A stretch of DNA of 64,000 nucleotides from Aphrocallistes beatrix (Eukaryota; Porifera; Hexactinellida; Sceptrulophora; Aphrocallistidae). Every line of letters starts with the position of its first letter. Position 1 is the first letter of the stretch. The notes under the pieces were generated by a model. That model saw only the letters and a list, made by a program, of their open reading frames with translations. It was not told the origin of the DNA and did no database searches. The stretch spans positions 1-64,000 of the forward strand of contig OY725492.1 in the NCBI GenBank assembly GCA_963281255.1. Reading direction: 5' to 3'. Below are positions 1 through 64,000 of the stretch, in pieces. Position numbers and translations under genes: made by a program.

Positions 1-3000
1 CACTGTACCCCCCACAGGGACAAGAAAATGCCTTGAATCACTTTCAATTTGACATTGTTTCAAACTGAAAATGCTTACTTTCACTTTGCTCTTACAACGT
101 TTCTTACAGAAAAGGCCTAGTTTCTCCCTTATTTGGGCACATTCTTTCCTCAAAATGTCACTGTACCCCCCCACAGGGACAAGAAAATGCCTTGAATCAC
201 TTTCAATTTGACATTGTTTCAAACTGAAAATGCTTACTTTCACTTTGCTCTTACAACGTTTCTTACAGAAAAGGCCTAGTTTCTCCCTTATTTGGGCACA
301 TTCTTTCCTCAAAATGTCACTGTACCCCCCCACAGGGACAAGAAAATGCCTTGAATCACTTTCAATTTGACATTGTTTCAAACTGAAAATGCTTACTTTC
401 ACTTTGCTCTTACAACGTTTCTTACAGAAAAGGCCTAGTTTCTCCCTTATTTGGGCACATTCTTTCCTCAAAATGTCACTGTACCCCCCCACAGGGACAA
501 GAAAATGCCTTGAATCACTTTCAATTTGACATTGTTTCAAACTGAAAATGCTTACTTTCACTTTGCTCTTACAACGTTTCTTACAGAAAAGGCCTAGTTT
601 CTCCCTTATTTGGGCACATTCTTTCCTCAAAATGTCACTGTACCCCCCCACAGGGACAAGAAAATGCCTTGAATCACTTTCAATTTGACATTGTTTCAAA
701 CTGAAAATGCTTACTTTCACTTTGCTCTTACAACGTTTCTTACAGAAAAGGCCTAGTTTCTCCCTTATTTGGGCACATTCTTTCCTCAAAATGTCACTGT
801 ACCCCCCCACAGGGACAAGAAAATGCCTTGAATCACTTTCAATTTGACATTGTTTCAAACTGAAAATGCTTACTTTCACTTTGCTCTTACAACGTTTCTT
901 ACAGAAAAGGCCTAGTTTCTCCCTTATTTGGGCACATTCTTTCCTCAAAATGTCACTGTACCCCCCCACAGGGACAAGAAAATGCCTTGAATCACTTTCA
1001 ATTTGACATTGTTTCAAACTGAAAATGCTTACTTTCACTTTGCTCTTACAACGTTTCTTACAGAAAAGGCCTAGTTTCTCCCTTATTTGGGCACATTCTT
1101 TCCTCAAAATGTCACTGTACCCCCCCACAGGGACAAGAAAATGCCTTGAATCACTTTCAATTTGACATTGTTTCAAACTGAAAATGCTTACTTTCACTTT
1201 GCTCTTACAACGTTTCTTACAGAAAAGGCCTAGTTTCTCCCTTATTTGGGCACATTCTTTCCTCAAAATGTCACTGTACCCCCCCACAGGGACAAGAAAA
1301 TGCCTTGAATCACTTTCAATTTGACATTGTTTCAAACTGAAAATGCTTACTTTCACTTTGCTCTTACAACGTTTCTTACAGAAAAGGCCTAGTTTCTCCC
1401 TTATTTGGGCACATTCTTTCCTCAAAATGTCACTGTACCCCCCCACAGGGACAAGAAAATGCCTTGAATCACTTTCAATTTGACATTGTTTCAAACTGAA
1501 AATGCTTACTTTCACTTTGCTCTTACAACGTTTCTTACAGAAAAGGCCTAGTTTCTCCCTTATTTGGGCACATTCTTTCCTCAAAATGTCACTGTACCCC
1601 CCCACAGGGACAAGAAAATGCCTTGAATCACTTTCAATTTGACATTGTTTCAAACTGAAAATGCTTACTTTCACTTTGCTCTTACAACGTTTCTTACAGA
1701 AAAGGCCTAGTTTCTCCCTTATTTGGGCACATTCTTTCCTCAAAATGTCACTGTACCCCCCCACAGGGACAAGAAAATGCCTTGAATCACTTTCAATTTG
1801 ACATTGTTTCAAACTGAAAATGCTTACTTTCACTTTGCTCTTACAACGTTTCTTACAGAAAAGGCCTAGTTTCTCCCTTATTTGGGCACATTCTTTCCTC
1901 AAAATGTCACTGTACCCCCCCACAGGGACAAGAAAATGCCTTGAATCACTTTCAATTTGACATTGTTTCAAACTGAAAATGCTTACTTTCACTTTGCTCT
2001 TACAACGTTTCTTACAGAAAAGGCCTAGTTTCTCCCTTATTTGGGCACATTCTTTCCTCAAAATGTCACTGTACCCCCCCACAGGGACAAGAAAATGCCT
2101 TGAATCACTTTCAATTTGACATTGTTTCAAACTGAAAATGCTTACTTTCACTTTGCTCTTACAACGTTTCTTACAGAAAAGGCCTAGTTTCTCCCTTATT
2201 TGGGCACATTCTTTCCTCAAAATGTCACTGTACCCCCCCACAGGGACAAGAAAATGCCTTGAATCACTTTCAATTTGACATTGTTTCAAACTGAAAATGC
2301 TTACTTTCACTTTGCTCTTACAACGTTTCTTACAGAAAAGGCCTAGTTTCTCCCTTATTTGGGCACATTCTTTCCTCAAAATGTCACTGTACCCCCCCAC
2401 AGGGACAAGAAAATGCCTTGAATCACTTTCAATTTGACATTGTTTCAAACTGAAAATGCTTACTTTCACTTTGCTCTTACAACGTTTCTTACAGAAAAGG
2501 CCTAGTTTCTCCCTTATTTGGGCACATTCTTTCCTCAAAATGTCACTGTACCCCCCCACAGGGACAAGAAAATGCCTTGAATCACTTTCAATTTGACATT
2601 GTTTCAAACTGAAAATGCTTACTTTCACTTTGCTCTTACAACGTTTCTTACAGAAAAGGCCTAGTTTCTCCCTTATTTGGGCACATTCTTTCCTCAAAAT
2701 GTCACTGTACCCCCCCACAGGGACAAGAAAATGCCTTGAATCACTTTCAATTTGACATTGTTTCAAACTGAAAATGCTTACTTTCACTTTGCTCTTACAA
2801 CGTTTCTTACAGAAAAGGCCTAGTTTCTCCCTTATTTGGGCACATTCTTTCCTCAAAATGTCACTGTACCCCCCCACAGGGACAAGAAAATGCCTTGAAT
2901 CACTTTCAATTTGACATTGTTTCAAACTGAAAATGCTTACTTTCACTTTGCTCTTACAACGTTTCTTACAGAAAAGGCCTAGTTTCTCCCTTATTTGGGC

Positions 3001-6000
3001 ACATTCTTTCCTCAAAATGTCACTGTACCCCCCCACAGGGACAAGAAAATGCCTTGAATCACTTTCAATTTGACATTGTTTCAAACTGAAAATGCTTACT
3101 TTCACTTTGCTCTTACAACGTTTCTTACAGAAAAGGCCTAGTTTCTCCCTTATTTGGGCACATTCTTTCCTCAAAATGTCACTGTACCCCCCCACAGGGA
3201 CAAGAAAATGCCTTGAATCACTTTCAATTTGACATTGTTTCAAACTGAAAATGCTTACTTTCACTTTGCTCTTACAACGTTTCTTACAGAAAAGGCCTAG
3301 TTTCTCCCTTATTTGGGCACATTCTTTCCTCAAAATGTCACTGTACCCCCCCACAGGGACAAGAAAATGCCTTGAATCACTTTCAATTTGACATTGTTTC
3401 AAACTGAAAATGCTTACTTTCACTTTGCTCTTACAACGTTTCTTACAGAAAAGGCCTAGTTTCTCCCTTATTTGGGCACATTCTTTCCTCAAAATGTCAC
3501 TGTACCCCCCCACAGGGACAAGAAAATGCCTTGAATCACTTTCAATTTGACATTGTTTCAAACTGAAAATGCTTACTTTCACTTTGCTCTTACAACGTTT
3601 CTTACAGAAAAGGCCTAGTTTCTCCCTTATTTGGGCACATTCTTTCCTCAAAATGTCACTGTACCCCCCCACAGGGACAAGAAAATGCCTTGAATCACTT
3701 TCAATTTGACATTGTTTCAAACTGAAAATGCTTACTTTCACTTTGCTCTTACAACGTTTCTTACAGAAAAGGCCTAGTTTCTCCCTTATTTGGGCACATT
3801 CTTTCCTCAAAATGTCACTGTACCCCCCCACAGGGACAAGAAAATGCCTTGAATCACTTTCAATTTGACATTGTTTCAAACTGAAAATGCTTACTTTCAC
3901 TTTGCTCTTACAACGTTTCTTACAGAAAAGGCCTAGTTTCTCCCTTATTTGGGCACATTCTTTCCTCAAAATGTCACTGTACCCCCCCACAGGGACAAGA
4001 AAATGCCTTGAATCACTTTCAATTTGACATTGTTTCAAACTGAAAATGCTTACTTTCACTTTGCTCTTACAACGTTTCTTACAGAAAAGGCCTAGTTTCT
4101 CCCTTATTTGGGCACATTCTTTCCTCAAAATGTCACTGTACCCCCCCACAGGGACAAGAAAATGCCTTGAATCACTTTCAATTTGACATTGTTTCAAACT
4201 GAAAATGCTTACTTTCACTTTGCTCTTACAACGTTTCTTACAGAAAAGGCCTAGTTTCTCCCTTATTTGGGCACATTCTTTCCTCAAAATGTCACTGTAC
4301 CCCCCCACAGGGACAAGAAAATGCCTTGAATCACTTTCAATTTGACATTGTTTCAAACTGAAAATGCTTACTTTCACTTTGCTCTTACAACGTTTCTTAC
4401 AGAAAAGGCCTAGTTTCTCCCTTATTTGGGCACATTCTTTCCTCAAAATGTCACTGTACCCCCCCACAGGGACAAGAAAATGCCTTGAATCACTTTCAAT
4501 TTGACATTGTTTCAAACTGAAAATGCTTACTTTCACTTTGCTCTTACAACGTTTCTTACAGAAAAGGCCTAGTTTCTCCCTTATTTGGGCACATTCTTTC
4601 CTCAAAATGTCACTGTACCCCCCCACAGGGACAAGAAAATGCCTTGAATCACTTTCAATTTGACATTGTTTCAAACTGAAAATGCTTACTTTCACTTTGC
4701 TCTTACAACGTTTCTTACAGAAAAGGCCTAGTTTCTCCCTTATTTGGGCACATTCTTTCCTCAAAATGTCACTGTACCCCCCCACAGGGACAAGAAAATG
4801 CCTTGAATCACTTTCAATTTGACATTGTTTCAAACTGAAAATGCTTACTTTCACTTTGCTCTTACAACGTTTCTTACAGAAAAGGCCTAGTTTCTCCCTT
4901 ATTTGGGCACATTCTTTCCTCAAAATGTCACTGTACCCCCCCACAGGGACAAGAAAATGCCTTGAATCACTTTCAATTTGACATTGTTTCAAACTGAAAA
5001 TGCTTACTTTCACTTTGCTCTTACAACGTTTCTTACAGAAAAGGCCTAGTTTCTCCCTTATTTGGGCGCATTCTTTCCTCAAAATGTCACTGTACCCCCC
5101 CACAGGGACAAGAAAATGCCTTGAATCACTTTCAATTTGACATTGTTTCAAACTGAAAATGCTTACTTTCACTTTGCTCTTACAACGTTTCTTACAGAAA
5201 AGGCCTAGTTTCTCCCTTATTTGGGCACATTCTTTCCTCAAAATGTCACTGTACCCCCCCACAGGGACAAGAAAATGCCTTGAATCACTTTCAATTTGAC
5301 ATTGTTTCAAACTGAAAATGCTTACTTTCACTTTGCTCTTACAACGTTTCTTACAGAAAAGGCCTAGTTTCTCCCTTATTTGGGCACATTCTTTCCTCAA
5401 AATGTCACTGTACCCCCCCACAGGGACAAGAAAATGCCTTGAATCACTTTCAATTTGACATTGTTTCAAACTGAAAATGCTTACTTTCACTTTGCTCTTA
5501 CAACGTTTCTTACAGAAAAGGCCTAGTTTCTCCCTTATTTGGGCACATTCTTTCCTCAAAATGTCACTGTACCCCCCCACAGGGACAAGAAAATGCCTTG
5601 AATCACTTTCAATTTGACATTGTTTCAAACTGAAAATGCTTACTTTCACTTTGCTCTTACAACGTTTCTTACAGAAAAGGCCTAGTTTCTCCCTTATTTG
5701 GGCACATTCTTTCCTCAAAATGTCACTGTACCCCCCCACAGGGACAAGAAAATGCCTTGAATCACTTTCAATTTGACATTGTTTCAAACTGAAAATGCTT
5801 ACTTTCACTTTGCTCTTACAACGTTTCTTACAGAAAAGGCCTAGTTTCTCCCTTATTTGGGCACATTCTTTCCTCAAAATGTCACTGTACCCCCCCACAG
5901 GGACAAGAAAATGCCTTGAATCACTTTCAATTTGACATTGTTTCAAACTGAAAATGCTTACTTTCACTTTGCTCTTACAACGTTTCTTACAGAAAAGGCC

Positions 6001-6663
6001 TAGTTTCTCCCTTATTTGGGCACATTCTTTCCTCAAAATGTCACTGTACCCCCCCACAGGGACAAGAAAATGCCTTGAATCACTTTCAATTTGACATTGT
6101 TTCAAACTGAAAATGCTTACTTTCACTTTGCTCTTACAACGTTTCTTACAGAAAAGGCCTAGTTTCTCCCTTATTTGGGCACATTCTTTCCTCAAAATGT
6201 CACTGTACCCCCCCACAGGGACAAGAAAATGCCTTGAATCACTTTCAATTTGACATTGTTTCAAACTGAAAATGCTTACTTTCACTTTGCTCTTACAACG
6301 TTTCTTACAGAAAAGGCCTAGTTTCTCCCTTATTTGGGCACATTCTTTCCTCAAAATGTCACTGTACCCCCCCACAGGGACAAGAAAATGCCTTGAATCA
6401 CTTTCAATTTGACATTGTTTCAAACTGAAAATGCTTACTTTCACTTTGCTCTTACAACGTTTCTTACAGAAAAGGCCTAGTTTCTCCCTTATTTGGGCAC
6501 ATTCTTTCCTCAAAATGTCACTGTACCCCCCCACAGGGACAAGAAAATGCCTTGAATCACTTTCAATTTGACATTGTTTCAAACTGAAAATGCTTACTTT
6601 CACTTTGCTCTTACAACGTTTCTTACAGAAAAGGCCTAGTTTCTCCCTTATTTGGGCACATTC
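1..6663. repeat. 159-bp tandem satellite, about 42 copies
   Basis: A 159-bp unit runs head-to-tail from the first base to about 6663 and then breaks off into unique sequence. The first visible unit is 158 bp because its C-run has six C instead of seven. Copies are virtually identical; the one clear substitution I noticed is A to G at 5068. No long ORF crosses the units. Each unit contains the string TTTCTTACAG, which resembles a 3' splice site, and a perfect CArG box CCTTATTTGG (first copy at 127-136). The array continues off the left edge, so its true length is unknown. The homogeneity points to recent amplification or ongoing homogenisation. Collapse or expansion in the assembly is possible. 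Confidence 0.97.
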
Positions 6664-6751
6664 CTTACTTAATTATCAATATTTTTTTGAAGTTATTTGT
6701 TCTTATCCATGGTCCAAGAGTGATTCCGGTGTGAGATACATTATGTAATGA

Positions 6752-7102
6752 AATTATTGTGAATTTGGACCAGTGTTACTCCAAGTTATTTCATTGTGTA
6801 CATTAGTGCTTACTATCCAAGTGTTGATCGAGATTGATTCTGCAGCTGAATGTGCTGGTGAGACTCAAGGAGAGTATTTCAAGATACCTCCGAAGCTCAA
6901 TCCATCCAGGAGCTACGCGTTTCTTGTGCGTATGTTTGGATACAAGGGAGAGAAACGTCCGTTTAGAACTGAGTGGTGTGCGAAGTACCACTGGCTTCAC
7001 TGCCATCTGAGTTGCACTCAGGGCGGCTGTTCCGCAAGCCCGCTACAGACCGCACAATACATGCTACTTGACAACTGTCAGGTCTATCAGGCAAGCCAAT
7101 GA
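6752..7102 (+). CDS. possible exon of a small secreted Cys-containing protein (5' end unresolved)
   Basis: The frame is open from 6752 to a TGA at 7100-7102. It starts with a hydrophobic stretch (about residues 8-24) that looks like a signal peptide, followed by about 80 polar residues with six cysteines in the mature part. There is no in-frame ATG before the hydrophobic segment, so a start would have to come from an upstream exon; an AG at 6771-6773 could be an acceptor. I recognise no family. It directly follows the satellite array. It may be a real small secreted protein or a chance frame. Confidence 0.3.
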   Translation, partial: NYCEFGPVLLQVISLCTLVLTIQVLIEIDSAAECAGETQGEYFKIPPKLNPSRSYAFLVRMFGYKGEKRPFRTEWCAKYHWLHCHLSCTQGGCSASPLQTAQYMLLDNCQVYQASQ

Positions 7103-7691
7103 CGACATAACTCACCATCTTGTTAAGACCATTCGGTGCATATTATTTAAATCAAATTTCTTTAAAATACAACTATTTCACTTATGTTGCTAGGTTTACT
7201 TTGCTCTTATTCCAATTAATTCTTCGTTGTTTTCTTTATTTTTCTCAATTATTAGATTAATGAAGTGGAAATAGATTTACTCTCCCCTTCTACTCTGAAA
7301 CAAAAGTAACGTGTTGTTTTTGAATTCATTTAGGGAGGTTTGTTTATTTATTTTCCCGGAAATTTACTTTGATGCTCGCTGCTCTACATTTAAGACGATT
7401 GCAAATGCTATTTGGTATTGCTTATGTTGCCAGGTTAGATGTCCACAAATATGTATCGAAATTTATAGATTTATTTTTTTGTTTTATTCGTTTGAATCAA
7501 GATGCATAGTTGCCTACTTTCACAAGATATATTTACACCATAGCTTTGGGGTAGGAGGGTTTAACAATCACTAAATATATACTACTTAGTCACCCTTTCA
7601 TTTCTGATTTGTTTCTACCCCATATGACTAATTTAATTGTTATTTCTATAAGTATAAGTTACAATAGCATACATCGTAATTAATTATGACA
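7103..7691. other. AT-rich gap, nothing recognised
   Basis: AT-rich sequence with only short chance frames on either strand. No repeat, RNA gene or promoter is evident. Confidence 0.5.
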
Positions 7692-8369
7692 TCAAACATT
7701 AATGTTCACTCTTGTAGATTGCGGCGTAGCTTTTCCGAGGATAACCTGTAGCTGTAGCGTAGCTTCTCGAAGATATGCTGTAGCTGTAACGTAGCTTCCC
7801 GGAGATATCCTGTAGCTGTAACGTAGCTTCCCGGAGATATCCTGTAGCTGTAACGTAGCTTTCCCAGAGATATGCTGTAGCTGTAACGTAGCTTTCCCGG
7901 AGATATCCTGTAGCTGTAACGTAGCTTCCCGGAGATATCCTGTAGCTGTAACGTAGCTTTCCCAGAGATATGCTGTAGCTGTAACGTAGCTTTCCCGGAG
8001 ATATCCAGCCGCTGTAACGTAGCTTCCCTGAGATATCCTGTAGCTGTATTGTAGCTTCCCGGAGATACCCAGTGGCTGTAACGTAGCTGTAATGTAGCTT
8101 TCCCGGAGATATCCAATGACTGTAACGTAGCTGTAGCGTAGCTTTCCCAGAGATATGCTGTAGCTGTAACGTAGCTTTCCCGGAGATATCCTGTAGCTGT
8201 AACGTAGCTTTCCCAGAGATGTGTTTGTGCTGTAGATGTGGCGTAGGTATCCAGTTGCTGTCACGTAGCTAGCTATGATGAGTTGGAGAGAGAAGCCCAT
8301 CAGATGAGAAGTTAGAAGAGTGATGGAGAGCGAAAAGGATCTGTTGAAATTGTTCGAAACTGTGTTCAT
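7692..8369 (-). CDS. tandem-repeat protein gene, minus-strand half of a divergent locus (hypothetical)
   Basis: A minus-strand frame opens at an ATG at 8369, with a second ATG about 23 codons later that begins a hydrophobic, signal-like stretch. It runs to 7692. Most of the product is an 11-residue repeat encoded by a 32/33-bp minisatellite, with units such as LRYSYRISPGK and TATGYLRESYV. Because some units are 32 bp, the protein passes through all three reading frames of the same repeat and stays open in each. A TATA box (8384-8375) lies immediately upstream, so the first ATG may be too close to be used and the second is more likely. There is no recognised domain. It could equally be a non-coding minisatellite with a fortuitous frame. 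Confidence 0.3.
   Translation of the reverse strand: MNTVSNNFNRSFSLSITLLTSHLMGFSLQLIIASYVTATGYLRHIYSTNTSLGKLRYSYRISPGKLRYSYSISLGKLRYSYVTVIGYLRESYITATLQPLGISGKLQYSYRISQGSYVTAAGYLRESYVTATAYLWESYVTATGYLREATLQLQDISGKATLQLQHISGKATLQLQDISGKLRYSYRISPGSYVTATAYLREATLQLQVILGKATPQSTRVNINV
7725..8275. repeat. 32/33-bp minisatellite
   Basis: About 16 tandem copies of a 32- or 33-bp unit containing TGTAGCTGTAACGTAGCTT and a CGGAGATATC core. Units differ by single-base length changes (CTTCCC versus CTTTCCC) and point substitutions, and the right end is more degenerate. It underlies the minus-strand repeat frame ending at 7692. Confidence 0.9.
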
Positions 8370-8372
8370 CAC

Positions 8373-8622
8373 TTGTATATATACTCTACACCGTCCCATG
8401 CAGGAGCAGACACCTGTCGCAACCTCCTGTCTATTGCAGTTATAATTAGAACGAACTCAGTAGTAAACACTTGTCAGAGGAAACACCTGCTTTAAAGGTG
8501 TCCACACTCTAGTCTAGTCGACAGGTGTTTAGTCTTACAGGTGTCTACTCCAGATAATGATTGGCAGGTGCCTACTGACAGATGCCTACTGCTGTGTGGG
8601 ACCGGGGAGAGTATATATACGG
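8373..8622. promoter_or_regulatory. mirror-image divergent promoter: two inverted TATA boxes with CAGGTG E-boxes between
   Basis: An imperfect inverted repeat (about 24 of 29 positions) brackets the segment: left arm about 8375-8403, right arm about 8592-8620. Each arm contains GTATATATAC (8375-8384 and 8611-8620) preceded by a TGGGAC-containing stretch, in opposite orientation. Between them lie five CAGGTG/CACCTG E-boxes: 8411-8416, 8484-8489, 8522-8527, 8538-8543 and 8565-8570. The arrangement is that of a bidirectional promoter firing left into the 33-bp-repeat gene and right into the 24-bp-repeat gene. CAGGTG is the classical Snail/ZEB-type E-box. Use in vivo is inference. Confidence 0.5.
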
Positions 8623-9167
8623 GTGAAGAAGCTGCAGAAATTATATTGCCGGCAATATTCGCTATCCCTTCTTCAACGCTTCACCTCATCACCCCCGGGG
8701 GCATCGCTACACAGCCAACTCTCCAGCAGGTCAGTATTATCCTACCCTTACACTTGACAAATAGACCTTACAAATAGACCGACCTGATATTTTCTCTTTT
8801 AGAATTCTCACCGCCAGATTCAGACTGAGGGACTACCAGATCTTCTGACTGAGGGACTACCAGATCTTCAGACTGAGGGACTACCAGATCTTCAAACTGA
8901 GGGACTACCAGATCTTCTGACTGAGGGACTGCCGGATCTTCTGACTGAGGGACTACCAGATCTCCAGACTGAGAGACTGCCAAATCTTCTGACTGAGGGA
9001 CTACCAGATCTTCACACTGAGGGACTTCCAAACTGCCAGACCGTCGAGCTAAGGTATGTGGCAAATCTTAACACCATCACACTCACTTTCCCATTTTCAA
9101 ACTAATCAACTCTTTCCTTCTTTCTAGGTGTGAGATGTCTCTAGCCTCATTTCTCACTCATCACTAA
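8541..9167 (+). CDS. spliced octapeptide-repeat protein gene (TEGLPDLx repeats; 5' end unresolved)
   Basis: Splice signals define three exons. Exon 1 ends at 8729 (CAG|GTCAGT). The second exon is 8803-9053, between TTCTCTTTTAG and AAG|GTATGT. The last exon starts at 9128 after TTCTTTCTAG and has a stop at 9165-9167. Exon phases agree (0, then 2), and an AATAAA follows at 9228-9233. The middle exon encodes about nine octapeptides of the form T-E-G-L-P-D-L-(L/Q/H); the last exon adds a short tail. No in-frame ATG is visible in exon 1, which is open from 8517, so either a further upstream exon supplies the start or this is a spliced non-coding RNA. The TATA box at 8611-8620 would put transcription start near 8645, also without an ATG. 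Confidence 0.4.
8823..9040. repeat. 24-bp minisatellite in an exon
   Basis: About nine copies of a 24-bp unit with the core ACTGAGGGACTACCAGATCT. It lies wholly within the predicted exon 8803-9053 and keeps one reading frame on the plus strand. The minus strand is also open, reading LVVPQSED-type octapeptides, which I regard as a shadow. Confidence 0.9.
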
Positions 9168-9233
9168 CTTCATCATTTCCTGGGTAGTAGGGTACATTAT
9201 TTTTCAGTTAGGTCAGTAGACTAGGTTAATAAA

Positions 9234-9997
9234 CTTTCAGTGCGCTTTATGAGGTATTCCAAATTATACCTCCCGTCTAGGTTCAGTTTATCGTTATCGT
9301 GCATACCCCTTAGAGGGGTATAGCTAAAAAGTGTTGATTCTATTAGGTTTAGAATATTTATTTGGGGGGAGGGGGGAGGGTTGTTAATTATGAGCTTCGA
9401 AGTTGTCCATGTGGTCTCCTCAATACATTCGTTAAGATAGGTTAAGGTTCAGCTTAAGGTCGAATAAGAGAGTAACTCTTCGTTTTCGTTTACGTGGAAA
9501 GTTAGGTTATAAGGTCGAATTCGAATATCGTTCAAAATTAAGTTCAGTGTAGGTGTAAGTTCGAATACCCTCGTATCGTTTAAAGTTCAGTTAAGTTAAG
9601 TTTAAATTAATGTCCGATTTAGTCATAATTTTACATCCAAAATTCAATCGTACTGATTGTTGCATCCTAAGGGTATTGGGAGGTCCTTAAATGGTGTCAA
9701 GGTATAAGTATAGGTATAGTAAGTATACAGTTAGGTTACATAATGAGGGGTCTCTCAATTCGGAGGGGCTCCGGCCTTGACACCCTCCAATTCTAGCTCA
9801 GGTTGGGGAAAGGTACATGAATGCGTCCCAAGTGCATTCACAGTTAGCCACAAAACGGCTGCTGGAACCCTGAGGGGTCAACCTGAGTAATTAACTGTAG
9901 AATGGGCGGGAGGGAAACATAGAAGGGCATACACAGCAGGGGGTCAACAGTTCGGCGCCCGGAGAGGAAAGGATGGGGATGGAGCCGGGCGGACTAA
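9234..9997. other. unique spacer without recognised gene
   Basis: No convincing ORF on either strand. It contains G-rich runs near 9362-9380 and many short AGGTT/TTAAGTT-like words, but no clean tandem structure. Confidence 0.4.
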
Positions 9998-10305
9998 CAC
10001 GGACCGCGTTACTACACTGATGGAGGAGCTACACGGACCGCGTTACTACACTGATGGAGGAGCTACACGGACCGCGTCACTACACTGATGGAGGAGCTAC
10101 ACGGACCGCGTCACTACACTGATGGAGGAGCTACACGGACCGCGTCACTACACTGATGGAGGAGCTGCACGGAACGCGTCGCTTCACTGATGGAGGAGCT
10201 GCACGCGCACGGACCGCGTCGCTTCACTGATGGAGGAGCTACACGGACCGCGTCGCTTCACTGATGGAGCTACACAGACCGCCGTACTACCCTGACATTG
10301 ATGAA
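9998..10305. repeat. 34-bp tandem array
   Basis: About nine copies of a 34-bp unit containing GGACCGCGT and CACTGATGGAGGAGCT, nearly identical on the left and more diverged, with one short insertion, on the right. The phase check is direct: GGACCGCG begins at 10001 and again at 10035. No coding function is evident. Confidence 0.9.
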
Positions 10306-10740
10306 GGAGCTGTTTAATGTCATTATATTATTTTTGTCGTGTATTCATATTATCTACTCAGTATTTGAACACAATTTGACTATTAAATTAGCTACTAATT
10401 TGGTCTCATTTCATATTGAACTACTGGGTAAATAATCAAAGAATTACAATCGAGGTTCCGGGATCAGTAAGCATTTAATTATAATGATATGCATATTTTA
10501 ACTAATCTAATATAGCAACATAAGAAGCCCTGCCTCATCGGCCTCCGTTTCATCTCTCTTAATTCTTAAGTTTGTCTAAATTAATTCGTTTCAAGCTTTT
10601 ATTCCCAATTCTTATAATTCTTGCAATAAACTATTGTAATCAATATTGACTTAATTACCCATCCATTTATTATGCATACATACTTAAATCTACTTACCTA
10701 GCAACATTAGCACTCATGATCTGTAACCTCTCATATGAAC
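10306..10740. other. AT-rich spacer, nothing recognised
   Basis: AT-rich unique sequence with no supported ORF, RNA gene or repeat. It ends in the left target-site duplication of the MITE. Confidence 0.5.
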
Positions 10741-10932
10741 CAAGGGATTATCTAGGAGCGCGAGACGCTCCTTTAGGCGTATGATTTTAAGCCTCAAAGT
10801 GTTTAGGAGCGTGAAAATCCAGAAAAATGCCCAATATACCCTATATTATAATGTTATTTATCGATTTAGGCGTATGAAAATGTTGGGGTTTGAGATTAGG
10901 AGCGTATCTCTGGAGGGCTGTATAATACCTTG
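10741..10932. mobile_element. hAT-type MITE, copy 1
   Basis: A 192-bp non-coding element. Its ends are near-perfect 11-bp inverted repeats, CAAGGGATTAT and ATAATACCTTG. Both flanks carry the identical octamer ATATGAAC (10733-10740 and 10933-10940), an 8-bp target-site duplication. The 8-bp duplication and a terminus fitting the YARNG pattern are hallmarks of the hAT superfamily. Inside are a perfect 7-bp stem hairpin (AGGAGCG/CGCTCCT) and several TAGGAGCGTAT/TAGGCGTATGA words. A second copy lies at 30967-31157. There is no transposase, so it is non-autonomous. Confidence 0.85.
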
Positions 10933-10940
10933 ATATGAAC

Positions 10941-11644
10941 TCTCAAATGGATTAATCTGTCCCAGTTAATCATTGTCCAGCTATCTTGTTTTTCTTCTCA
11001 TTTATTCTAAAAATGTATCCCAAAAAAGTGTCTTCACATTTTCACACTACACCGAAAAGCAAACAATGATTATTTATATATTATTCATTTACTCTTTTAC
11101 AATAACTAATAAATACTTATTCATAGTTAGACAGGGCGATACCATGCACATGATTTAATATCAGAGGTATATAAATAGAGTACACATATATGAATGACTA
11201 ATAGCAATGAGACTTGTGGAAGGTATTATGTTTATTTTAAAGTCTTCTCCAAGTTCATTGTTTTCATCACATATACGTACGAGTCGGTACGACGTACGTA
11301 TATGTGTACCATATATACCAGAAGCCGTAATTTAAAATTATCCATTGCGTTCCGTTCCTCTTACAGATACAACAAGGTGGGGGAGTCATGTAGCACATTT
11401 TTCTCTGTAGCTGTTAGTAATATAGGGTGTTCATACTTTCTTATATTAATTAAGTTAAAACACTTGACACATTTACAAGTCTGTAAGATCAGTTACAATA
11501 TATATTGATGTGATAGCGACTCAAACACGTTAACACGTCAAGGAAGGGAGATGGGTATGACTATCAGGAGTGCGAATGATAATGTTTATACTTATTGATC
11601 CTTCTTCTTGATAAGGCTTAGGGTAATAAGGTCACATTAGCAAA
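10941..11644. other. 5' flank of the SEFIR-PH kinase gene, with a perfect hairpin
   Basis: AT-rich, no supported ORF. At 11268-11306 lies a perfect 14-bp inverted repeat (CACATATACGTACG and its complement) with an 11-nt loop, about 340 bp upstream of the kinase ATG. It may act in transcription or be the relic of a small element. Confidence 0.6.
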
Positions 11645-13885
11645 ATGGCCACGTCTAATGGCAATGCACAACTACCTTCCATTCCGTCTCCTCAAGGGGT
11701 GACTGAGGTCTCCCTCAAAGCCCTCATCCTCTTCTCTAGAGAGCCAGATATGGACATAGACATATCCCAAATGAAACAAGAAAAGGAGCGCATCGTAGCG
11801 CTGACGAAAACTCTCCGTGAGTCCGAGCGAATTGATGCCGTCTCTGAACCGTTTTACGAGTCCAAAAAGTACAGTGTTGAAGAGTGGCGTAATTGGTACT
11901 ACAAACACCTCAATGACTCCGATATTATTATTGTTATCTGCTCACCAGCTCTCAAACAAATACTATTTGACAAAGACGCAGGAGCAATGTATGAAGAATC
12001 TTGCCAACGCTTTTTGACAACAGATATTTACTCCATACTTGAAACATACCACAAATATGACAAATGCATGTATGTGTTTCTCGAACGAACTATCGAGAAG
12101 GCTCTTCTACCCGGATACATCAACAAACCTGACACGGTTCCTTGTTTCCACGTGCTCCTCGCTTCCAACGCACAAGAACTAGGCAGTAATATCCGTGGTG
12201 AGGCAGTGCAGCCCAAGGTACAGACGATCCAAGACAGAAAGAATACTTTTTCGAGGGTGTCACGTGTTTCTAAACGTAAAGGGGATGCAGTGGACAAGCA
12301 TTCGGCAGGCGGTGCTAAATCCGATTACGTGAAGGAAGGCTGGCTGATACTCTGCACTAGCCAGTCTCTGATACGCCAGCAACTGTACTGCCGCCTCTCC
12401 TACAAATCTCTTTCTTTCTACCTCTCTCCGGACTCGAAAGAGCTGGTTTTTGAGATCACTCTGGCTTCCATTTTAACGATCATGCCACATGGAGCTGTAG
12501 GCTTGTACGGATCTCCTAGTCTTTCGCCTCCCCCCTGCTTGCTCCTGACCACGAATGCAGGGATTGAGTATCACATCGGTCTGGACATCAAGACAAAGGA
12601 GGAGCTTGTACACTTCTCTTCCTACCCTGCGAAACCCGGAGACATCTTCAATCTGTACGCGTTAACAGAGAAGGACTGGCCACAGTTCGGGATTGGACTT
12701 GCTTCGATGGTGGAATGGGAAAACGAGATCCATGCGCTGATCATGCCCTTTACACAAGAGGCGGATCAAGAATCTCCCGTCCCGGAACCTAGACTACCGA
12801 AAGGTGCTAAGCAAGGTCCTGCTCCTATCCCCGTCCTCTCTGACAAAGCCGAATTCATCGCTTTCAGACCCAACAGGAAGCAGAGGTTTGGTGCTGCGCA
12901 TAAGCAGCAAATGCGTGGCTCGTTTCGCGTTCCCAAGTCGGGTACTGAGGCCAGTGTCAAGACAGAGACGCTCGATATCAGTCTCTTCTACCAAATTTTC
13001 CACAAGGAGATACTGGGCAGCGGTCAGTTCGGAACTGTGTTTGGAGGCGCCAACAGGAAGACCGGGTCGCTAGTGGCAGTGAAAGCTATCGAGAAGAGTC
13101 AGTTTCCGATTAACGAGAAACAGGCGCTAATGAACGAAGTTCTCTTCTTGCAGGGAATCAGCCACCCGGGCATTGTCGTGTTGGAGAAAGTCTTCGAGAA
13201 CTGGAAGATGATATTCGTGGTGATGGAGCGTCTAGCTGGAGATATGCTCGAGTTGATACTGACGCAGCCGAGTGGGAGATTGGAAGAGATTAGCACCAAG
13301 ACGATAATCTATCAAATCCTGATAGCCCTGCGCTACCTGCACAAGCACGACGCCGTGCACTGCGATCTCAAGCCGGAGAACGTGCTGCTGGTTAGCAAGG
13401 AGGCGCCCTACCGGATCAAGCTCTGCGACTTTGGGTATGCCCGAATGATCAACACGGAGCAATTCCGCCGTTCGCTCGTCGGGACTCCAGCCTATGTGGC
13501 GCCCGAAGTTCTGGACAGCAGCGGCTACAACAGAGCTCTGGACATGTGGTCTACCGGCGTAATTACCTACGTCAGCTTAAGTGGGACTTTCCCTTTCAAC
13601 GAAGATGAAGATATCAAAACCCAAGTCAGCAACCAGGAGTTTATGTTCCCATCTCACCCTTGGAAAATGATTTCTAAGCAAGCCTTAGACTTTATCAACC
13701 GCCTGATGGAGGTGAGCATCCGACAGAGATACAACGTTAGTAGGGCCCTGCAGCATCCTTGGTTCAGTGACAAGAACATGTGGCTGCAATTAAAGCAGAT
13801 CGAGTCTCGCGCTGGCTCCCCCTACCTAACATCTGAGAAGCAAGACAAAGAATTCCACGCCATTCCTGAGAACCGGGCCATATGA
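11645..13885 (+). CDS. SEFIR/TIR-like - PH - protein kinase D-type kinase
   Basis: A single-exon 746-residue protein; ATG in CAAAATGG. Residues about 24-172 look like a SEFIR domain: a first strand KALILFS (25-31), a WRNWYYKHLNDSD segment, then IIIVICSP (94-101). Residues about 228-370 are a PH domain matching the PKD PH (YVKEGWL start, EWENEIHALIMPF end). Residues about 450-706 are a kinase with the PKD signature: GSGQFG 458-463, K480, HCDLKPEN 572-579 with catalytic D574, DFG 595-597, FRRS-VGTPAY, and the GTFPFNEDEDI loop. PKD family members normally have two C1 domains N-terminal to the PH; none are present. The second activation-loop serine (S610) is kept but the first is Gln (Q606). SEFIR domains assemble IL-17 receptor/Act1 complexes, so I infer a kinase recruited by homotypic SEFIR contacts. 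TIR is the alternative reading of the N-terminus. Confidence 0.88.
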   Translation: MATSNGNAQLPSIPSPQGVTEVSLKALILFSREPDMDIDISQMKQEKERIVALTKTLRESERIDAVSEPFYESKKYSVEEWRNWYYKHLNDSDIIIVICSPALKQILFDKDAGAMYEESCQRFLTTDIYSILETYHKYDKCMYVFLERTIEKALLPGYINKPDTVPCFHVLLASNAQELGSNIRGEAVQPKVQTIQDRKNTFSRVSRVSKRKGDAVDKHSAGGAKSDYVKEGWLILCTSQSLIRQQLYCRLSYKSLSFYLSPDSKELVFEITLASILTIMPHGAVGLYGSPSLSPPPCLLLTTNAGIEYHIGLDIKTKEELVHFSSYPAKPGDIFNLYALTEKDWPQFGIGLASMVEWENEIHALIMPFTQEADQESPVPEPRLPKGAKQGPAPIPVLSDKAEFIAFRPNRKQRFGAAHKQQMRGSFRVPKSGTEASVKTETLDISLFYQIFHKEILGSGQFGTVFGGANRKTGSLVAVKAIEKSQFPINEKQALMNEVLFLQGISHPGIVVLEKVFENWKMIFVVMERLAGDMLELILTQPSGRLEEISTKTIIYQILIALRYLHKHDAVHCDLKPENVLLVSKEAPYRIKLCDFGYARMINTEQFRRSLVGTPAYVAPEVLDSSGYNRALDMWSTGVITYVSLSGTFPFNEDEDIKTQVSNQEFMFPSHPWKMISKQALDFINRLMEVSIRQRYNVSRALQHPWFSDKNMWLQLKQIESRAGSPYLTSEKQDKEFHAIPENRAI

Positions 13886-15315
13886 CGCAGCGGCTGCGAT
13901 TATTGATATTTTAGCTTTAGGATGTGTGAGTGCTGCTTCCTTTTTAGGGTGAGTGTGTTGTGTATGTATATTTGTGCTCTTTCAACGATGCAGGTTTCTT
14001 TCTAAATGTATTACTAATAGCTCGGTTAGAGCCTTAAAATAAGCTTTGTCGATACGTAGGTTTCCCCGACTGAAGCGATAACTGATCATTTACTGCCAAT
14101 CATCTCTTTTGCAAATGAGTGTGAAATCCATGACATTCTCTGCATGAGACGCTCAAGACTAAGATTCTTTAATTAGTCAATCAATTAAATTCTCAAATCG
14201 TAATGTTAATCGAATTCTTACAATTTCGCATATTTCAGAGTACAATCATGCATACTAATAGACCACCTTAATTATATTCAAATACCATTTCCAAACATTT
14301 AAACAGTTGAAGAATGTTATCGTTCCTTCTAATCAACACTACTGTGTTTACTTAGGTTGGGGTCGAGTCTTTATCTTATCAGTCTTGAGATTTTTGATTA
14401 TTTTGTAAAACTAAATTAATTGTATGCATTTTTATACAGAATTTAATTAGCACTTATTTATCCTGACGGATATCCTATTACATCTTTATCTAATTAGCAT
14501 TTCTGTTTTTGCTCTAAGTCTTCCCTACTCTTCGCGTCCACTTGATAGATACGGAGAAAACTTTCCGCGGAGGTTATTCGATCTATTCCTAAGGAATATA
14601 TAATTCACTTTCATAACTCTGCTATTCCTCACTGCTTTTATATGAATAAACAAGATGGCAGCTTTGTTTAGACTATTCTAGGTGCTGGAATTTCAGAATA
14701 GGTATATTCGATACGGATGACCAGCATTGTGCGTATTTTAGCTTGTGTATGTTGCAAATAATTGTGTGGGAAAACGCAGAAGTCAAACAATTCAAAGTCA
14801 TTGGAAGTCTGAATAAGGAATCTTAATTTTTATTGTCTACTGAGCTTCAAATGTTGAATAGATTGATTTCAGATTTCGAGGTGAGTTATAATATGTGGGA
14901 TATAAAATGCTTTACCAAACTGAATGTCTCGCGCTCTGCCAGTACACGGAGTGGAAACACTAGAGCGACATGGTCAAGCTTGCACAGCAGAATTACCAGT
15001 CAGTTACTCGGTGAGAACTAATCAATTTATATGCATTTCCATATGCTATCATGTTAACCCGATACGCTACTAGTATATATGCCTGTACTGGTACTTTTTC
15101 ACATGTGCTAATATTATAACTACACTGCCATACACACTGATTCTTATCCTCCTAGCTCGAACTGAGGACACAGACATATTTATACTGGAAGTTGCTGAAG
15201 TATGGAATTGAATAAATGATTGTTATACTAAACTGACTTTCAAATAAAGTTAGTTTTTATTTTGTTCAGTTCTTTGTTACTCTTCAATAGCTCTCACTTT
15301 CCACCGGCACCAAGC
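13886..15315. other. gap between kinase and Groucho genes
   Basis: AT-rich; it holds the kinase 3' UTR and the upstream region of Groucho. No convincing ORF. An acceptor-like CTTCAATAG ends near 15290, just before the Groucho ATG, so a 5' non-coding Groucho exon may lie here. Confidence 0.4.
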
Positions 15316-18091
15316 ATGAAGCCAGTGAACGGAACACCGCACCCTGCGGGATTGAGCCTAATGTCGCCAATGGCTTTCCCCATACATACGTCCCAATTCC
15401 AGCAGACTCACGCCCCGGTCATCCAACCCTCCCTGCCCCCACAGTCTCTCACGCCTTCTTTCCCCTCGCACCAGCACACCGCACCCAGCAACAAGCCGGG
15501 AATCACGGAGTCGCTCGACAAAATTCGCGATCACTTCAGTCAGCTTGAGTCCCAGAACTTGCAGGTGCGGGCTGACTGCGACCGCATCCAGGCGGAGAAG
15601 GGGGAGCTCCAGAAGCAGCTGGTCATGTACTACGAGATGTGCTACGGCCTGAACATGGAAGTGCAGAAGACGAACGAGATCAACAAGAGACTGATCAACC
15701 TCGTCACGCAGTACCTGCCTCATTTCCCGCAGGAGATGCAGGCACACGTCATTGCCGGATTGGAGAAAGCAAAGCAAGTAAGAATTTGTTTCAAATTCCT
15801 GACACTTACCATTATTACCTGCCTATGCAGGAGTAAAAATCTGACACCCGTTTAAATATTATCATGCATGCAAACACGTAGCACTATTAAGCTAGCACCA
15901 TTTATAATGCATACTCAATTATTTAATCCAATTCCGCAATTTGAATAAGTAAGTGAGATGAAAATATTACAGTCCAGATTAACCATCATTCGATTAGCAT
16001 TCTCTATTCTAAACTCTGCTCGTTTACTCAATTAACTACCTCAAATAAAATCTACAAATTAGCTCAAAGCTGATTAGATCGAGATCAGAGGGAGATAATT
16101 TGCTGATTAACCTACTCGCTCTCTCCCTTTCACATGTGTGGGTGGATTTCTATTAGCGACTGACTTACATGTAGTGCAAGCGGCATATCTTAGCGGTGGC
16201 CATCTGATCTGGTGCAGATGAAGTGGTCACTGACGTTACAAACGTCGGAATTGCATTCCGAGTTCTAATTCACACAAGCTACGCATGGGATCGCTTCGAG
16301 ACGGTGCTGTATCTATCATAGTGGTTTCAAAGTTGCATGTTTTCACTAAATCATGTTAATATAATCATATTCACTTAGGTCAGCGTTTCCGAGCTGAGTG
16401 CACTACTGGGACAACAGATGGCACAGGCGCAAGGCACTCCCCTCTTGCCCCCCAGCATCCAGTCCATCCGGTTCCCGCCCCAGAGTCTCATCACCACGCC
16501 CACACTCAGCCTCAGCTCCACAACACACGCCGGCATGATGCCACTCATCCCCCCGCCCAACCTCCAGCCGCTGCCGAGCCCGCTCATGCCGCCGATCCCC
16601 ATCAAGCAGGAGGTCATGGACACCAAGAACGCCAGCCCCACGCGCTCCTCACACCCCCGGCACAAGAGTCCACCCGACACCTCGCGATCTCTCCAGCACG
16701 TGAGCAGCAAGGCGAAGCGGGCGCGAGACGAGCTTTCTCCGCACGAGCACAGCTCCGACGAGGAGAAGAGCGAGACAGAGCTGGTAGTCGACGACGACGA
16801 CGAGAGTCATCCCTCTCCGAACAAAAAAATAGACATTCCGTCCGGCAGCAAACCCTTCCAGCCTCCCTCCAATCCGCCCAAGCTCTTGCCCCCCAAAGCG
16901 AACACCTCGCATCCCTTCGCTCCTCTTGAGGGGCTAGCCTCCCCACCCTCCAAGTTAGAAATGAATCTGCCTTTTAACATCCAATCGGAGTCCCCGCACA
17001 ACGGGAGTCTCTACCCGTACACTCCCGCCACGGGACAGGTGGAGAGACCGCCGCCCAACCGACCGTCCGCATTCACTCAGTCCCAGAGGGGCCGGAACCC
17101 TCCCGCCGCCCTCCTCTCCGGCAAGCACGGCACTAGTCTAGTCATGCGCAACGGCGCGCCCGTGCCAATGCCGCTGTCGCCTCCGCAAGCCGCCAACTGT
17201 CCGCGGGACATCCGGTTGGTGCGGGAGTTCCCGCATGACGACGTGGTGTGCGCTGTGTGGCTAGAAAACACACTCGCGCGGATATTCGCAGGCGACAAGG
17301 GCACCATCAAGGTCTGGGACACCAACCAGGCCACCAGTCCCGTGCATACGTTCAACTGCGAGGAGGACACCTACCTTCGATTCTGCAAGCTACTCCCCGA
17401 CCGCAAGCACCTGATCGTGGGAGGGGAGCTCTCCAACCTCTGCGTCTTCGACATCACAACCGGGAGCTCACTTCCCATCGTCAGGAAGAGTTCGGGCGGT
17501 CCGGTCTTCTACGCCCTGGCCATCGCCCCGGACGGGAAACATTTCTTCACGTGCGGCAGCGACGGCAAGATCAGCATCTGGGACACACAGACGTTCGCGT
17601 CCTTCAACCAAGTGGAGGGACACGTGGAGGGCGCCAGCAGTATTGACATCTCTCCAGATGGAAACACCTTGTACACGGGCGGGCTGGATCACACCGTCAA
17701 GTGCTGGGACATCCGCCAGCTGAGCAAGGTTAAGGAGTACGACTTCTCCGGCCAGATATTCGCGATGGGCGCGTGCCCCTCCGGCGACTGGGTGGCCGTG
17801 GGGAACGAGAACTCGATGGTGGAGGTGCAGAGCCTGCGGAGTGAGGAGCAGTACCGACTGAATCTCCACTCGCAGTCCATCCTCACGCTCAAGTACGCGC
17901 ACGAAGCGCAGTGGTGTCTGACTGGGGGAAAGGACAGCATGCTCAACTTGTGGCACTCCCCCAAGGGCCAACCTCTGTGCAACCGGCGAGAAAACAGCTC
18001 AGTGCTGTGTAGCGATATTTCGCGCGATGACAAATATATCGTGACAGGATCCGGAGATAAAAAAACTACGTTCTATGAGATTGTGTATTAA
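15316..18091 (+). CDS. Groucho/TLE transcriptional corepressor
   Basis: Two coding exons, 15316-15777 and 16379-18091, joined in phase 0 across a 601-bp intron (CAA|GTAAGA ... TTCACTTAG|GTC), giving about 724 residues, close to vertebrate TLE length. The N-terminal Q domain (about 70-165) is a helical tetramerisation region with the family string MYYEMCYGLN and LEKAKQ|VSVSELSALLGQQ; the intron falls at KQ|V. A Pro-rich segment, a basic/acidic CcN-like region (KAKRARDELSP, SSDEEKSETELVVD) and an SP region follow. The C-terminal about 290 residues are WD40 repeats with IKVWD, ISIWD and VKCWD strands. Groucho is a nuclear corepressor recruited by Hes, Engrailed (eh1) and TCF proteins. It converges on GNL2. 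Confidence 0.96.
15778..16378 (+). other. Groucho intron (601 bp)
   Basis: GT at 15778 and TTCACTTAG ending at 16378. It is ten times longer than most other introns in the window. I see no gene or repeat inside; it may hold regulatory sites. Confidence 0.85.
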
Positions 18092-18511
18092 ATTCTAACA
18101 CTGGTATTAGTCAGCACATAAAGTCCTCTAATTAACCATTCCACTACGCTGCTTGCAAATTATACTTCTGTTTTCAATGCACCCACTCTTCTCAGTATAA
18201 AGCGACGTAGACTCGTACATCCTCACACATATTGTATGTAGAATTACTACTTATTTCATATTACGTATTCGCTCATTCTATTGCATTCCACGTAGTGATT
18301 AATTGAGTTATAATTTCTATTTTGAGATATTCATTCAGAGAATAATATAGTATATCTTTATTCACTATTTGCCATCAATGCGCCATTAACAACTCGTATT
18401 TCATTTAAACTTATTAAATGCTACAAACACAAAGGTTGATCAGCTTGCTATTTATTCGTTCTTGCGTTTTTTGACACTAATTCGGAGTAGGGGGTCCTCC
18501 AGCTCTCTTCT
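18092..18511. other. convergent 3' gap Groucho/GNL2
   Basis: AT-rich region shared by the two 3' UTRs. A minus-strand AATAAA (plus TTTATT near 18451) fits GNL2 polyadenylation. Nothing else recognised. Confidence 0.5.
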
Positions 18512-20227
18512 TCAGTTTCGCAGTCTCCTCTGATTTACTAGCAACTCACTAATGGATCTTTCTGAATTGCTAAGATTTCCTGAATTTGCATCCATCGCCT
18601 CTCCAACAGCTGTTTCTTCGTCTGACATTCTCCCACACTCTTCGCTCCTACCTCCCCGCCCGAGTGGAAAATTGCAGGGATCCGAGAAGTCGGGCTTGTA
18701 TCTGATTCCATCCAAGTTCTGAATTACAGAGAATGGCTGGTCCTTACGTTCCTTAGCGGGCACAGATCCGTCCCCCTCCACGATCGAAATATTCACTTCA
18801 ACTCTGTTGTCATTGCTCTGCTCGGAAGCTGGACTGTCCGCGGGCTTCACGAAGTAAGGAATCCTTCCCCTCTGCCAGTCGTTCAGCACCATCTTGGCGA
18901 CGGTCTCCAGGTCGCAGTCGCCTCCCTTCAGCAGCTTCCCAGTGCGCCTGGCCAGCAGCTCCAGGAAGTGCTCGGGGCTCTCCCATACCTCGAGTCCGTA
19001 CAGCTTCTTCAGATAGGCGGGTTGGGTCTTCTCCAGCACTTGCGAGATGTAGAAGGAAGGCGTTTTGAGGTATTCCACACGTGTGACCCCCTTCAGTACC
19101 TTGTCCGTCTCCGTCTCTCCCTCCGGGAACACAATCCCCGGACAGTCGATCAGGTGGATCCGCTTGGTCAGCCGGATGTACTGCCAGACCTTGGTCTCCC
19201 CAGGGATGGGCGCCACCTTGCACACCTTCTTGCCCCTCAGGGTGTTGATGATGGAACTCTTCCCGACGTTCGGGTAGCCGACGAATCCCACGCTGATCTG
19301 CTTCCGGTCCGCGTGCAGCCGTGCGAACTGCCGCAGCAGGTGGATGAGGGAGCCCTTGCCGAACGGGTTGCTCACAGAGGCGTGGAAGGCGAGGGTGGGG
19401 TGCGACTTGGAGAGCGTGGTGATCCAGTGCTTGGATGCCCAGGTCGGCACCAGGTCGCACTTGTTCAGCAGGAAAACGAGGTGCTTGTGCGACTTCTGAG
19501 TTCGCAGGTACGTCTCCACCTGGTGGCACCGGGTCCCTGGAGCGTTCCTGGCGTCCAGCACTTGTATGATGACGTCAGAGGAGTCGATCACCTTGTAGAG
19601 CTCGCTCCAGATGCGGCGGGACTGGCCAGCAGAGAAAATAACGTCCAGTGCCTCCTCTCTGCACTCTTCCGGTTCTGTCACCAGATCTCCGTCGCGCGCC
19701 TGATCGTAGCGGGACTGGGAGGTCTCTGCCTGGGACAGAAGGCCGGAAAGGTCGCCGGAGGGGAGATTGGGCCGCTTCCTCTGAGCTTTGGCGCCGAAGG
19801 TGTGCTCGTAAGACTCGGTGTCGAGGAGGTGCACCCTGGCCTGCTTCCGCTTCTCTTGCAGGAGAGAGACCGGAAGTTTGCTTCGGCGCATCACCACCTT
19901 GTAAGGGTCGCTCGCCACCTGCCCCATCGTCTCCTGGAACTTCTGCAGCGAGCTCTGAGTGATCACACGGGTGTTTCCGAACCACTTCCGGTTCGGCTCC
20001 ACTCGCCCCATTTCCCCGCTTTTGGCGCGTGTTTGGAAGGGCGCCGGCTTCAGGACCTTGCCCTTCTTGTTACGGACGGCCTTCCCTCCGTACTTGTACA
20101 TCTGCAGCCGCTTGATGGTGCTCTTATCCCGCATGCTGGAGGAGGTGCGCGGGCGGTCGGGGTTGGTGCTGCTTAGCGACTTGTTAGGTTTCCGCTCCGT
20201 CTTTGGTTTCACTTTCGTTTTTCCCAT
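18512..20227 (-). CDS. GNL2: nucleolar GTP-binding protein 2 (GNL2/NGP-1/Nog2)
   Basis: Single exon, 571 residues, ATG at 20227. A circularly permuted GTPase of the YlqF/YawG family: the G4 motif NKCD (LLNKCDLVP) comes before the G1 motif GYPNVGKSS and the G3 DCPG, which is diagnostic. The basic N-terminus and NGP1 N-terminal region ([27 protein letters not shown]) match the family. Human GNL2 is longer because of a Lys-rich tail that is short here. In eukaryotes it acts in the nucleolus and nucleoplasm, in 60S pre-ribosome maturation and export. Its 5' end is only about 160 bp from the 3' end of the next minus-strand gene. Confidence 0.95.
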
Positions 20228-20389
20228 TTTGAGCCTACTTAATAGTACCGAAATCTATGTACTTATTTCCGTAAATGTATCGACAACTCAATGCTACAAA
20301 TCACTTGGTATGATATACAGCATTAAAAGCATATATTTACAAACTAAAAAACATTAAAAAATACACCTTAAGAAGTAAAGACAGCACGG

Positions 20390-22405
20390 CTAGTCCCTGA
20401 GGACGAAGACCTCCTCCATCTGGAGGAACATGGCGCAGTTAGCTCTGCAGAAGAAGCGCCGTTTTCCCTTGTACGTCCCGTCGCAGTCCCCGACCGTGTG
20501 CGTGAACTCCACACCCGCCACGCAGCTGCGGTTGGCGGGGAAGAGGAATTCGGTCGCACACTCTTCTCTAAAAATGGCGCGCAGCGTCCCGGCTACCATT
20601 CTGGCGCGCATAAGCACGAACACGCGCTTGCTGAAGTAGCGCTTGGGGTCTCGCTTGGAGGTAAGACTCACGAACTTGCTGTCTTCGTGGCTGATGATGC
20701 CCTTGGAGATGATGGGCGTGGTGGGGGCGAGGAAGGAGCGCATCGAGGCGGGTTTGGCGGGCAGCGTGAGCTTGAGAGAGAGATCGTCTCTTTTATTCGC
20801 TTTTGAAAACTCTTTCAACTCATCCAGGATGAAGTTGCTCTGATCGGAAGACACATCGCTCTCAGTCGTGACGGTGCTCAGGTCTACGGAGAGGGCGGGA
20901 CGTGGCGGAATGGGAGGCGGCGGCTCCCACTTGTAGCTATTCATCTGGTGCATCACGATCGAGATCTCCTCCTCTAGCATGTGTCCCTGTAGGATGGTTC
21001 CCACCAGCTCTTTGTCCTTGTAGTCCATCAGGTCTCTGATGAGGGAGAGGATCAGGCTCGGCTGCAGGTTGTAGAAGTTCACGATGATCTGCTGGCCCAG
21101 CTTCTGGAGCAGAGGGTCCAAACTGCGAGATTGGTTGACGCACTTCCTGAACAGCAGATTCACCTCCTGAATGGAGACCAGGTCCTCGCGGGACAAAAGC
21201 GTGAGAAAGTCCGAGTAGACCTCCTGCGACACAAGGAGCAGCGCGGAGGAGTGAGGCGTGCGCGTTCTGTCGTTCGCGTCGGACAGCTGGAGGATGACGC
21301 GGGTGAGGCTGACGAGCAGGAAGAGCGGCGGGAACTCTTGGATCAGTTCGTCCAGGATGCGGTACGTCTTGAACTTGGCCGCCCCTGTTCTGGTGGCCAG
21401 CTGCTGGAAGAGGGACAACAGCATCTGCTCCAGAGCCACGGAGTGTCCCTGTAGGAAGGTGGCGGCCGCTTTCAGGTAGGAACGGAAGAAGTCGAGGAAG
21501 AGAAGCAGCAGTTGGCTGTTGGATGTGTCGAACAGTCGCTTTATATTCATCCAAACCTGGATGCAGATCTCTTCAGTGAATTCCTCCTCCAACCTCTCCT
21601 GCAGAAACACGATCCCGATTGCGTTGTCGATGTCCTTGCGCGACTTTATCAGAGGGAAGATACACGGGAATCCGCCGTGTATGGACTCACCCTTGAGCTG
21701 CTTGGACACCCCCGATACACTGACCTTCCTCCCCACAGAGGTGTACAGGTCCGTCTGACTCTGTGTCCGCATGATCTTGTTGCAGCGTTCGAATCGCTCC
21801 TGGATGCTTCTGTGGTGCGCGAGGCTGGTGTTCGCTTGGTTGCTTTCGACGAAGTCGAGGCTAGGGCTGACGAGTCGGGTGTTGGGGAGGGAGATGGGCG
21901 TGTTTCGCGAGTCTCCCGAGGAGCTCAGGTTGTCCCAGACCCAGGTTCTTGAGGAGGACTGCCTCTCGAGCAGGGACTGCTCCACCACTCCGTTCTGGAA
22001 GCAGCGGTTCCGCAGCGCTTCTCCTGGCGTGAACACCTCCGAAGAGACGATGGAGTCCAGACTGGTGAAGGCGCGAGGATCGGTGTTCCCTTCAGCCGGG
22101 CCCTCGTTCTGTCTGGCCTCCGAGATGTTATTCCCGCGGTTCTGCCAGTTCTCCGCCACCCACTTTGAAAGTGCGCCCTCCCCCACACTCCGCAGGTGCT
22201 TCTCCAGCAGGTTCTTGTCCAGCAAGTCCACGGAGTGCAGGTAGCAGAGGAGCGAGAGAGCGGGACATTGGGACGAGCAAATTCGCTCCCATTCGTCCGG
22301 CTTGAGTCCGAACAGTCGCATCAGAGAGTAGAGACTCTCTAGACTCAGACGGTTGGAAACGACGATGAAAACGTAAGCGTGCTTGTCAGGGATATCGTAC
22401 TCCAT
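20390..22405 (-). CDS. death-fold (DED-like) protein with C-terminal CYLD-type CAP-Gly domain
   Basis: Single exon; the first ATG is at 22405, giving 671 residues. Residues about 8-88 form a compact helical region resembling a DED or other death-fold domain (FGLKPDEWERI; LHSVDLLDKNLLEKHLRSVG). A Ser-rich linker follows, then an all-helical stretch (about 270-520) reminiscent of an alpha-solenoid, then a PPPPIPPRP motif that could bind SH3 or WW domains. The last about 75 residues are a CAP-Gly domain; the part GVEFTHTVGDCDGTYKGK is closest in pattern to the third CAP-Gly of CYLD (GCTDGTFRGTRYFTC). No USP catalytic domain is present. CYLD CAP-Gly binds NEMO and ubiquitin-pathway partners, so an adaptor in death/NF-kB-type signalling is a fair inference. 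Divergent from QTRT2. Confidence 0.72.
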   Translation of the reverse strand: MEYDIPDKHAYVFIVVSNRLSLESLYSLMRLFGLKPDEWERICSSQCPALSLLCYLHSVDLLDKNLLEKHLRSVGEGALSKWVAENWQNRGNNISEARQNEGPAEGNTDPRAFTSLDSIVSSEVFTPGEALRNRCFQNGVVEQSLLERQSSSRTWVWDNLSSSGDSRNTPISLPNTRLVSPSLDFVESNQANTSLAHHRSIQERFERCNKIMRTQSQTDLYTSVGRKVSVSGVSKQLKGESIHGGFPCIFPLIKSRKDIDNAIGIVFLQERLEEEFTEEICIQVWMNIKRLFDTSNSQLLLLFLDFFRSYLKAAATFLQGHSVALEQMLLSLFQQLATRTGAAKFKTYRILDELIQEFPPLFLLVSLTRVILQLSDANDRTRTPHSSALLLVSQEVYSDFLTLLSREDLVSIQEVNLLFRKCVNQSRSLDPLLQKLGQQIIVNFYNLQPSLILSLIRDLMDYKDKELVGTILQGHMLEEEISIVMHQMNSYKWEPPPPIPPRPALSVDLSTVTTESDVSSDQSNFILDELKEFSKANKRDDLSLKLTLPAKPASMRSFLAPTTPIISKGIISHEDSKFVSLTSKRDPKRYFSKRVFVLMRARMVAGTLRAIFREECATEFLFPANRSCVAGVEFTHTVGDCDGTYKGKRRFFCRANCAMFLQMEEVFVLRD

Positions 22406-22748
22406 CAGCAATACATAGGCTAGTGCTTATTCGTAAGAATTCGTTTAGCCAATTAATTTTCCGACGGTTTAACTGAATGATGGGCTTCGTTATCACAAAA
22501 TTAATGAATGTTTTATACAAGAGATGAGTAATGCTGTAGGTATTAATAACAAACATAATTGAAAGAATTGTGTTGGCATGTTGCGGCGGCTATCAATTAA
22601 CGCGGGCAAATGTGGACTGTTAGTGGTATTGCGTAGACAAATCAGATATTGAATCAGGTGGAAAGAGGATCTAACCTAATCTAATCAGCTGCGGTTCTGA
22701 ATTAAATTCTTTAGATTTAGTAAATTAGTTGCTACTACGTAGCAGTAA
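22406..22748. promoter_or_regulatory. bidirectional promoter region
   Basis: A 343-bp AT-rich gap between the divergent starts at 22405 (minus) and 22749 (plus), so both promoters must lie here. No TATA box stands out. Confidence 0.5.
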
Positions 22749-23966
22749 ATGTCCAGTTCCTTTACAATTGCGAGTGAGTGCGTGGGGGGTTCCCTCGCAC
22801 GATTAGGAATCCTTAGCATCCCAGGTAGGAAGTGCATCGAAACGCCTGGCCTGCTTGTGGACACCAGAGCGTGCGCAGTCCCCCATTTAACGGGAGACAT
22901 CGTCGCGTCGAAGCTAGGGGGCTACTCGTTCGGCCTCAACCTCCACCTCGGACACCTGATCAAGCACCCGGGACACGAGGGTCTGAAGAAATTGGGGCAG
23001 ACTATCCGTGAGTTCGCCGTTCTCGGAGATCTCCCTACATTTCTCTCTGTGCAAGACCCATCCAAACCGATGCCGCATAGACACAACACAGAAAGCACAG
23101 TCTCAGTTTGGGACTCTAGCGGGAGACGGAAGGTAACAGCTCATGATTATGCGGAGTTTGTGGCTCAGGCGAGACCTGACATGTTTGAAAGTTTGAGTGA
23201 CGAATTGCAGAATGAAGCCTCTGCCAAGCGAACGGAAAAGTCGATTAGAAGGAGTGTCGAGCATTTGGACTTCCTCATCGATGCAATCGGTCCAGATTCG
23301 AGCACGAAACTCTTCGCTTGCGTGGAAGGAGGAGACTTGGCGGAGAAGAGAGTAGCGATGGCGAAACTAGTCTCGCACAAACCAGTTGCAGGGTTTGTAG
23401 TGAATGGAATCACTGAAGCAAAGTACTTCCATGACAAATCCCTCTTATCCAGCTTGCTCGAGAACATTCACAGAGAACTACCTCCAGACAGACCGAGGCT
23501 CCTGCACAACATCGGCAGCCCCAGACTGCTCCTCTCAGCGATAGCCAGCGGGGCGGACTTATTCGATGGTTCTTACTTAAATAAACTGAAAGGAAACAAC
23601 TTAGTTCTCAGAATTCCGATAAAAGAGACACTTCAAAAGGAAATGCAAGCAGAGAAGAGCTCGCAATCAAACGAACTAATGGCTGATGTGAGCAGCGCAG
23701 AGTTTCGAGATTGCTTCCAGCCCATACAGCGAGGCTGTCCCTGCTACACCTGCGCTAACTACACATGTGCTTACCTGCATCACTTGCAGCTCACCAAAGA
23801 AATGTTGCTGCCTATACTCATCATGACCCACAACATCAACCAGTACCAGCGACTCTTCGCTGACATCAGACACCATCTGAAAAAGCAAACTTTTGAAGAC
23901 TATCAAAAGAGAATGGAGCTGTTAACACAAAGTCAAAATCTAGATACAGTTCTATCAAATTGCTGA
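22749..23966 (+). CDS. QTRT2: queuine tRNA-ribosyltransferase accessory subunit 2
   Basis: Single exon, 405 residues. A TGT-family TIM barrel with the QTRT2-type N-terminus (LARLGILSIPGR; PGLLVDTRACAVPHLT) and C-terminal zinc site CPCYTCANYTCAYLHHL at about 330-346. With catalytic QTRT1 it forms the heterodimer that exchanges guanine-34 for queuine in tRNAs with GUN anticodons; this subunit is catalytically inactive and linked to mitochondria. It implies that the organism salvages queuine from food or microbes, as animals do. Convergent with the F-box gene. Confidence 0.95.
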   Translation: MSSSFTIASECVGGSLARLGILSIPGRKCIETPGLLVDTRACAVPHLTGDIVASKLGGYSFGLNLHLGHLIKHPGHEGLKKLGQTIREFAVLGDLPTFLSVQDPSKPMPHRHNTESTVSVWDSSGRRKVTAHDYAEFVAQARPDMFESLSDELQNEASAKRTEKSIRRSVEHLDFLIDAIGPDSSTKLFACVEGGDLAEKRVAMAKLVSHKPVAGFVVNGITEAKYFHDKSLLSSLLENIHRELPPDRPRLLHNIGSPRLLLSAIASGADLFDGSYLNKLKGNNLVLRIPIKETLQKEMQAEKSSQSNELMADVSSAEFRDCFQPIQRGCPCYTCANYTCAYLHHLQLTKEMLLPILIMTHNINQYQRLFADIRHHLKKQTFEDYQKRMELLTQSQNLDTVLSNC

Positions 23967-24438
23967 ATAAGATTTCAACATTTTAGTTAAATTAATTAAT
24001 TGGATTTGACAATATGCAGCGGTTATTTCCATGCGTTCCATAGCCATTACACCACAGCCGCATATTTATAAACAACACCCCACACTAGTCCACATACTTC
24101 ATTTTATAAATACTCCTTTGATAATTGCTGACTCTATGTCTACGGAATATGTAAATATGCAGGTTCAGCTGTGGTAAGATTGTTGCTCCAGATAATTGTG
24201 GAAATTCTCGTAACAGCACATTGAGATTCTGCCTCAAAATCAACTGAATTAATTTCTCTTGCATTTGAGAATACTACCTGCGCGGAGTAACAATAATTAG
24301 ATTAACTAACCTATTGCAAATGCTTCCAGCTTCATTAATTAGAGTCGAGACATGCTTAATTCACTCTACATAAGATAACTTCCATAGATTATACTACAAT
24401 AGATTCCATCAATTAGATAACTGGATTTACAATCACTT
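23967..24438. other. convergent 3' gap QTRT2/F-box gene
   Basis: AT-rich 3' flanks of the two convergent genes; nothing else recognised. Confidence 0.5.
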
Positions 24439-26400
24439 TCACTGCAGTCCGCTCCTTCTGTACAGATGCGTTAAGATCTTAATGTACATTGCATCAGCCA
24501 GAGAGGACTGTCTGTTGCTGTAGTTCACCTTCAGATATGCGACATCTCGATTCAGTACAATCCTGCTCTTTATCTCTTTGACTTGTTTGAGTGATTGACT
24601 TGTGAAATGCAGCCAAACTATAGAGAGACCTTTATTATCAGAAATAGCAGTTGCTAGTGCATTTAAATCAGTAATTTTATCAGCGATTAGGAATAGGGAC
24701 TTTAAAGAACTGAGAAAATGCAAACTTTCGCAAAATATGGGCATTACTTCTATTGGGCATTCAAAAGATAGCGCTTCTATGTTGCAGTTCGATTTTAAAA
24801 AATGAGAGAGAACAAGAGCTGGAATGACTCTATCCGTACAAATATTTAAATGGGTTAAGTATGGCAGTCGGAAGAAAGAGATTTCTTCTACCAAAAGAGT
24901 GCCAAAGTTCCCGATGATACCCTGCGTGTAGTGCAGAGACAGTTTGGTGATAAGGAGGCCATTGTGTGTTGGCTGTCGCGTTAAAACGAGATTAGAGTAT
25001 TCTTCCACGCACAGCTGGCACTTGACCAGATTCTCGTCAGTGACTCTGAGGGTGGAAATGTAAGGACAAAGTGCGAAGAGCTTGTGGACACAAATGCAGT
25101 ATGTGCTAAACTTAAACTTTGTTAACAACATGCAAGGTGTGAGAGTTAATGATTTTAACTTAGTCAGCTGTGAAAGAAAGATCAATAAGCTTTCCTTAGG
25201 GACTTGATCGAACAGCTGAGAACACTGAACTCCTGCAATATTCAGCTGTGTTAGCTTCGGGAACAGCGCATTCTGATGCGTCTGTACGTGCTCAAGAATG
25301 GATGATAAGAATGCCGATTGGTGGAATATGTTCAAGCCTTCTAGGTTTCGCAGTGATTTCAACTCAAAGTGTAAGGCGAGTGGGGACGTAAAGTGAGAGA
25401 GATCTAGAAATGCTAGCGCACTGTAGTCGATACAACTGATAAAATCTTTTGGGAGCCAGTTGAGAGAGTGATAATCTCGATGCAAAGAAGCCTCACTCAA
25501 AAAAGATGTAGAGTCACACTCAGGCTTCATTAGAAGCACACTGGGGTCTAGGTATAGAGACCTGAGAGAAGCGGGAGGGGGAGGGGCAGACGATTTTGAT
25601 GGTGCCGAGAAGGAGAAGCAAATTGGGAGGGTAAAGTTAGCAGTGGACGACATCTGCTGTGTTAAACGGAATTCTTGTAGCGAGTGTAACTTTGAGAAAA
25701 GAAATGAAGGATCAGCTATCTCGAAATTGAACAGCGCTAAGTTTTCAATACAAACTCTTCTCGGCATACGAAGCAGATCCAACTGAAGATATTCCTTCGT
25801 GTCTGTAGTCCCAATGTTACAGATGCTATCATCAAGTGCGAACATAATACACACCTCCCTCAGACACTCAGATTGAAGGATTCTAGACAAGAATTGGGCG
25901 AGGATCATTTTTAACTGTCTCTGCTGCTCACCAGTCCAAAACCCAGAACTGGGGAAGACATGAGGCACAGTTACACACAGTTTTATACTGGGGATCTTAG
26001 CAATCTCATTTACCATCTCCTTCATGAACTTAATTGAAGTTGGAGAATCCATAAAATTGACTGATTCCAATTTGGGGAAATTCTGAAACTTTGTATTTAT
26101 GATATGTTCAACATGAACCGGCAAACAATCCAAACTTGTTATGGATCTTGTGGCCACGAAAAAGTGCCTATCACCTTTTCTCAGCACCTTTTTGACTTTA
26201 ATTCGCTTATCAATTTCCAAATGCACATAGGTTAGAGGGGACTGGCAAGTGCTGTACATGAACTTGCACGTGAATGATAAAGCTACGAGGTCTCTTAAAG
26301 CCAGGCAGTTGAGCACCCGGTACAAGATCTCCCAGGGCAAGCCGGATATCAGGGAGGGCCTAGGGTCTATTGGTTCAACGAGGGAGTCGTTCGTTTCCAT
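24439..26400 (-). CDS. F-box protein with degenerate leucine-rich repeats
   Basis: Single exon; the first ATG is at 26400, about 653 residues. An F-box lies near the N-terminus (about 15-55: LPWEILYRVLNCLALRDLVALS followed by C-K-F). The rest is Leu-rich with repeated strand/helix units (LTQLNIAG, LKSLTLTPC, LTHLNICT, LKSLFLIA), as in FBXL proteins. F-box proteins bind Skp1 in SCF ubiquitin ligases and use the LRR to bind substrates. I cannot assign an orthologue. Its start is 318 bp from a divergent small membrane-protein gene. Confidence 0.8.
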   Translation of the reverse strand: METNDSLVEPIDPRPSLISGLPWEILYRVLNCLALRDLVALSFTCKFMYSTCQSPLTYVHLEIDKRIKVKKVLRKGDRHFFVATRSITSLDCLPVHVEHIINTKFQNFPKLESVNFMDSPTSIKFMKEMVNEIAKIPSIKLCVTVPHVFPSSGFWTGEQQRQLKMILAQFLSRILQSECLREVCIMFALDDSICNIGTTDTKEYLQLDLLRMPRRVCIENLALFNFEIADPSFLFSKLHSLQEFRLTQQMSSTANFTLPICFSFSAPSKSSAPPPPASLRSLYLDPSVLLMKPECDSTSFLSEASLHRDYHSLNWLPKDFISCIDYSALAFLDLSHFTSPLALHFELKSLRNLEGLNIFHQSAFLSSILEHVQTHQNALFPKLTQLNIAGVQCSQLFDQVPKESLLIFLSQLTKLKSLTLTPCMLLTKFKFSTYCICVHKLFALCPYISTLRVTDENLVKCQLCVEEYSNLVLTRQPTHNGLLITKLSLHYTQGIIGNFGTLLVEEISFFRLPYLTHLNICTDRVIPALVLSHFLKSNCNIEALSFECPIEVMPIFCESLHFLSSLKSLFLIADKITDLNALATAISDNKGLSIVWLHFTSQSLKQVKEIKSRIVLNRDVAYLKVNYSNRQSSLADAMYIKILTHLYRRSGLQ

Positions 26401-26718
26401 TTTGTTCTGCACCCTGCTATGACGCTGAATTGAACTATTTGGCAGAATATTGGTTTCAAATAGAGAAACGGCATGACAATATAAATATTTATAAGTTAGT
26501 AATAGATGGAAACTTTAGTGCATAATCAATGGCAGACCTAGCTAGTCCAGCACGTCACTATTTGGTAACGTATCACAGTTGTGTGAGATGTCCAGGTGAT
26601 CGTAATTAATCTTAGGAATTCGTGATGTCACTGAGGAGTAATAGGATAGTCTGATGGTTAGAGGATAAAAGCACCCGAGCTGACTTAGGGTTGCAATTAC
26701 ATAGTCAGAAGAGACAGT
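26401..26718. promoter_or_regulatory. bidirectional promoter region
   Basis: 318 bp between divergent starts (26400 minus, 26719 plus). AT-rich; no distinct core element seen. Confidence 0.4.
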
Positions 26719-27057
26719 ATGCAACACACGGACGGGGTCAGCACGCTACCTCATGATTGGAGGAGTGGCGACTCGTACACGGTACTAGTGGCCGCCATTG
26801 CAGGGACAGGAATCTGTGGATGCATTGTTTGCTGCGCCGTGGCTATTGTGGTTACCATCGTTTCTCAAATCCGTATCTACAACAGAAGGAGAAGGAAAAA
26901 TGGATACAGACGGTGCAATGGGGAGAGGAACCCGTGCGAGAACAGAGATTGCTACTCAGTACGTGGAGACCCGAATTGCCATTCTCACTTGGAATACATA
27001 CAGTGGAACAGGATATTCCGTGACAACCCTTACTGCGTGGATGCGATAGACATGTAA
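26719..27057 (+). CDS. small single-pass membrane protein, unknown family
   Basis: 112 residues from an ATG at 26719. A short polar N-terminus (1-20) is followed by one long hydrophobic segment (about 21-51, rich in V, A, I, C, G) and an immediate Arg/Lys cluster (RIYNRRRRK), which predicts an outside N-terminus and cytosolic C-terminus. The tail has six Cys plus acidic and aromatic residues. I recognise no family. Codon-frame integrity and its position between compactly spaced genes support a real gene. Confidence 0.6.
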   Translation: MQHTDGVSTLPHDWRSGDSYTVLVAAIAGTGICGCIVCCAVAIVVTIVSQIRIYNRRRRKNGYRRCNGERNPCENRDCYSVRGDPNCHSHLEYIQWNRIFRDNPYCVDAIDM

Positions 27058-27216
27058 CACAAGCAGTCCCTTGCTATCTAGATTCTATCGCGAATATTGT
27101 ACTCAGTTGAAGTTATTAAATTATTCGTTAAAGAGATCATTCATTTTCATAAAATATAAAACCATTAAATATACAAAAAACATAAAAGCATGGCTAAGAG
27201 CTAAATCAGTTCGAAA

Positions 27217-27840
27217 TCAGAGCTTGCAGCAGGCGGACTTGTTCTCTCGCGGCTCGTGGATTCTCTGGTAGTAGTGGGGGTCCTGCCGCTCTCTCGTGCA
27301 GGTGCGGTTGCGCTTAATCTCCTTCATAATGTCTATGAAGACTTCGCTGCAGTTCTGTCCGGTCATGGCCGAGCATTCGTAAAACTGAGCCTCGATTGCC
27401 TTGGCGAGATCCTCGCCGTCCCGTATCTCCACCTCCCGATCATCCTCCTGGTCGCACTTGCACCCCACGATGATCACCTTCGCGTTGACGGGCGCATTCT
27501 CGCGCGCGGACTCGATCCACAGTGCGCAGTGGTCGAAGGAGACCCGATTCGTGACGTCATACACGATCACGATTCCGTTCGCGCCGCGGTAGTACGCGTT
27601 GGTCAGAGTCCGGAAGCGCTCCTGTCCGGCCGTGTCCCACACCTGCACCTTGTAGTTCTCCTCCCCCACGAACAGCCGCTTGCACTTGTAGTCGATCCCC
27701 ACTGTGGACGCCTGCTTCGGGTCGAACTTGTCCTCCGTGAAACGCAGCATGAGGCAGGTCTTGCCGACCGAGAGGTCCCCGACCAGCAAGATTTTGTAGA
27801 TGTCCTCTGAGGGGATAAATCCGTTCTCTCTCCCCGCCAT
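27217..27840 (-). CDS. Rab-family small GTPase with altered G4 motif
   Basis: Single exon, 207 residues. G1 GDLSVGKT (21-28), G2 region STVGIDYKCK, G3 DTAGQE (69-74), Rab motifs YYRGANGIVIVYDVT, G5 CSAMTG, and C-terminal CCKL, a plausible geranylgeranylation signal. The G4 motif, normally NKxD, reads C127-K-C-D: the Asn that contacts guanine is Cys (codon TGC at 27462-27460). The switch and interswitch regions are closest to the Rab1/8/35 group, but I do not assign a subfamily. Rabs direct vesicle transport. It converges on the membrane-protein gene and is in tandem with RagC/D (about 235 bp from stop of that gene's upstream neighbour is not shared). Confidence 0.9.
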   Translation of the reverse strand: MAGRENGFIPSEDIYKILLVGDLSVGKTCLMLRFTEDKFDPKQASTVGIDYKCKRLFVGEENYKVQVWDTAGQERFRTLTNAYYRGANGIVIVYDVTNRVSFDHCALWIESARENAPVNAKVIIVGCKCDQEDDREVEIRDGEDLAKAIEAQFYECSAMTGQNCSEVFIDIMKEIKRNRTCTRERQDPHYYQRIHEPRENKSACCKL

Positions 27841-28016
27841 CGAATTACTTATAACTCTACTATGTACACCTAGTTACATCTTGCATGGACGTATCAGAGC
27901 TAAGTACCGAGTTCGTTCTACATTGATAGAATTGACTGGGCAGAGAGTAATGGCATCAAATTGTACTAATCCATTATATTACAATTAAAATAAGCCCCGA
28001 CATAGCCAGCGCTGTG

Positions 28017-29075
28017 TCAAGAGGCAATAGTAGTCTTCTCTTTCTGTTTCAGATTTCTCACTTCGAACACCTCTTCCAAGCGCGCCTTGAACAGCTGGAA
28101 GTTGTACTCCAGCAGTCCGCTCGTCTCCTGCAGGTCCTCTCCGTTCATCAGACACACCAGTGCCAGGCACAGGTTCACTTTCTTCAGGAACAGCACCACT
28201 TTGCTGTTCAGGTCGAAAGTGGAGGAGAGACTCGCGTCCCGATTCTCCCCGCTGCAGTCGTATATGTTGGCCAGGTCCAGGACCGTGTCGATCTTGTCGG
28301 AGACCAGCCCGTACATGCTGGCGTCCAGCGGCGTGCTGTCCGTGGCGATGTAGATCTTGCTGTGCAGGTCGAAGAGGTAGGACTTCTCGATCTTGCACTT
28401 CTGGTTCAGGTTGTTGAGCATGGTCTCCAGGATGTACAGCTCCGGGATCAGCTTCTGCACCACTGAGCTCAGCGCCTCGAAGATGCTGTAGTTGTAGATG
28501 CTGGTCAGGTAGAAGTGCAGCTTCACCGCCTCCAGGCCCGACTCCTGCAAGTCCCGCGTCACTTTGTAGTAGACGGCACGCCGGATGGCCATCTTGTCTC
28601 CTTCCTGCCGCAGCACGTCCGTCTTGTGGATGAACACCTCGATGCTGATCTTGGGGTTGATCTTGTGCGCGCAGGTCACGATCTGGTAGAGGTAGGGCAG
28701 CGCCGCCTCGTAATGGTCCGAGCAGTCGATGATGAAGATGACAGCGTCGCAGTTGGAGAAGAGACCCTCGTGGTTCATGGGGAGGGTGGAGTCGAAGATG
28801 TCCATCTGTCCCGGGATTTCCACCAGCTCGTAGTGCAGGAAGGAGTTGGTCTCGATATCCGTGAACTCAATCTTGGTGGTGCTGTCCAGCAGCAGGGTGC
28901 CGTTAGGTGTGATCTTATTAAATACTACCTGCGCGATGGAGGACTTGCCGCAGCGGCGAAGTCCCATCAGGATGATCTTCGGCTTCGCTTCCATCTCCGT
29001 GGCCGCTGCCGGCTCCTGAGCCTGCAGGGCGTCCGCCCCGATGAAGAGCTCTGGGGGTTTCTTCACCTCCGCCAT
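28017..29075 (-). CDS. Rag GTPase C/D
   Basis: First ATG at 29075, 352 residues, somewhat shorter than human RRAGC because the N- and C-tails are short. P-loop GLRRCGKSS (38-46), IPGQMDIFD at G3, HKTD at G4, and a C-terminal roadblock-like domain. RagC/D pairs with RagA/B on the lysosome to recruit mTORC1 when amino acids are plentiful. The P-loop residue that is Ser in human RagC (S75) is Cys42 here. It lies between Rab and ATP synthase alpha, all on the minus strand with gaps under 200 bp. Confidence 0.95.
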   Translation of the reverse strand: MAEVKKPPELFIGADALQAQEPAAATEMEAKPKIILMGLRRCGKSSIAQVVFNKITPNGTLLLDSTTKIEFTDIETNSFLHYELVEIPGQMDIFDSTLPMNHEGLFSNCDAVIFIIDCSDHYEAALPYLYQIVTCAHKINPKISIEVFIHKTDVLRQEGDKMAIRRAVYYKVTRDLQESGLEAVKLHFYLTSIYNYSIFEALSSVVQKLIPELYILETMLNNLNQKCKIEKSYLFDLHSKIYIATDSTPLDASMYGLVSDKIDTVLDLANIYDCSGENRDASLSSTFDLNSKVVLFLKKVNLCLALVCLMNGEDLQETSGLLEYNFQLFKARLEEVFEVRNLKQKEKTTIAS

Positions 29076-29245
29076 AGCTCTCCTAAACACGCGTCATTAC
29101 AGGCAATTCTCTCTCTACAGTTTCAGGGTGCGGGTACGGTAGAGGAGTGATGGCATTCGTATTTTATTAATTACTAGTCAAATAGATTCAACACAAAGTA
29201 TGAGAGTAGCCTATCTAACACGACACAACTAATAAACTTGTAATA

Positions 29246-30871
29246 TTACTCGAACGAGTCCACAAACGCGATCACGACGGCTCTGAGTTTGTCCTCGTTC
29301 TCCTTCGAGATCTCGCCTTTGCTGCGGATTTCCTCCAGCAGCGGCTGCTGCGTGTTGCGGATGTGTTGGAGGAACGCCGCTTCGAAATCTGTGATGCGTG
29401 AGGGGTCCAGTTTGTCCAGGTGTCCGCGCACCCCCGAGAAGATGACGGCCACCTGCTCGGCGATGTCCATCGGCTCGTACTGGCCCTGCTTCAGCAGCTC
29501 CGTCAGCCGCACGCCCCGGTTCAGCAGGTTCTGAGTCACCGCGTCCAGATCGGAGCCGAACTGCGCGAACGCCGCCACCTCCCGGTACTGCGCCAGGTCC
29601 AGCTTCATGGTCCCGGCCACCTGCTTCATGGACTTGGTCTGCGCGGCGGACCCCACCCGCGACACGGACAGTCCCACGTTGATGGCGGGACGGATGCCCT
29701 TGTAGAAGAGCTCGGTCTCCAGGAAGATCTGTCCGTCCGTGATGGAGATGACGTTGGTGGGGATGTAGGCAGATACGTCGCCGGCCTGGGTCTCGATGAC
29801 AGGGAGTGCGGTGAGAGATCCGCCTCCGTAGTCGTCGTTCATCTTGGCCGCCCGCTCGAGCAGACGGGAGTGCAGGTAGAACACGTCCCCGGGGTACGCC
29901 TCCCTGCCGGGGGGCCGCCGCAGCAGCAGCGACATCTGACGGTAGGCGACCGCCTGCTTGGAGAGATCGTCGTAGATGATGAGCGCGTGCTTCCCGTTGT
30001 CCCGGAAGTACTCGCCCATGGCGCAGCCCGAGTACGGGGCGAGGTACTGGAGGGGAGCCGCGTCCGAAGCGGTGGCGGACACCACGATGACGTACTTGAA
30101 AGCGTCAGCGTCCGTCAGCCGCTTCACGATCTGCGCGACGGTGCTGCGCTTCTGCCCGATGGCCACGTAGATGCAGTAGAGCTTTTTCTTCTCGTCGGCC
30201 GCTTCGTTGAACCGCTTCTGATTGATAATCGTGTCGATAGCGATCGCAGTCTTGCCGGTCTGCCGGTCCCCGATGATTAGTTCCCGCTGCCCCCGCCCGA
30301 TCGGGACCAGAGAATCCACGGCCTTGATGCCGGTCAACATGGGTTCGTTCACCGAGCGACGCGGGATGATCCCCGGTGCTTTCAGTCCAACACGTCGCCG
30401 TTTGTCCGATTTGATGGGTCCCAGTCCGTCGATGGGTGTACCAAGAGCGTCCACCACCCTACCGAGGAGCCCCTCCCCAGTCGGCACATCAACAATCGCG
30501 CCCGTCCTCTTCACCACATCTCCCTCCTTGATGAGCTTGTCGTTGCCAAACACTACGATGCCGACGTTGTCCGGCTCCAGATTCAGCGCCATTCCCTTCA
30601 GGCCGCTGCTGAACTCCACCATCTCCTCCGCCTGGATGTTCTTCAGGCCGTAGACGCGCGCGATTCCGTCCCCGATCGACAGGACCCTCCCCGTCTCCTC
30701 GAGCTCCGCACGCGTGCTGTGTCCCAAGATCCTCTCCTCCAAGATGGAGGAGACCTCTGCGGTGCCCCCGCTAGCCGGGCGGAGCTGGTAGAGGGGCAGC
30801 GGGGTTCTTGCGGTCAGGCGAGATCCAGCCAAGGGCCTGAGAGTGCGCAAAATGCGAAAACCGGTGGTCAT
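29246..30871 (-). CDS. ATP5F1A: mitochondrial ATP synthase F1 subunit alpha
   Basis: Single exon, 541 residues, near the usual length. The N-terminus is Arg-rich without acidic residues ([18 protein letters not shown]), a mitochondrial targeting peptide. Walker A GDRQTGKT lies near residue 200, and [17 protein letters not shown] is the F1-alpha signature. The alpha subunit forms the catalytic hexamer with beta and carries the non-catalytic nucleotide sites. GC-rich codons contrast with the AT-rich flanks. Divergent from HSPBP1 across an 800-bp gap that contains a MITE and a CArG array. Confidence 0.98.
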
Positions 30872-30966
30872 ATCTAGTCTAATGCATGTGCGAATTATAC
30901 GGAATAATGGCTAGGTAGAATTGCTGGATCGTATGGGTTTGCAAAAAGATGACGTATAGTACGTGT

Positions 30967-31157
30967 CAAGGGATTATTTAGGAGCGCGAGACGCTCCTTC
31001 AGGCGTATGATTTCAAGCCTGAAAGTGTTTTGGAGCGTGAAAATCCAGAATATTACCCAATTTACCCTATAAGATAAAGCTATATAGCGATTTAGGCGTA
31101 TGAAAATTTATGGGTTTGAAAGTAGGAGCGTATCTCTGGGGGCTGTATAAGACCCTG
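30967..31157. mobile_element. hAT-type MITE, copy 2
   Basis: A 191-bp relative of the element at 10741-10932, easily alignable along its whole length, including the internal AGGAGCG hairpin. The 5' end is intact (CAAGGGATTAT); the 3' end has diverged (ATAAGACCCTG). The flanking octamers GTACGTGT and GTACATAT match at six of eight positions, which suggests an older insertion than copy 1. It lies in the ATP5F1A-HSPBP1 intergenic region, nearer the ATP5F1A start. Confidence 0.8.
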
Positions 31158-31264
31158 GTACATATTAGTTGTAATGACAAGGAACTGATTTATATTCCCT
31201 GTGTACATTTCCACTTCTAGTTCCTGGTATGCTCATAATGATTTTGCCTGTTTCCTTACATTAA

Positions 31265-31445
31265 CATAGTTGTTTCTTACAGGTTTCCTTATATGGGCAT
31301 AGTGGTTTCTTACAGGCTTCCTTATATGGGCATAGTGGTTTCTTACAGGCTTCCTTATATGGGCATAGTGGTTTCTTACAGGCTTCCTTATATGGGCATA
31401 GTGACTTCTTGCAGGTTTACTTATATATGGGCAGTGTTTCTTGCA
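31265..31445. repeat. 33-bp array with CArG boxes
   Basis: About five copies of a 33-bp unit built on TTTCTTACAGG and TTCCTTATATGGGCATA. The first four contain the perfect CArG box CCTTATATGG, at 31287-31296, 31320-31329, 31353-31362 and 31386-31395; a fifth unit is diverged. It ends about 225 bp before the HSPBP1 ATG, so it could act as an SRF/MADS-responsive element for either divergent gene. The unit resembles part of the 159-bp satellite. Confidence 0.85.
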
Positions 31446-31670
31446 GGATCACATATAATATCAGGTTTCGAAAGAATTCTATTTGTGAGTTGCATTAGAA
31501 AATACTAAGAACTTTTAACAGAATCTATAATATCACTTAGAATAGATAGAGTTTCTAGACAGAGTTTGTAGAAGATAGAACATTCTAGACATCTTACTTG
31601 GGACTATATATGTGCTACAAAATTCATTAAGAAAATCAAATCTATAACCAAGAAATAATTAAATAAAGAA

Positions 31671-32621
31671 ATGTCAGACTTCACGGACTTCACAGATGGC
31701 AGCGACCTATCCGCTCTTCAGCAAGCACTCAAGATGTCCTTGCAAGCTCAACCCGATCAGCAAACGCCTGAAGCTAGCGCAGCTCCGATGCAACCGATGT
31801 CTGACTCTGACAAGCAGTGGCTGTCAGGGGCTTTGTCCGAAGTAGCCAAATCAGCTACGGACATCACGAAACGTTTGAAAGCCAATTTCGAGCGCATCGA
31901 GAGCCAACTCGATTCTGAGCTAAGCCAAGAGAGACTAACTGAGATTCAGACACTGATAGAAGATGTGCATTTACACGTGGACGATCTGGATCTCGCTGGG
32001 GACTGCATAAAGCTGGGAGGGCATCATGTCTTGCTAAAGTGCTTGAACAACCAGAAGCTGGTCAGAGGCGCCTGTGAAACTCTGGCTGTCATCTCACAGA
32101 ACAACCTCCCAGCCCAGCAGGCACTCTTCGAGCTGCACGCACTGCCCACCTATCTGTCCCTCCTGGCAGACCCGCACCTGGAAGAGGAGGAGAAGAAGAA
32201 GGTGCTGTACGCGCTCTCCTGTCTCTGTCGGGGCTACCCCGCGGCCATACAGGCCTTCAAGATGCACCAGGGATTCTACAAGCTCGCCCCGTTCATCGGG
32301 AATCTACACAGCCTACTCTGCACCAAAGCGGTCTTCCTAGTCAAGAGTCTGATCGAGTTCGATACAAGCCTCAAAGAGGAAGTCCTCGACTCGGGTCTAC
32401 TGGAGATCCTCCTCGGCAAACTGGACGAGCCTCGCACGGAGGCGCACGAATACATTCTGTCCCTCCTCGCCAGCGCTCTGGCCGGGGGCTCCGGGCGGGT
32501 ACGGACTTTTTGTTCGCAGGCGGACAGAGGCGTGGCAAAGAGCGTGCAGCGATACGCAGCTCTGCAAGGGATTCACGAAGAAGAGAAAGAGGCGTGTCAC
32601 TCCATTCTCGCCTTACTCTAA
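31671..32621 (+). CDS. HSPBP1: Hsp70-binding protein 1 (Fes1/HspBP1 family)
   Basis: Single exon, 316 residues. An N-terminal acidic/Gln-rich tail is followed by armadillo-type helices: DLDLAGDCIKLGGHHVLLKC, QALFELHALPTYLSLLADPH, KKVLYALSCLCRGYPAAIQAF, KAVFLVKSLIEF. This is the core that embraces the lobe of Hsp70 and triggers ADP release; the DxxxLGG-type first repeat and the CLCRG motif are typical of the family. It is a cytosolic cochaperone. Its 3' end is about 210 bp from a convergent coiled-coil gene. Confidence 0.92.
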   Translation: MSDFTDFTDGSDLSALQQALKMSLQAQPDQQTPEASAAPMQPMSDSDKQWLSGALSEVAKSATDITKRLKANFERIESQLDSELSQERLTEIQTLIEDVHLHVDDLDLAGDCIKLGGHHVLLKCLNNQKLVRGACETLAVISQNNLPAQQALFELHALPTYLSLLADPHLEEEEKKKVLYALSCLCRGYPAAIQAFKMHQGFYKLAPFIGNLHSLLCTKAVFLVKSLIEFDTSLKEEVLDSGLLEILLGKLDEPRTEAHEYILSLLASALAGGSGRVRTFCSQADRGVAKSVQRYAALQGIHEEEKEACHSILALL

Positions 32622-32829
32622 TTCATTTCTAACACACCGATAATTGCCTATGTTATTGTGTAGTGCTGTTCTATGACAATGCAATCAAACTAATGTCTAC
32701 TAACTGTATAATAATAATATAATCAAGGTACGTATATAAAGAAATGGGAAATTGCATCTCCAGATTCTGAAACTTAGTCATATGTACAAAAAGTTTGTAA
32801 ATAAAATCTGCGGGGCTCCAACAAGTGCA

Positions 32830-34657
32830 CTAGTTCTCACTCGAGAATTTTAAACTTGAGGTGGAGGCAGGAGGTGCAGCTGAGGCGGAGGGTTGTTGAA
32901 ACATGGACATCGGACCCCCAAGTTGGCCTGTTCCGTAGGGGAAGTAAGTTGGGTACATCTGTTGCTGCTGTTCTAGATTCTTCTTCGCCTCTTTCTCCCT
33001 CTGCAGCTCTTGACTCTTCAGCGATTCCTGCTTCAGCTCAGCTCGCAGTCTCTCGTTCTCCTCTCTCAGCTTCTGCGAATTGTCCTTCGACATTCCACTC
33101 GTCGATGCCATCTCCGCTTCCAATTCATTGTAGGCCACCTGCTGCGCACTGATCATCCCGGCCTTGTCGTCTACGTCCAGTCTCGCCTGGTTAAGCTTGT
33201 CGTCTTTCTCGCGCATCACTCGCTGGAAGTCGTTGATTGCGCGCCTACTCTCCTCTGCCTGCTGCTGCACAGTCGACAGCTCCGATTTATGACGCTGCAG
33301 CTCAGATTGCAACTGAGTCGACTGATTGTACCATTGCTGGCATTCTTGGGATCGCTGCTGATAGTTCGATTCTACTTCTCGATTTTTCTCCTCCAGTTGA
33401 GTGAAGCTGCTCCGATAGAAGACCAAGTCGTCTGCTTTGGAACGCAGTTCGTCGATCTGCTCACTCTGCTGAGCCACCTTCTTCTTGTAGTAGTCCTCCT
33501 CTTCCAGCAGCACCGAAACCATCTTCTCCCTCTCCTACTCACAGCACAGCTAAGAACAGATTCGGACGGACTTAGATTACTAACTCACGTTGATCTTCTC
33601 TGCGGTTTCGTCCCGCTCCTTCCTCACGCGCTCCAGCTCTCCCTGCCCCTGCTCCTTCTGCTGCTGCAGCGAAGAGGACTTCTCCTAACAAACCGCACAT
33701 CACTACTGAATCAGATGCAACCGTTAAGCACTTACTTCCAACTGCTTGACTTGCTGCTCCAGCTCTTTCACTCGGGCCTGCAGCTTGGTCGACTGCCCGC
33801 TGGTTTGTCTCTCGAGCTGAATTCGCTCCTTCAGCTCTGTGCACCTTGCGTCCGATGTCACTGCATTATCCTACAGACATTCGTAATAGCACACAATTAA
33901 CGTAGATTAGCCACTAATTCCAAACCTTTAACTGTTGAATCTTCTCCAAAAGAGCATCGGTATCCAACTCATGCTTCTCTTCTGTAACTATGGTCCTCAA
34001 TGGGTCTGTAACTATGGTCCTCAATGGGTCTGTAACTATGCTTCCCAATGAGGTAAACATTCCTTGAATTCGCATTTGATTCTCTATTCCCTCCACGAGA
34101 TTTGGCGCTGGTTCGTCACCATCTCTAGGATTATCTTCAGGTCCTATGGAACACTTCAAGCTAGATTCTCCTCGATTCAGCATCTGTTTCTTATTGTCTG
34201 CACAGTCAGGAGGATAAGATTCTTGTCCAGTTCGCATAGACAGTGAAAACTGAATCCCTTCCTCCTGAATGACTTTGTCCAGGTCCAGCTGATACCCGAA
34301 ATCTGGGTTTTTCATTCCATCCTGCGGATTATTCTCAACACCTAAACTCTCCTCTGATTCTACATACCGATCCCCGAAGGCACCGGTCTTGTCCCCAGGG
34401 GTGTGGTCACTCTGCACCTGTCCGAGCCTCTTCTCCGCCCGTGACAGGTCGGAGTGTGAGAAGGGAGGGAGCGGTTTCGAGTCAACCCTCAAAGAGGCGA
34501 GCTGCTTGATCTCTCCGAGCTCTCTGATTATGGACTCGTTCTGCATCTGACTCTCTCTGAAAAGTGCGCGGAACTGCTGCTCCTGTTTCTCCAGCATCGA
34601 CTGGATCAACCCGGGAATGTCTCCCATCTCGTCGCTACGATTGCTGGTCTCTGCCAT
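32830..34657 (-). CDS. coiled-coil protein A, four exons, unknown family
   Basis: Exons 34657-33926, 33870-33736, 33684-33589 and 33534-32830, all joined in phase 0, with introns of only 55, 51 and 54 bp and clean GT...AG ends (AAG|GTTTGG, GAA|GTAAGT, AAC|GTGAGT). The product is about 555 residues. The first exon is mostly disordered, with a duplicated octapeptide IVTDPLRT from a 24-bp repeat. From about residue 230 to 500 it is continuous Glu/Gln/Lys-rich coiled coil. The tail is rich in Gln, Tyr, Pro, Gly and Ser (QQMYPTYFPYGTGQLGGP). I do not recognise the family; Golgi tether, centrosomal or cytoskeletal roles are all possible. A similar gene lies next to it in tandem. Confidence 0.75.
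33960..34035. repeat. 24-bp coding repeat in gene A
   Basis: About three units of 24 bp (plus-strand core TCTGTAACTATGGTCCTCAA), encoding IVTDPLRT twice plus a degenerate third unit. Reading frame preserved. Confidence 0.85.
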
Positions 34658-35010
34658 AAACCGCTATTCACTAAACTCTCTTGCAATAATTATCCATTTT
34701 GCATTCATAATAGAGATTAATTTAAGGCCATAGTTCTTACAGGTTTCCTTATATGGTAATAGTCCTTACAGCTTTTTTATATGGACTTCGGTTCCTCGGT
34801 TTCATGCACGCGTGTTTTTGCGCTATTTTGAAATCATAAAAATAAAATAATTCAAGTAATATCAACAATAAACAGAACATTTATCAAAATCAGGTTAGGT
34901 GGACTCTTATGGTTATCTGGAGCTACTTAGCTCTTACATTTGGAAATCCTTGATATTAGTTACAAAATAAGAATAATAAAAAATATTTCAAGAAAAAAAT
35001 AAGTATCGGA
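34658..35010. other. gap with a diverged CArG repeat pair
   Basis: Spacer between coiled-coil genes A and B. At about 34733-34790 are two diverged units related to the 31.3-kb array (TTCTTACAGGTTTCCTTATATGG and a weaker second one). CCTTATATGG at 34747-34756 is a perfect CArG box, about 90 bp upstream of the gene A start. Confidence 0.7.
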
Positions 35011-37304
35011 TCAGGAGTAATGGACTCCTGAGTCGCGTCCCTGCACGGGGCCGTGTCCGCCGTGCCCGCCATGTGTCGGAGGGGGCCTGGGCGGATACGA
35101 GGTGGGGTATCTAGCATCGGGGTGATACCCAGGGAAGAAATTGTATCGACCACCACCAGCATGACTCTGATTCTTTAGATTCGCACACTCAATACTCATA
35201 TCGTGCAGCTGCTGTACCAGCTTTTCGTTCTTACTCTCCAACTCACTGAACCTTTCCACGGCATTTCTCTTCTCTTTGTCGCTGGCCTCCAGATCCTTGC
35301 TCATCTGCTGCAACTGCACTTCGTACACCTCGGTCGCAGTGGTCATGCTGGGCGAAAGTGAGTGGATGGAGGAGAGTTTGCCTTCCAACTCTTCTATCCG
35401 CTGCTTGTACTTGTGCAGAACGGACTCAAGCTGCACCTGCGAGACAAGCATAACTCTCTCGTTCAGTCCGCCCAGGCCGCCGGCACTCACCTTCTCCTCG
35501 TTCACCTGGTTCCCGAAGTCCAGCAGCTGGCCGGAGCGGATGTTGAACTGCTCGTACTGCTTCTTGAAGTGCGCGCACTCCTGTGACTTCTCTGCGATGG
35601 TGTTAGTCAGCTGCTTGATGTGTGCGTCTCTGCTCTCCAGCCAGTTCCGCATCATGGAGACTCCGTCCTTGAGAGAGGCCAGCTCGTCTCTCTCTTTCCG
35701 TAAAGCGTCGTTCTGCTCCGTCAAACTGTTCCTCTCTGTTAGCAGCGTTTCGATGAGCGCCTCTTTCCCCTACACACGAGACTCATAGCCTCTGTACAGA
35801 GAGTTCAGCACAGTACGACCTACCTTGTCCTGGTTGCTGTCCATGACAGGTGTCTCCAGCTGTCTGATGCGCCCCTCCAACCCGCGCACCTTCCCTCTCT
35901 CCATGTGCAACTCCCGTTCGAACCCTTCCACGGCTCTCGTCCTCTCACCCAGCGCATTCTCCAAGTGCTGATTTTCCAGCCCCAGTCCGATCACCTGTTC
36001 CCTCAGCTTGTCCTCCTCGTCCGGACTGGCCCAGTTGCGTTGGGAGCTGTTGACGTCTCGCGTGGAGGATCCCGACATAACTTCCCTGCTGGACTCCAGC
36101 TGTATCTTCAGCTGTCTCAGCTCTTCCTCCTTATCGTCCAACTTTTCCTGCAACTGAGCTCTGTACTCGTTCGCGTGCTGGATCATATTCTACAGCAGCT
36201 AACACGTAACACTGAGTGCAGTGGGCATAAGGGTGCTGGCACTGTCTTACCTGAAGCTCCACTTTGCTGGGTCCAGGCTCGTTCTCTGCAGTCTCCCGCT
36301 TTTCGCTTACCTCCAACTTCTGCTGCGTAATCTGCAGCTGCTGCCGTAGACTCTGATTCTGTCTGCGGTGCTCTTCCAGCTGAGAGTTGAAGTGCTTCTC
36401 GAGACCTGTCTGCCCTTCCGGGATGAGACTACCGTTCGTCTGGTTCTCCCTCATCAGGCGGGAGATCTCGTTGTCGCGGTTGTGCAGCTCCTCACTCACC
36501 TCCGTGTACTTTTTCTGAAAAGGGTTAAAGCTAAAACTCGGACAAATAACCGATTTCAAACAAAAAAGTAAGAGAAACCTCGAGGATCTTCTTATCTTCC
36601 TGCAAGAGCTGAGTTATGAGGCGGAGAGACTCGATGAAGTTTGGATCTGGGACCTCAGACTTCAGTTTTACAATCTGACTCCTTAAGTCAGCAATCAGAA
36701 GTTGGGTTTCCTCGTTACTGAAGTCCGTATCTCCGGACACACCTCTACTCTACAAGATTAAACGGAAATAACAGAGATGAGAATTGTGTCTGGAATCCCA
36801 AAAGTTTATAACTCAAAACATCAATTCTCTTATCCATGGTCCTAATACCCGAGTTACCAGGTCATTCTTCAGCGACAGGTTCTGCTGCTCCAGAATCTGC
36901 AGCCTTCCCATCATCACGTTGCTCCCGGTCTGGGAGGCACTGAGCGCGCTCCTGGCCTTGTGCAGCTCGTCCTTCAGGATGCCGAGGTCGTGCTGAGCGT
37001 GCGTGACGGACTCCTGCAGCCTCTTCGTCTTCGTGTGCATTCCCGCCTCGTACCGCTTGCTCCAGCTCGCCAGCGCCTCGGCCGCGCGCTTGAACCTCTC
37101 CCCAGCAGCGATCGGGTCTCTCTTCAACTCTTCCAGAGCGTCCGAGAAGCCCGGATCCACTCCGTTCACGCGCCCGCTCTGAGTCTTCTTCTCCGAACTA
37201 AACAATTTAAAGAGCGATTACCACTTTGCTACTCTCTAAAGCGGATACAGTACAAAATCAATTATGTCATAATATTCTATCAAACACTCCAAACTATACT
37301 GCAT
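35011..37304 (-). CDS. coiled-coil protein B, about eight exons, unknown family
   Basis: Coding exons with matching phases: 37197-36858, 36749-36579, 36514-36251, 36189-35824, 35769-35491 and 35436-35011. Introns are 108, 64, 61, 54 and 54 bp. The first of these exons begins in phase 2 after GTTTAG, so an upstream exon is needed; the best candidate is 37304-37249 (ATG at 37304, donor ACT|GTATCC, 51-bp intron), one nucleotide after the stop codon of the preceding GBP gene. The total is about 633 residues. Nearly the whole chain is heptad-rich coiled coil. The tail is rich in Tyr, Pro, Gly and His (YHPDARYPTSYPPRPPP; HGGHGGHGP). Its architecture resembles gene A, so the two may be old paralogues. 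Confidence 0.7.
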
Positions 37305-37305
37305 T

Positions 37306-39669
37306 CTAACCAAAAAACGACATAACAAAGTTCAGGATTTGCATCACAAATCCTTTCAGGGTAGAGTAAATTCCAGACTTGGAGCTGATCTCCTGCTGGA
37401 TGTACTTGTCCTGACTGACGTAGTTCTCAATCACGCTTCTTCGCATCTCCTGCGACCACGCATTCGCCTTTCCTTTCTCGAGTTCGATCTCGCACACCTC
37501 CATCACGAACTGCCTGAACTCGTAGACAGAGTCGTACCTGGTGGCGGAGAGTTTGATGATGGAGACGGCGTTGCCGAGAGGGATGGAGACTTCCCTCGTC
37601 AGAGCGTCCAGGTTCTCCTGCTCCCGCTGTGCGGTGAGAGCTCCCAATTCTTTGACCAACTTCTCCCGGTATTCTGCCACGGGGGCGGAGTCCGGGAAGA
37701 GAGCGAACCGGTCCATGTACGCCCTGCGGAGCCGGTTCTCCTCCAGCTGGAGGAGGGAGAGCAGCTCCTCGCGGAACACCGGCAGCGGGATCTGGTCGGG
37801 GCCCGTCCTCCCAATGAACTCCATCTTGAGTGCGGACACGGCGTCCTGGCACTGGGCCGCTAGCAGCTTCTCGTTCTCCTCTTGCAGCTGCTGCCTCGCA
37901 CCCTCCAGCTCCGTGGACAGCTGGGAGAGGAACTCGGAGTAGCTGCCCTTGTCCAGGGAAGGGTCCACTTGTACCTCTGCGGTCTTTCTCGCCTCCGCTT
38001 CGGCCGTCTCTGCAACTCGCTTCAGCTCGGGAGGAGTCAGCGGATCTTTCGTCTTGAAAGTGGTCGAGGAGCGGAACGCACTCACACCTGCCTGGATGGC
38101 GCTGGCGTACAGTTCCCCGATTCTCTTCAGATTCTCGCGCACAAAGCCTACTGCCACCTCGTCGATCGCGGCCAACAGCTCCCCAGACACGGTCTTAACG
38201 TCCGACACGTCGGAGAGGTGTATCAGGGCGGCCCAGTAGTCCTTGTAGCACTCGCGCTTCACGAACTCGACGAACTCGCGCAGCTCCTCCATGCGCTGCG
38301 GGAGCTCCAGCGCCGCGAGCATCGCCTCCGCGCTGATGGTCCGCTGCTGCCGCTCCTCCACGCAGCGCGCGCGGATGCGCTTCAAGTTGGTCTCCTGCTC
38401 CTTGGCGAACTTGGCCTCCAGCTTCTCTCTCAGGTCTCGCAGCGGCACCGCCAGCAGCTCCGAGTAGCCGAGCAGCAGCTCCTGGAACAGCGCCTCCGTG
38501 CGCGCCAGGGTGCGCACGTGCCAGGCCAGCAGGAGGGAGGTGTTGAGCGGGAGGTTGTGGGACTCCTCCTTGAAGCCCCTCAGCTGCGTGTCGTAGTAGC
38601 GGAGACAGCTCTGCTTGGAGCTGTCCTTCATCTGGTCCAGGAACGCGCGCCATCGTCCCGGCACCTCGGGCAGGGAGCCGTCGTTGGACGCGGACACGAG
38701 CACCCGCAGCAACGTGGCCAGCTCCGGCCCGCGGATCGGACTCCCGTTCTTCATTTTGGGCCGGATGTTCGCGGTTAATCGCAGCTTGAGCTGATCACGC
38801 TCCTCCTTGAAATCGCGAGTGAGGTCCGACTCGTTGGCGAGGGACAGGTCCTGCAGGAGGAGCTTGTCTGCGGTGGGGAGGAAGAGGGTGTGGCAGTGGA
38901 GGTCCGCGAATATCTCGGAGAGACTGAGGTCGAAGTTCTGGTTCTCCTTCATGGAGGAGCCCACCAGTTTGCGCAGCCAGTCGGTGGGGGATTCGCCCGG
39001 CTTTGGAGCTTGCACAAAGTCCTGTACCACCCAGATAAGAGGCGGGAAACTGAGCAGTTCGTGATCGAAGGATTGCTGGTACGCAGCCTTATTGATCTGT
39101 GCCTGCAGCGCGAATAGCCGCGTGCGGCGTGCCAGCAGTTCCAAATACTCCAGATCATCCTGGTTGATGATCTTGACGGAGTTGTAGAGCAGGAAAGAAC
39201 TGAGGAGGGAAGCCACGGCGAAAACCTTCGCATCGTACTGCTCTGAGACGTTCCGGGCGGAAAAGCCCTCTGTGTCCAGGAACACGATGGACACACTTTC
39301 ACCGCCGGCGGTCTTCGCCTCCAAGGGCCGCCCCCACATCCAGATGCCCATAGTCTTCGGGTCCACGTACTTCCCGATCCCGAACCCGCGGCTCTTGCCC
39401 ATCAGCTGATTCATGAGGAAGGACTTCCCGCTGTGGAACGGTCCTACGACGGCCACCACCGCGACCGCCCCCTGCACGCTGTTCAGCAGGTCCACGTTCT
39501 CGTCCAGCAGCTGCAGCCGCCGGTGCTCGAAGTCCGGGCGCACCAGCTGGACCGGTTCGTCCCTCAGGACGGTGGAGGGAGGTGGGACGCCATCCGAGGA
39601 ATTTGGCACCTGGGCACCATGGAGGATGGTTGTAGAGAGTAGCAAAAGAAAGTAAGAGAGGAATTTCAT
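37306..39669 (-). CDS. guanylate-binding-protein (GBP) family GTPase with signal peptide
   Basis: Single exon, 787 residues. Residues 1-19 form a clear signal peptide (KFLSYFLLLLSTTILHG). The large GTPase domain (about 40-310) has P-loop GPFHSGKS (76-83), the G2 segment DPKTMGIWMWG and G3 DTEG (132-135). The GBP-type G4, normally RD, reads WVVQDF, so Arg is Gln. A long helical region (about 330-750) follows, as in GBP middle and effector domains, ending in a hydrophobic or amphipathic tail (LKGFVMQILNFVMSFFG). Cytosolic vertebrate GBPs attack pathogen membranes. Here the signal peptide would put the GTPase in the secretory pathway, or act as an N-terminal membrane anchor. No AATAAA is visible before coiled-coil gene B starts. 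Confidence 0.88.
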   Translation of the reverse strand: MKFLSYFLLLLSTTILHGAQVPNSSDGVPPPSTVLRDEPVQLVRPDFEHRRLQLLDENVDLLNSVQGAVAVVAVVGPFHSGKSFLMNQLMGKSRGFGIGKYVDPKTMGIWMWGRPLEAKTAGGESVSIVFLDTEGFSARNVSEQYDAKVFAVASLLSSFLLYNSVKIINQDDLEYLELLARRTRLFALQAQINKAAYQQSFDHELLSFPPLIWVVQDFVQAPKPGESPTDWLRKLVGSSMKENQNFDLSLSEIFADLHCHTLFLPTADKLLLQDLSLANESDLTRDFKEERDQLKLRLTANIRPKMKNGSPIRGPELATLLRVLVSASNDGSLPEVPGRWRAFLDQMKDSSKQSCLRYYDTQLRGFKEESHNLPLNTSLLLAWHVRTLARTEALFQELLLGYSELLAVPLRDLREKLEAKFAKEQETNLKRIRARCVEERQQRTISAEAMLAALELPQRMEELREFVEFVKRECYKDYWAALIHLSDVSDVKTVSGELLAAIDEVAVGFVRENLKRIGELYASAIQAGVSAFRSSTTFKTKDPLTPPELKRVAETAEAEARKTAEVQVDPSLDKGSYSEFLSQLSTELEGARQQLQEENEKLLAAQCQDAVSALKMEFIGRTGPDQIPLPVFREELLSLLQLEENRLRRAYMDRFALFPDSAPVAEYREKLVKELGALTAQREQENLDALTREVSIPLGNAVSIIKLSATRYDSVYEFRQFVMEVCEIELEKGKANAWSQEMRRSVIENYVSQDKYIQQEISSKSGIYSTLKGFVMQILNFVMSFFG

Positions 39670-40034
39670 GACTTCGAGTCCGTAGGTAAGAAGATACTAG
39701 GGAGAAAGACCTGAGAGAAATGTGTGTGCATCGTTTGAGGTAGTGTAAGAATACCCTTTCTTACACTATCTGAGACACCAACTGCTGCCAGAAGCGACGC
39801 TGCAAACTCACCTCAAAAGTGTCAAATTTCGCACAAGAAACTCTCCAGCAAAACATAACATCCTCAATACCATAACCGCATTCATCCTTATCTTCTGTTG
39901 TATACTGGATTCCATAGTATGCAAATATATAAGAGCTTAACAATACCATATATGGAATTGTATAAGAGTCAATACCTTATATGGAAGTATATAAGAGCTT
40001 AATGCCATATATGGAAGTATATAAGAGCTTAACG
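39670..40034. other. 5' flank of the GBP gene with a CArG repeat array
   Basis: AT-rich gap. The right part is the CArG array listed separately; the left part holds only a short chance frame. A minus-strand promoter for the GBP gene must lie here. Confidence 0.5.
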
Positions 40035-40046
40035 TCATATATGTAC
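39926..40046. repeat. about 30-bp repeat with CArG boxes upstream of the GBP gene
   Basis: Four units containing TATAAGAGCTTAA followed by a CArG box: CCATATATGG (39946-39955), CCTTATATGG (39975-39984), CCATATATGG (40005-40014) and a degenerate fourth near 40035. The phase is 29-30 bp. The array lies about 280-380 bp upstream of the GBP start and within the 3' flank of the Pro-rich gene. Confidence 0.8.
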
Positions 40047-40595
40047 TAACACTGACTTGGAGTACTCCCGGGAGCTGGTGGGGATCTCCGGGGGGAGATG
40101 AGGGGTAGGTCTGGCCGGGAGAGGGGGTGGGGGGAATTTCTGAGTCTCTGGAGACAACTGCAATCCAGAGAGGTTCTTTGGTGGTAATTCCGGGGGTAGT
40201 AGAGGGTCGACTAGAAACAGAGCTAGAAAATACGCGCGTATACAGAGCACAGAGTAAACTGCTAGGTTTGTACCTGTAGAATTTTGGTTGAATGGGCGGG
40301 GATAACTCTCTTGCCTTGGGAGCTGAGGTCTATGAACCAAGTGCGGTGGAAAAGGTTCGGCATGATGCTGGGCGCGGTACGGGGGCATGTCCACTGGGTA
40401 GTTGGGCTCATACATGTGCTGAGATATTTGCGACCCTAGGATTGGACCGGTGTTGTTGTGCGGACGCACGTAAGGGTGAGTCGGGACCTGTGGGTTGAAG
40501 TTCCTCGTGTCGCGGGTCTGGCTTGTCCCCGAGAAGTGCCTACTCATATTCGGCGCGTCCTGAGGGCCCGTGTAGGTGGGCTTGTACCCTGACAT
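40035..40595 (-). CDS. Pro-rich low-complexity protein, unknown
   Basis: ATG at 40595. A GT...AG intron is likely at 40273-40211 (63 bp, ACAG|GTACAA ... TTTCTAG|TCG). It is a multiple of three and free of stops, so the frame stays open if it is retained. Spliced length is about 165 residues, rich in Pro, His, Tyr and Asn (HPYVRPHNNTGP; PPELPPKN; PPPPLPARPTPHLPPE), with SH3- or WW-ligand-like strings. No folded domain. It lies just downstream of eIF1. Confidence 0.55.
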   Translation of the reverse strand: MSGYKPTYTGPQDAPNMSRHFSGTSQTRDTRNFNPQVPTHPYVRPHNNTGPILGSQISQHMYEPNYPVDMPPYRAQHHAEPFPPHLVHRPQLPRQESYPRPFNQNSTGTNLAVYSVLCIRAYFLALFLVDPLLPPELPPKNLSGLQLSPETQKFPPPPLPARPTPHLPPEIPTSSREYSKSVLVHI

Positions 40596-40717
40596 AGAGC
40601 CGCAACAGCTAGCAATGGATACAGAATAGCAAACCTACGAACTTGACTGGCTCTACAACGAATGAAAGAGTGCAATACAACATTCACATTCACTACACCA
40701 AAACACAAGCAATTGAG

Positions 40718-41026
40718 TTAGAATCCGTGCTTCTTGATCAGTTCCTTCCCACACATCTCGATCTGCACTAAGAACTCGGCCACATTGGCTCGCTGGTCTC
40801 CCTGGAACTGCATCACCTCGCCGTACTCCGCGTGCTTGATCACGGTGCCGTTGCACGCGTAGAACTTGCGGATGTACTTCACCAGCTTGCGCTTATCGAA
40901 TTTGTCCTCGATCCCCTGGACGGTGGTGAGGAGCTTTCGTCCGTTGCGCTGCTGCACCCTGATGTGAATGACGTCACGCTGCACCGCATCCTCTGTGTCC
41001 TCGGGCTCATTGAAGTTGTTCGCCAT
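40718..41026 (-). CDS. EIF1: translation initiation factor eIF1 (SUI1)
   Basis: Single exon, 102 residues. The SUI1 fold is plain: IHIRVQQRNGRKLLTTVQG, KLVKYIRKFYACNGTV, GEVMQFQGDQRANVAEFL, ending KKHGF. eIF1 binds the 40S P-site region and enforces start-codon choice. The acidic N-terminal tail is shorter than in human eIF1. Confidence 0.97.
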   Translation of the reverse strand: MANNFNEPEDTEDAVQRDVIHIRVQQRNGRKLLTTVQGIEDKFDKRKLVKYIRKFYACNGTVIKHAEYGEVMQFQGDQRANVAEFLVQIEMCGKELIKKHGF

Positions 41027-41184
41027 TCTCTATCTACAAATTTCCTAGCTGTACTAGACTATACGGATTCATTAGCTACGAGGTTTTCAGTTTTAGTTAA
41101 TAAATGCGAACTTATTAGGACAGTCGAAGTGATGTTTCTGGCAGCATTTATGCGTATAAAATTAATTAAATTTAGGTAGCGGAT

Positions 41185-41877
41185 TCAAGGTCTGTCACCC
41201 TTGTAAGGGACGCCGCTCTCCTCTAACAGCTGCTGTATCTGCCGCACCTTATCCAGCTCGCGCACGAGGAGAATGTCGAGGCGGTTGTTCTCGTGGTTCA
41301 GCTCGTCTATCTTCCATTCGCCCAGCATCACCTTCTCCAGCAGCCGGAACGACCTGCCCGCGAGGTCCAGCTTCCGCGGCTGGTACAGGTCTGGCCTGTG
41401 CAGCAAGAGCGTTCTGCGCACGCGCCAGTCCTCCACCAGGAACCACAGCAGCTGGAGCCCCAGCGCCACCAGGGTCCAGAACCCGGCGGACCTCAGGGTC
41501 GAAAGGACGCTTCCTTCCGTCAGAATGCCCTCCAGCACGAGGCCGGTCTGGGCGCCGGATAGCGCGCTTATCTTGTACAAGTCCGCCCGTGTGGCGCTCT
41601 GCTTGAGACACAGCCACTCCTTCTCCAGCAGGAACTGGCGCGTGAACAGGAAGTTGGCGGAGGTGACAAACGACGTGAGTGTGACGTAGTAGCACGCAAA
41701 CCTTAGACGGGGGATGAACGCGGTCGTTAGGAAAGCGACCGAGGAGTAAGCTAAGGAGGCTCCGGCGAACTGTAGCACAGTCTTCCTCAGCTCTTGGTCC
41801 TTCTGGCATTTCCCGTAGATCGTCCCGCATACTGCGCCTGCGAACGAAACCAGAGCAGCTTTGCGATACCATTTCAT
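41185..41877 (-). CDS. multi-pass membrane protein, unknown (possibly mitochondrial)
   Basis: Single exon, 230 residues, ATG at 41877. Hydrophobic segments lie at about 7-24, 38-55, 62-77 and 131-147. The first two pairs contain small-residue patterns (GAVCGTIYG, GASLAYSSVAF) faintly like Tim17/22/23 proteins, but not enough to assign the family. A basic, Leu-rich C-terminal third ends with LDKVRQIQQLLEESG. The start is 219 bp from the SF3A1 stop. Confidence 0.6.
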   Translation of the reverse strand: MKWYRKAALVSFAGAVCGTIYGKCQKDQELRKTVLQFAGASLAYSSVAFLTTAFIPRLRFACYYVTLTSFVTSANFLFTRQFLLEKEWLCLKQSATRADLYKISALSGAQTGLVLEGILTEGSVLSTLRSAGFWTLVALGLQLLWFLVEDWRVRRTLLLHRPDLYQPRKLDLAGRSFRLLEKVMLGEWKIDELNHENNRLDILLVRELDKVRQIQQLLEESGVPYKGDRP

Positions 41878-41930
41878 GCTGATTAATTAATGGCTGAGAC
41901 GAGAGCTAATCGTGAATTGGCTTCTGTTTA

Positions 41931-41990
41931 GCGACTACTCGTGACTACTCGTGACTACTCGCGTCTACGAGCGAATATTCGCGACTATGA
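41931..41990. repeat. 10-bp phased repeat
   Basis: Six 10-bp units in exact register, of the type G(C/T)GACTACTC, with the last three more diverged. It lies 54-113 bp upstream of the membrane-protein ATG (minus strand), so it may be a promoter element. The 10-bp period matches one helical turn. Confidence 0.75.
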
Positions 41991-42096
41991 GCAAACTGTG
42001 AATCAATATTAGCAGTGACGTGTCATTGCGATAGATTTCTATTGCCAGTCAAGAATAATATTAAATACACAAGTTTCTTAAAACTAAGTGCAGGGG

Positions 42097-44217
42097 TCAC
42101 TTCTTGCGTCCGCCTCTCTCCTTCACCAGCAGCTGCACCACGGACTCCTCGGAGAAGTTGTAGTGCGCGAGCGAGTGCGAGTCCTTCAGGAAGACGGTCC
42201 CCAGCTGCAGTTTCTGCTTCCCGATGGGCATGTCTATCTGCGAGGAGATCTTCGCCTTGATCACCGAGACCTGGTCCGTGACCGGAAGCGACACGTTCAG
42301 GATTTGTCCGTTCAAGTGCCACTCGGGTTTCTCCGACATCTGAGGACAGTGCACTCTGAATGCGACCGGCCCCGGGTGCATGCGCAGGTACTCCTCCTCC
42401 GGAAGGAAGCAATCCTCTTCGGTCCGCGCACGTTTGGCGCCCTGGTCCGGCTGCGGCGGGGGGAAGTGCGCGGGCGGGCGCGGCTGCATGAAGGGCTGCG
42501 GCGGAAGGACGGACGGTCCGTACGCGCCGGGGAGGGGGTTTCGCGGGATCATGACTGGGTTCGGAGGTTGCATGGGAAAAGAGGGACGGACTTCTGTCAT
42601 GGGGTGGGGGACAGGGGGAGGGGGTGCAGGCACCGGCGCGGCTTCCACGCTGTGAGGTTGAGGGGGCACCGGTTGCTTCTGAGGAATGGCAGGAGGGCCA
42701 ATCTTGGGCGGTTCCTCTATAATGTGTCTGACAGGAACAGGTGTCTCCTCCTGTCCTCCCCCCTCCTCTCCGGGCTTACTGCCCAGCTGCTCCTCCCCGA
42801 TGGTCTGTCCGATCACAGTCTCTTCCGTCCCGGACCCGAATATGTCCGTCCTGCGCTTGGCCAAGCCCCACAAGCTCTGCGTGATCTGACTCCCCTCGGC
42901 GTACACCTCCGTCTGCCCCTGCGCCTGCTGCTGGAGCAGCTTGCTCTGCGACTCGCGCCACTTCGAGTCCACCAGCAGGTGCTTCACGTGCGAGGTGGCT
43001 TTCTCCGGGGGGATGATCTCGCCCGTGATGGGAGAGGTCAGGAATTTGTCCGCATCAGTATCGGCCAGCGCCGCCTGCGGCCTGGCTTTCGGGTCGTAGT
43101 CGGGTCGGATTATGATATCTCCCTCCTGGACGGGGGGTGCGGTGTTGATGAGGGGTGCAGCGGGTGCGGGCGTGGTCACCTCTTCCTGAGGAGCATCAAG
43201 AGGCTCCACCTCTTGCACCAGCTCGTCCTCCATCTCCACCTCCCTGGGCTCCTCCCCCTCCTCCCTCACGGGGCCGCCGCGCGCACGGGACTCGTGCTTG
43301 GCCTGCGCTACCAGGCGCGCGGTGAGCGTGTGGGGGGTCACGGGGGGCGGGAAGTACCCAGTCTCCTCTTCTGTGAAGTTGATCGTCTCCACCACCACGA
43401 AGTCGTGCCAGTCGATCTGCGCGTACGCCACTCGCTCCCGCTCGCTCTTCTCCTCCTCGCCCTGGCGCTGCCGCTTCTGGTAGGTGTTCCAGTGGAAGCG
43501 CTTCTCCACGCGCTCGGACAGGTTCTCCGCGGAGTAGATGTCGCGCGAGAGAGAGTCGAGGATGTTCTTCGGAGGGATCAGCACGCGCTGGTACTGCTCC
43601 ACCAGCTTGTTGAAGAACGTGAACAGGCAGTGCTGCGGACGCAGGAAATCGAACTGCGAGTTCTTCTGCTCTTTGTCCATCAGTTTGTTCACGAAGGAGC
43701 GCCCGTGCGTGGCAGTGAACAGCGCGGTCAGCTTCACGACGTCGATGTCCAGGGAAGAGATGGAGGGGGGCTCGAAGATGAACTCGAACTCAGGAGGGGG
43801 CTCTTTCGGGACCAGGCTATCGAGCTGTATGGCCTGTGTCGGGGGTCTGGGTACAGGGAGGGCGTGGTGGGGAGTGAGCTGCATCTGAGGAGTGGGAACA
43901 GCTTTCCCCTCCTTGAACTCATTAACGCGATGCCTGTAGTAGTTGTGGTAGGGGTCAGCTGGGTAGAGGAAGTTGAACTTGTTGTTCCCTGTCTCTGAAT
44001 CGCGGACTTTAGCTTCATATGCGGCGCCGTTCCTCGCTACGAACTCCGCAGTGCGGTCGATGATGTTCCGGACCTCTGGGGGCGGATAAATGATTCCGAT
44101 GATGGACTTGGACTTTGGTTGTTCAAACTTCTCGGTCGGTGCATTGCCATTGCCATTGGGTACAAGCAGTGCGGTGGGGGGCGGGTTGGTCGGCGTTTGA
44201 ACTACTACGACAGACAT
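42097..44217 (-). CDS. SF3A1: splicing factor 3A subunit 1
   Basis: Single exon, 706 residues. Two SURP modules lie near residues 40-100 (IIDRTAEFVARNGAAYE; NKFNFLYPADPYHNYY) and 165-220 (KLTALFTATHGRSF; QFDFLRPQHCLFTFFNKL). The PRP21-like middle (NWHDFVVVETI-type strand) is followed by a Pro-rich linker and a C-terminal ubiquitin-like domain (about 630-700) ending ERGGRKK, as in human SF3A1. It is part of U2 snRNP; the UBL binds U1 stem-loop 4. It closes the minus-strand run that begins at 32830. Confidence 0.97.
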   Translation of the reverse strand: MSVVVVQTPTNPPPTALLVPNGNGNAPTEKFEQPKSKSIIGIIYPPPEVRNIIDRTAEFVARNGAAYEAKVRDSETGNNKFNFLYPADPYHNYYRHRVNEFKEGKAVPTPQMQLTPHHALPVPRPPTQAIQLDSLVPKEPPPEFEFIFEPPSISSLDIDVVKLTALFTATHGRSFVNKLMDKEQKNSQFDFLRPQHCLFTFFNKLVEQYQRVLIPPKNILDSLSRDIYSAENLSERVEKRFHWNTYQKRQRQGEEEKSERERVAYAQIDWHDFVVVETINFTEEETGYFPPPVTPHTLTARLVAQAKHESRARGGPVREEGEEPREVEMEDELVQEVEPLDAPQEEVTTPAPAAPLINTAPPVQEGDIIIRPDYDPKARPQAALADTDADKFLTSPITGEIIPPEKATSHVKHLLVDSKWRESQSKLLQQQAQGQTEVYAEGSQITQSLWGLAKRRTDIFGSGTEETVIGQTIGEEQLGSKPGEEGGGQEETPVPVRHIIEEPPKIGPPAIPQKQPVPPQPHSVEAAPVPAPPPPVPHPMTEVRPSFPMQPPNPVMIPRNPLPGAYGPSVLPPQPFMQPRPPAHFPPPQPDQGAKRARTEEDCFLPEEEYLRMHPGPVAFRVHCPQMSEKPEWHLNGQILNVSLPVTDQVSVIKAKISSQIDMPIGKQKLQLGTVFLKDSHSLAHYNFSEESVVQLLVKERGGRKK

Positions 44218-46318
44218 GCTTTACCAATGCTATATTGAGATAAAGAAATAAAGGCTTACTCATCAACGCAAATGTTTCTTGGATAAAGAAAATTCGAAAA
44301 ACACAACTTTGTATACAGTTAGAAAAGGAGGATGATCCTGGACAGTCATTGGTACGAAAAGATTGTGCAACCTCTTTGATTTAGTGCCATTTCTAGATTC
44401 AATTAAAAATCGCTGAAGCTTAGAAGAAAATCTAAAGCCTTGGCAACAGAAAATACTGAATAAATGAGAGAATACTAGCTTGAATGATCGTAGCCAATTA
44501 TGAAAGTGATATTTGGCAGCCGGGGATCATAGTGCCAGCATATAAGTTCGTGACTTGTACAAACCGTACCAGATGTCACACGGACTTTTACCGCTAGGAG
44601 CGTATGCGTAGAGTCAAACCAAATTAAACATGTGAAAACGGATTTCGGGCTAATCAGATATGTTGATATTAGAAATCTCGAGTTCACCACACCAAAATAA
44701 TCAAGCATATTATCACCTCTGTGTATAATATCCTTAACCTTAGATGGAAAGAGCACCTGATGTACTGATAGAGTGGAAAGAGCATGCTCCTTGATTGACC
44801 TGATAATACGAGTAATTTTTCCCGCTCCATCTGTACATATGGATGCTGACACAAATTTCTAAGATACAAGTTTCAAAGGACGCTCGAATAATAATAGCTG
44901 GAGCCATTGCTATGAATGAAATATCATTACTAAGTACTAAGGCAGATAAGTCCAGAGATATCCATCAATTGAGAAGTGGCATTGAGCAACCATTAGAAAG
45001 AATCACTGTTGTTCGAATATACACTGAAATAAACCAGCCATATTTCGAGTAACTCGGTGATATTATCACTTTCATGACAGAACGTGAATGGTGTATGATG
45101 CGTATCTTGCAGTCAACACATCTTGCGAAGATCTAGGAGCACTAAATCGTCGTTTCGCTGATATGAATTAAGGAAAGTTAGTTTGAAGCCTAGTGATGAA
45201 CTCAGATTGGCTTCAAAATACTTAAAATTCTTAAAGTGGCCTTTACAAACGACGCAAATTACACTGGAAACTTGCAAAAGAATCCAATGTGCACATCGAG
45301 AATAACCAGAAAACATTAATCTGTATCGTAGCAGATTGGGGCTTGTTCAGAAATTCCAGTTAATAAGTAAATAATTAGAAGAGACATTTCTAAAATCTCT
45401 GATGATGATCATCCTAACCAGAAAGGTACGCATCCAATCCAGTTCCTGAAATAGAGAAAAGCAATTCTCCTTTACAGGGAATCATTCAGGAATGGTACTG
45501 TACAGCTAAATAAGATATCAAATATGAATAATTTAGTGAAGATGACAGCCAGAAAGAGAACGGGACATGATATCCACCGAAACCAATTACTACAAATTAG
45601 CTTATCGATAGCATATTGACGTGATCTCGAACTTAAATAATTAAGATAGACATGCGAGGCAATTTACAAAGTTGAGAAATGCAATTGAAATCTTTGAAGA
45701 TGAGAGAGAGGAGAACTTTACGGAAGTTACAGATACAAGATATGTGTAGATAATAAACCTCTACATTTTACTGAGTATTTCTGATTTGTTCGATATGCAG
45801 ATATGATATGCAAACCTATACAACGAGGCTGAAAACTGTAGTGATAGTAGACACAACAATTCATTAATAGAAATATTATTACATATAGATCTTGGGTAGA
45901 GTAAAGTCTACACAAAATGGCCTGGATAAATGGATAAATATTTTGGGAAATATTATACATCGAGAAATCTGGTTAAATCGGGGGAAGAGTATGCCCATAG
46001 GAATCCAGCAATCGTCACTACAAGTAAACAGTGTCTAGCATTGTCTCTACAGCAATAAGGTCTAATTTCAACACGTGTCGTACAAGGCTTCAGCCCCCCT
46101 AATCGATTCGCTGGTATTCAAAATTTAACACTTCAAAGTGTAAGCCTTACAAATCATCCCTACTAGTTCCAACAAGACATCTTTATTGAGAGCGCAGTGA
46201 ACGATGGATGGCAAGCTACAGATATAAATAGAGGAACTTGCAAATAGTTCAACAACTAACTCCACTATTATAAAACTATTACTGCAAATTTCAACACCAA
46301 TTAAACTGATCAAGAATA
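44218..46318. other. gene-poor region with possible decayed minus-strand coding sequence
   Basis: No intact gene. On the minus strand, frames without usable starts (44475-44850, 45113-45316, 46125-46313) have coding-like composition with alternating hydrophobic strands, and one follows an acceptor-like TGTATCTTAG. They may be remnants of a beta-strand-rich host gene, or chance. Family not recognised. Confidence 0.3.
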
Positions 46319-46633
46319 ATGGGATTTTACGTGCTTATCATGATCATGCATACAAGACGCGAAGTCTACATCGAAGAAGATTGCACGATAGAAGAGTTGA
46401 AAAATAAAGTCTGTTCGAATCCAAATTTGATCGATCTCTACTACAGAAATCAGTTGCTGAGTGAAGATAGGTACACATCGGATTACAACGTCAAGAACGG
46501 GTCGCGGTTAGAGGCGAGATTGCTCACAATGGGAGGAAACTCGACAGGCTCGAGAAGTCTGTATTCGGAAGAAAGTCTCGCGGGAGTAGCTTCCCAAGGA
46601 TTTACCCACGGGCTTATCTGCAATATTTTGTGA
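46319..46633 (+). CDS. ubiquitin-fold protein with Gly-Gly and a CaaX-like C-terminus
   Basis: 104 residues from an ATG at 46319. Residues 1-73 follow ubiquitin closely in pattern: TIEELKNKV (ubiquitin TIENVKAKI), YYRNQLLSED (LIFAGKQLED), TSDYNVKNGSRLEARLL (LSDYNIQKESTLHLVLR), then MGG at 71-73 (RGG). A 31-residue tail follows and ends C-N-I-L, a CaaX-like box with Leu last, which favours geranylgeranylation. Membrane-anchored ubiquitin-fold proteins (UBL3/MUB) combine a ubiquitin fold with a CaaX box, but their fold is less ubiquitin-like and lacks this Gly-Gly. It could be processed at GG, prenylated, or both. Confidence 0.7.
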   Translation: MGFYVLIMIMHTRREVYIEEDCTIEELKNKVCSNPNLIDLYYRNQLLSEDRYTSDYNVKNGSRLEARLLTMGGNSTGSRSLYSEESLAGVASQGFTHGLICNIL

Positions 46634-49416
46634 ATCCCTCCAACATAACGCAGAACACGAAATTCACTTTTAATATATTTTAAAGATTTCTTGTATTCTG
46701 AACGTATTGTAATTTTTCAATCTATTAAACAAATAAAACATTTCTCTACATAAATATATTTTTAAATATTAGAAAATTGCCATATCTTCGTAATTCGAGT
46801 TAAAATTAAGTCAATTAATAATGAATGCTCAGAAAAAGGATTTTTGATTCTCTCCCTGAATCCTCTGACTGAGCAGACTTGTAGCGTCCTAATTACGAAA
46901 TTTCAATCACAGTGAATTATTTAAAACATCAAGGATTTCAGATAAAATATTCAAAAGAATAGTTGGCATATTAGAACAAAAATAATTTTCTCATTATTAA
47001 TAATTGTTGTGTTGAAGACTGCGATGAGAAGTCAAAATGCTCTTTGATTTATGGAATTATTTGCCGTAAAGAACATTATGTAAATAATTAGACTGATAGT
47101 TCTTACTCAACAAAATGTTTCCAGGTCAAAGTGAAATAGCTGTGCTAGTCGTAAGTATCAGGTGATTGGCATGAATAATACAAACGAACCTGCTGGAAAG
47201 CACCATGAATTTAATATTCATAATATATAGTCCAACCTCTAACTTTCAATGTTATTCCGTAAAATTTTAAAAATGCATTAGTAGTCTACTTCAGTTCATT
47301 TTAGAGATGAAAATCATAACATGACCTTAGAGGAATATAAGACTAGCTCGCGAAAAGAGATATGAATCAGATGCTGATAATACAGAATGGGCGAGTAGGA
47401 TGGAAGTCGATGTAGCACTATGCTAACCTAAAAGAATAACAATCAAAAGGTTGCACAAAGATCTCCGCGCCATGCTTTGGTTATATGTAAATTGCCATAA
47501 AAAAGAGATGTTACACATTTCTACGGTGGAATATAAACTAAGATGAGAAGTCAAATGAATATTTGCATAGACCAACGATTCAATCATCAAAAATGCATTT
47601 AATGCATTTTTTCGACCAAACTTCGGTTATAATAATTAAATAATTAAAAATAAATATTGTCATAATAACAAAGGTATTTTAATTACTCTAACCGCGCCAT
47701 AATAGATTAGAAACGTAAATGGAGCTTACATTCGACGAAAGAGAATGAGGCACTGCACTGCTAAGAAGACGTGAGGGATGCAAGTGGAATTGACAATGGT
47801 TTGTGAGATTAGGTGCGATTTCTAGGCATTTGCAAAATGGATATATAAAATATTATCACTTTCCTACACTCGAATATCATATGATTGCACTTGGAGGAGG
47901 AATTACAAGTTAATACGAAAAACGACTTAATCCAAATTTTAGATGTATACATGTAGGTGGATTTGGTTAATGCACGTAATAAAATAATAGATAAGCACAG
48001 GATGTAAAACCACCTGGAGCAGATGATCATTTGAAAATTTGTAGCAGAAGAAAATTATGGTTTGAGGCTCAATAAACGTGGTTAATTCATTTACTTCAGT
48101 GACGAGAAGATACTTTTACTGCTGATTATCTCAGGTAAAATCTACACTTTCACTGTATTGATGGATCACGACACTCTAAAACTGTCATAATTGAGGTTTA
48201 ATTAAAACAGACGAGATTAACTTTGATGCAGAACAATTACAGGAATGATTAAGAAAATGAAGGAATCCCGTCAATCACCTTCGGAAATAAAACAGAAGAC
48301 ATTTGAATCTGTTATAGGAAGTTAAAAGAAAAGATTACTAATTTAGAGACAATTTCCAGACTCTGATAGTCTTTGTGTTCCAAAGTGACTAATCGACCTG
48401 TTAGCTGTGGTAGAGGTACCAGGCACACACAGAGATAGAGAGACAAGTGTTGCAATGAATGAAAGCAACACGTATAATCGCATACTATGCACCACTTGCT
48501 TCATATACGAGTATGGAGAATTTGGTGTGTTTGCGTATCTACCAATTTTTTTGGTGCGTTAGGAATATCTTTATGATTCAATATCTTTATGATAAAATAG
48601 CACACCTAAAAACCTTAGTGTCTACGCAAACACATCTATTTCCCTAGACCCTGTAACATATATACATAACAGGACACAGGATTAGATTAGTAATATTGTG
48701 TAATGCTGTGACTGTATGTAGATTTGATTTGATCATATTTAACACTATGAAATATTTTTCAGTGCAGAATAATAAGGCGTAAGCTTCTTTTTTCAATTAC
48801 TAATGTTGCAATTCAGTCCAACAATTCCAAACAAGGCAATCAGATACAGTTCTAGGTAATCATTTGATTAATCGTTTATGCAATGCTGTGTGTGTGTGAT
48901 ACAACAGATAGAGACAAGTAATTGTAAGACAGGTTAAACTACTGTGAATTGTAATGAGTATATATCTCACAAAATACTTCCTGACATTGCGAACATGATG
49001 TATTGCTATATAACTGTTTGCAAATCGGTCAAAATCTAAAATCTTATGACATAAAATTTCAGAAATTGACCACTAAAGGTAGTCGACAAACTAATGATTT
49101 TATGATTAGGAATGCATAAAGTGACAAAACCAATTTAATGAATTGAGAATATGCTGGGGAATGTGCCATTGTATATCTCCCTCTGTGGTAGATGAAGTAA
49201 GCTATCCAGTATCTTCCTGATACGTACTATGCGAATACTGAAAGTGTAGTCTAGTGAATAATGGCTATAGAAGATATATTAAAGGGGATTTCTATTTTGA
49301 ATTTTCCGGGGAAAGAACCTAGCATACGCATTCCACACATATAATAAAATCAATATAAATAGACAGCAACCATTCAAACAAAAATAAAATTTTCATATTA
49401 ATAAATAAATCGTTTT
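46634..49416. other. AT-rich gene desert
   Basis: About 2.8 kb with no supported gene. An imperfect hairpin lies at 48525-48636 (arms share TGTGTTTGCGTA and its complement), with a duplicated AATATCTTTATGA in its loop. Otherwise nothing recognised. Confidence 0.5.
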
Positions 49417-50346
49417 ATGGCTTTTAATAAAGAGGAATGGTTTCACTATTATTGTGCTTTGGTAGACCTATCAAGGAATATGAGCGGGGAAGATGTAGGG
49501 GAATTTAAAAAGTGGCTCGTTGACTGCACTGATTACGACATTGGTTTTAGTGAAAATCAAATTTCAGAAATGGATAAATACACAATTCTTCATATTTTCG
49601 AAATTCTAAAGTCTAAAGAGCTGATCAAGCCTTGGTGCAATAACATTCTCACAGATTTCTTGAAAGAACGCAACCTCGAACGTCATTTTAAATATCCGAT
49701 AAATCCGTTCCAGAAAAAGTCAATGGAAACAGAGGAGCCTTCTCCAGTTGAAACCTTCGCAGGAAACCTCTACACACCGCAATATCAATTTTTCCAAGCT
49801 CACTGCGGGGCAGCCAATCCAGAATACAACAAGGGTTTCACACGCTCAGCCCCCACCTCACCACCCAACTACTCCTTCAACCCGATGGAATTCAACATCC
49901 AGAATAATGTATACGCAAACGAGACCACCTATCATGCGGGGGTGAACGGAGGCGCAATGACTATAAACAATCTCACATACAACGGACCGATACAAGTAGC
50001 AATAAAGAGCGGAGAATCCTCGCCAGAGTCCTCACCAGTGGAGGATCCTTGTGAAGTTGACTCTCCAATCACCCCGGACTTCATTGATACGATCGCAAGT
50101 GAAATAGGCCGCGAGTGGAAGACCGTCGCTAGGAAAGGGTTCCAACTAGAAGAGGGGAAAATTGACGAGATAGAGTACGACTCACGACGACTTAAAGATC
50201 AGGTGGTACGCATGATAACCATGTGGACGAAAGTGAGCATTGACTGTAGCCAGTTGGCATTCGCAAAGGCACTCTGCAAATCCAACCTGAGAGGAATAGT
50301 CAAAGGGAATTTTCCACCAACCGTTTCAAGAATGGCGCTGAGCTAA
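49417..50346 (+). CDS. FADD-like adaptor: DED - linker with RHIM-like motif - death domain
   Basis: Single exon, 309 residues. Residues about 7-92 resemble a death-effector domain (YYCALVDLSRNMSGEDVGEFKK; ILHIFEILKSKELI; LTDFLKERNLERHF). Residues about 224-297 are a death domain (IASEIGREWKTVARKGFQL; GKIDEIEYD; QVVRMITMWTKVSIDCSQ). DED followed by DD is the order in FADD, which links death receptors to caspase-8; FADD is about 208 residues and lacks the long linker found here (about 95-220). The linker is rich in N, P and S, and contains TINNLTYNGPIQVAIKSG (182-199), which resembles a RHIM core (I/V-Q-I/V-G with YN upstream), though the Gly is Ala. The gene sits alone in an AT-rich region. 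Confidence 0.75.
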   Translation: MAFNKEEWFHYYCALVDLSRNMSGEDVGEFKKWLVDCTDYDIGFSENQISEMDKYTILHIFEILKSKELIKPWCNNILTDFLKERNLERHFKYPINPFQKKSMETEEPSPVETFAGNLYTPQYQFFQAHCGAANPEYNKGFTRSAPTSPPNYSFNPMEFNIQNNVYANETTYHAGVNGGAMTINNLTYNGPIQVAIKSGESSPESSPVEDPCEVDSPITPDFIDTIASEIGREWKTVARKGFQLEEGKIDEIEYDSRRLKDQVVRMITMWTKVSIDCSQLAFAKALCKSNLRGIVKGNFPPTVSRMALS

Positions 50347-52086
50347 GCGGCTTATCAGAGCGAACGCAGACAATGCACTTGACTTGCAGCAGATGGCTTT
50401 ACTGTTTCGGCGTATATGGCTTAATTCGCATTTGTAATTAGTAATTTATTCAATAAAATGCTAATGTAATAATGAAACTTTATCGACGAATCGGAAATAG
50501 AAAAAGGAGGACAACGCAGAAATAATTTTAGCCTTTGTTAAAAATAAAAATGCAATTCAGAAAAATGTGATTGTCAAAATATATCATCACTGAATTGTGA
50601 AAGAATCGTAAATAAGAATCTCAATTTTTCGTATATGTCAAGTAATGGCAAAGGTACGTAAAATCACTTGAAATTTTAGATTTGGGATGCATAGAGTTAG
50701 CTAAAGATGAGAAAAAAGTTAGACAAACTGCATTTCTTGATGATGACTGCATATTAGAAAACAAATGATGCCATTAGAGAGAAGTCCATTCTTAGGCAGG
50801 TTGCATGATAAGAGTGTTCCAATTGGGATATAGCCAGCAGGGAAATACTTTTAGTGTTGTAACAGTAATAAGTAGATCAGTGAAAGTTGATCCAGCAGAC
50901 ACACAGAGATAGTCAGTACCGGGACATATCAACAGGGATAGTGAGGCACAGTAGATAACGTTGTAATATTAAATGTGATATTCATAAAGCCTTTTTAGAT
51001 TTCAGCTATCACACGTGCGTCCTGACTTGAAAGTGAATCATTGACGAATCAGAGGGACAAATTCATCCTGAAATGATAATGCTTCTATCAGAAACGAGCT
51101 CGATCAAGTATGTCTTACTAGTACAAAAAATGAAACAGATTTAAAATTTATGTGTTTTGGCCAATTTTAATGTGAAAATAGATTAATATGTCAACGAAGC
51201 AATGATAATAATTATAGAAAATATCCAACTTGGTTCATCATTTCTACACTCATAGACGTTTTCAGTTCGAGAGTTCGAATCGAAGATGATGCATGGTAAC
51301 AGTAAGATGGGGAAAATCAATGAATTGAAATCAAATCTTACTCCGTTAATTAAACAGAAATAATTCACTGACATCAAACCCATAATAAGGTAGATATCCA
51401 CTCTACAAGAGCAAAAATAGCTACATTTCCAATTTTAAATATAAACACTAGATGAAAAAATTAAATAATGAGTAAAAGAACTATATTATCCCCGCATTAT
51501 GTGAGATAAAAGGAATTATCTAATTTACTAACAGCATCGAGAATTCTTTGAAAGATGGTAATGGTGTAGGCCCATTACCGAATTAGTAAAGCAATTATGA
51601 TTTTAAAAGATCAATAATCACATGTATCGAATGGTTGACGTCAATTGAAAAAAATATGACAAATTCTACTTATTAAGCTAATATATAAAGTGTAAATTCT
51701 GAAAAAAAAATTCAGGAACAACAAAATAATATGGAACAAGAAAATTGCCCCTGATGTTCTAACGCTTCGCAAAAAAACTAATCATTGTTAATCTGGCACT
51801 AACTAATGCATCATCTAAACTTAAGTAAGATATTGCCTGTAGCCACGTCGCTAATTGCGAGCGAGAACAAACAAGCGAGATTTCTCCTACAAAATCTTGA
51901 GTAGTTTGTTAACACATACGTACGTCTCAGTCTAACAAATGCATTCCGATACAAATTATCAAAGTTCCTTGAAGCCTTTTACTTATTTCAACCTCTCCAA
52001 TAAGACGTTTAAATAAAGTGGAATTATCTACAAACACTCAAGATTGACGCTGGCAACTCTAATAATGGAAGCAATAATAATTGTAA

Positions 52087-52142
52087 CAAGCGCGCTTCGC
52101 GCTTGCTTGCGCTGCGCGGCTGGCGGACACTTTGTGTCCGCC
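52087..52142. repeat. GC-rich double hairpin
   Basis: Two perfect short hairpins in an island of GC: CAAGCGCG-CTT-CGCGCTTG (52087-52105) and GGCGGACAC-TTT-GTGTCCGCC (52122-52142). Such islands are common near the ends of non-autonomous DNA transposons, but no terminal repeats or target duplication were found. Confidence 0.7.
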
Positions 52143-52283
52143 GGAGGCTCCCTTCGGTCGCCTGGAATCACATTGGTTAATTATAAGGGAGATAACATCT
52201 CTAAATATGTCTGTTCTACTGTGCTAATCGATATCACTCGAAAAATCACCAAATTTGTCAATTTTAAAATTTTTGATGCGTAA

Positions 52284-52480
52284 TGATGACGTCATAACAA
52301 AGTGATGAGTCATCATTTTTTGATGAAAGTCGCATCATATGTGAGGTATGTTAGTATACAGATTCTATTAAAATTTCAGCCTTCTATCTCCTATAATGGC
52401 TGAGTTATGCCCGAATAACTGTGTTGCTTAACTTTTAAAAATGTGACAATGACGTCATAATTCCATGATGAGTCGACATT
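52284..52480. promoter_or_regulatory. duplicated CRE + AP-1 module
   Basis: Perfect CRE sites TGACGTCA at 52287-52294 and 52450-52457, each followed about 12 bp later by an AP-1-like site (TGAGTCA at 52306-52312; TGAGTCG at 52469-52475). The two modules (about 35 bp) are imperfect direct duplicates 163 bp apart. They are not adjacent to any gene start seen here. Confidence 0.5.
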
Positions 52481-52580
52481 TTGCTCTGAACTCAGAACTT
52501 ACTGGAGCCATAGCCAAAAGACTCCCACATGGCAAAAATCAGCCTTCTGCGCCCGGCAGTTTCTTCAATCAATTCGTTAC

Positions 52581-52581
<1 letters not shown>

Positions 52582-52617
<36 letters not shown>

Positions 52618-52674
52618 CATCGAGTTTTAATAGTAAGGATATATATACAATCATCGAGTTTTAATAGTAAGGAT
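52582..52674. repeat. TA microsatellite and 34-bp direct duplication
   Basis: A run of about 15 TA dinucleotides leads into two exact copies of a 34-bp unit (52607-52640 and 52641-52674) that begins ATATATACAATCATCGAG. Confidence 0.9.
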
Positions 52675-53182
52675 ACGCAAGCACGACAGCCTTCTAGCTG
52701 CATCCAACCGGTGTTCTATTCAATAAGAAACTCGTTCCACACTAAGCACATTAGGATCTGGCTAACATCTGGCCAGACATGCAATTAACTTATTTGCACG
52801 TCTCAATCGTTTGCATAAGTGTCTCTAGCATAATTACGTCGATTATTGGATAAACCCTCGAATATAGCACAAACTTAAGAACTACGTACACATTAGATTG
52901 CTGAGGCAACGTTCGAAAGGAAGATAAAGAAAGGAGAGTGACCCATCTTATCCTACAAAACTCTACAATCGAACGACAGCAATTGAGCAAATTGAGATGC
53001 AAAGAATTTGATTACAACCATTAATACCTAGTCCGCTAGAGCAAAATGGGATCCTCATTTGGATATTCTTCTATCAATACAAGTTAAATATACAGTAGAT
53101 CTCTATATATCACATAAGAGGGTAGGACGACTTCAAAACATATCTAGTATATAAAACAACAAATTCAAAGTGGAACAAGTAT

Positions 53183-54754
53183 TCATAAGTTTGAAGTTCT
53201 GAGCTTTTGGGATTTTGGAAGACGGGGATTTTCATTGCTAGGATTGCGTTTAATTTCATTGTTAAGGTTCCGTGGATTTTGAGTGTTGGGTATCAGTGGA
53301 TTTTGAGTGTTGGGCATTAGTGGATTTTGAGTGTTGGGTATCAGTGGATTTTGAGTGTTGGGCATTAGTGGATTTTGAGTGTTGAGCATTAGTGGATTTT
53401 GAGTGTTGGGCATTAGTGGATTTTGAGTGTTGGGCATTAGTAGATTTTGAGTGTTGGGCATTAGTGGATTTTGAGTGTTGTGTATCAGTGGACTTTGAGT
53501 GTTGGGTATCAGTGGATTGTCACTATCAGAATTCAGAGGGCTAGTAGGGTTTGAAGTTTGAGAAATACGTGGAGACAAATAAGTTTCAGGTGTGGAGAGT
53601 TCTGGTAATTTATTATAGAGCTGTGACACTTGCATTTCAATGCCTTTACGCATTCTGTCGATGCTCTCAACGGAGATTTCGGATAGGAATTCCATTGCAC
53701 TTGTGTTGTGGGAGTTGGTGAGGACATCGCTATAACGCTCTTTGAGATTCTTGACCCAGTTCGTCAGATCTTGATTATCTTCTTCCAAATCGCAGATATC
53801 GTAGAGTGTGGACGAATCCCGCTGCAGAATCTCGTGTTGTTTCAACTCCTCAGCCACCTTTTTCTTATGAGTCTCTGCTTCTTCGATACGATACTCGTAA
53901 TCCTGCTCAATCTGACCCTTCAGTGCCTCCCAGCGAGCTGAAATCTGGCGGATCATCTCGTCACACTTCAATTGTGCGTCTTTCATTAGGAGGGAGTGGT
54001 CATTGTTGACTCTCCCCAGCCGCTCCTCATAGATGCTAAGGTAGTCGTTAAGGGTGGCAATGCGATCGTTGCTTCGAGACTTTAAGTCTCTCAGTTGGCC
54101 TGTTCGTTTCTTTGGGGCTCTAATCTTGTAGGCTAAGAGGTGAGAGTGTAAACACTGCCTGCTGCAATTGCCTTCGTGTGTGGCTTCTTCTGGTTCGGCC
54201 ATTGCAATGGTAAAGGGAGGCTTGACTGCTTCTTCGGGTTTGTTTTCTGGTATGAATATTTCATCACTAGCTTCTAAGCTTGCTTCAAGCTTCGGAGAGG
54301 AAGTAGGAGAGGAGGGAGAAGATTCACAACTCGAAGTTGGGGAGTCGGATTTGGCGAGTCCATCTGAGGGATCATTCCGCACTGAATCGTTTAAATGCGG
54401 GACCGAGTGTCTGCTACGGCGGATCCCAGAGATATCATTCCTTTTTGAGGTTGACTTAGAACTGATTCCAAGCGGAGTCTTACTTTTATTGTAGCGAGAC
54501 GTCGGTTTGCTAGAAGTCTTCGTTTCTGGATTAGAATCGCTATCTCTATCTTTGGAAACGCCGTACGAGGACTGAGGCCTGTTGTGAGAGTTTGTACTCT
54601 TGATATTATTGATTGATTTGGGGAGATTCGACTTAGTAGTACTCAACTTTTTCTCCGGACTGGGGGAAGGTTCACTTTCTTTGCCAGATAACTTGCGTGT
54701 CAATACTGCTGGCCCTTTCCCTTCGTGCTTTACAGAATTTCCCAGTTTGCTCAT
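53183..54754 (-). CDS. coiled-coil protein with octapeptide-repeat tail, unknown
   Basis: Single exon, 523 residues, ATG at 54754. The N-terminal about 190 residues are disordered and rich in S, P, K and N. A short Cys/His patch (CSRQCLHSHLLAYK) precedes a coiled coil (about 220-385: RLGRVNNDHSLLMKDAQLKC; RIEEAETHKKKVAEELKQHE). The C-terminus has about eleven octapeptides of type N-P-L-M/I-P-N-T-Q, encoded by a 24-bp minisatellite, then a basic end. I recognise no family; the coiled coil has a flavour of TRIM/cytoskeletal adaptors, but no RING or B-box is present. Confidence 0.65.
   Translation of the reverse strand: MSKLGNSVKHEGKGPAVLTRKLSGKESEPSPSPEKKLSTTKSNLPKSINNIKSTNSHNRPQSSYGVSKDRDSDSNPETKTSSKPTSRYNKSKTPLGISSKSTSKRNDISGIRRSRHSVPHLNDSVRNDPSDGLAKSDSPTSSCESSPSSPTSSPKLEASLEASDEIFIPENKPEEAVKPPFTIAMAEPEEATHEGNCSRQCLHSHLLAYKIRAPKKRTGQLRDLKSRSNDRIATLNDYLSIYEERLGRVNNDHSLLMKDAQLKCDEMIRQISARWEALKGQIEQDYEYRIEEAETHKKKVAEELKQHEILQRDSSTLYDICDLEEDNQDLTNWVKNLKERYSDVLTNSHNTSAMEFLSEISVESIDRMRKGIEMQVSQLYNKLPELSTPETYLSPRISQTSNPTSPLNSDSDNPLIPNTQSPLIHNTQNPLMPNTQNLLMPNTQNPLMPNTQNPLMLNTQNPLMPNTQNPLIPNTQNPLMPNTQNPLIPNTQNPRNLNNEIKRNPSNENPRLPKSQKLRTSNL
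53262..53525. repeat. 24-bp coding minisatellite
   Basis: About eleven units with plus-strand core GTGGATTTTGAGTGTTGGGC, in frame on the minus strand as NPLMPNTQ-type octapeptides. Neighbouring units differ mainly by CAT/TAT changes giving Met or Ile. Confidence 0.9.
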
Positions 54755-55176
54755 ATTATAAAACTAAGAGACGATATCAGTTACATATATAGCTTGTTGC
54801 TCGGTGCAAAGTTTGGTCAGATAGAACTAGCAGCCCACACACCACACTCTTATACATTACGGACGTATTGTCTACAAATTAGAATTCGATAAATACGCAG
54901 GATCAGTTGTCTACGGTCATCGAGGTAAGGAGCTTGTGAGCGATGACGTATATTCCATATGCTCTTGGTTCAATGAGGTAAAGCATTCCGAACTGCAGGC
55001 ATTAGAACTGATTTCACAGCATAATTACGTACGGTATAAATAATTTTTTCATTATGTCTAATGCTGTTTTTAAAATCATCCTTTAAGCTTTTGCAAATAT
55101 TTAAGTACACTAGTTCTGTCCTGAGACCTATTGGCCTCAGGGTTTAGGTATACAGAAGAAAAAGTGGATACAGAAG
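54755..55176. promoter_or_regulatory. bidirectional promoter region
   Basis: 422 bp between divergent starts (54754 minus, 55177 plus). AT-rich; no distinct element recognised. Confidence 0.4.
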
Positions 55177-56112
55177 ATGTTTAGAAAAATGCTTGGCGAC
55201 CTCGGGATTTATCTCATGATACTCGTATTTTGTTTCGGCTCCATTATCATCTTCCTGTTACCATTCGCATTCTTACAACTGCAATACGCCATCGTCACCC
55301 TGATTGCGATTGTTATGTTCTATCGAATACGTTTCCCGTTCGAATTCAGTGGCAATTTTCGCACCAAGAGTATATTTAAAAGTTCAACGTTCAATTTTAT
55401 GGCAGCACAACAACCTTGGAAAACAATCTACAGTACTGAGCTAGACATAACAAAGAAATATATGTTCAATTTGACCCCTCACGGGATGTATCCAATTTCA
55501 TGGATGATATTCGCCACACATCTCGCTAGCATAGACTGCTTTCCGCTATTCCTAATGGGCGACATTGTATTTCGCGTACCTCTCACAAGAGAGATGGCAC
55601 TCTTGATGGGAGCTGTAAATGCGAGTTGGAAATCAGTTAAAATAGCAGCGGCCAAAGATAAAAGTGTTTTGTTAATCAGTGGAGGCGCACGCGAAATGAT
55701 CTACTCAGGAAGGTCTAAAGGTGTGATTCACATCGTAAAACGGACCGCATTCTTAAGAGCGGCTTTGATGTACGGCTACACGCTGGTGCCTGTGGTGGGG
55801 GTGGGGGTGGATGAGCTGTATCGTGCGTACATCCTACCCTGGGAATGGTGCAAACGACTGACGGGGGTGTATCCGTTTCTTCCTTTGGGGAAGTTTGATT
55901 TTATCTCTCCACGCGATGCCAATGTGTATCATGTGGTAGGAGAGCCGATACCTGTTTCAGTGAACGAGAATCCGAGTGAGAAGGACATAGAAGAGCTGAA
56001 GGGGAGATACTACCAGGGATTGGAAGCAGCATTGGAGTATTACAATAAGAAGTATTGCCAAGATGTCAAGATAGAGTATATCGAAGTTGAAAAGAAACAG
56101 CAAACTAGCTAG
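55177..56112 (+). CDS. DGAT2/MOGAT-family acyltransferase
   Basis: Single exon, 311 residues. Two adjoining hydrophobic segments at about 8-48 form the ER membrane hairpin of the family. The catalytic motif, usually HPHG, reads T100-P-H-G, keeping the second His. The ISGGAREMIYS segment matches the conserved GG-x-x-E loop, and LMYGYTLVPVVGVGVDELY matches the conserved C-terminal block; PFLPLGKFDFISP follows. Members transfer acyl-CoA chains to diacylglycerol, monoacylglycerol or wax alcohols in the ER. I cannot say which acceptor. Convergent with the MLH3-like gene 60 bp away. Confidence 0.88.
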   Translation: MFRKMLGDLGIYLMILVFCFGSIIIFLLPFAFLQLQYAIVTLIAIVMFYRIRFPFEFSGNFRTKSIFKSSTFNFMAAQQPWKTIYSTELDITKKYMFNLTPHGMYPISWMIFATHLASIDCFPLFLMGDIVFRVPLTREMALLMGAVNASWKSVKIAAAKDKSVLLISGGAREMIYSGRSKGVIHIVKRTAFLRAALMYGYTLVPVVGVGVDELYRAYILPWEWCKRLTGVYPFLPLGKFDFISPRDANVYHVVGEPIPVSVNENPSEKDIEELKGRYYQGLEAALEYYNKKYCQDVKIEYIEVEKKQQTS

Positions 56113-56172
56113 AGTAACTTTTAAGTTATATTTTATTAAGTTTTGCGAATTAAATTAAAATAATTTGCATTG

Positions 56173-56925
56173 TTAAACGTTTTCGTGTTTAATTACAATT
56201 CGAGTACGCAACACTTTCAGTTTATTCCAGTCCACTGTGTACTGATATGAGTTCGGTTTCAGTTTGGAAATGTTGAGAAGAGGCGCGATGGAAGGTCGTC
56301 CATGCGCGCACTGGAACGGCAGAGAGCAGCGAGTGAGCGATTGCAGGAGTGAAAGGGAAGCGCTTCTGTCTAGTTTGTCCCCGAACTTGATAGCTCCGTG
56401 ACAAGCTGTCGACTGAAGGGCAGACAGGTCGCATTTGTTGATGGAGCCCTCTTCAATGGATAGCCTACGCTTATGATCCCCGATCAACTGCTCGAGTCTT
56501 ATCCGTTCGTGCACTGCGTGTTGATCGAAGAGAACTAAGATCAGCTCTCTCTCAACCTTCAGGATGCAGCACAGAAACTTTTTATCGATCTGACTCAGAA
56601 GTTGTACCGATTCTATGTCAGACTTAGAAAATGCTAAATCATCTCGACTCCAAAATGCACTTCGAGTCGAGTTCGTGAGCAGAGGCTGAGAATTGAAATA
56701 TTTCGCATCATGAGGAATGCCATGGCAATTCTTGTTATCATTATTAAGCTCTTGTGACTGGAGAGTCAATCGAGAAACTTTCGAGTTTGCTCCAACTTTT
56801 TCTTTGCACGGGGATATACGGAATAAGGGTGCAGCTCTGACGGGTGTGTCAACAGGTTCGTAGTATGAATTCCCAGAGCAAGGATTGATGATGACTTTCC
56901 TACCTTGTTTAACACTTTCTAGCAT
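56173..56925 (-). CDS. stand-alone MLH3/MutL C-terminal endonuclease domain
   Basis: First ATG at 56925, 250 residues. The MutL endonuclease metal motif is complete: DQHAVHERIRLE at 134-145 (D-Q-H-A-x2-E-x4-E). ACHGAIKF (174-181) and CAHGRP (206-211) match MLH3 C-terminal motifs, and LPFQCAHGRPS is MLH3-like. The N-terminal GHKL ATPase and middle domain of MLH3 are absent. The stretch between the metal motif and ACHGAIKF is only 28 residues, much shorter than in human MLH3. Upstream is the intact ATP13A gene, 148 bp away, so no ATPase exons fit nearby. It may be a minimal nuclease, a partner of MLH1, or a degenerate 5'-truncated copy; the frame is intact. A TATTAG before the ATG could be an acceptor. 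Confidence 0.75.
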   Translation of the reverse strand: MLESVKQGRKVIINPCSGNSYYEPVDTPVRAAPLFRISPCKEKVGANSKVSRLTLQSQELNNDNKNCHGIPHDAKYFNSQPLLTNSTRSAFWSRDDLAFSKSDIESVQLLSQIDKKFLCCILKVERELILVLFDQHAVHERIRLEQLIGDHKRRLSIEEGSINKCDLSALQSTACHGAIKFGDKLDRSASLSLLQSLTRCSLPFQCAHGRPSIAPLLNISKLKPNSYQYTVDWNKLKVLRTRIVIKHENV

Positions 56926-57073
56926 CACCCTAATACATCCAGAAACTATGGATGTGTTTTAATAATTACGTGTCTAATATATAAGACTAAATACTACTAT
57001 TAATTCACAAAATAATTAAAAAACAAAAACAAATGCTAAATATATAATTCCATTCACTGGCAAACACAAAGTT

Positions 57074-60000
57074 TTAGCGAATAGTCGCAACTGCTTCCCT
57101 GAATTCCTCAGCTCCGCGAGACCAGTCGGTTAGGAGGCGTTTGTAGAGGTTCTTCTGCCGCGTTTTACAAAGAAAGAAATGTACCACTACTCTGAACCAT
57201 TCCGTCTGAATAACGAAATCTTCCACAATCATAGACACGAGCAGGTGAACCCCGGCCAAGAGAGACAGGCCCAGCAGAAATGTCCAAGAGTAGATGTAGA
57301 CAAGTTGCATGAAATTATAGATCTGATGCAGAACTATGACGTCATGGCCTGGTTGGAAATTGAACAGGAGTGAGATGGCTATGAAGAGAATAAAGCAAAA
57401 GAGAAAGTAGATATTAGTGAAGAATGGCTTGCGGTAGGGCGGACCGACGGAAAATACGAATGACATGATCAAATATTGGAAAGTGGAGAAGATGAAAATA
57501 ACTGTGTTTTCAAAACCAACAATAGTATCTTGATCGAACGCGTTATCTGCCGGTTTGATGGAAACAGGCACGTACCATCTGGTGACGGTCAGCAGGAGAT
57601 AGCTCGAGACCTGGAATCCAATAGCCAGCACCATGTGGACCCCGCACGAGATGAGGTTGATAGGGTTCACAAGGTTGGCAGAGGGACGCCTGTAGGCCAG
57701 GCGTGGGAAGGGCTTGGTGTATCCCATCACGAGAGCGAGCACGAAGACTTGAATCAAGTCGATGTAGAGGTACTGCCAATCTCCTAGATTGGACAGCCAC
57801 CAGTACAACAGGACGACCGATGTGAACTCGATGACACAGTACAGTGCCATGAACCTAAAAATGCTGAACGAGGTGACGAGGGCAGTTCGTCCTTCCTTTA
57901 TTACGATAGGTACACTCTGGATGTTGTGGACTTTGGAAGTGAAGTGAGAGGCAACAGATGCCTCGGAGTCTGACAGGCTCACACCGACATCTGCGGTTTT
58001 TAACGCTCCGCAATCGTTCGCCCCATCTCCACACATAGCCACTACATAATCCAGCTTTTGAAGCTCTTCTACAACGAAAGATTTCTGTGTGGGAGACATC
58101 CTTGCGAAAACCGCGCATTTTAACATTAGCGCAGTTAGAATGTAATTACTGACGTGATCACGAATCAATTGGAAAGTAGGACCGTCCATTGCAAAGCAAT
58201 ATTTCGACTTTGGCAACATAGAGAGTGGGTTAGCAAGGATGATGGGCTGAACAACCCTCTCTGAATCTTGAGGCTTGAATTTAATCATACTATCCATGGT
58301 GACTGTTGGATCATTAGGAACGTGGTCGGCGAGAGAGACGATGAAAACTTCACAGTCTTGCTGAATAACCTCGCATTCAGATGCCACATTGAGAGCTGTC
58401 AACAAATTGTCTCCTGTCACCATCACGTTACGGATGTCCACCCTATTTAGATCGCGGATAACAGCAGTTGTTTGTGGCTTTAGTTTATTTTGCATCAGGA
58501 GCAAACCGAGGAAGGTGAGTTCCCTCTCCATCTCCTGTCGGGGCACCCTCCCCACCTTATGCCAGGGCATGTCTACGTCTCTGTATGCGAGCGCTAGCAC
58601 GCGTAGACCCATGTTTGTATAGGCAGCGAGCACTTGGTTGAAGTTGTCGGGGAGTGTGTGCGGGAGAGATAGGGAAGAAATCATCTCGGGAGAACCTTTG
58701 CAGTATATAATCAGGTTTTGTTGTTGCGTGCCCCCGAGACATTTCGCGACCACACTCATTCGCTGAAGTTCTGACGAGAACGGATACTGGTGGAGAATAC
58801 CGGTCTCTAACAGCTGTCCAGATTCGGCAGGCGAGCGTACAAGTGCAGGTACCAGCAGGTCAAAACGATTCGTCTCTTCTCGTGGCTCTTCGAACTCAAA
58901 GCCGGTCGCATTGAACATATTCAGGTCAACAGGGTCCCCTACGAGCTGTCCGTCTATCAGCGTGAGGGAATGACAACATGACATCGCGACAGTCAGCTGA
59001 GTCACGCCTAGCTTTCGCAGGTCATGCACGCACTCTGTGGAGCAGCCATTCAGCATCGGGACCACTCCATAGAAGTCGAGACCGTCCTCCGTAAGAGTGC
59101 CCGTCTTGTCGAAACAGACGCATTTAACCTTTCCACTGACGTTGATCCGCTGCGGACTAATGCAGAATATCTTCTGTTTCTTGAGCCTAGAAAGCGCGTA
59201 GATCATCCCCACCGTCATGGCTGCAGGGAGGGACGGCGGGACAGCGGTAGTGAAGAGGTCGGCCATGTGCAAGAAAATGTTGAAAGGAGTCTCCTGGTGC
59301 ACTATTTCCACTACGAGCGTGTAAACCATGCCGACTACGCCCAGCAGGATGAGGAAGACCAGGAACTTCAGGGATTGACGGTAAAACCTCAAACGTGTGG
59401 GTCCTGGATAGATGATGGAGCGTACCAGTTCGCCTTTGGAAGTACTATATCCGGTCCTCACTACGAAAGCGAGAACTTTCGCATCCGGCATGTTCCTAGT
59501 TTGGATGACTTGAGTCCCATTGAAGAGAGTGTGTCGTTTATGCGTGTGTACGTCATACCTCTCATCGTCCTGTGAGAGAGGGGTCTTAAACACAGGCACG
59601 CTCTCCCCTGTCAGCATGCTCTCGTTGACTATAGCATTGCCAGACAACAGCACACAGTCACATGGCATAGTGAAGCCACTGGGAGGAATCTCGATGACGT
59701 CACCAGGGTACAATTGAGTACTGGAGGTGTGAGCATTTACCGTTGTACCCCTGCGTACGGTTACTTTGCAAGAATAAGCCACCATGTTTTTAAGTTGTAC
59801 CATGTTCTTTCGTGTCTGGTAGAGACTGAGAGTGATGGACACAGCAGAAATGATAAACACAGCTCCAGCGTAGTAATAGTAGTTAACTAGCAGCCAGATC
59901 ACGATACTGAACAGCTGGAAAAAGTAGAAAGGGTCTATAACCTCCTCAATGAACAACCTCCAATACGATTTGACTGGAACGTCTATTAAGTTCGGCCCGT

Positions 60001-60520
60001 ATATCTTAAGTCTGTCGGAAGATTTTCTCGGCTCGCTTGAAGCTAATTGGTAGATCTCCTCACAGCTATAACCCTCGTCGAAAGCAGATTGTTTCCGCAC
60101 TCCTTGACTATCATCCATCACGTAGCGCGAGTGACGGAATAAAAGGTACATAAAGGGTGTTTTCTCCTCCAGAATCAGTCTCGCATCCTCATCTTCATCA
60201 AGTGTATTGATGTTATTGAATGAATTGGGTATATTATCAAGTGTTTCATTTCGCAGTTTAACTATATTCCAATTGTTGTCAATGTCTCGTATCAGCGCGT
60301 GCGTGGCTTCACGCCTTCGGCACTTTCTGCCTGTGAAATAGCTTATGACCCGAGGAAACCAATAACAGACAACAAGAAGAGAGCCCAAACTTGCAACGCA
60401 TAAAAGACAGAAGAAAAACACATACAAAGAGTCGACTCTGTACCAAATCAAAGACTTTATCTCGATCGTGTCCTCAGAAGGATCATTATTCGCTGCATTA
60501 ACTTTATCTTCAGTTGCCAT
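57074..60520 (-). CDS. P5B-type ATPase (ATP13A2/3-like polyamine transporter)
   Basis: Single exon, 1148 residues. The family-specific N-terminal hydrophobic segment (YVFFFCLLCVASLGSLLVV) precedes the core. The actuator motif is LTGES, the P5B membrane motif PPSLP replaces PPALP, the phosphorylation site is D471-K-T-G-T, and the hinge is GDGAND near residue 830 (CGDGANDCGALK), followed by the long C-terminal membrane bundle. ATP13A2 exports polyamines from lysosomes; ATP13A3 takes part in uptake at endosomes and plasma membrane. I do not choose between them. A 3.4-kb gene without introns is notable for an animal. Confidence 0.95.
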   Translation of the reverse strand: MATEDKVNAANNDPSEDTIEIKSLIWYRVDSLYVFFFCLLCVASLGSLLVVCYWFPRVISYFTGRKCRRREATHALIRDIDNNWNIVKLRNETLDNIPNSFNNINTLDEDEDARLILEEKTPFMYLLFRHSRYVMDDSQGVRKQSAFDEGYSCEEIYQLASSEPRKSSDRLKIYGPNLIDVPVKSYWRLFIEEVIDPFYFFQLFSIVIWLLVNYYYYAGAVFIISAVSITLSLYQTRKNMVQLKNMVAYSCKVTVRRGTTVNAHTSSTQLYPGDVIEIPPSGFTMPCDCVLLSGNAIVNESMLTGESVPVFKTPLSQDDERYDVHTHKRHTLFNGTQVIQTRNMPDAKVLAFVVRTGYSTSKGELVRSIIYPGPTRLRFYRQSLKFLVFLILLGVVGMVYTLVVEIVHQETPFNIFLHMADLFTTAVPPSLPAAMTVGMIYALSRLKKQKIFCISPQRINVSGKVKCVCFDKTGTLTEDGLDFYGVVPMLNGCSTECVHDLRKLGVTQLTVAMSCCHSLTLIDGQLVGDPVDLNMFNATGFEFEEPREETNRFDLLVPALVRSPAESGQLLETGILHQYPFSSELQRMSVVAKCLGGTQQQNLIIYCKGSPEMISSLSLPHTLPDNFNQVLAAYTNMGLRVLALAYRDVDMPWHKVGRVPRQEMERELTFLGLLLMQNKLKPQTTAVIRDLNRVDIRNVMVTGDNLLTALNVASECEVIQQDCEVFIVSLADHVPNDPTVTMDSMIKFKPQDSERVVQPIILANPLSMLPKSKYCFAMDGPTFQLIRDHVSNYILTALMLKCAVFARMSPTQKSFVVEELQKLDYVVAMCGDGANDCGALKTADVGVSLSDSEASVASHFTSKVHNIQSVPIVIKEGRTALVTSFSIFRFMALYCVIEFTSVVLLYWWLSNLGDWQYLYIDLIQVFVLALVMGYTKPFPRLAYRRPSANLVNPINLISCGVHMVLAIGFQVSSYLLLTVTRWYVPVSIKPADNAFDQDTIVGFENTVIFIFSTFQYLIMSFVFSVGPPYRKPFFTNIYFLFCFILFIAISLLFNFQPGHDVIVLHQIYNFMQLVYIYSWTFLLGLSLLAGVHLLVSMIVEDFVIQTEWFRVVVHFFLCKTRQKNLYKRLLTDWSRGAEEFREAVATIR

Positions 60521-60757
60521 ACCGTAGATTACTCAAGCACTTCAAATCTTGAAGAACCATGCTATTCTACCACATGATATACTCCTATTAATTATTAGGG
60601 TATCGCATATGAATTTCTATGTTAGCATTATTTAAAAAATATAACATTACTGTTAGCTGTCAATTATTCTAATTAGAATGAGTAGCAAGAAAAATACAAA
60701 TGTACAAGCGATAAATACAGTCCCAGTATGCTCGATGTACTTGAAGTGATGATTGGA

Positions 60758-61594
60758 TTATTTCTGTGTTCGTTGACTGAGTCTATGCACTTGCTTTCCC
60801 CGCGTTCTCTGGTGGGCGCGCAAATGGATGGAGAGTGATCGCTGAGTGGAGAAAGCACGCGGGCAGAGATTGCATTGAAACGAGTCTGTGTGTTTTGAAA
60901 TGTGGCGCGTAAAGGGAATCTCATATGAATATTTGGCGCCACAGATGGAGCAAATCAGCGGTTTTTCTTGCACGTTTTTGAAACTTCTCTTAGAGATTAA
61001 TTTTCTTGAGTGAGTTTTCTCAGTCTGCGAAGAGGATTTTTTTTGAATTTTCTTAAAACCATTTCGAACTTGTTTTCTCATATTAATCTTTGTTATAGGC
61101 AGACCTGCCAAACGTTGAAAAGTCGGGACAATCCGTGAATAAATTGGAGAATCTGCAAAAGTTTCGGAATCATTGCCAGGAAGGAATTTCACATTTAATT
61201 CACAACTGTTCACACCTTTCAGACAAGAGTCAAAGGGGTCTGAATTATTCCTAGGAATCATCGTGCTGTAGTTATTAAGGTACTGCGGATAAGAGTTCTG
61301 GGATTTTGTAGCAACATGCTCGGGTTTGAAGGGTAGAACAGACTCATTTCTCTGCTGATCAGAAACGTTAGAAGAAAATGAATCAAATTTCAGGGAAAAT
61401 GAATTATTTGATATTTGGTGAGCATTTTCAACAGATTTTTCTACTTTAAAAGCGATGTTCTCACAGTCCATCTCATTATACTCCGTAAATTCCAAACAGA
61501 TATTTTCTTCTTTCACTGCTCGCTGACAATCTATACTGCTGAACTGCTTCTCTCTCAATATAAACCGCTCTTCTCTGCAGAAATCTACAGACAT
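60758..61594 (-). CDS. C2H2 zinc-finger protein with two fingers
   Basis: Single exon, 278 residues, ATG at 61594. Two adjacent C2H2 fingers lie near the C-terminus: CSICGAKYSYEIPFTRHISKH and CNLCPRAFSTQRSLSIHLRAH, each C-x2-C-x12-H-x3-H. The rest is low-complexity, with a basic stretch before the fingers (KKIQKKSSSQTEKTHSRK). Probably a DNA-binding regulator; no orthologue recognised. Confidence 0.8.
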   Translation of the reverse strand: MSVDFCREERFILREKQFSSIDCQRAVKEENICLEFTEYNEMDCENIAFKVEKSVENAHQISNNSFSLKFDSFSSNVSDQQRNESVLPFKPEHVATKSQNSYPQYLNNYSTMIPRNNSDPFDSCLKGVNSCELNVKFLPGNDSETFADSPIYSRIVPTFQRLAGLPITKINMRKQVRNGFKKIQKKSSSQTEKTHSRKLISKRSFKNVQEKPLICSICGAKYSYEIPFTRHISKHTDSFQCNLCPRAFSTQRSLSIHLRAHQRTRGKQVHRLSQRTQK

Positions 61595-61850
61595 ATTACC
61601 ACGGAATCTACGCTATGCTAATACTGCTTAAATTAAAGAATTTGGGGATAAATTAACCATACTCAAAAGTTGGAAGTGATTAAGTGAATGAATAGCCTAA
61701 CGTATGTATACATATGCGAATTTATTGATAGAAAGCAAATGCATAAGAATAAAAGGGTAGAACAAAGCAATAAAAAACTTAGTTATATTCTAGTGACATA
61801 ATTCTAAAGTATATCAAAGTGAGTGGGACATAAGTGATCGGGTCAGAGGG

Positions 61851-63395
61851 TCAGATGAAGACATCATCGTCATCTTTGCTGTTAGCAAAAGTGGTAGTAG
61901 TAGAGGTGTACATCCCGTAGTTGCCTTTCCCCCTCGGGGCACGTACGTACCTCATTTTCCTAGCTACCCACTTCTTAACATAGCAATAGCGCAGCAGGAA
62001 ACACCCGACAATAGCCGCGATTATAATGACTAGTACTACCACTAACAATCCCAACGCAAGGCTAGCCGCGTCACTAGATGTGGCACCGGCTAGTGTCGTG
62101 CTAGTCACAGTAAGAGCAGTGGATGTACTCGGTTGCTCTGTTGTAATGGTAGTGGAATGTTGCTCTGCATTAACAGTAGTAGATTGCGTAGGTTGTGTGG
62201 TAGATTGGGTTGTAGCTACTGTAGTAGATTGGGTTGTAGCTACTGTACTGGTAGAATGGGTTGTAGCTACTGTACTGGTAAGGGTAGTTTCATGTGCCAA
62301 TCCAGGAGTACCTGATGTCTGTGTAGAAATGGAGGGAACTGTAGAAGTGAATGGCGATGACGTCATTACGGTTAAGTTAAAAGGCGGACCGTCTACGAAA
62401 CTGGTGCTCTTAGTGAATGCGTTCACCAGGATGTTGTATCGGGTGCCAGAGGCAAGGTCGGTAATATTGAGAGTGAAATCGTGCCCGAGGGTGTAATCAG
62501 CCGGTGTGTACTTCTGTGTGAACACGTTAGTGCGCAGGGGACCAGTTGTCCTCACCTCTAGATGGTACCCAGCTACCACCCCCCTGTACGCCCCGTCGTC
62601 AGCCCGTGCCAAGGACTGAGTGGGCCACTGAATGGAAACGCCGTGTCTATCTACCCCGACTAGCGACACGACGGGAGAAGTTACGAACGGCCAGCAAGTG
62701 CTGTTAGCCGCATTTCCAGGGGAATATTGACATATGCAGTCACTCCTGCTTGAGAATGCCTCTGCATCCGATTCACCTAAGGGCTGAGGCGTGGCAGAGT
62801 AGAGAGGACATTGAATACAGGGACTCTTGGCAAATCTGTCTTGGTACGAGTCACTGGGACAAGGAGCACACAACTCGCTGATTATTCCTTCCCCCGGCGG
62901 ACACACACAGTCGCTGATGGATATGGAGCCGTTCTGCTCAGTGAGGAGGGAGGTGGGACAGGGGGAGCATGGCTGTAGGCCAGGGCTGGGCTTAAACGTG
63001 GCGGGGGGACACAGATGGCAGGTCAGAGGAGAAAGGGGTGGGTTCTTAGTTGCGCCAGGGGAACACACGCACTCGTTGCTTAGTGCGTTGGGCTCTGAAT
63101 TGGAAGGACAGTCAATATACAATGTGTAGGTTAGGTCGGAGCCTTGGCACAGGTATTCTCCTGTGTCAGAGAAAGAAAATTTATCAAAGATAAGAGAGCC
63201 TGAAGGAGAAATGTTGAGGTTAGGATCTGCAGATATGTCAATTGCGTTATTATCTTTGAGCCAAATAGCGGTGTTGTCTGAATTGGCTCTTTCACAAGGC
63301 AGATAAGATGTGCGATCATACAAAAAGGTGAGAGTGACGTCACGCGACTCAACAAAATAGAATAGGATGAATAATACAAATATTTTGGACCACAT
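61851..63395 (-). CDS. Ig - Cys-rich - FN3 - mucin-like - single TM receptor
   Basis: First ATG at 63395, about 514 residues. Signal peptide 1-17 (MWSKIFVLFILFYFVES). An Ig-like domain at about 20-95 has the Cys pair in YLPCERA and GEYLCQG. A Cys-rich block at about 96-235 of the ephrin-receptor-like/GCC2-GCC3 type has repeated CPPG and C-x-x-C units. An FN3 domain follows at about 240-340, then a Thr/Ser-rich mucin-like stalk with TTQST-type repeats (about 350-430), one TM helix (LALGLLVVVLVIIIAAIVG) and a 40-residue basic tail ending DDVFI, a possible PDZ ligand. There is no kinase domain. It looks like the ectodomain of an Eph-like receptor joined to a short tail; adhesion or allorecognition is a guess. 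Confidence 0.75.
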   Translation of the reverse strand: MWSKIFVLFILFYFVESRDVTLTFLYDRTSYLPCERANSDNTAIWLKDNNAIDISADPNLNISPSGSLIFDKFSFSDTGEYLCQGSDLTYTLYIDCPSNSEPNALSNECVCSPGATKNPPLSPLTCHLCPPATFKPSPGLQPCSPCPTSLLTEQNGSISISDCVCPPGEGIISELCAPCPSDSYQDRFAKSPCIQCPLYSATPQPLGESDAEAFSSRSDCICQYSPGNAANSTCWPFVTSPVVSLVGVDRHGVSIQWPTQSLARADDGAYRGVVAGYHLEVRTTGPLRTNVFTQKYTPADYTLGHDFTLNITDLASGTRYNILVNAFTKSTSFVDGPPFNLTVMTSSPFTSTVPSISTQTSGTPGLAHETTLTSTVATTHSTSTVATTQSTTVATTQSTTQPTQSTTVNAEQHSTTITTEQPSTSTALTVTSTTLAGATSSDAASLALGLLVVVLVIIIAAIVGCFLLRYCYVKKWVARKMRYVRAPRGKGNYGMYTSTTTTFANSKDDDDVFI

Positions 63396-63559
63396 ATGAT
63401 ACGGCGCAATTAGTTGAGCAATCAGTACCACAAAAAAAAGAAACTAGATAAAATAAAAATAATACTTAATAATACTTAATCAGTCTGAAAGAAGGCGGAA
63501 TAGAGTTCAAATTATACATATATAGATAATTTAGGTATTCACATGCATTCTCTACAATA

Positions 63560-63901
63560 ATGGCGACTTGTGCAAAAATTATCTGTGACTGGTGCAATCA
63601 CATTTTAGAGCAGAGCAGCGAGGAATCTATTTTCAAGTGCAGAGAGTGCTTGACTAAGATTTGTCATGATTGCTACGATGCAAAAGCAGAGGAAAAATGT
63701 GCCGGTGGGACAAACAAAGTTTTTCTGAAAGTAGTGCATGGTACTAGGCAATCCACTAACTTGAACCAGTGCCATAGTCGTGTGAATTTCGTTCTTGTCC
63801 CTAACACCACTACACGAGACTACAATGCAGTGAAGAAGGAACCTGATTTCCAGAGTGCCGGCCCCATCGTTAAACCGGATTACAACTTATCCAGCACTTA
63901 G
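63560..63901 (+). CDS. small ZZ-like zinc-binding protein
   Basis: 113 residues, ATG at 63560. Cys pairs CDWC, CREC and CHDC in the first 45 residues, with IFKCRECLTKICHDCYDA, match the pattern of a ZZ-type (or B-box-like) zinc finger. The remaining two thirds has no recognised domain and ends in a stop at 63899-63901. The gene may be complete, but downstream exons beyond the window cannot be excluded. Confidence 0.6.
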   Translation: MATCAKIICDWCNHILEQSSEESIFKCRECLTKICHDCYDAKAEEKCAGGTNKVFLKVVHGTRQSTNLNQCHSRVNFVLVPNTTTRDYNAVKKEPDFQSAGPIVKPDYNLSST

Positions 63902-64000
63902 TGTAACCCTACAATCTACAATGGTAAAGCTCTTTCATACTAAACCCTCTTCAATTAATATTTTATAGAACTCTTTCCAAATCATAAAATATTTAAATGT

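Follow-up and report, generated by a model that had tools for sequence, protein, structure and literature searches.

A single uninterrupted open reading frame (ORF) of 746 codons, lying on the forward strand of the 64-kb window (the whole stretch of DNA that was analysed), encodes a predicted protein whose PH and kinase parts are of the protein kinase D (PKD) type and whose N-terminus is best described, with the profiles available, as SEFIR-like. In this predicted protein, the SEFIR-like domain occupies the place of the ULD and the tandem C1 domains of PKD. The reading that we favour, with slightly better than even confidence, is that of a PKD-type effector kinase which carries a SEFIR-like domain for the ULD and C1 parts and whose recruitment and relief from autoinhibition would come about through SEFIR contacts. 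Activation may thereby depend on immune-type protein contacts rather than on diacylglycerol. The SEFIR-PH-PKD kinase architecture is provisionally regarded as novel. The features of the gene, with the means by which each was delimited, are listed below.

11645..13885, + strand: whole ORF, 746 amino acids, one uninterrupted frame (ORF scan, codon statistics)
11714..12184, + strand: SEFIR-like domain, residues ~24-180; Pfam match at 44-144, core at 77-100 (Pfam, block masking)
12203..12328, + strand: linker of basic character with many Ser residues, as judged by eye, residues ~187-228 (translation)
12326..12760, + strand: PKD-type PH domain, residues ~228-372 (PDB sequence search, PKD1 PH alignment)
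12989..13807, + strand: PKD-type kinase with PKD-like C-terminal extension, residues ~449-721 (Pfam, alignments, codon statistics)
13460..13474, + strand: activation-loop end QFRRS, residues 606-610, with S738 replaced by Q606 and S742 kept as S610 (PKD1 alignment)

PKD-type PH domain, kinase, and regulatory residues

The kinase part gives a Pkinase match at residues 454-707 in the Pfam scan (E 1.9e-66) and aligns without gaps to a provisional human PKD1 sequence, with 168 identities in 289 positions. The catalytic landmarks that were checked, namely the counterparts of K612, D706, DFG, and APE, are all conserved. Among the best 60 of 1903 PDB matches, the closest kinases are CHK2 and CaMK1; the presence of CHK2 is expected for a PKD, as it is the nearest relative of PKD according to the available part of PMC9962925. 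The PH stretch was assigned to no family in the Pfam scan. In the PDB sequence search, it matches just two of 177,635 distinct sequences at E<=10, and both are PKD PH domains, those of PKD3 (2d9z, E 1e-4) and PKD2 (2coa, E 0.0021). Moreover, its alignment to a provisional PKD1 PH sequence scores 116, against 47 for the highest of 500 shuffles. Owing to the PKD1 alignment and these PKD-only matches, the predicted kinase and PH parts are classed as PKD-type. C1 domains gave no Pfam match at E<=10 in the protein, and the C1 Cys/His pattern was not found in it either. Thus, several claims of the sequence-only reading are borne out by these results: a complete PKD kinase, a PKD-type PH domain, and the absence of the C1 pair. 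Its further claim, that SEFIR-like, PH, and kinase parts follow one another in one frame without C1, is confirmed by the domain matches and the intact ORF.

Counterparts of PKD regulatory residues were set by the provisional human PKD1 sequence together with the residue numbers given in the part of PMC9962925 that was available. All 12 numbers fit this sequence, and 11 of these fits are independent, since S742 served as the anchor. Conserved counterparts are found for eight of the 12 (K612, D665, D706, R732, R741, S742, E787, and D788), three are changed (S738 to Q606, N757 to S625, and D791 to T659), and the S910 tail of PKD1 has no counterpart in this protein. The network named for the face-to-face kinase dimer accordingly keeps four of its six residues (R741, S742, E787, and D788), with N757 and D791 changed. 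In the usual view of PKD, S738 is phosphorylated by PKC after C1-driven recruitment to diacylglycerol, and S742 is autophosphorylated next (PMC8005150, as far as available). The joint absence of S738 and C1 with S742 present, a point that extends the sequence-only reading, would fit a kinase that is uncoupled from diacylglycerol and PKC yet autoactivating. However, the loss of S738 may mean little, because the physiological relevance of this serine is called unclear in the available part of PMC9962925.

The SEFIR-like N-terminus

Among 24,736 Pfam models, SEFIR (PF08357) is the only one to match the N-terminus at E<=10. The match scores 16.8 bits in the whole protein (E 0.0088), 19.6 bits in residues 1-228 (E 0.0012), and 20.8 bits in residues 21-185 (E 0.00052), and it spans positions 12-113 of the 150 in the profile. 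None of these forms reaches the Pfam gathering cut-off of 23 bits; for comparison, a provisional human Act1 sequence scores 134.6 bits against the same profile. One reversed and seven shuffled copies served as controls. Their best E-value was 0.041, three of the eight had no match at all, SEFIR appeared in none, and the SEFIR match of the real sequence beats every one of them. Neither residues 1-228 nor residues 21-185 gave a match to a TIR profile of Pfam at E<=10, and the candidate assignment of the N-terminus as a TIR domain proper was rejected for this reason. Of the SEFIR/TIR-like character proposed earlier, SEFIR is the sole profile match, though below 23 bits. The linker adds no family of its own, as SEFIR remains the sole Pfam match in the fragment 1-228.

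Block masking located the origin of the signal. The match is abolished by masking residues 77-88 or 89-100, a core made up of a W-rich helix together with the IIIVICS strand. Masking upstream of the core leaves 20.6 bits (residues 21-40), 15.3 bits (41-52), 13.6 bits (53-64), and 12.7 bits (65-76), and masking downstream of it leaves 17.3 bits (101-112), 19.7 bits (113-124), and 18.3 bits (125-136). The score is spread over residues 41-100, which indicates that the SEFIR signal comes from several separate elements. Of the elements named in the sequence-only reading, the helix and the strand carry the signal, but KALILFS (residues 25-31) adds almost nothing to it. Pairwise comparison counts against the assignment: alignment to a provisional IL-17RA sequence is at chance level (658 of 1000 shuffles attain its score), and alignment to the Act1 sequence is marginal (25 of 1000).

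Structure prediction was carried out with single-sequence AlphaFold2, giving a mean pLDDT of 33.2 for residues 1-382 and 45.9 for residues 21-190. At this low confidence, the longer model alternates strand and helix, and the shorter one has strands in place of the first helix. Foldseek searches with the two models returned no match at E<=0.001. Their non-significant matches, considered for the best 50 of each search, are mixed: one search lists CD38, a flavoprotein, a G-protein, and others, and the other lists many DNPH1 chains, a flavoprotein, and one SARM1 chain. As an assignment, SEFIR is the best profile available for this region, but the match is sub-threshold and the models, with pLDDT of 33 and 46, add no significant fold match.

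The sub-threshold score and the mixed fold matches of the poor models are also what leaves room for the foremost alternative, which sees in the N-terminus some different alpha/beta domain of flavodoxin-like fold, either an outlier of the TIR clan or a lineage-specific domain, with a weak resemblance to SEFIR, and in the whole protein a PKD variant that lacks C1 and is scaffolded by other, non-immune means. We consider this unlikely, though it deserves attention; SEFIR stands alone among the Pfam models, all eight controls do worse, and its score is drawn from several separate blocks. A diverged ULD was considered as well. The ULD-C1a region of the provisional PKD1 sequence scores 26 against the N-terminus, below the shuffle mean of 28.2 and equalled or exceeded by 725 of 1000 shuffles, and this candidate was rejected for want of similarity. 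Additionally, residues 1-228 match no PDB chain at E<=10 (phmmer), in a PDB set that may not include the DKF-1 ULD entry.

Integrity of the reading frame and its surroundings

The ORF runs from an ATG at 11645 to a TGA at 13885 with zero internal stops, and an in-frame stop lies at 11627, 18 bases upstream of the ATG. The context of the start ATG, CAAAATGGCC, is one that we take to be favourable by the Kozak rule. Signals of the ATTAAA/AATAAA kind occur 3' of the ORF at 14184, 14645, 15211, and 15243. The chance of the 228 N-terminal codons staying open, given the local base composition, is P ~4e-6. Codon statistics were trained on 14 ORF stretches elsewhere in the window, and all six frames were scored in blocks of 150 bases. 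Over 11705-13804, the ORF frame ranks first of the six in 13 of 14 blocks, the sole exception being block 12755-12904, where it scores 20.8 against 23.4 for another frame. The two end blocks are part non-coding; here the ORF frame scores -37.1 against a best of -24.2 (11555-11704) and 0.3 against a best of 0.4 (13805-13954).

These data bear on a second alternative, according to which the stretch houses two genes or yields alternative transcripts and no fused protein is made; the SEFIR-like region and the PH-kinase would then be expressed independently, or one of them would be spliced out with an intron. Two observations speak for it. Over residues ~71-170, the ORF frame has little coding signal (-4.8 and 1.0), and GC3 rises along the protein from 0.47 (residues 23-185) through 0.62 (229-372) to 0.69 (448-746); as GC3 in the 14 training stretches spans 0.48-0.87, the N-terminal part sits just under the lowest neighbour. 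On the other hand, all 746 codons, those of the linker included, are free of stops, and in the linker block the ORF frame scores 10.1, with none of the five remaining frames above 2.9. Furthermore, several window genes are long uninterrupted ORFs, so that a single exon of this length is nothing exceptional in the region; for the same reason, the single exon does not on its own indicate a retrocopy. Separate expression is therefore judged improbable. A recent chance fusion or a decaying, functionless copy of a PKD gene appears more improbable still: no relative was confirmed in prokaryotic genome contigs or viral contigs and no second copy occurs within the 64-kb window, but the K612, D706, DFG, and APE counterparts are conserved, no internal stop is present, and the kinase-part GC3 of 0.69 falls within the neighbours' range.

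Several other elements were recorded in the window. A 159-base satellite fills positions 1-6663 (41.9 copies, 99% matches) and shows a strong negative GC skew; one probe taken from it had no exact match in viral contigs, and a second probe had none in prokaryotic genome contigs. Just downstream of the ORF, a Groucho/TLE-like gene extends over 15358-18088 (+), with TLE_N in one ORF and WD40 repeats in the next; given the range of the Groucho/TLE family, this suggests that the DNA comes from an animal. Long uninterrupted ORFs of conserved eukaryotic genes include an NGP1NT/GTPase at 18515-20227 (-), a GBP/atlastin-like gene at 37309-39660 (-), and a P5-type ATPase at 57077-60529 (-). A further long uninterrupted ORF at 42100-44217 (-) is Surp/PRP21-like with a C-terminal ubiquitin-like domain (SF3A1-like), and the region looks intron-poor. 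In the ORF at 53183-54763 (-), an NTQNPLMP-like repeat of eight residues makes up the C-terminal part and lies on a tandem array with a 24-base unit (53272-53518). The one at 61851-63443 (-) shows Ephrin_rec_like repeats, a weak Ig match, and a stretch rich in Thr and Ser, followed by what by eye is a likely membrane span. A death-domain protein (E 2.9e-7) is encoded at 49417-50343 (+), which places a homotypic-interaction domain ~35 kb from the SEFIR-like gene. No Rfam family reaches its cut-off within the window. The notion that the gene is one of several window copies was tried and rejected, as there is no second copy.

Proposed regulation and known systems

In the regulation that we propose for the SEFIR-docked kinase, the PH domain would restrain the resting enzyme, as would face-to-face dimerisation of the kinase. 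The known inactive state of PKD has both features, inhibition by the PH domain (PMC8005150) and, alongside dimerisation of the ULD, a kinase dimer arranged face to face (PMC9962925), in the parts of these papers that were available. For the present protein, such restraint is deduced from the conserved R741, S742, E787, and D788 counterparts, though those of D791 and N757 are changed. The SEFIR-like domain would then dock onto another SEFIR (or TIR) protein in a receptor or adaptor complex. A SEFIR/TIR interaction is named in the title of a paper on IL-17RD that PMC9265605 cites. Docking would replace the dimerising role of the ULD and the recruiting role of the C1 domains, and would lift the inhibition; S610 could subsequently be autophosphorylated without PKC priming. 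The released kinase would phosphorylate PKD-type substrates with Arg at -3, a preference suggested by the conserved D665 counterpart. The interpretation given in the sequence-only reading is partly supported overall; its direct coupling of PKD output to homotypic immune adaptors stands as a hypothesis.

A broader and more tentative proposal, to which we give somewhat less than even credence, is that the whole diacylglycerol-sensing input (ULD, C1 pair, and PKC site) gave way en bloc to a SEFIR docking domain; an assembly of the IL-17R/Act1 or TIR type would then directly free a receptor-proximal PKD from autoinhibition in an early animal lineage. PKD is already active in immune pathways, and this was counted in favour of a SEFIR-docked PKD: in the available parts of the sources, mammalian PKD1 acts in MyD88-dependent TLR signalling as a separate protein (PMC8005150), and DKF-2 acts in worm intestinal immunity (PMC3094335). 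If the SEFIR-like domain does bind receptors or adaptors, the protein would form a direct physical link between SEFIR and PKD signalling. For PKD itself, two points are unsettled in the available parts of PMC6768651 and PMC9962925: the effect of N-terminal dimerisation on activation, be it positive or negative, and the importance of the PKC-phosphorylated serine. A natural PKD-type kinase that appears to lack the ULD, C1, and S738 but retains S742 and four of the six residues named for the kinase dimer would offer a ready test of which parts are essential.

Comparison with sequences and literature gave no precedent within the material covered. The whole protein, used as a single-protein query that reaches close relatives only, produced six pattern matches in prokaryotic genome contigs and two in viral contigs, with no confirmed relative in either; the N-terminus produced two in viral contigs, likewise with no confirmed relative. 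Among the literature matches listed, which come from a collection mostly outside the subscription journals, no description of a SEFIR-PKD architecture was found. No SEFIR-PKD protein occurs in the available parts of PMC6768651, PMC9962925, PMC9815663, PMC6321704, PMC12909245, PMC11797021, PMC8353272, PMC2848548, PMC13142454, PMC3094335, PMC8005150, PMC9265605, PMC7959794, or PMC4172062. In the portions available, PMC9265605 has 'SEFIR' only in a reference title, unlinked to protein kinase D, and the 'protein kinases domain' or 'protein kinase domain' that PMC7959794 mentions beside SEFIR is not protein kinase D. The earlier statement that no described example was known agrees with these listed matches, as far as the sources were available. 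Novelty is called provisional on contig searches that covered prokaryotes and viruses, and the architecture could already exist, without having been commented on, in the proteome of a sponge or another organism.

With PKD1-3 and the nematode kinases DKF-1 and DKF-2, the protein shares the order of a PKD-type PH domain followed by a PKD-type kinase. PKD, however, has a ULD, tandem C1 domains, S738, and the S910 tail, none of which was detected here, where a SEFIR-like N-terminus is found instead. With SEFIR proteins such as Act1/CIKS and the IL-17 receptors, the shared feature is the sub-threshold profile match only. A Trichoplax protein combines SEFIR with a death domain (PMC6321704, in the part available), which shows for an early animal lineage that SEFIR can share a protein with a second signalling domain. 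Unlike the SEFIR proteins, the present one has a complete Ser/Thr kinase, with no death domain matched and no receptor-type membrane part visible by eye. IRAK/Pelle kinases consist of a death domain and a Ser/Thr kinase. The same pairing of death domain and kinase is described for fish IRAK1/4 in the available part of PMC7959794. By the proposal made here, the likeness to IRAK/Pelle would lie in a homotypic-interaction domain placed ahead of a Ser/Thr kinase; the families differ, with a death domain and an IRAK-type kinase there and SEFIR-like, PH, and PKD kinase parts here. The proposed logic would thus resemble that of an IRAK-kind death-domain kinase, in which the SEFIR-like domain does the docking and PKD serves as the engine.
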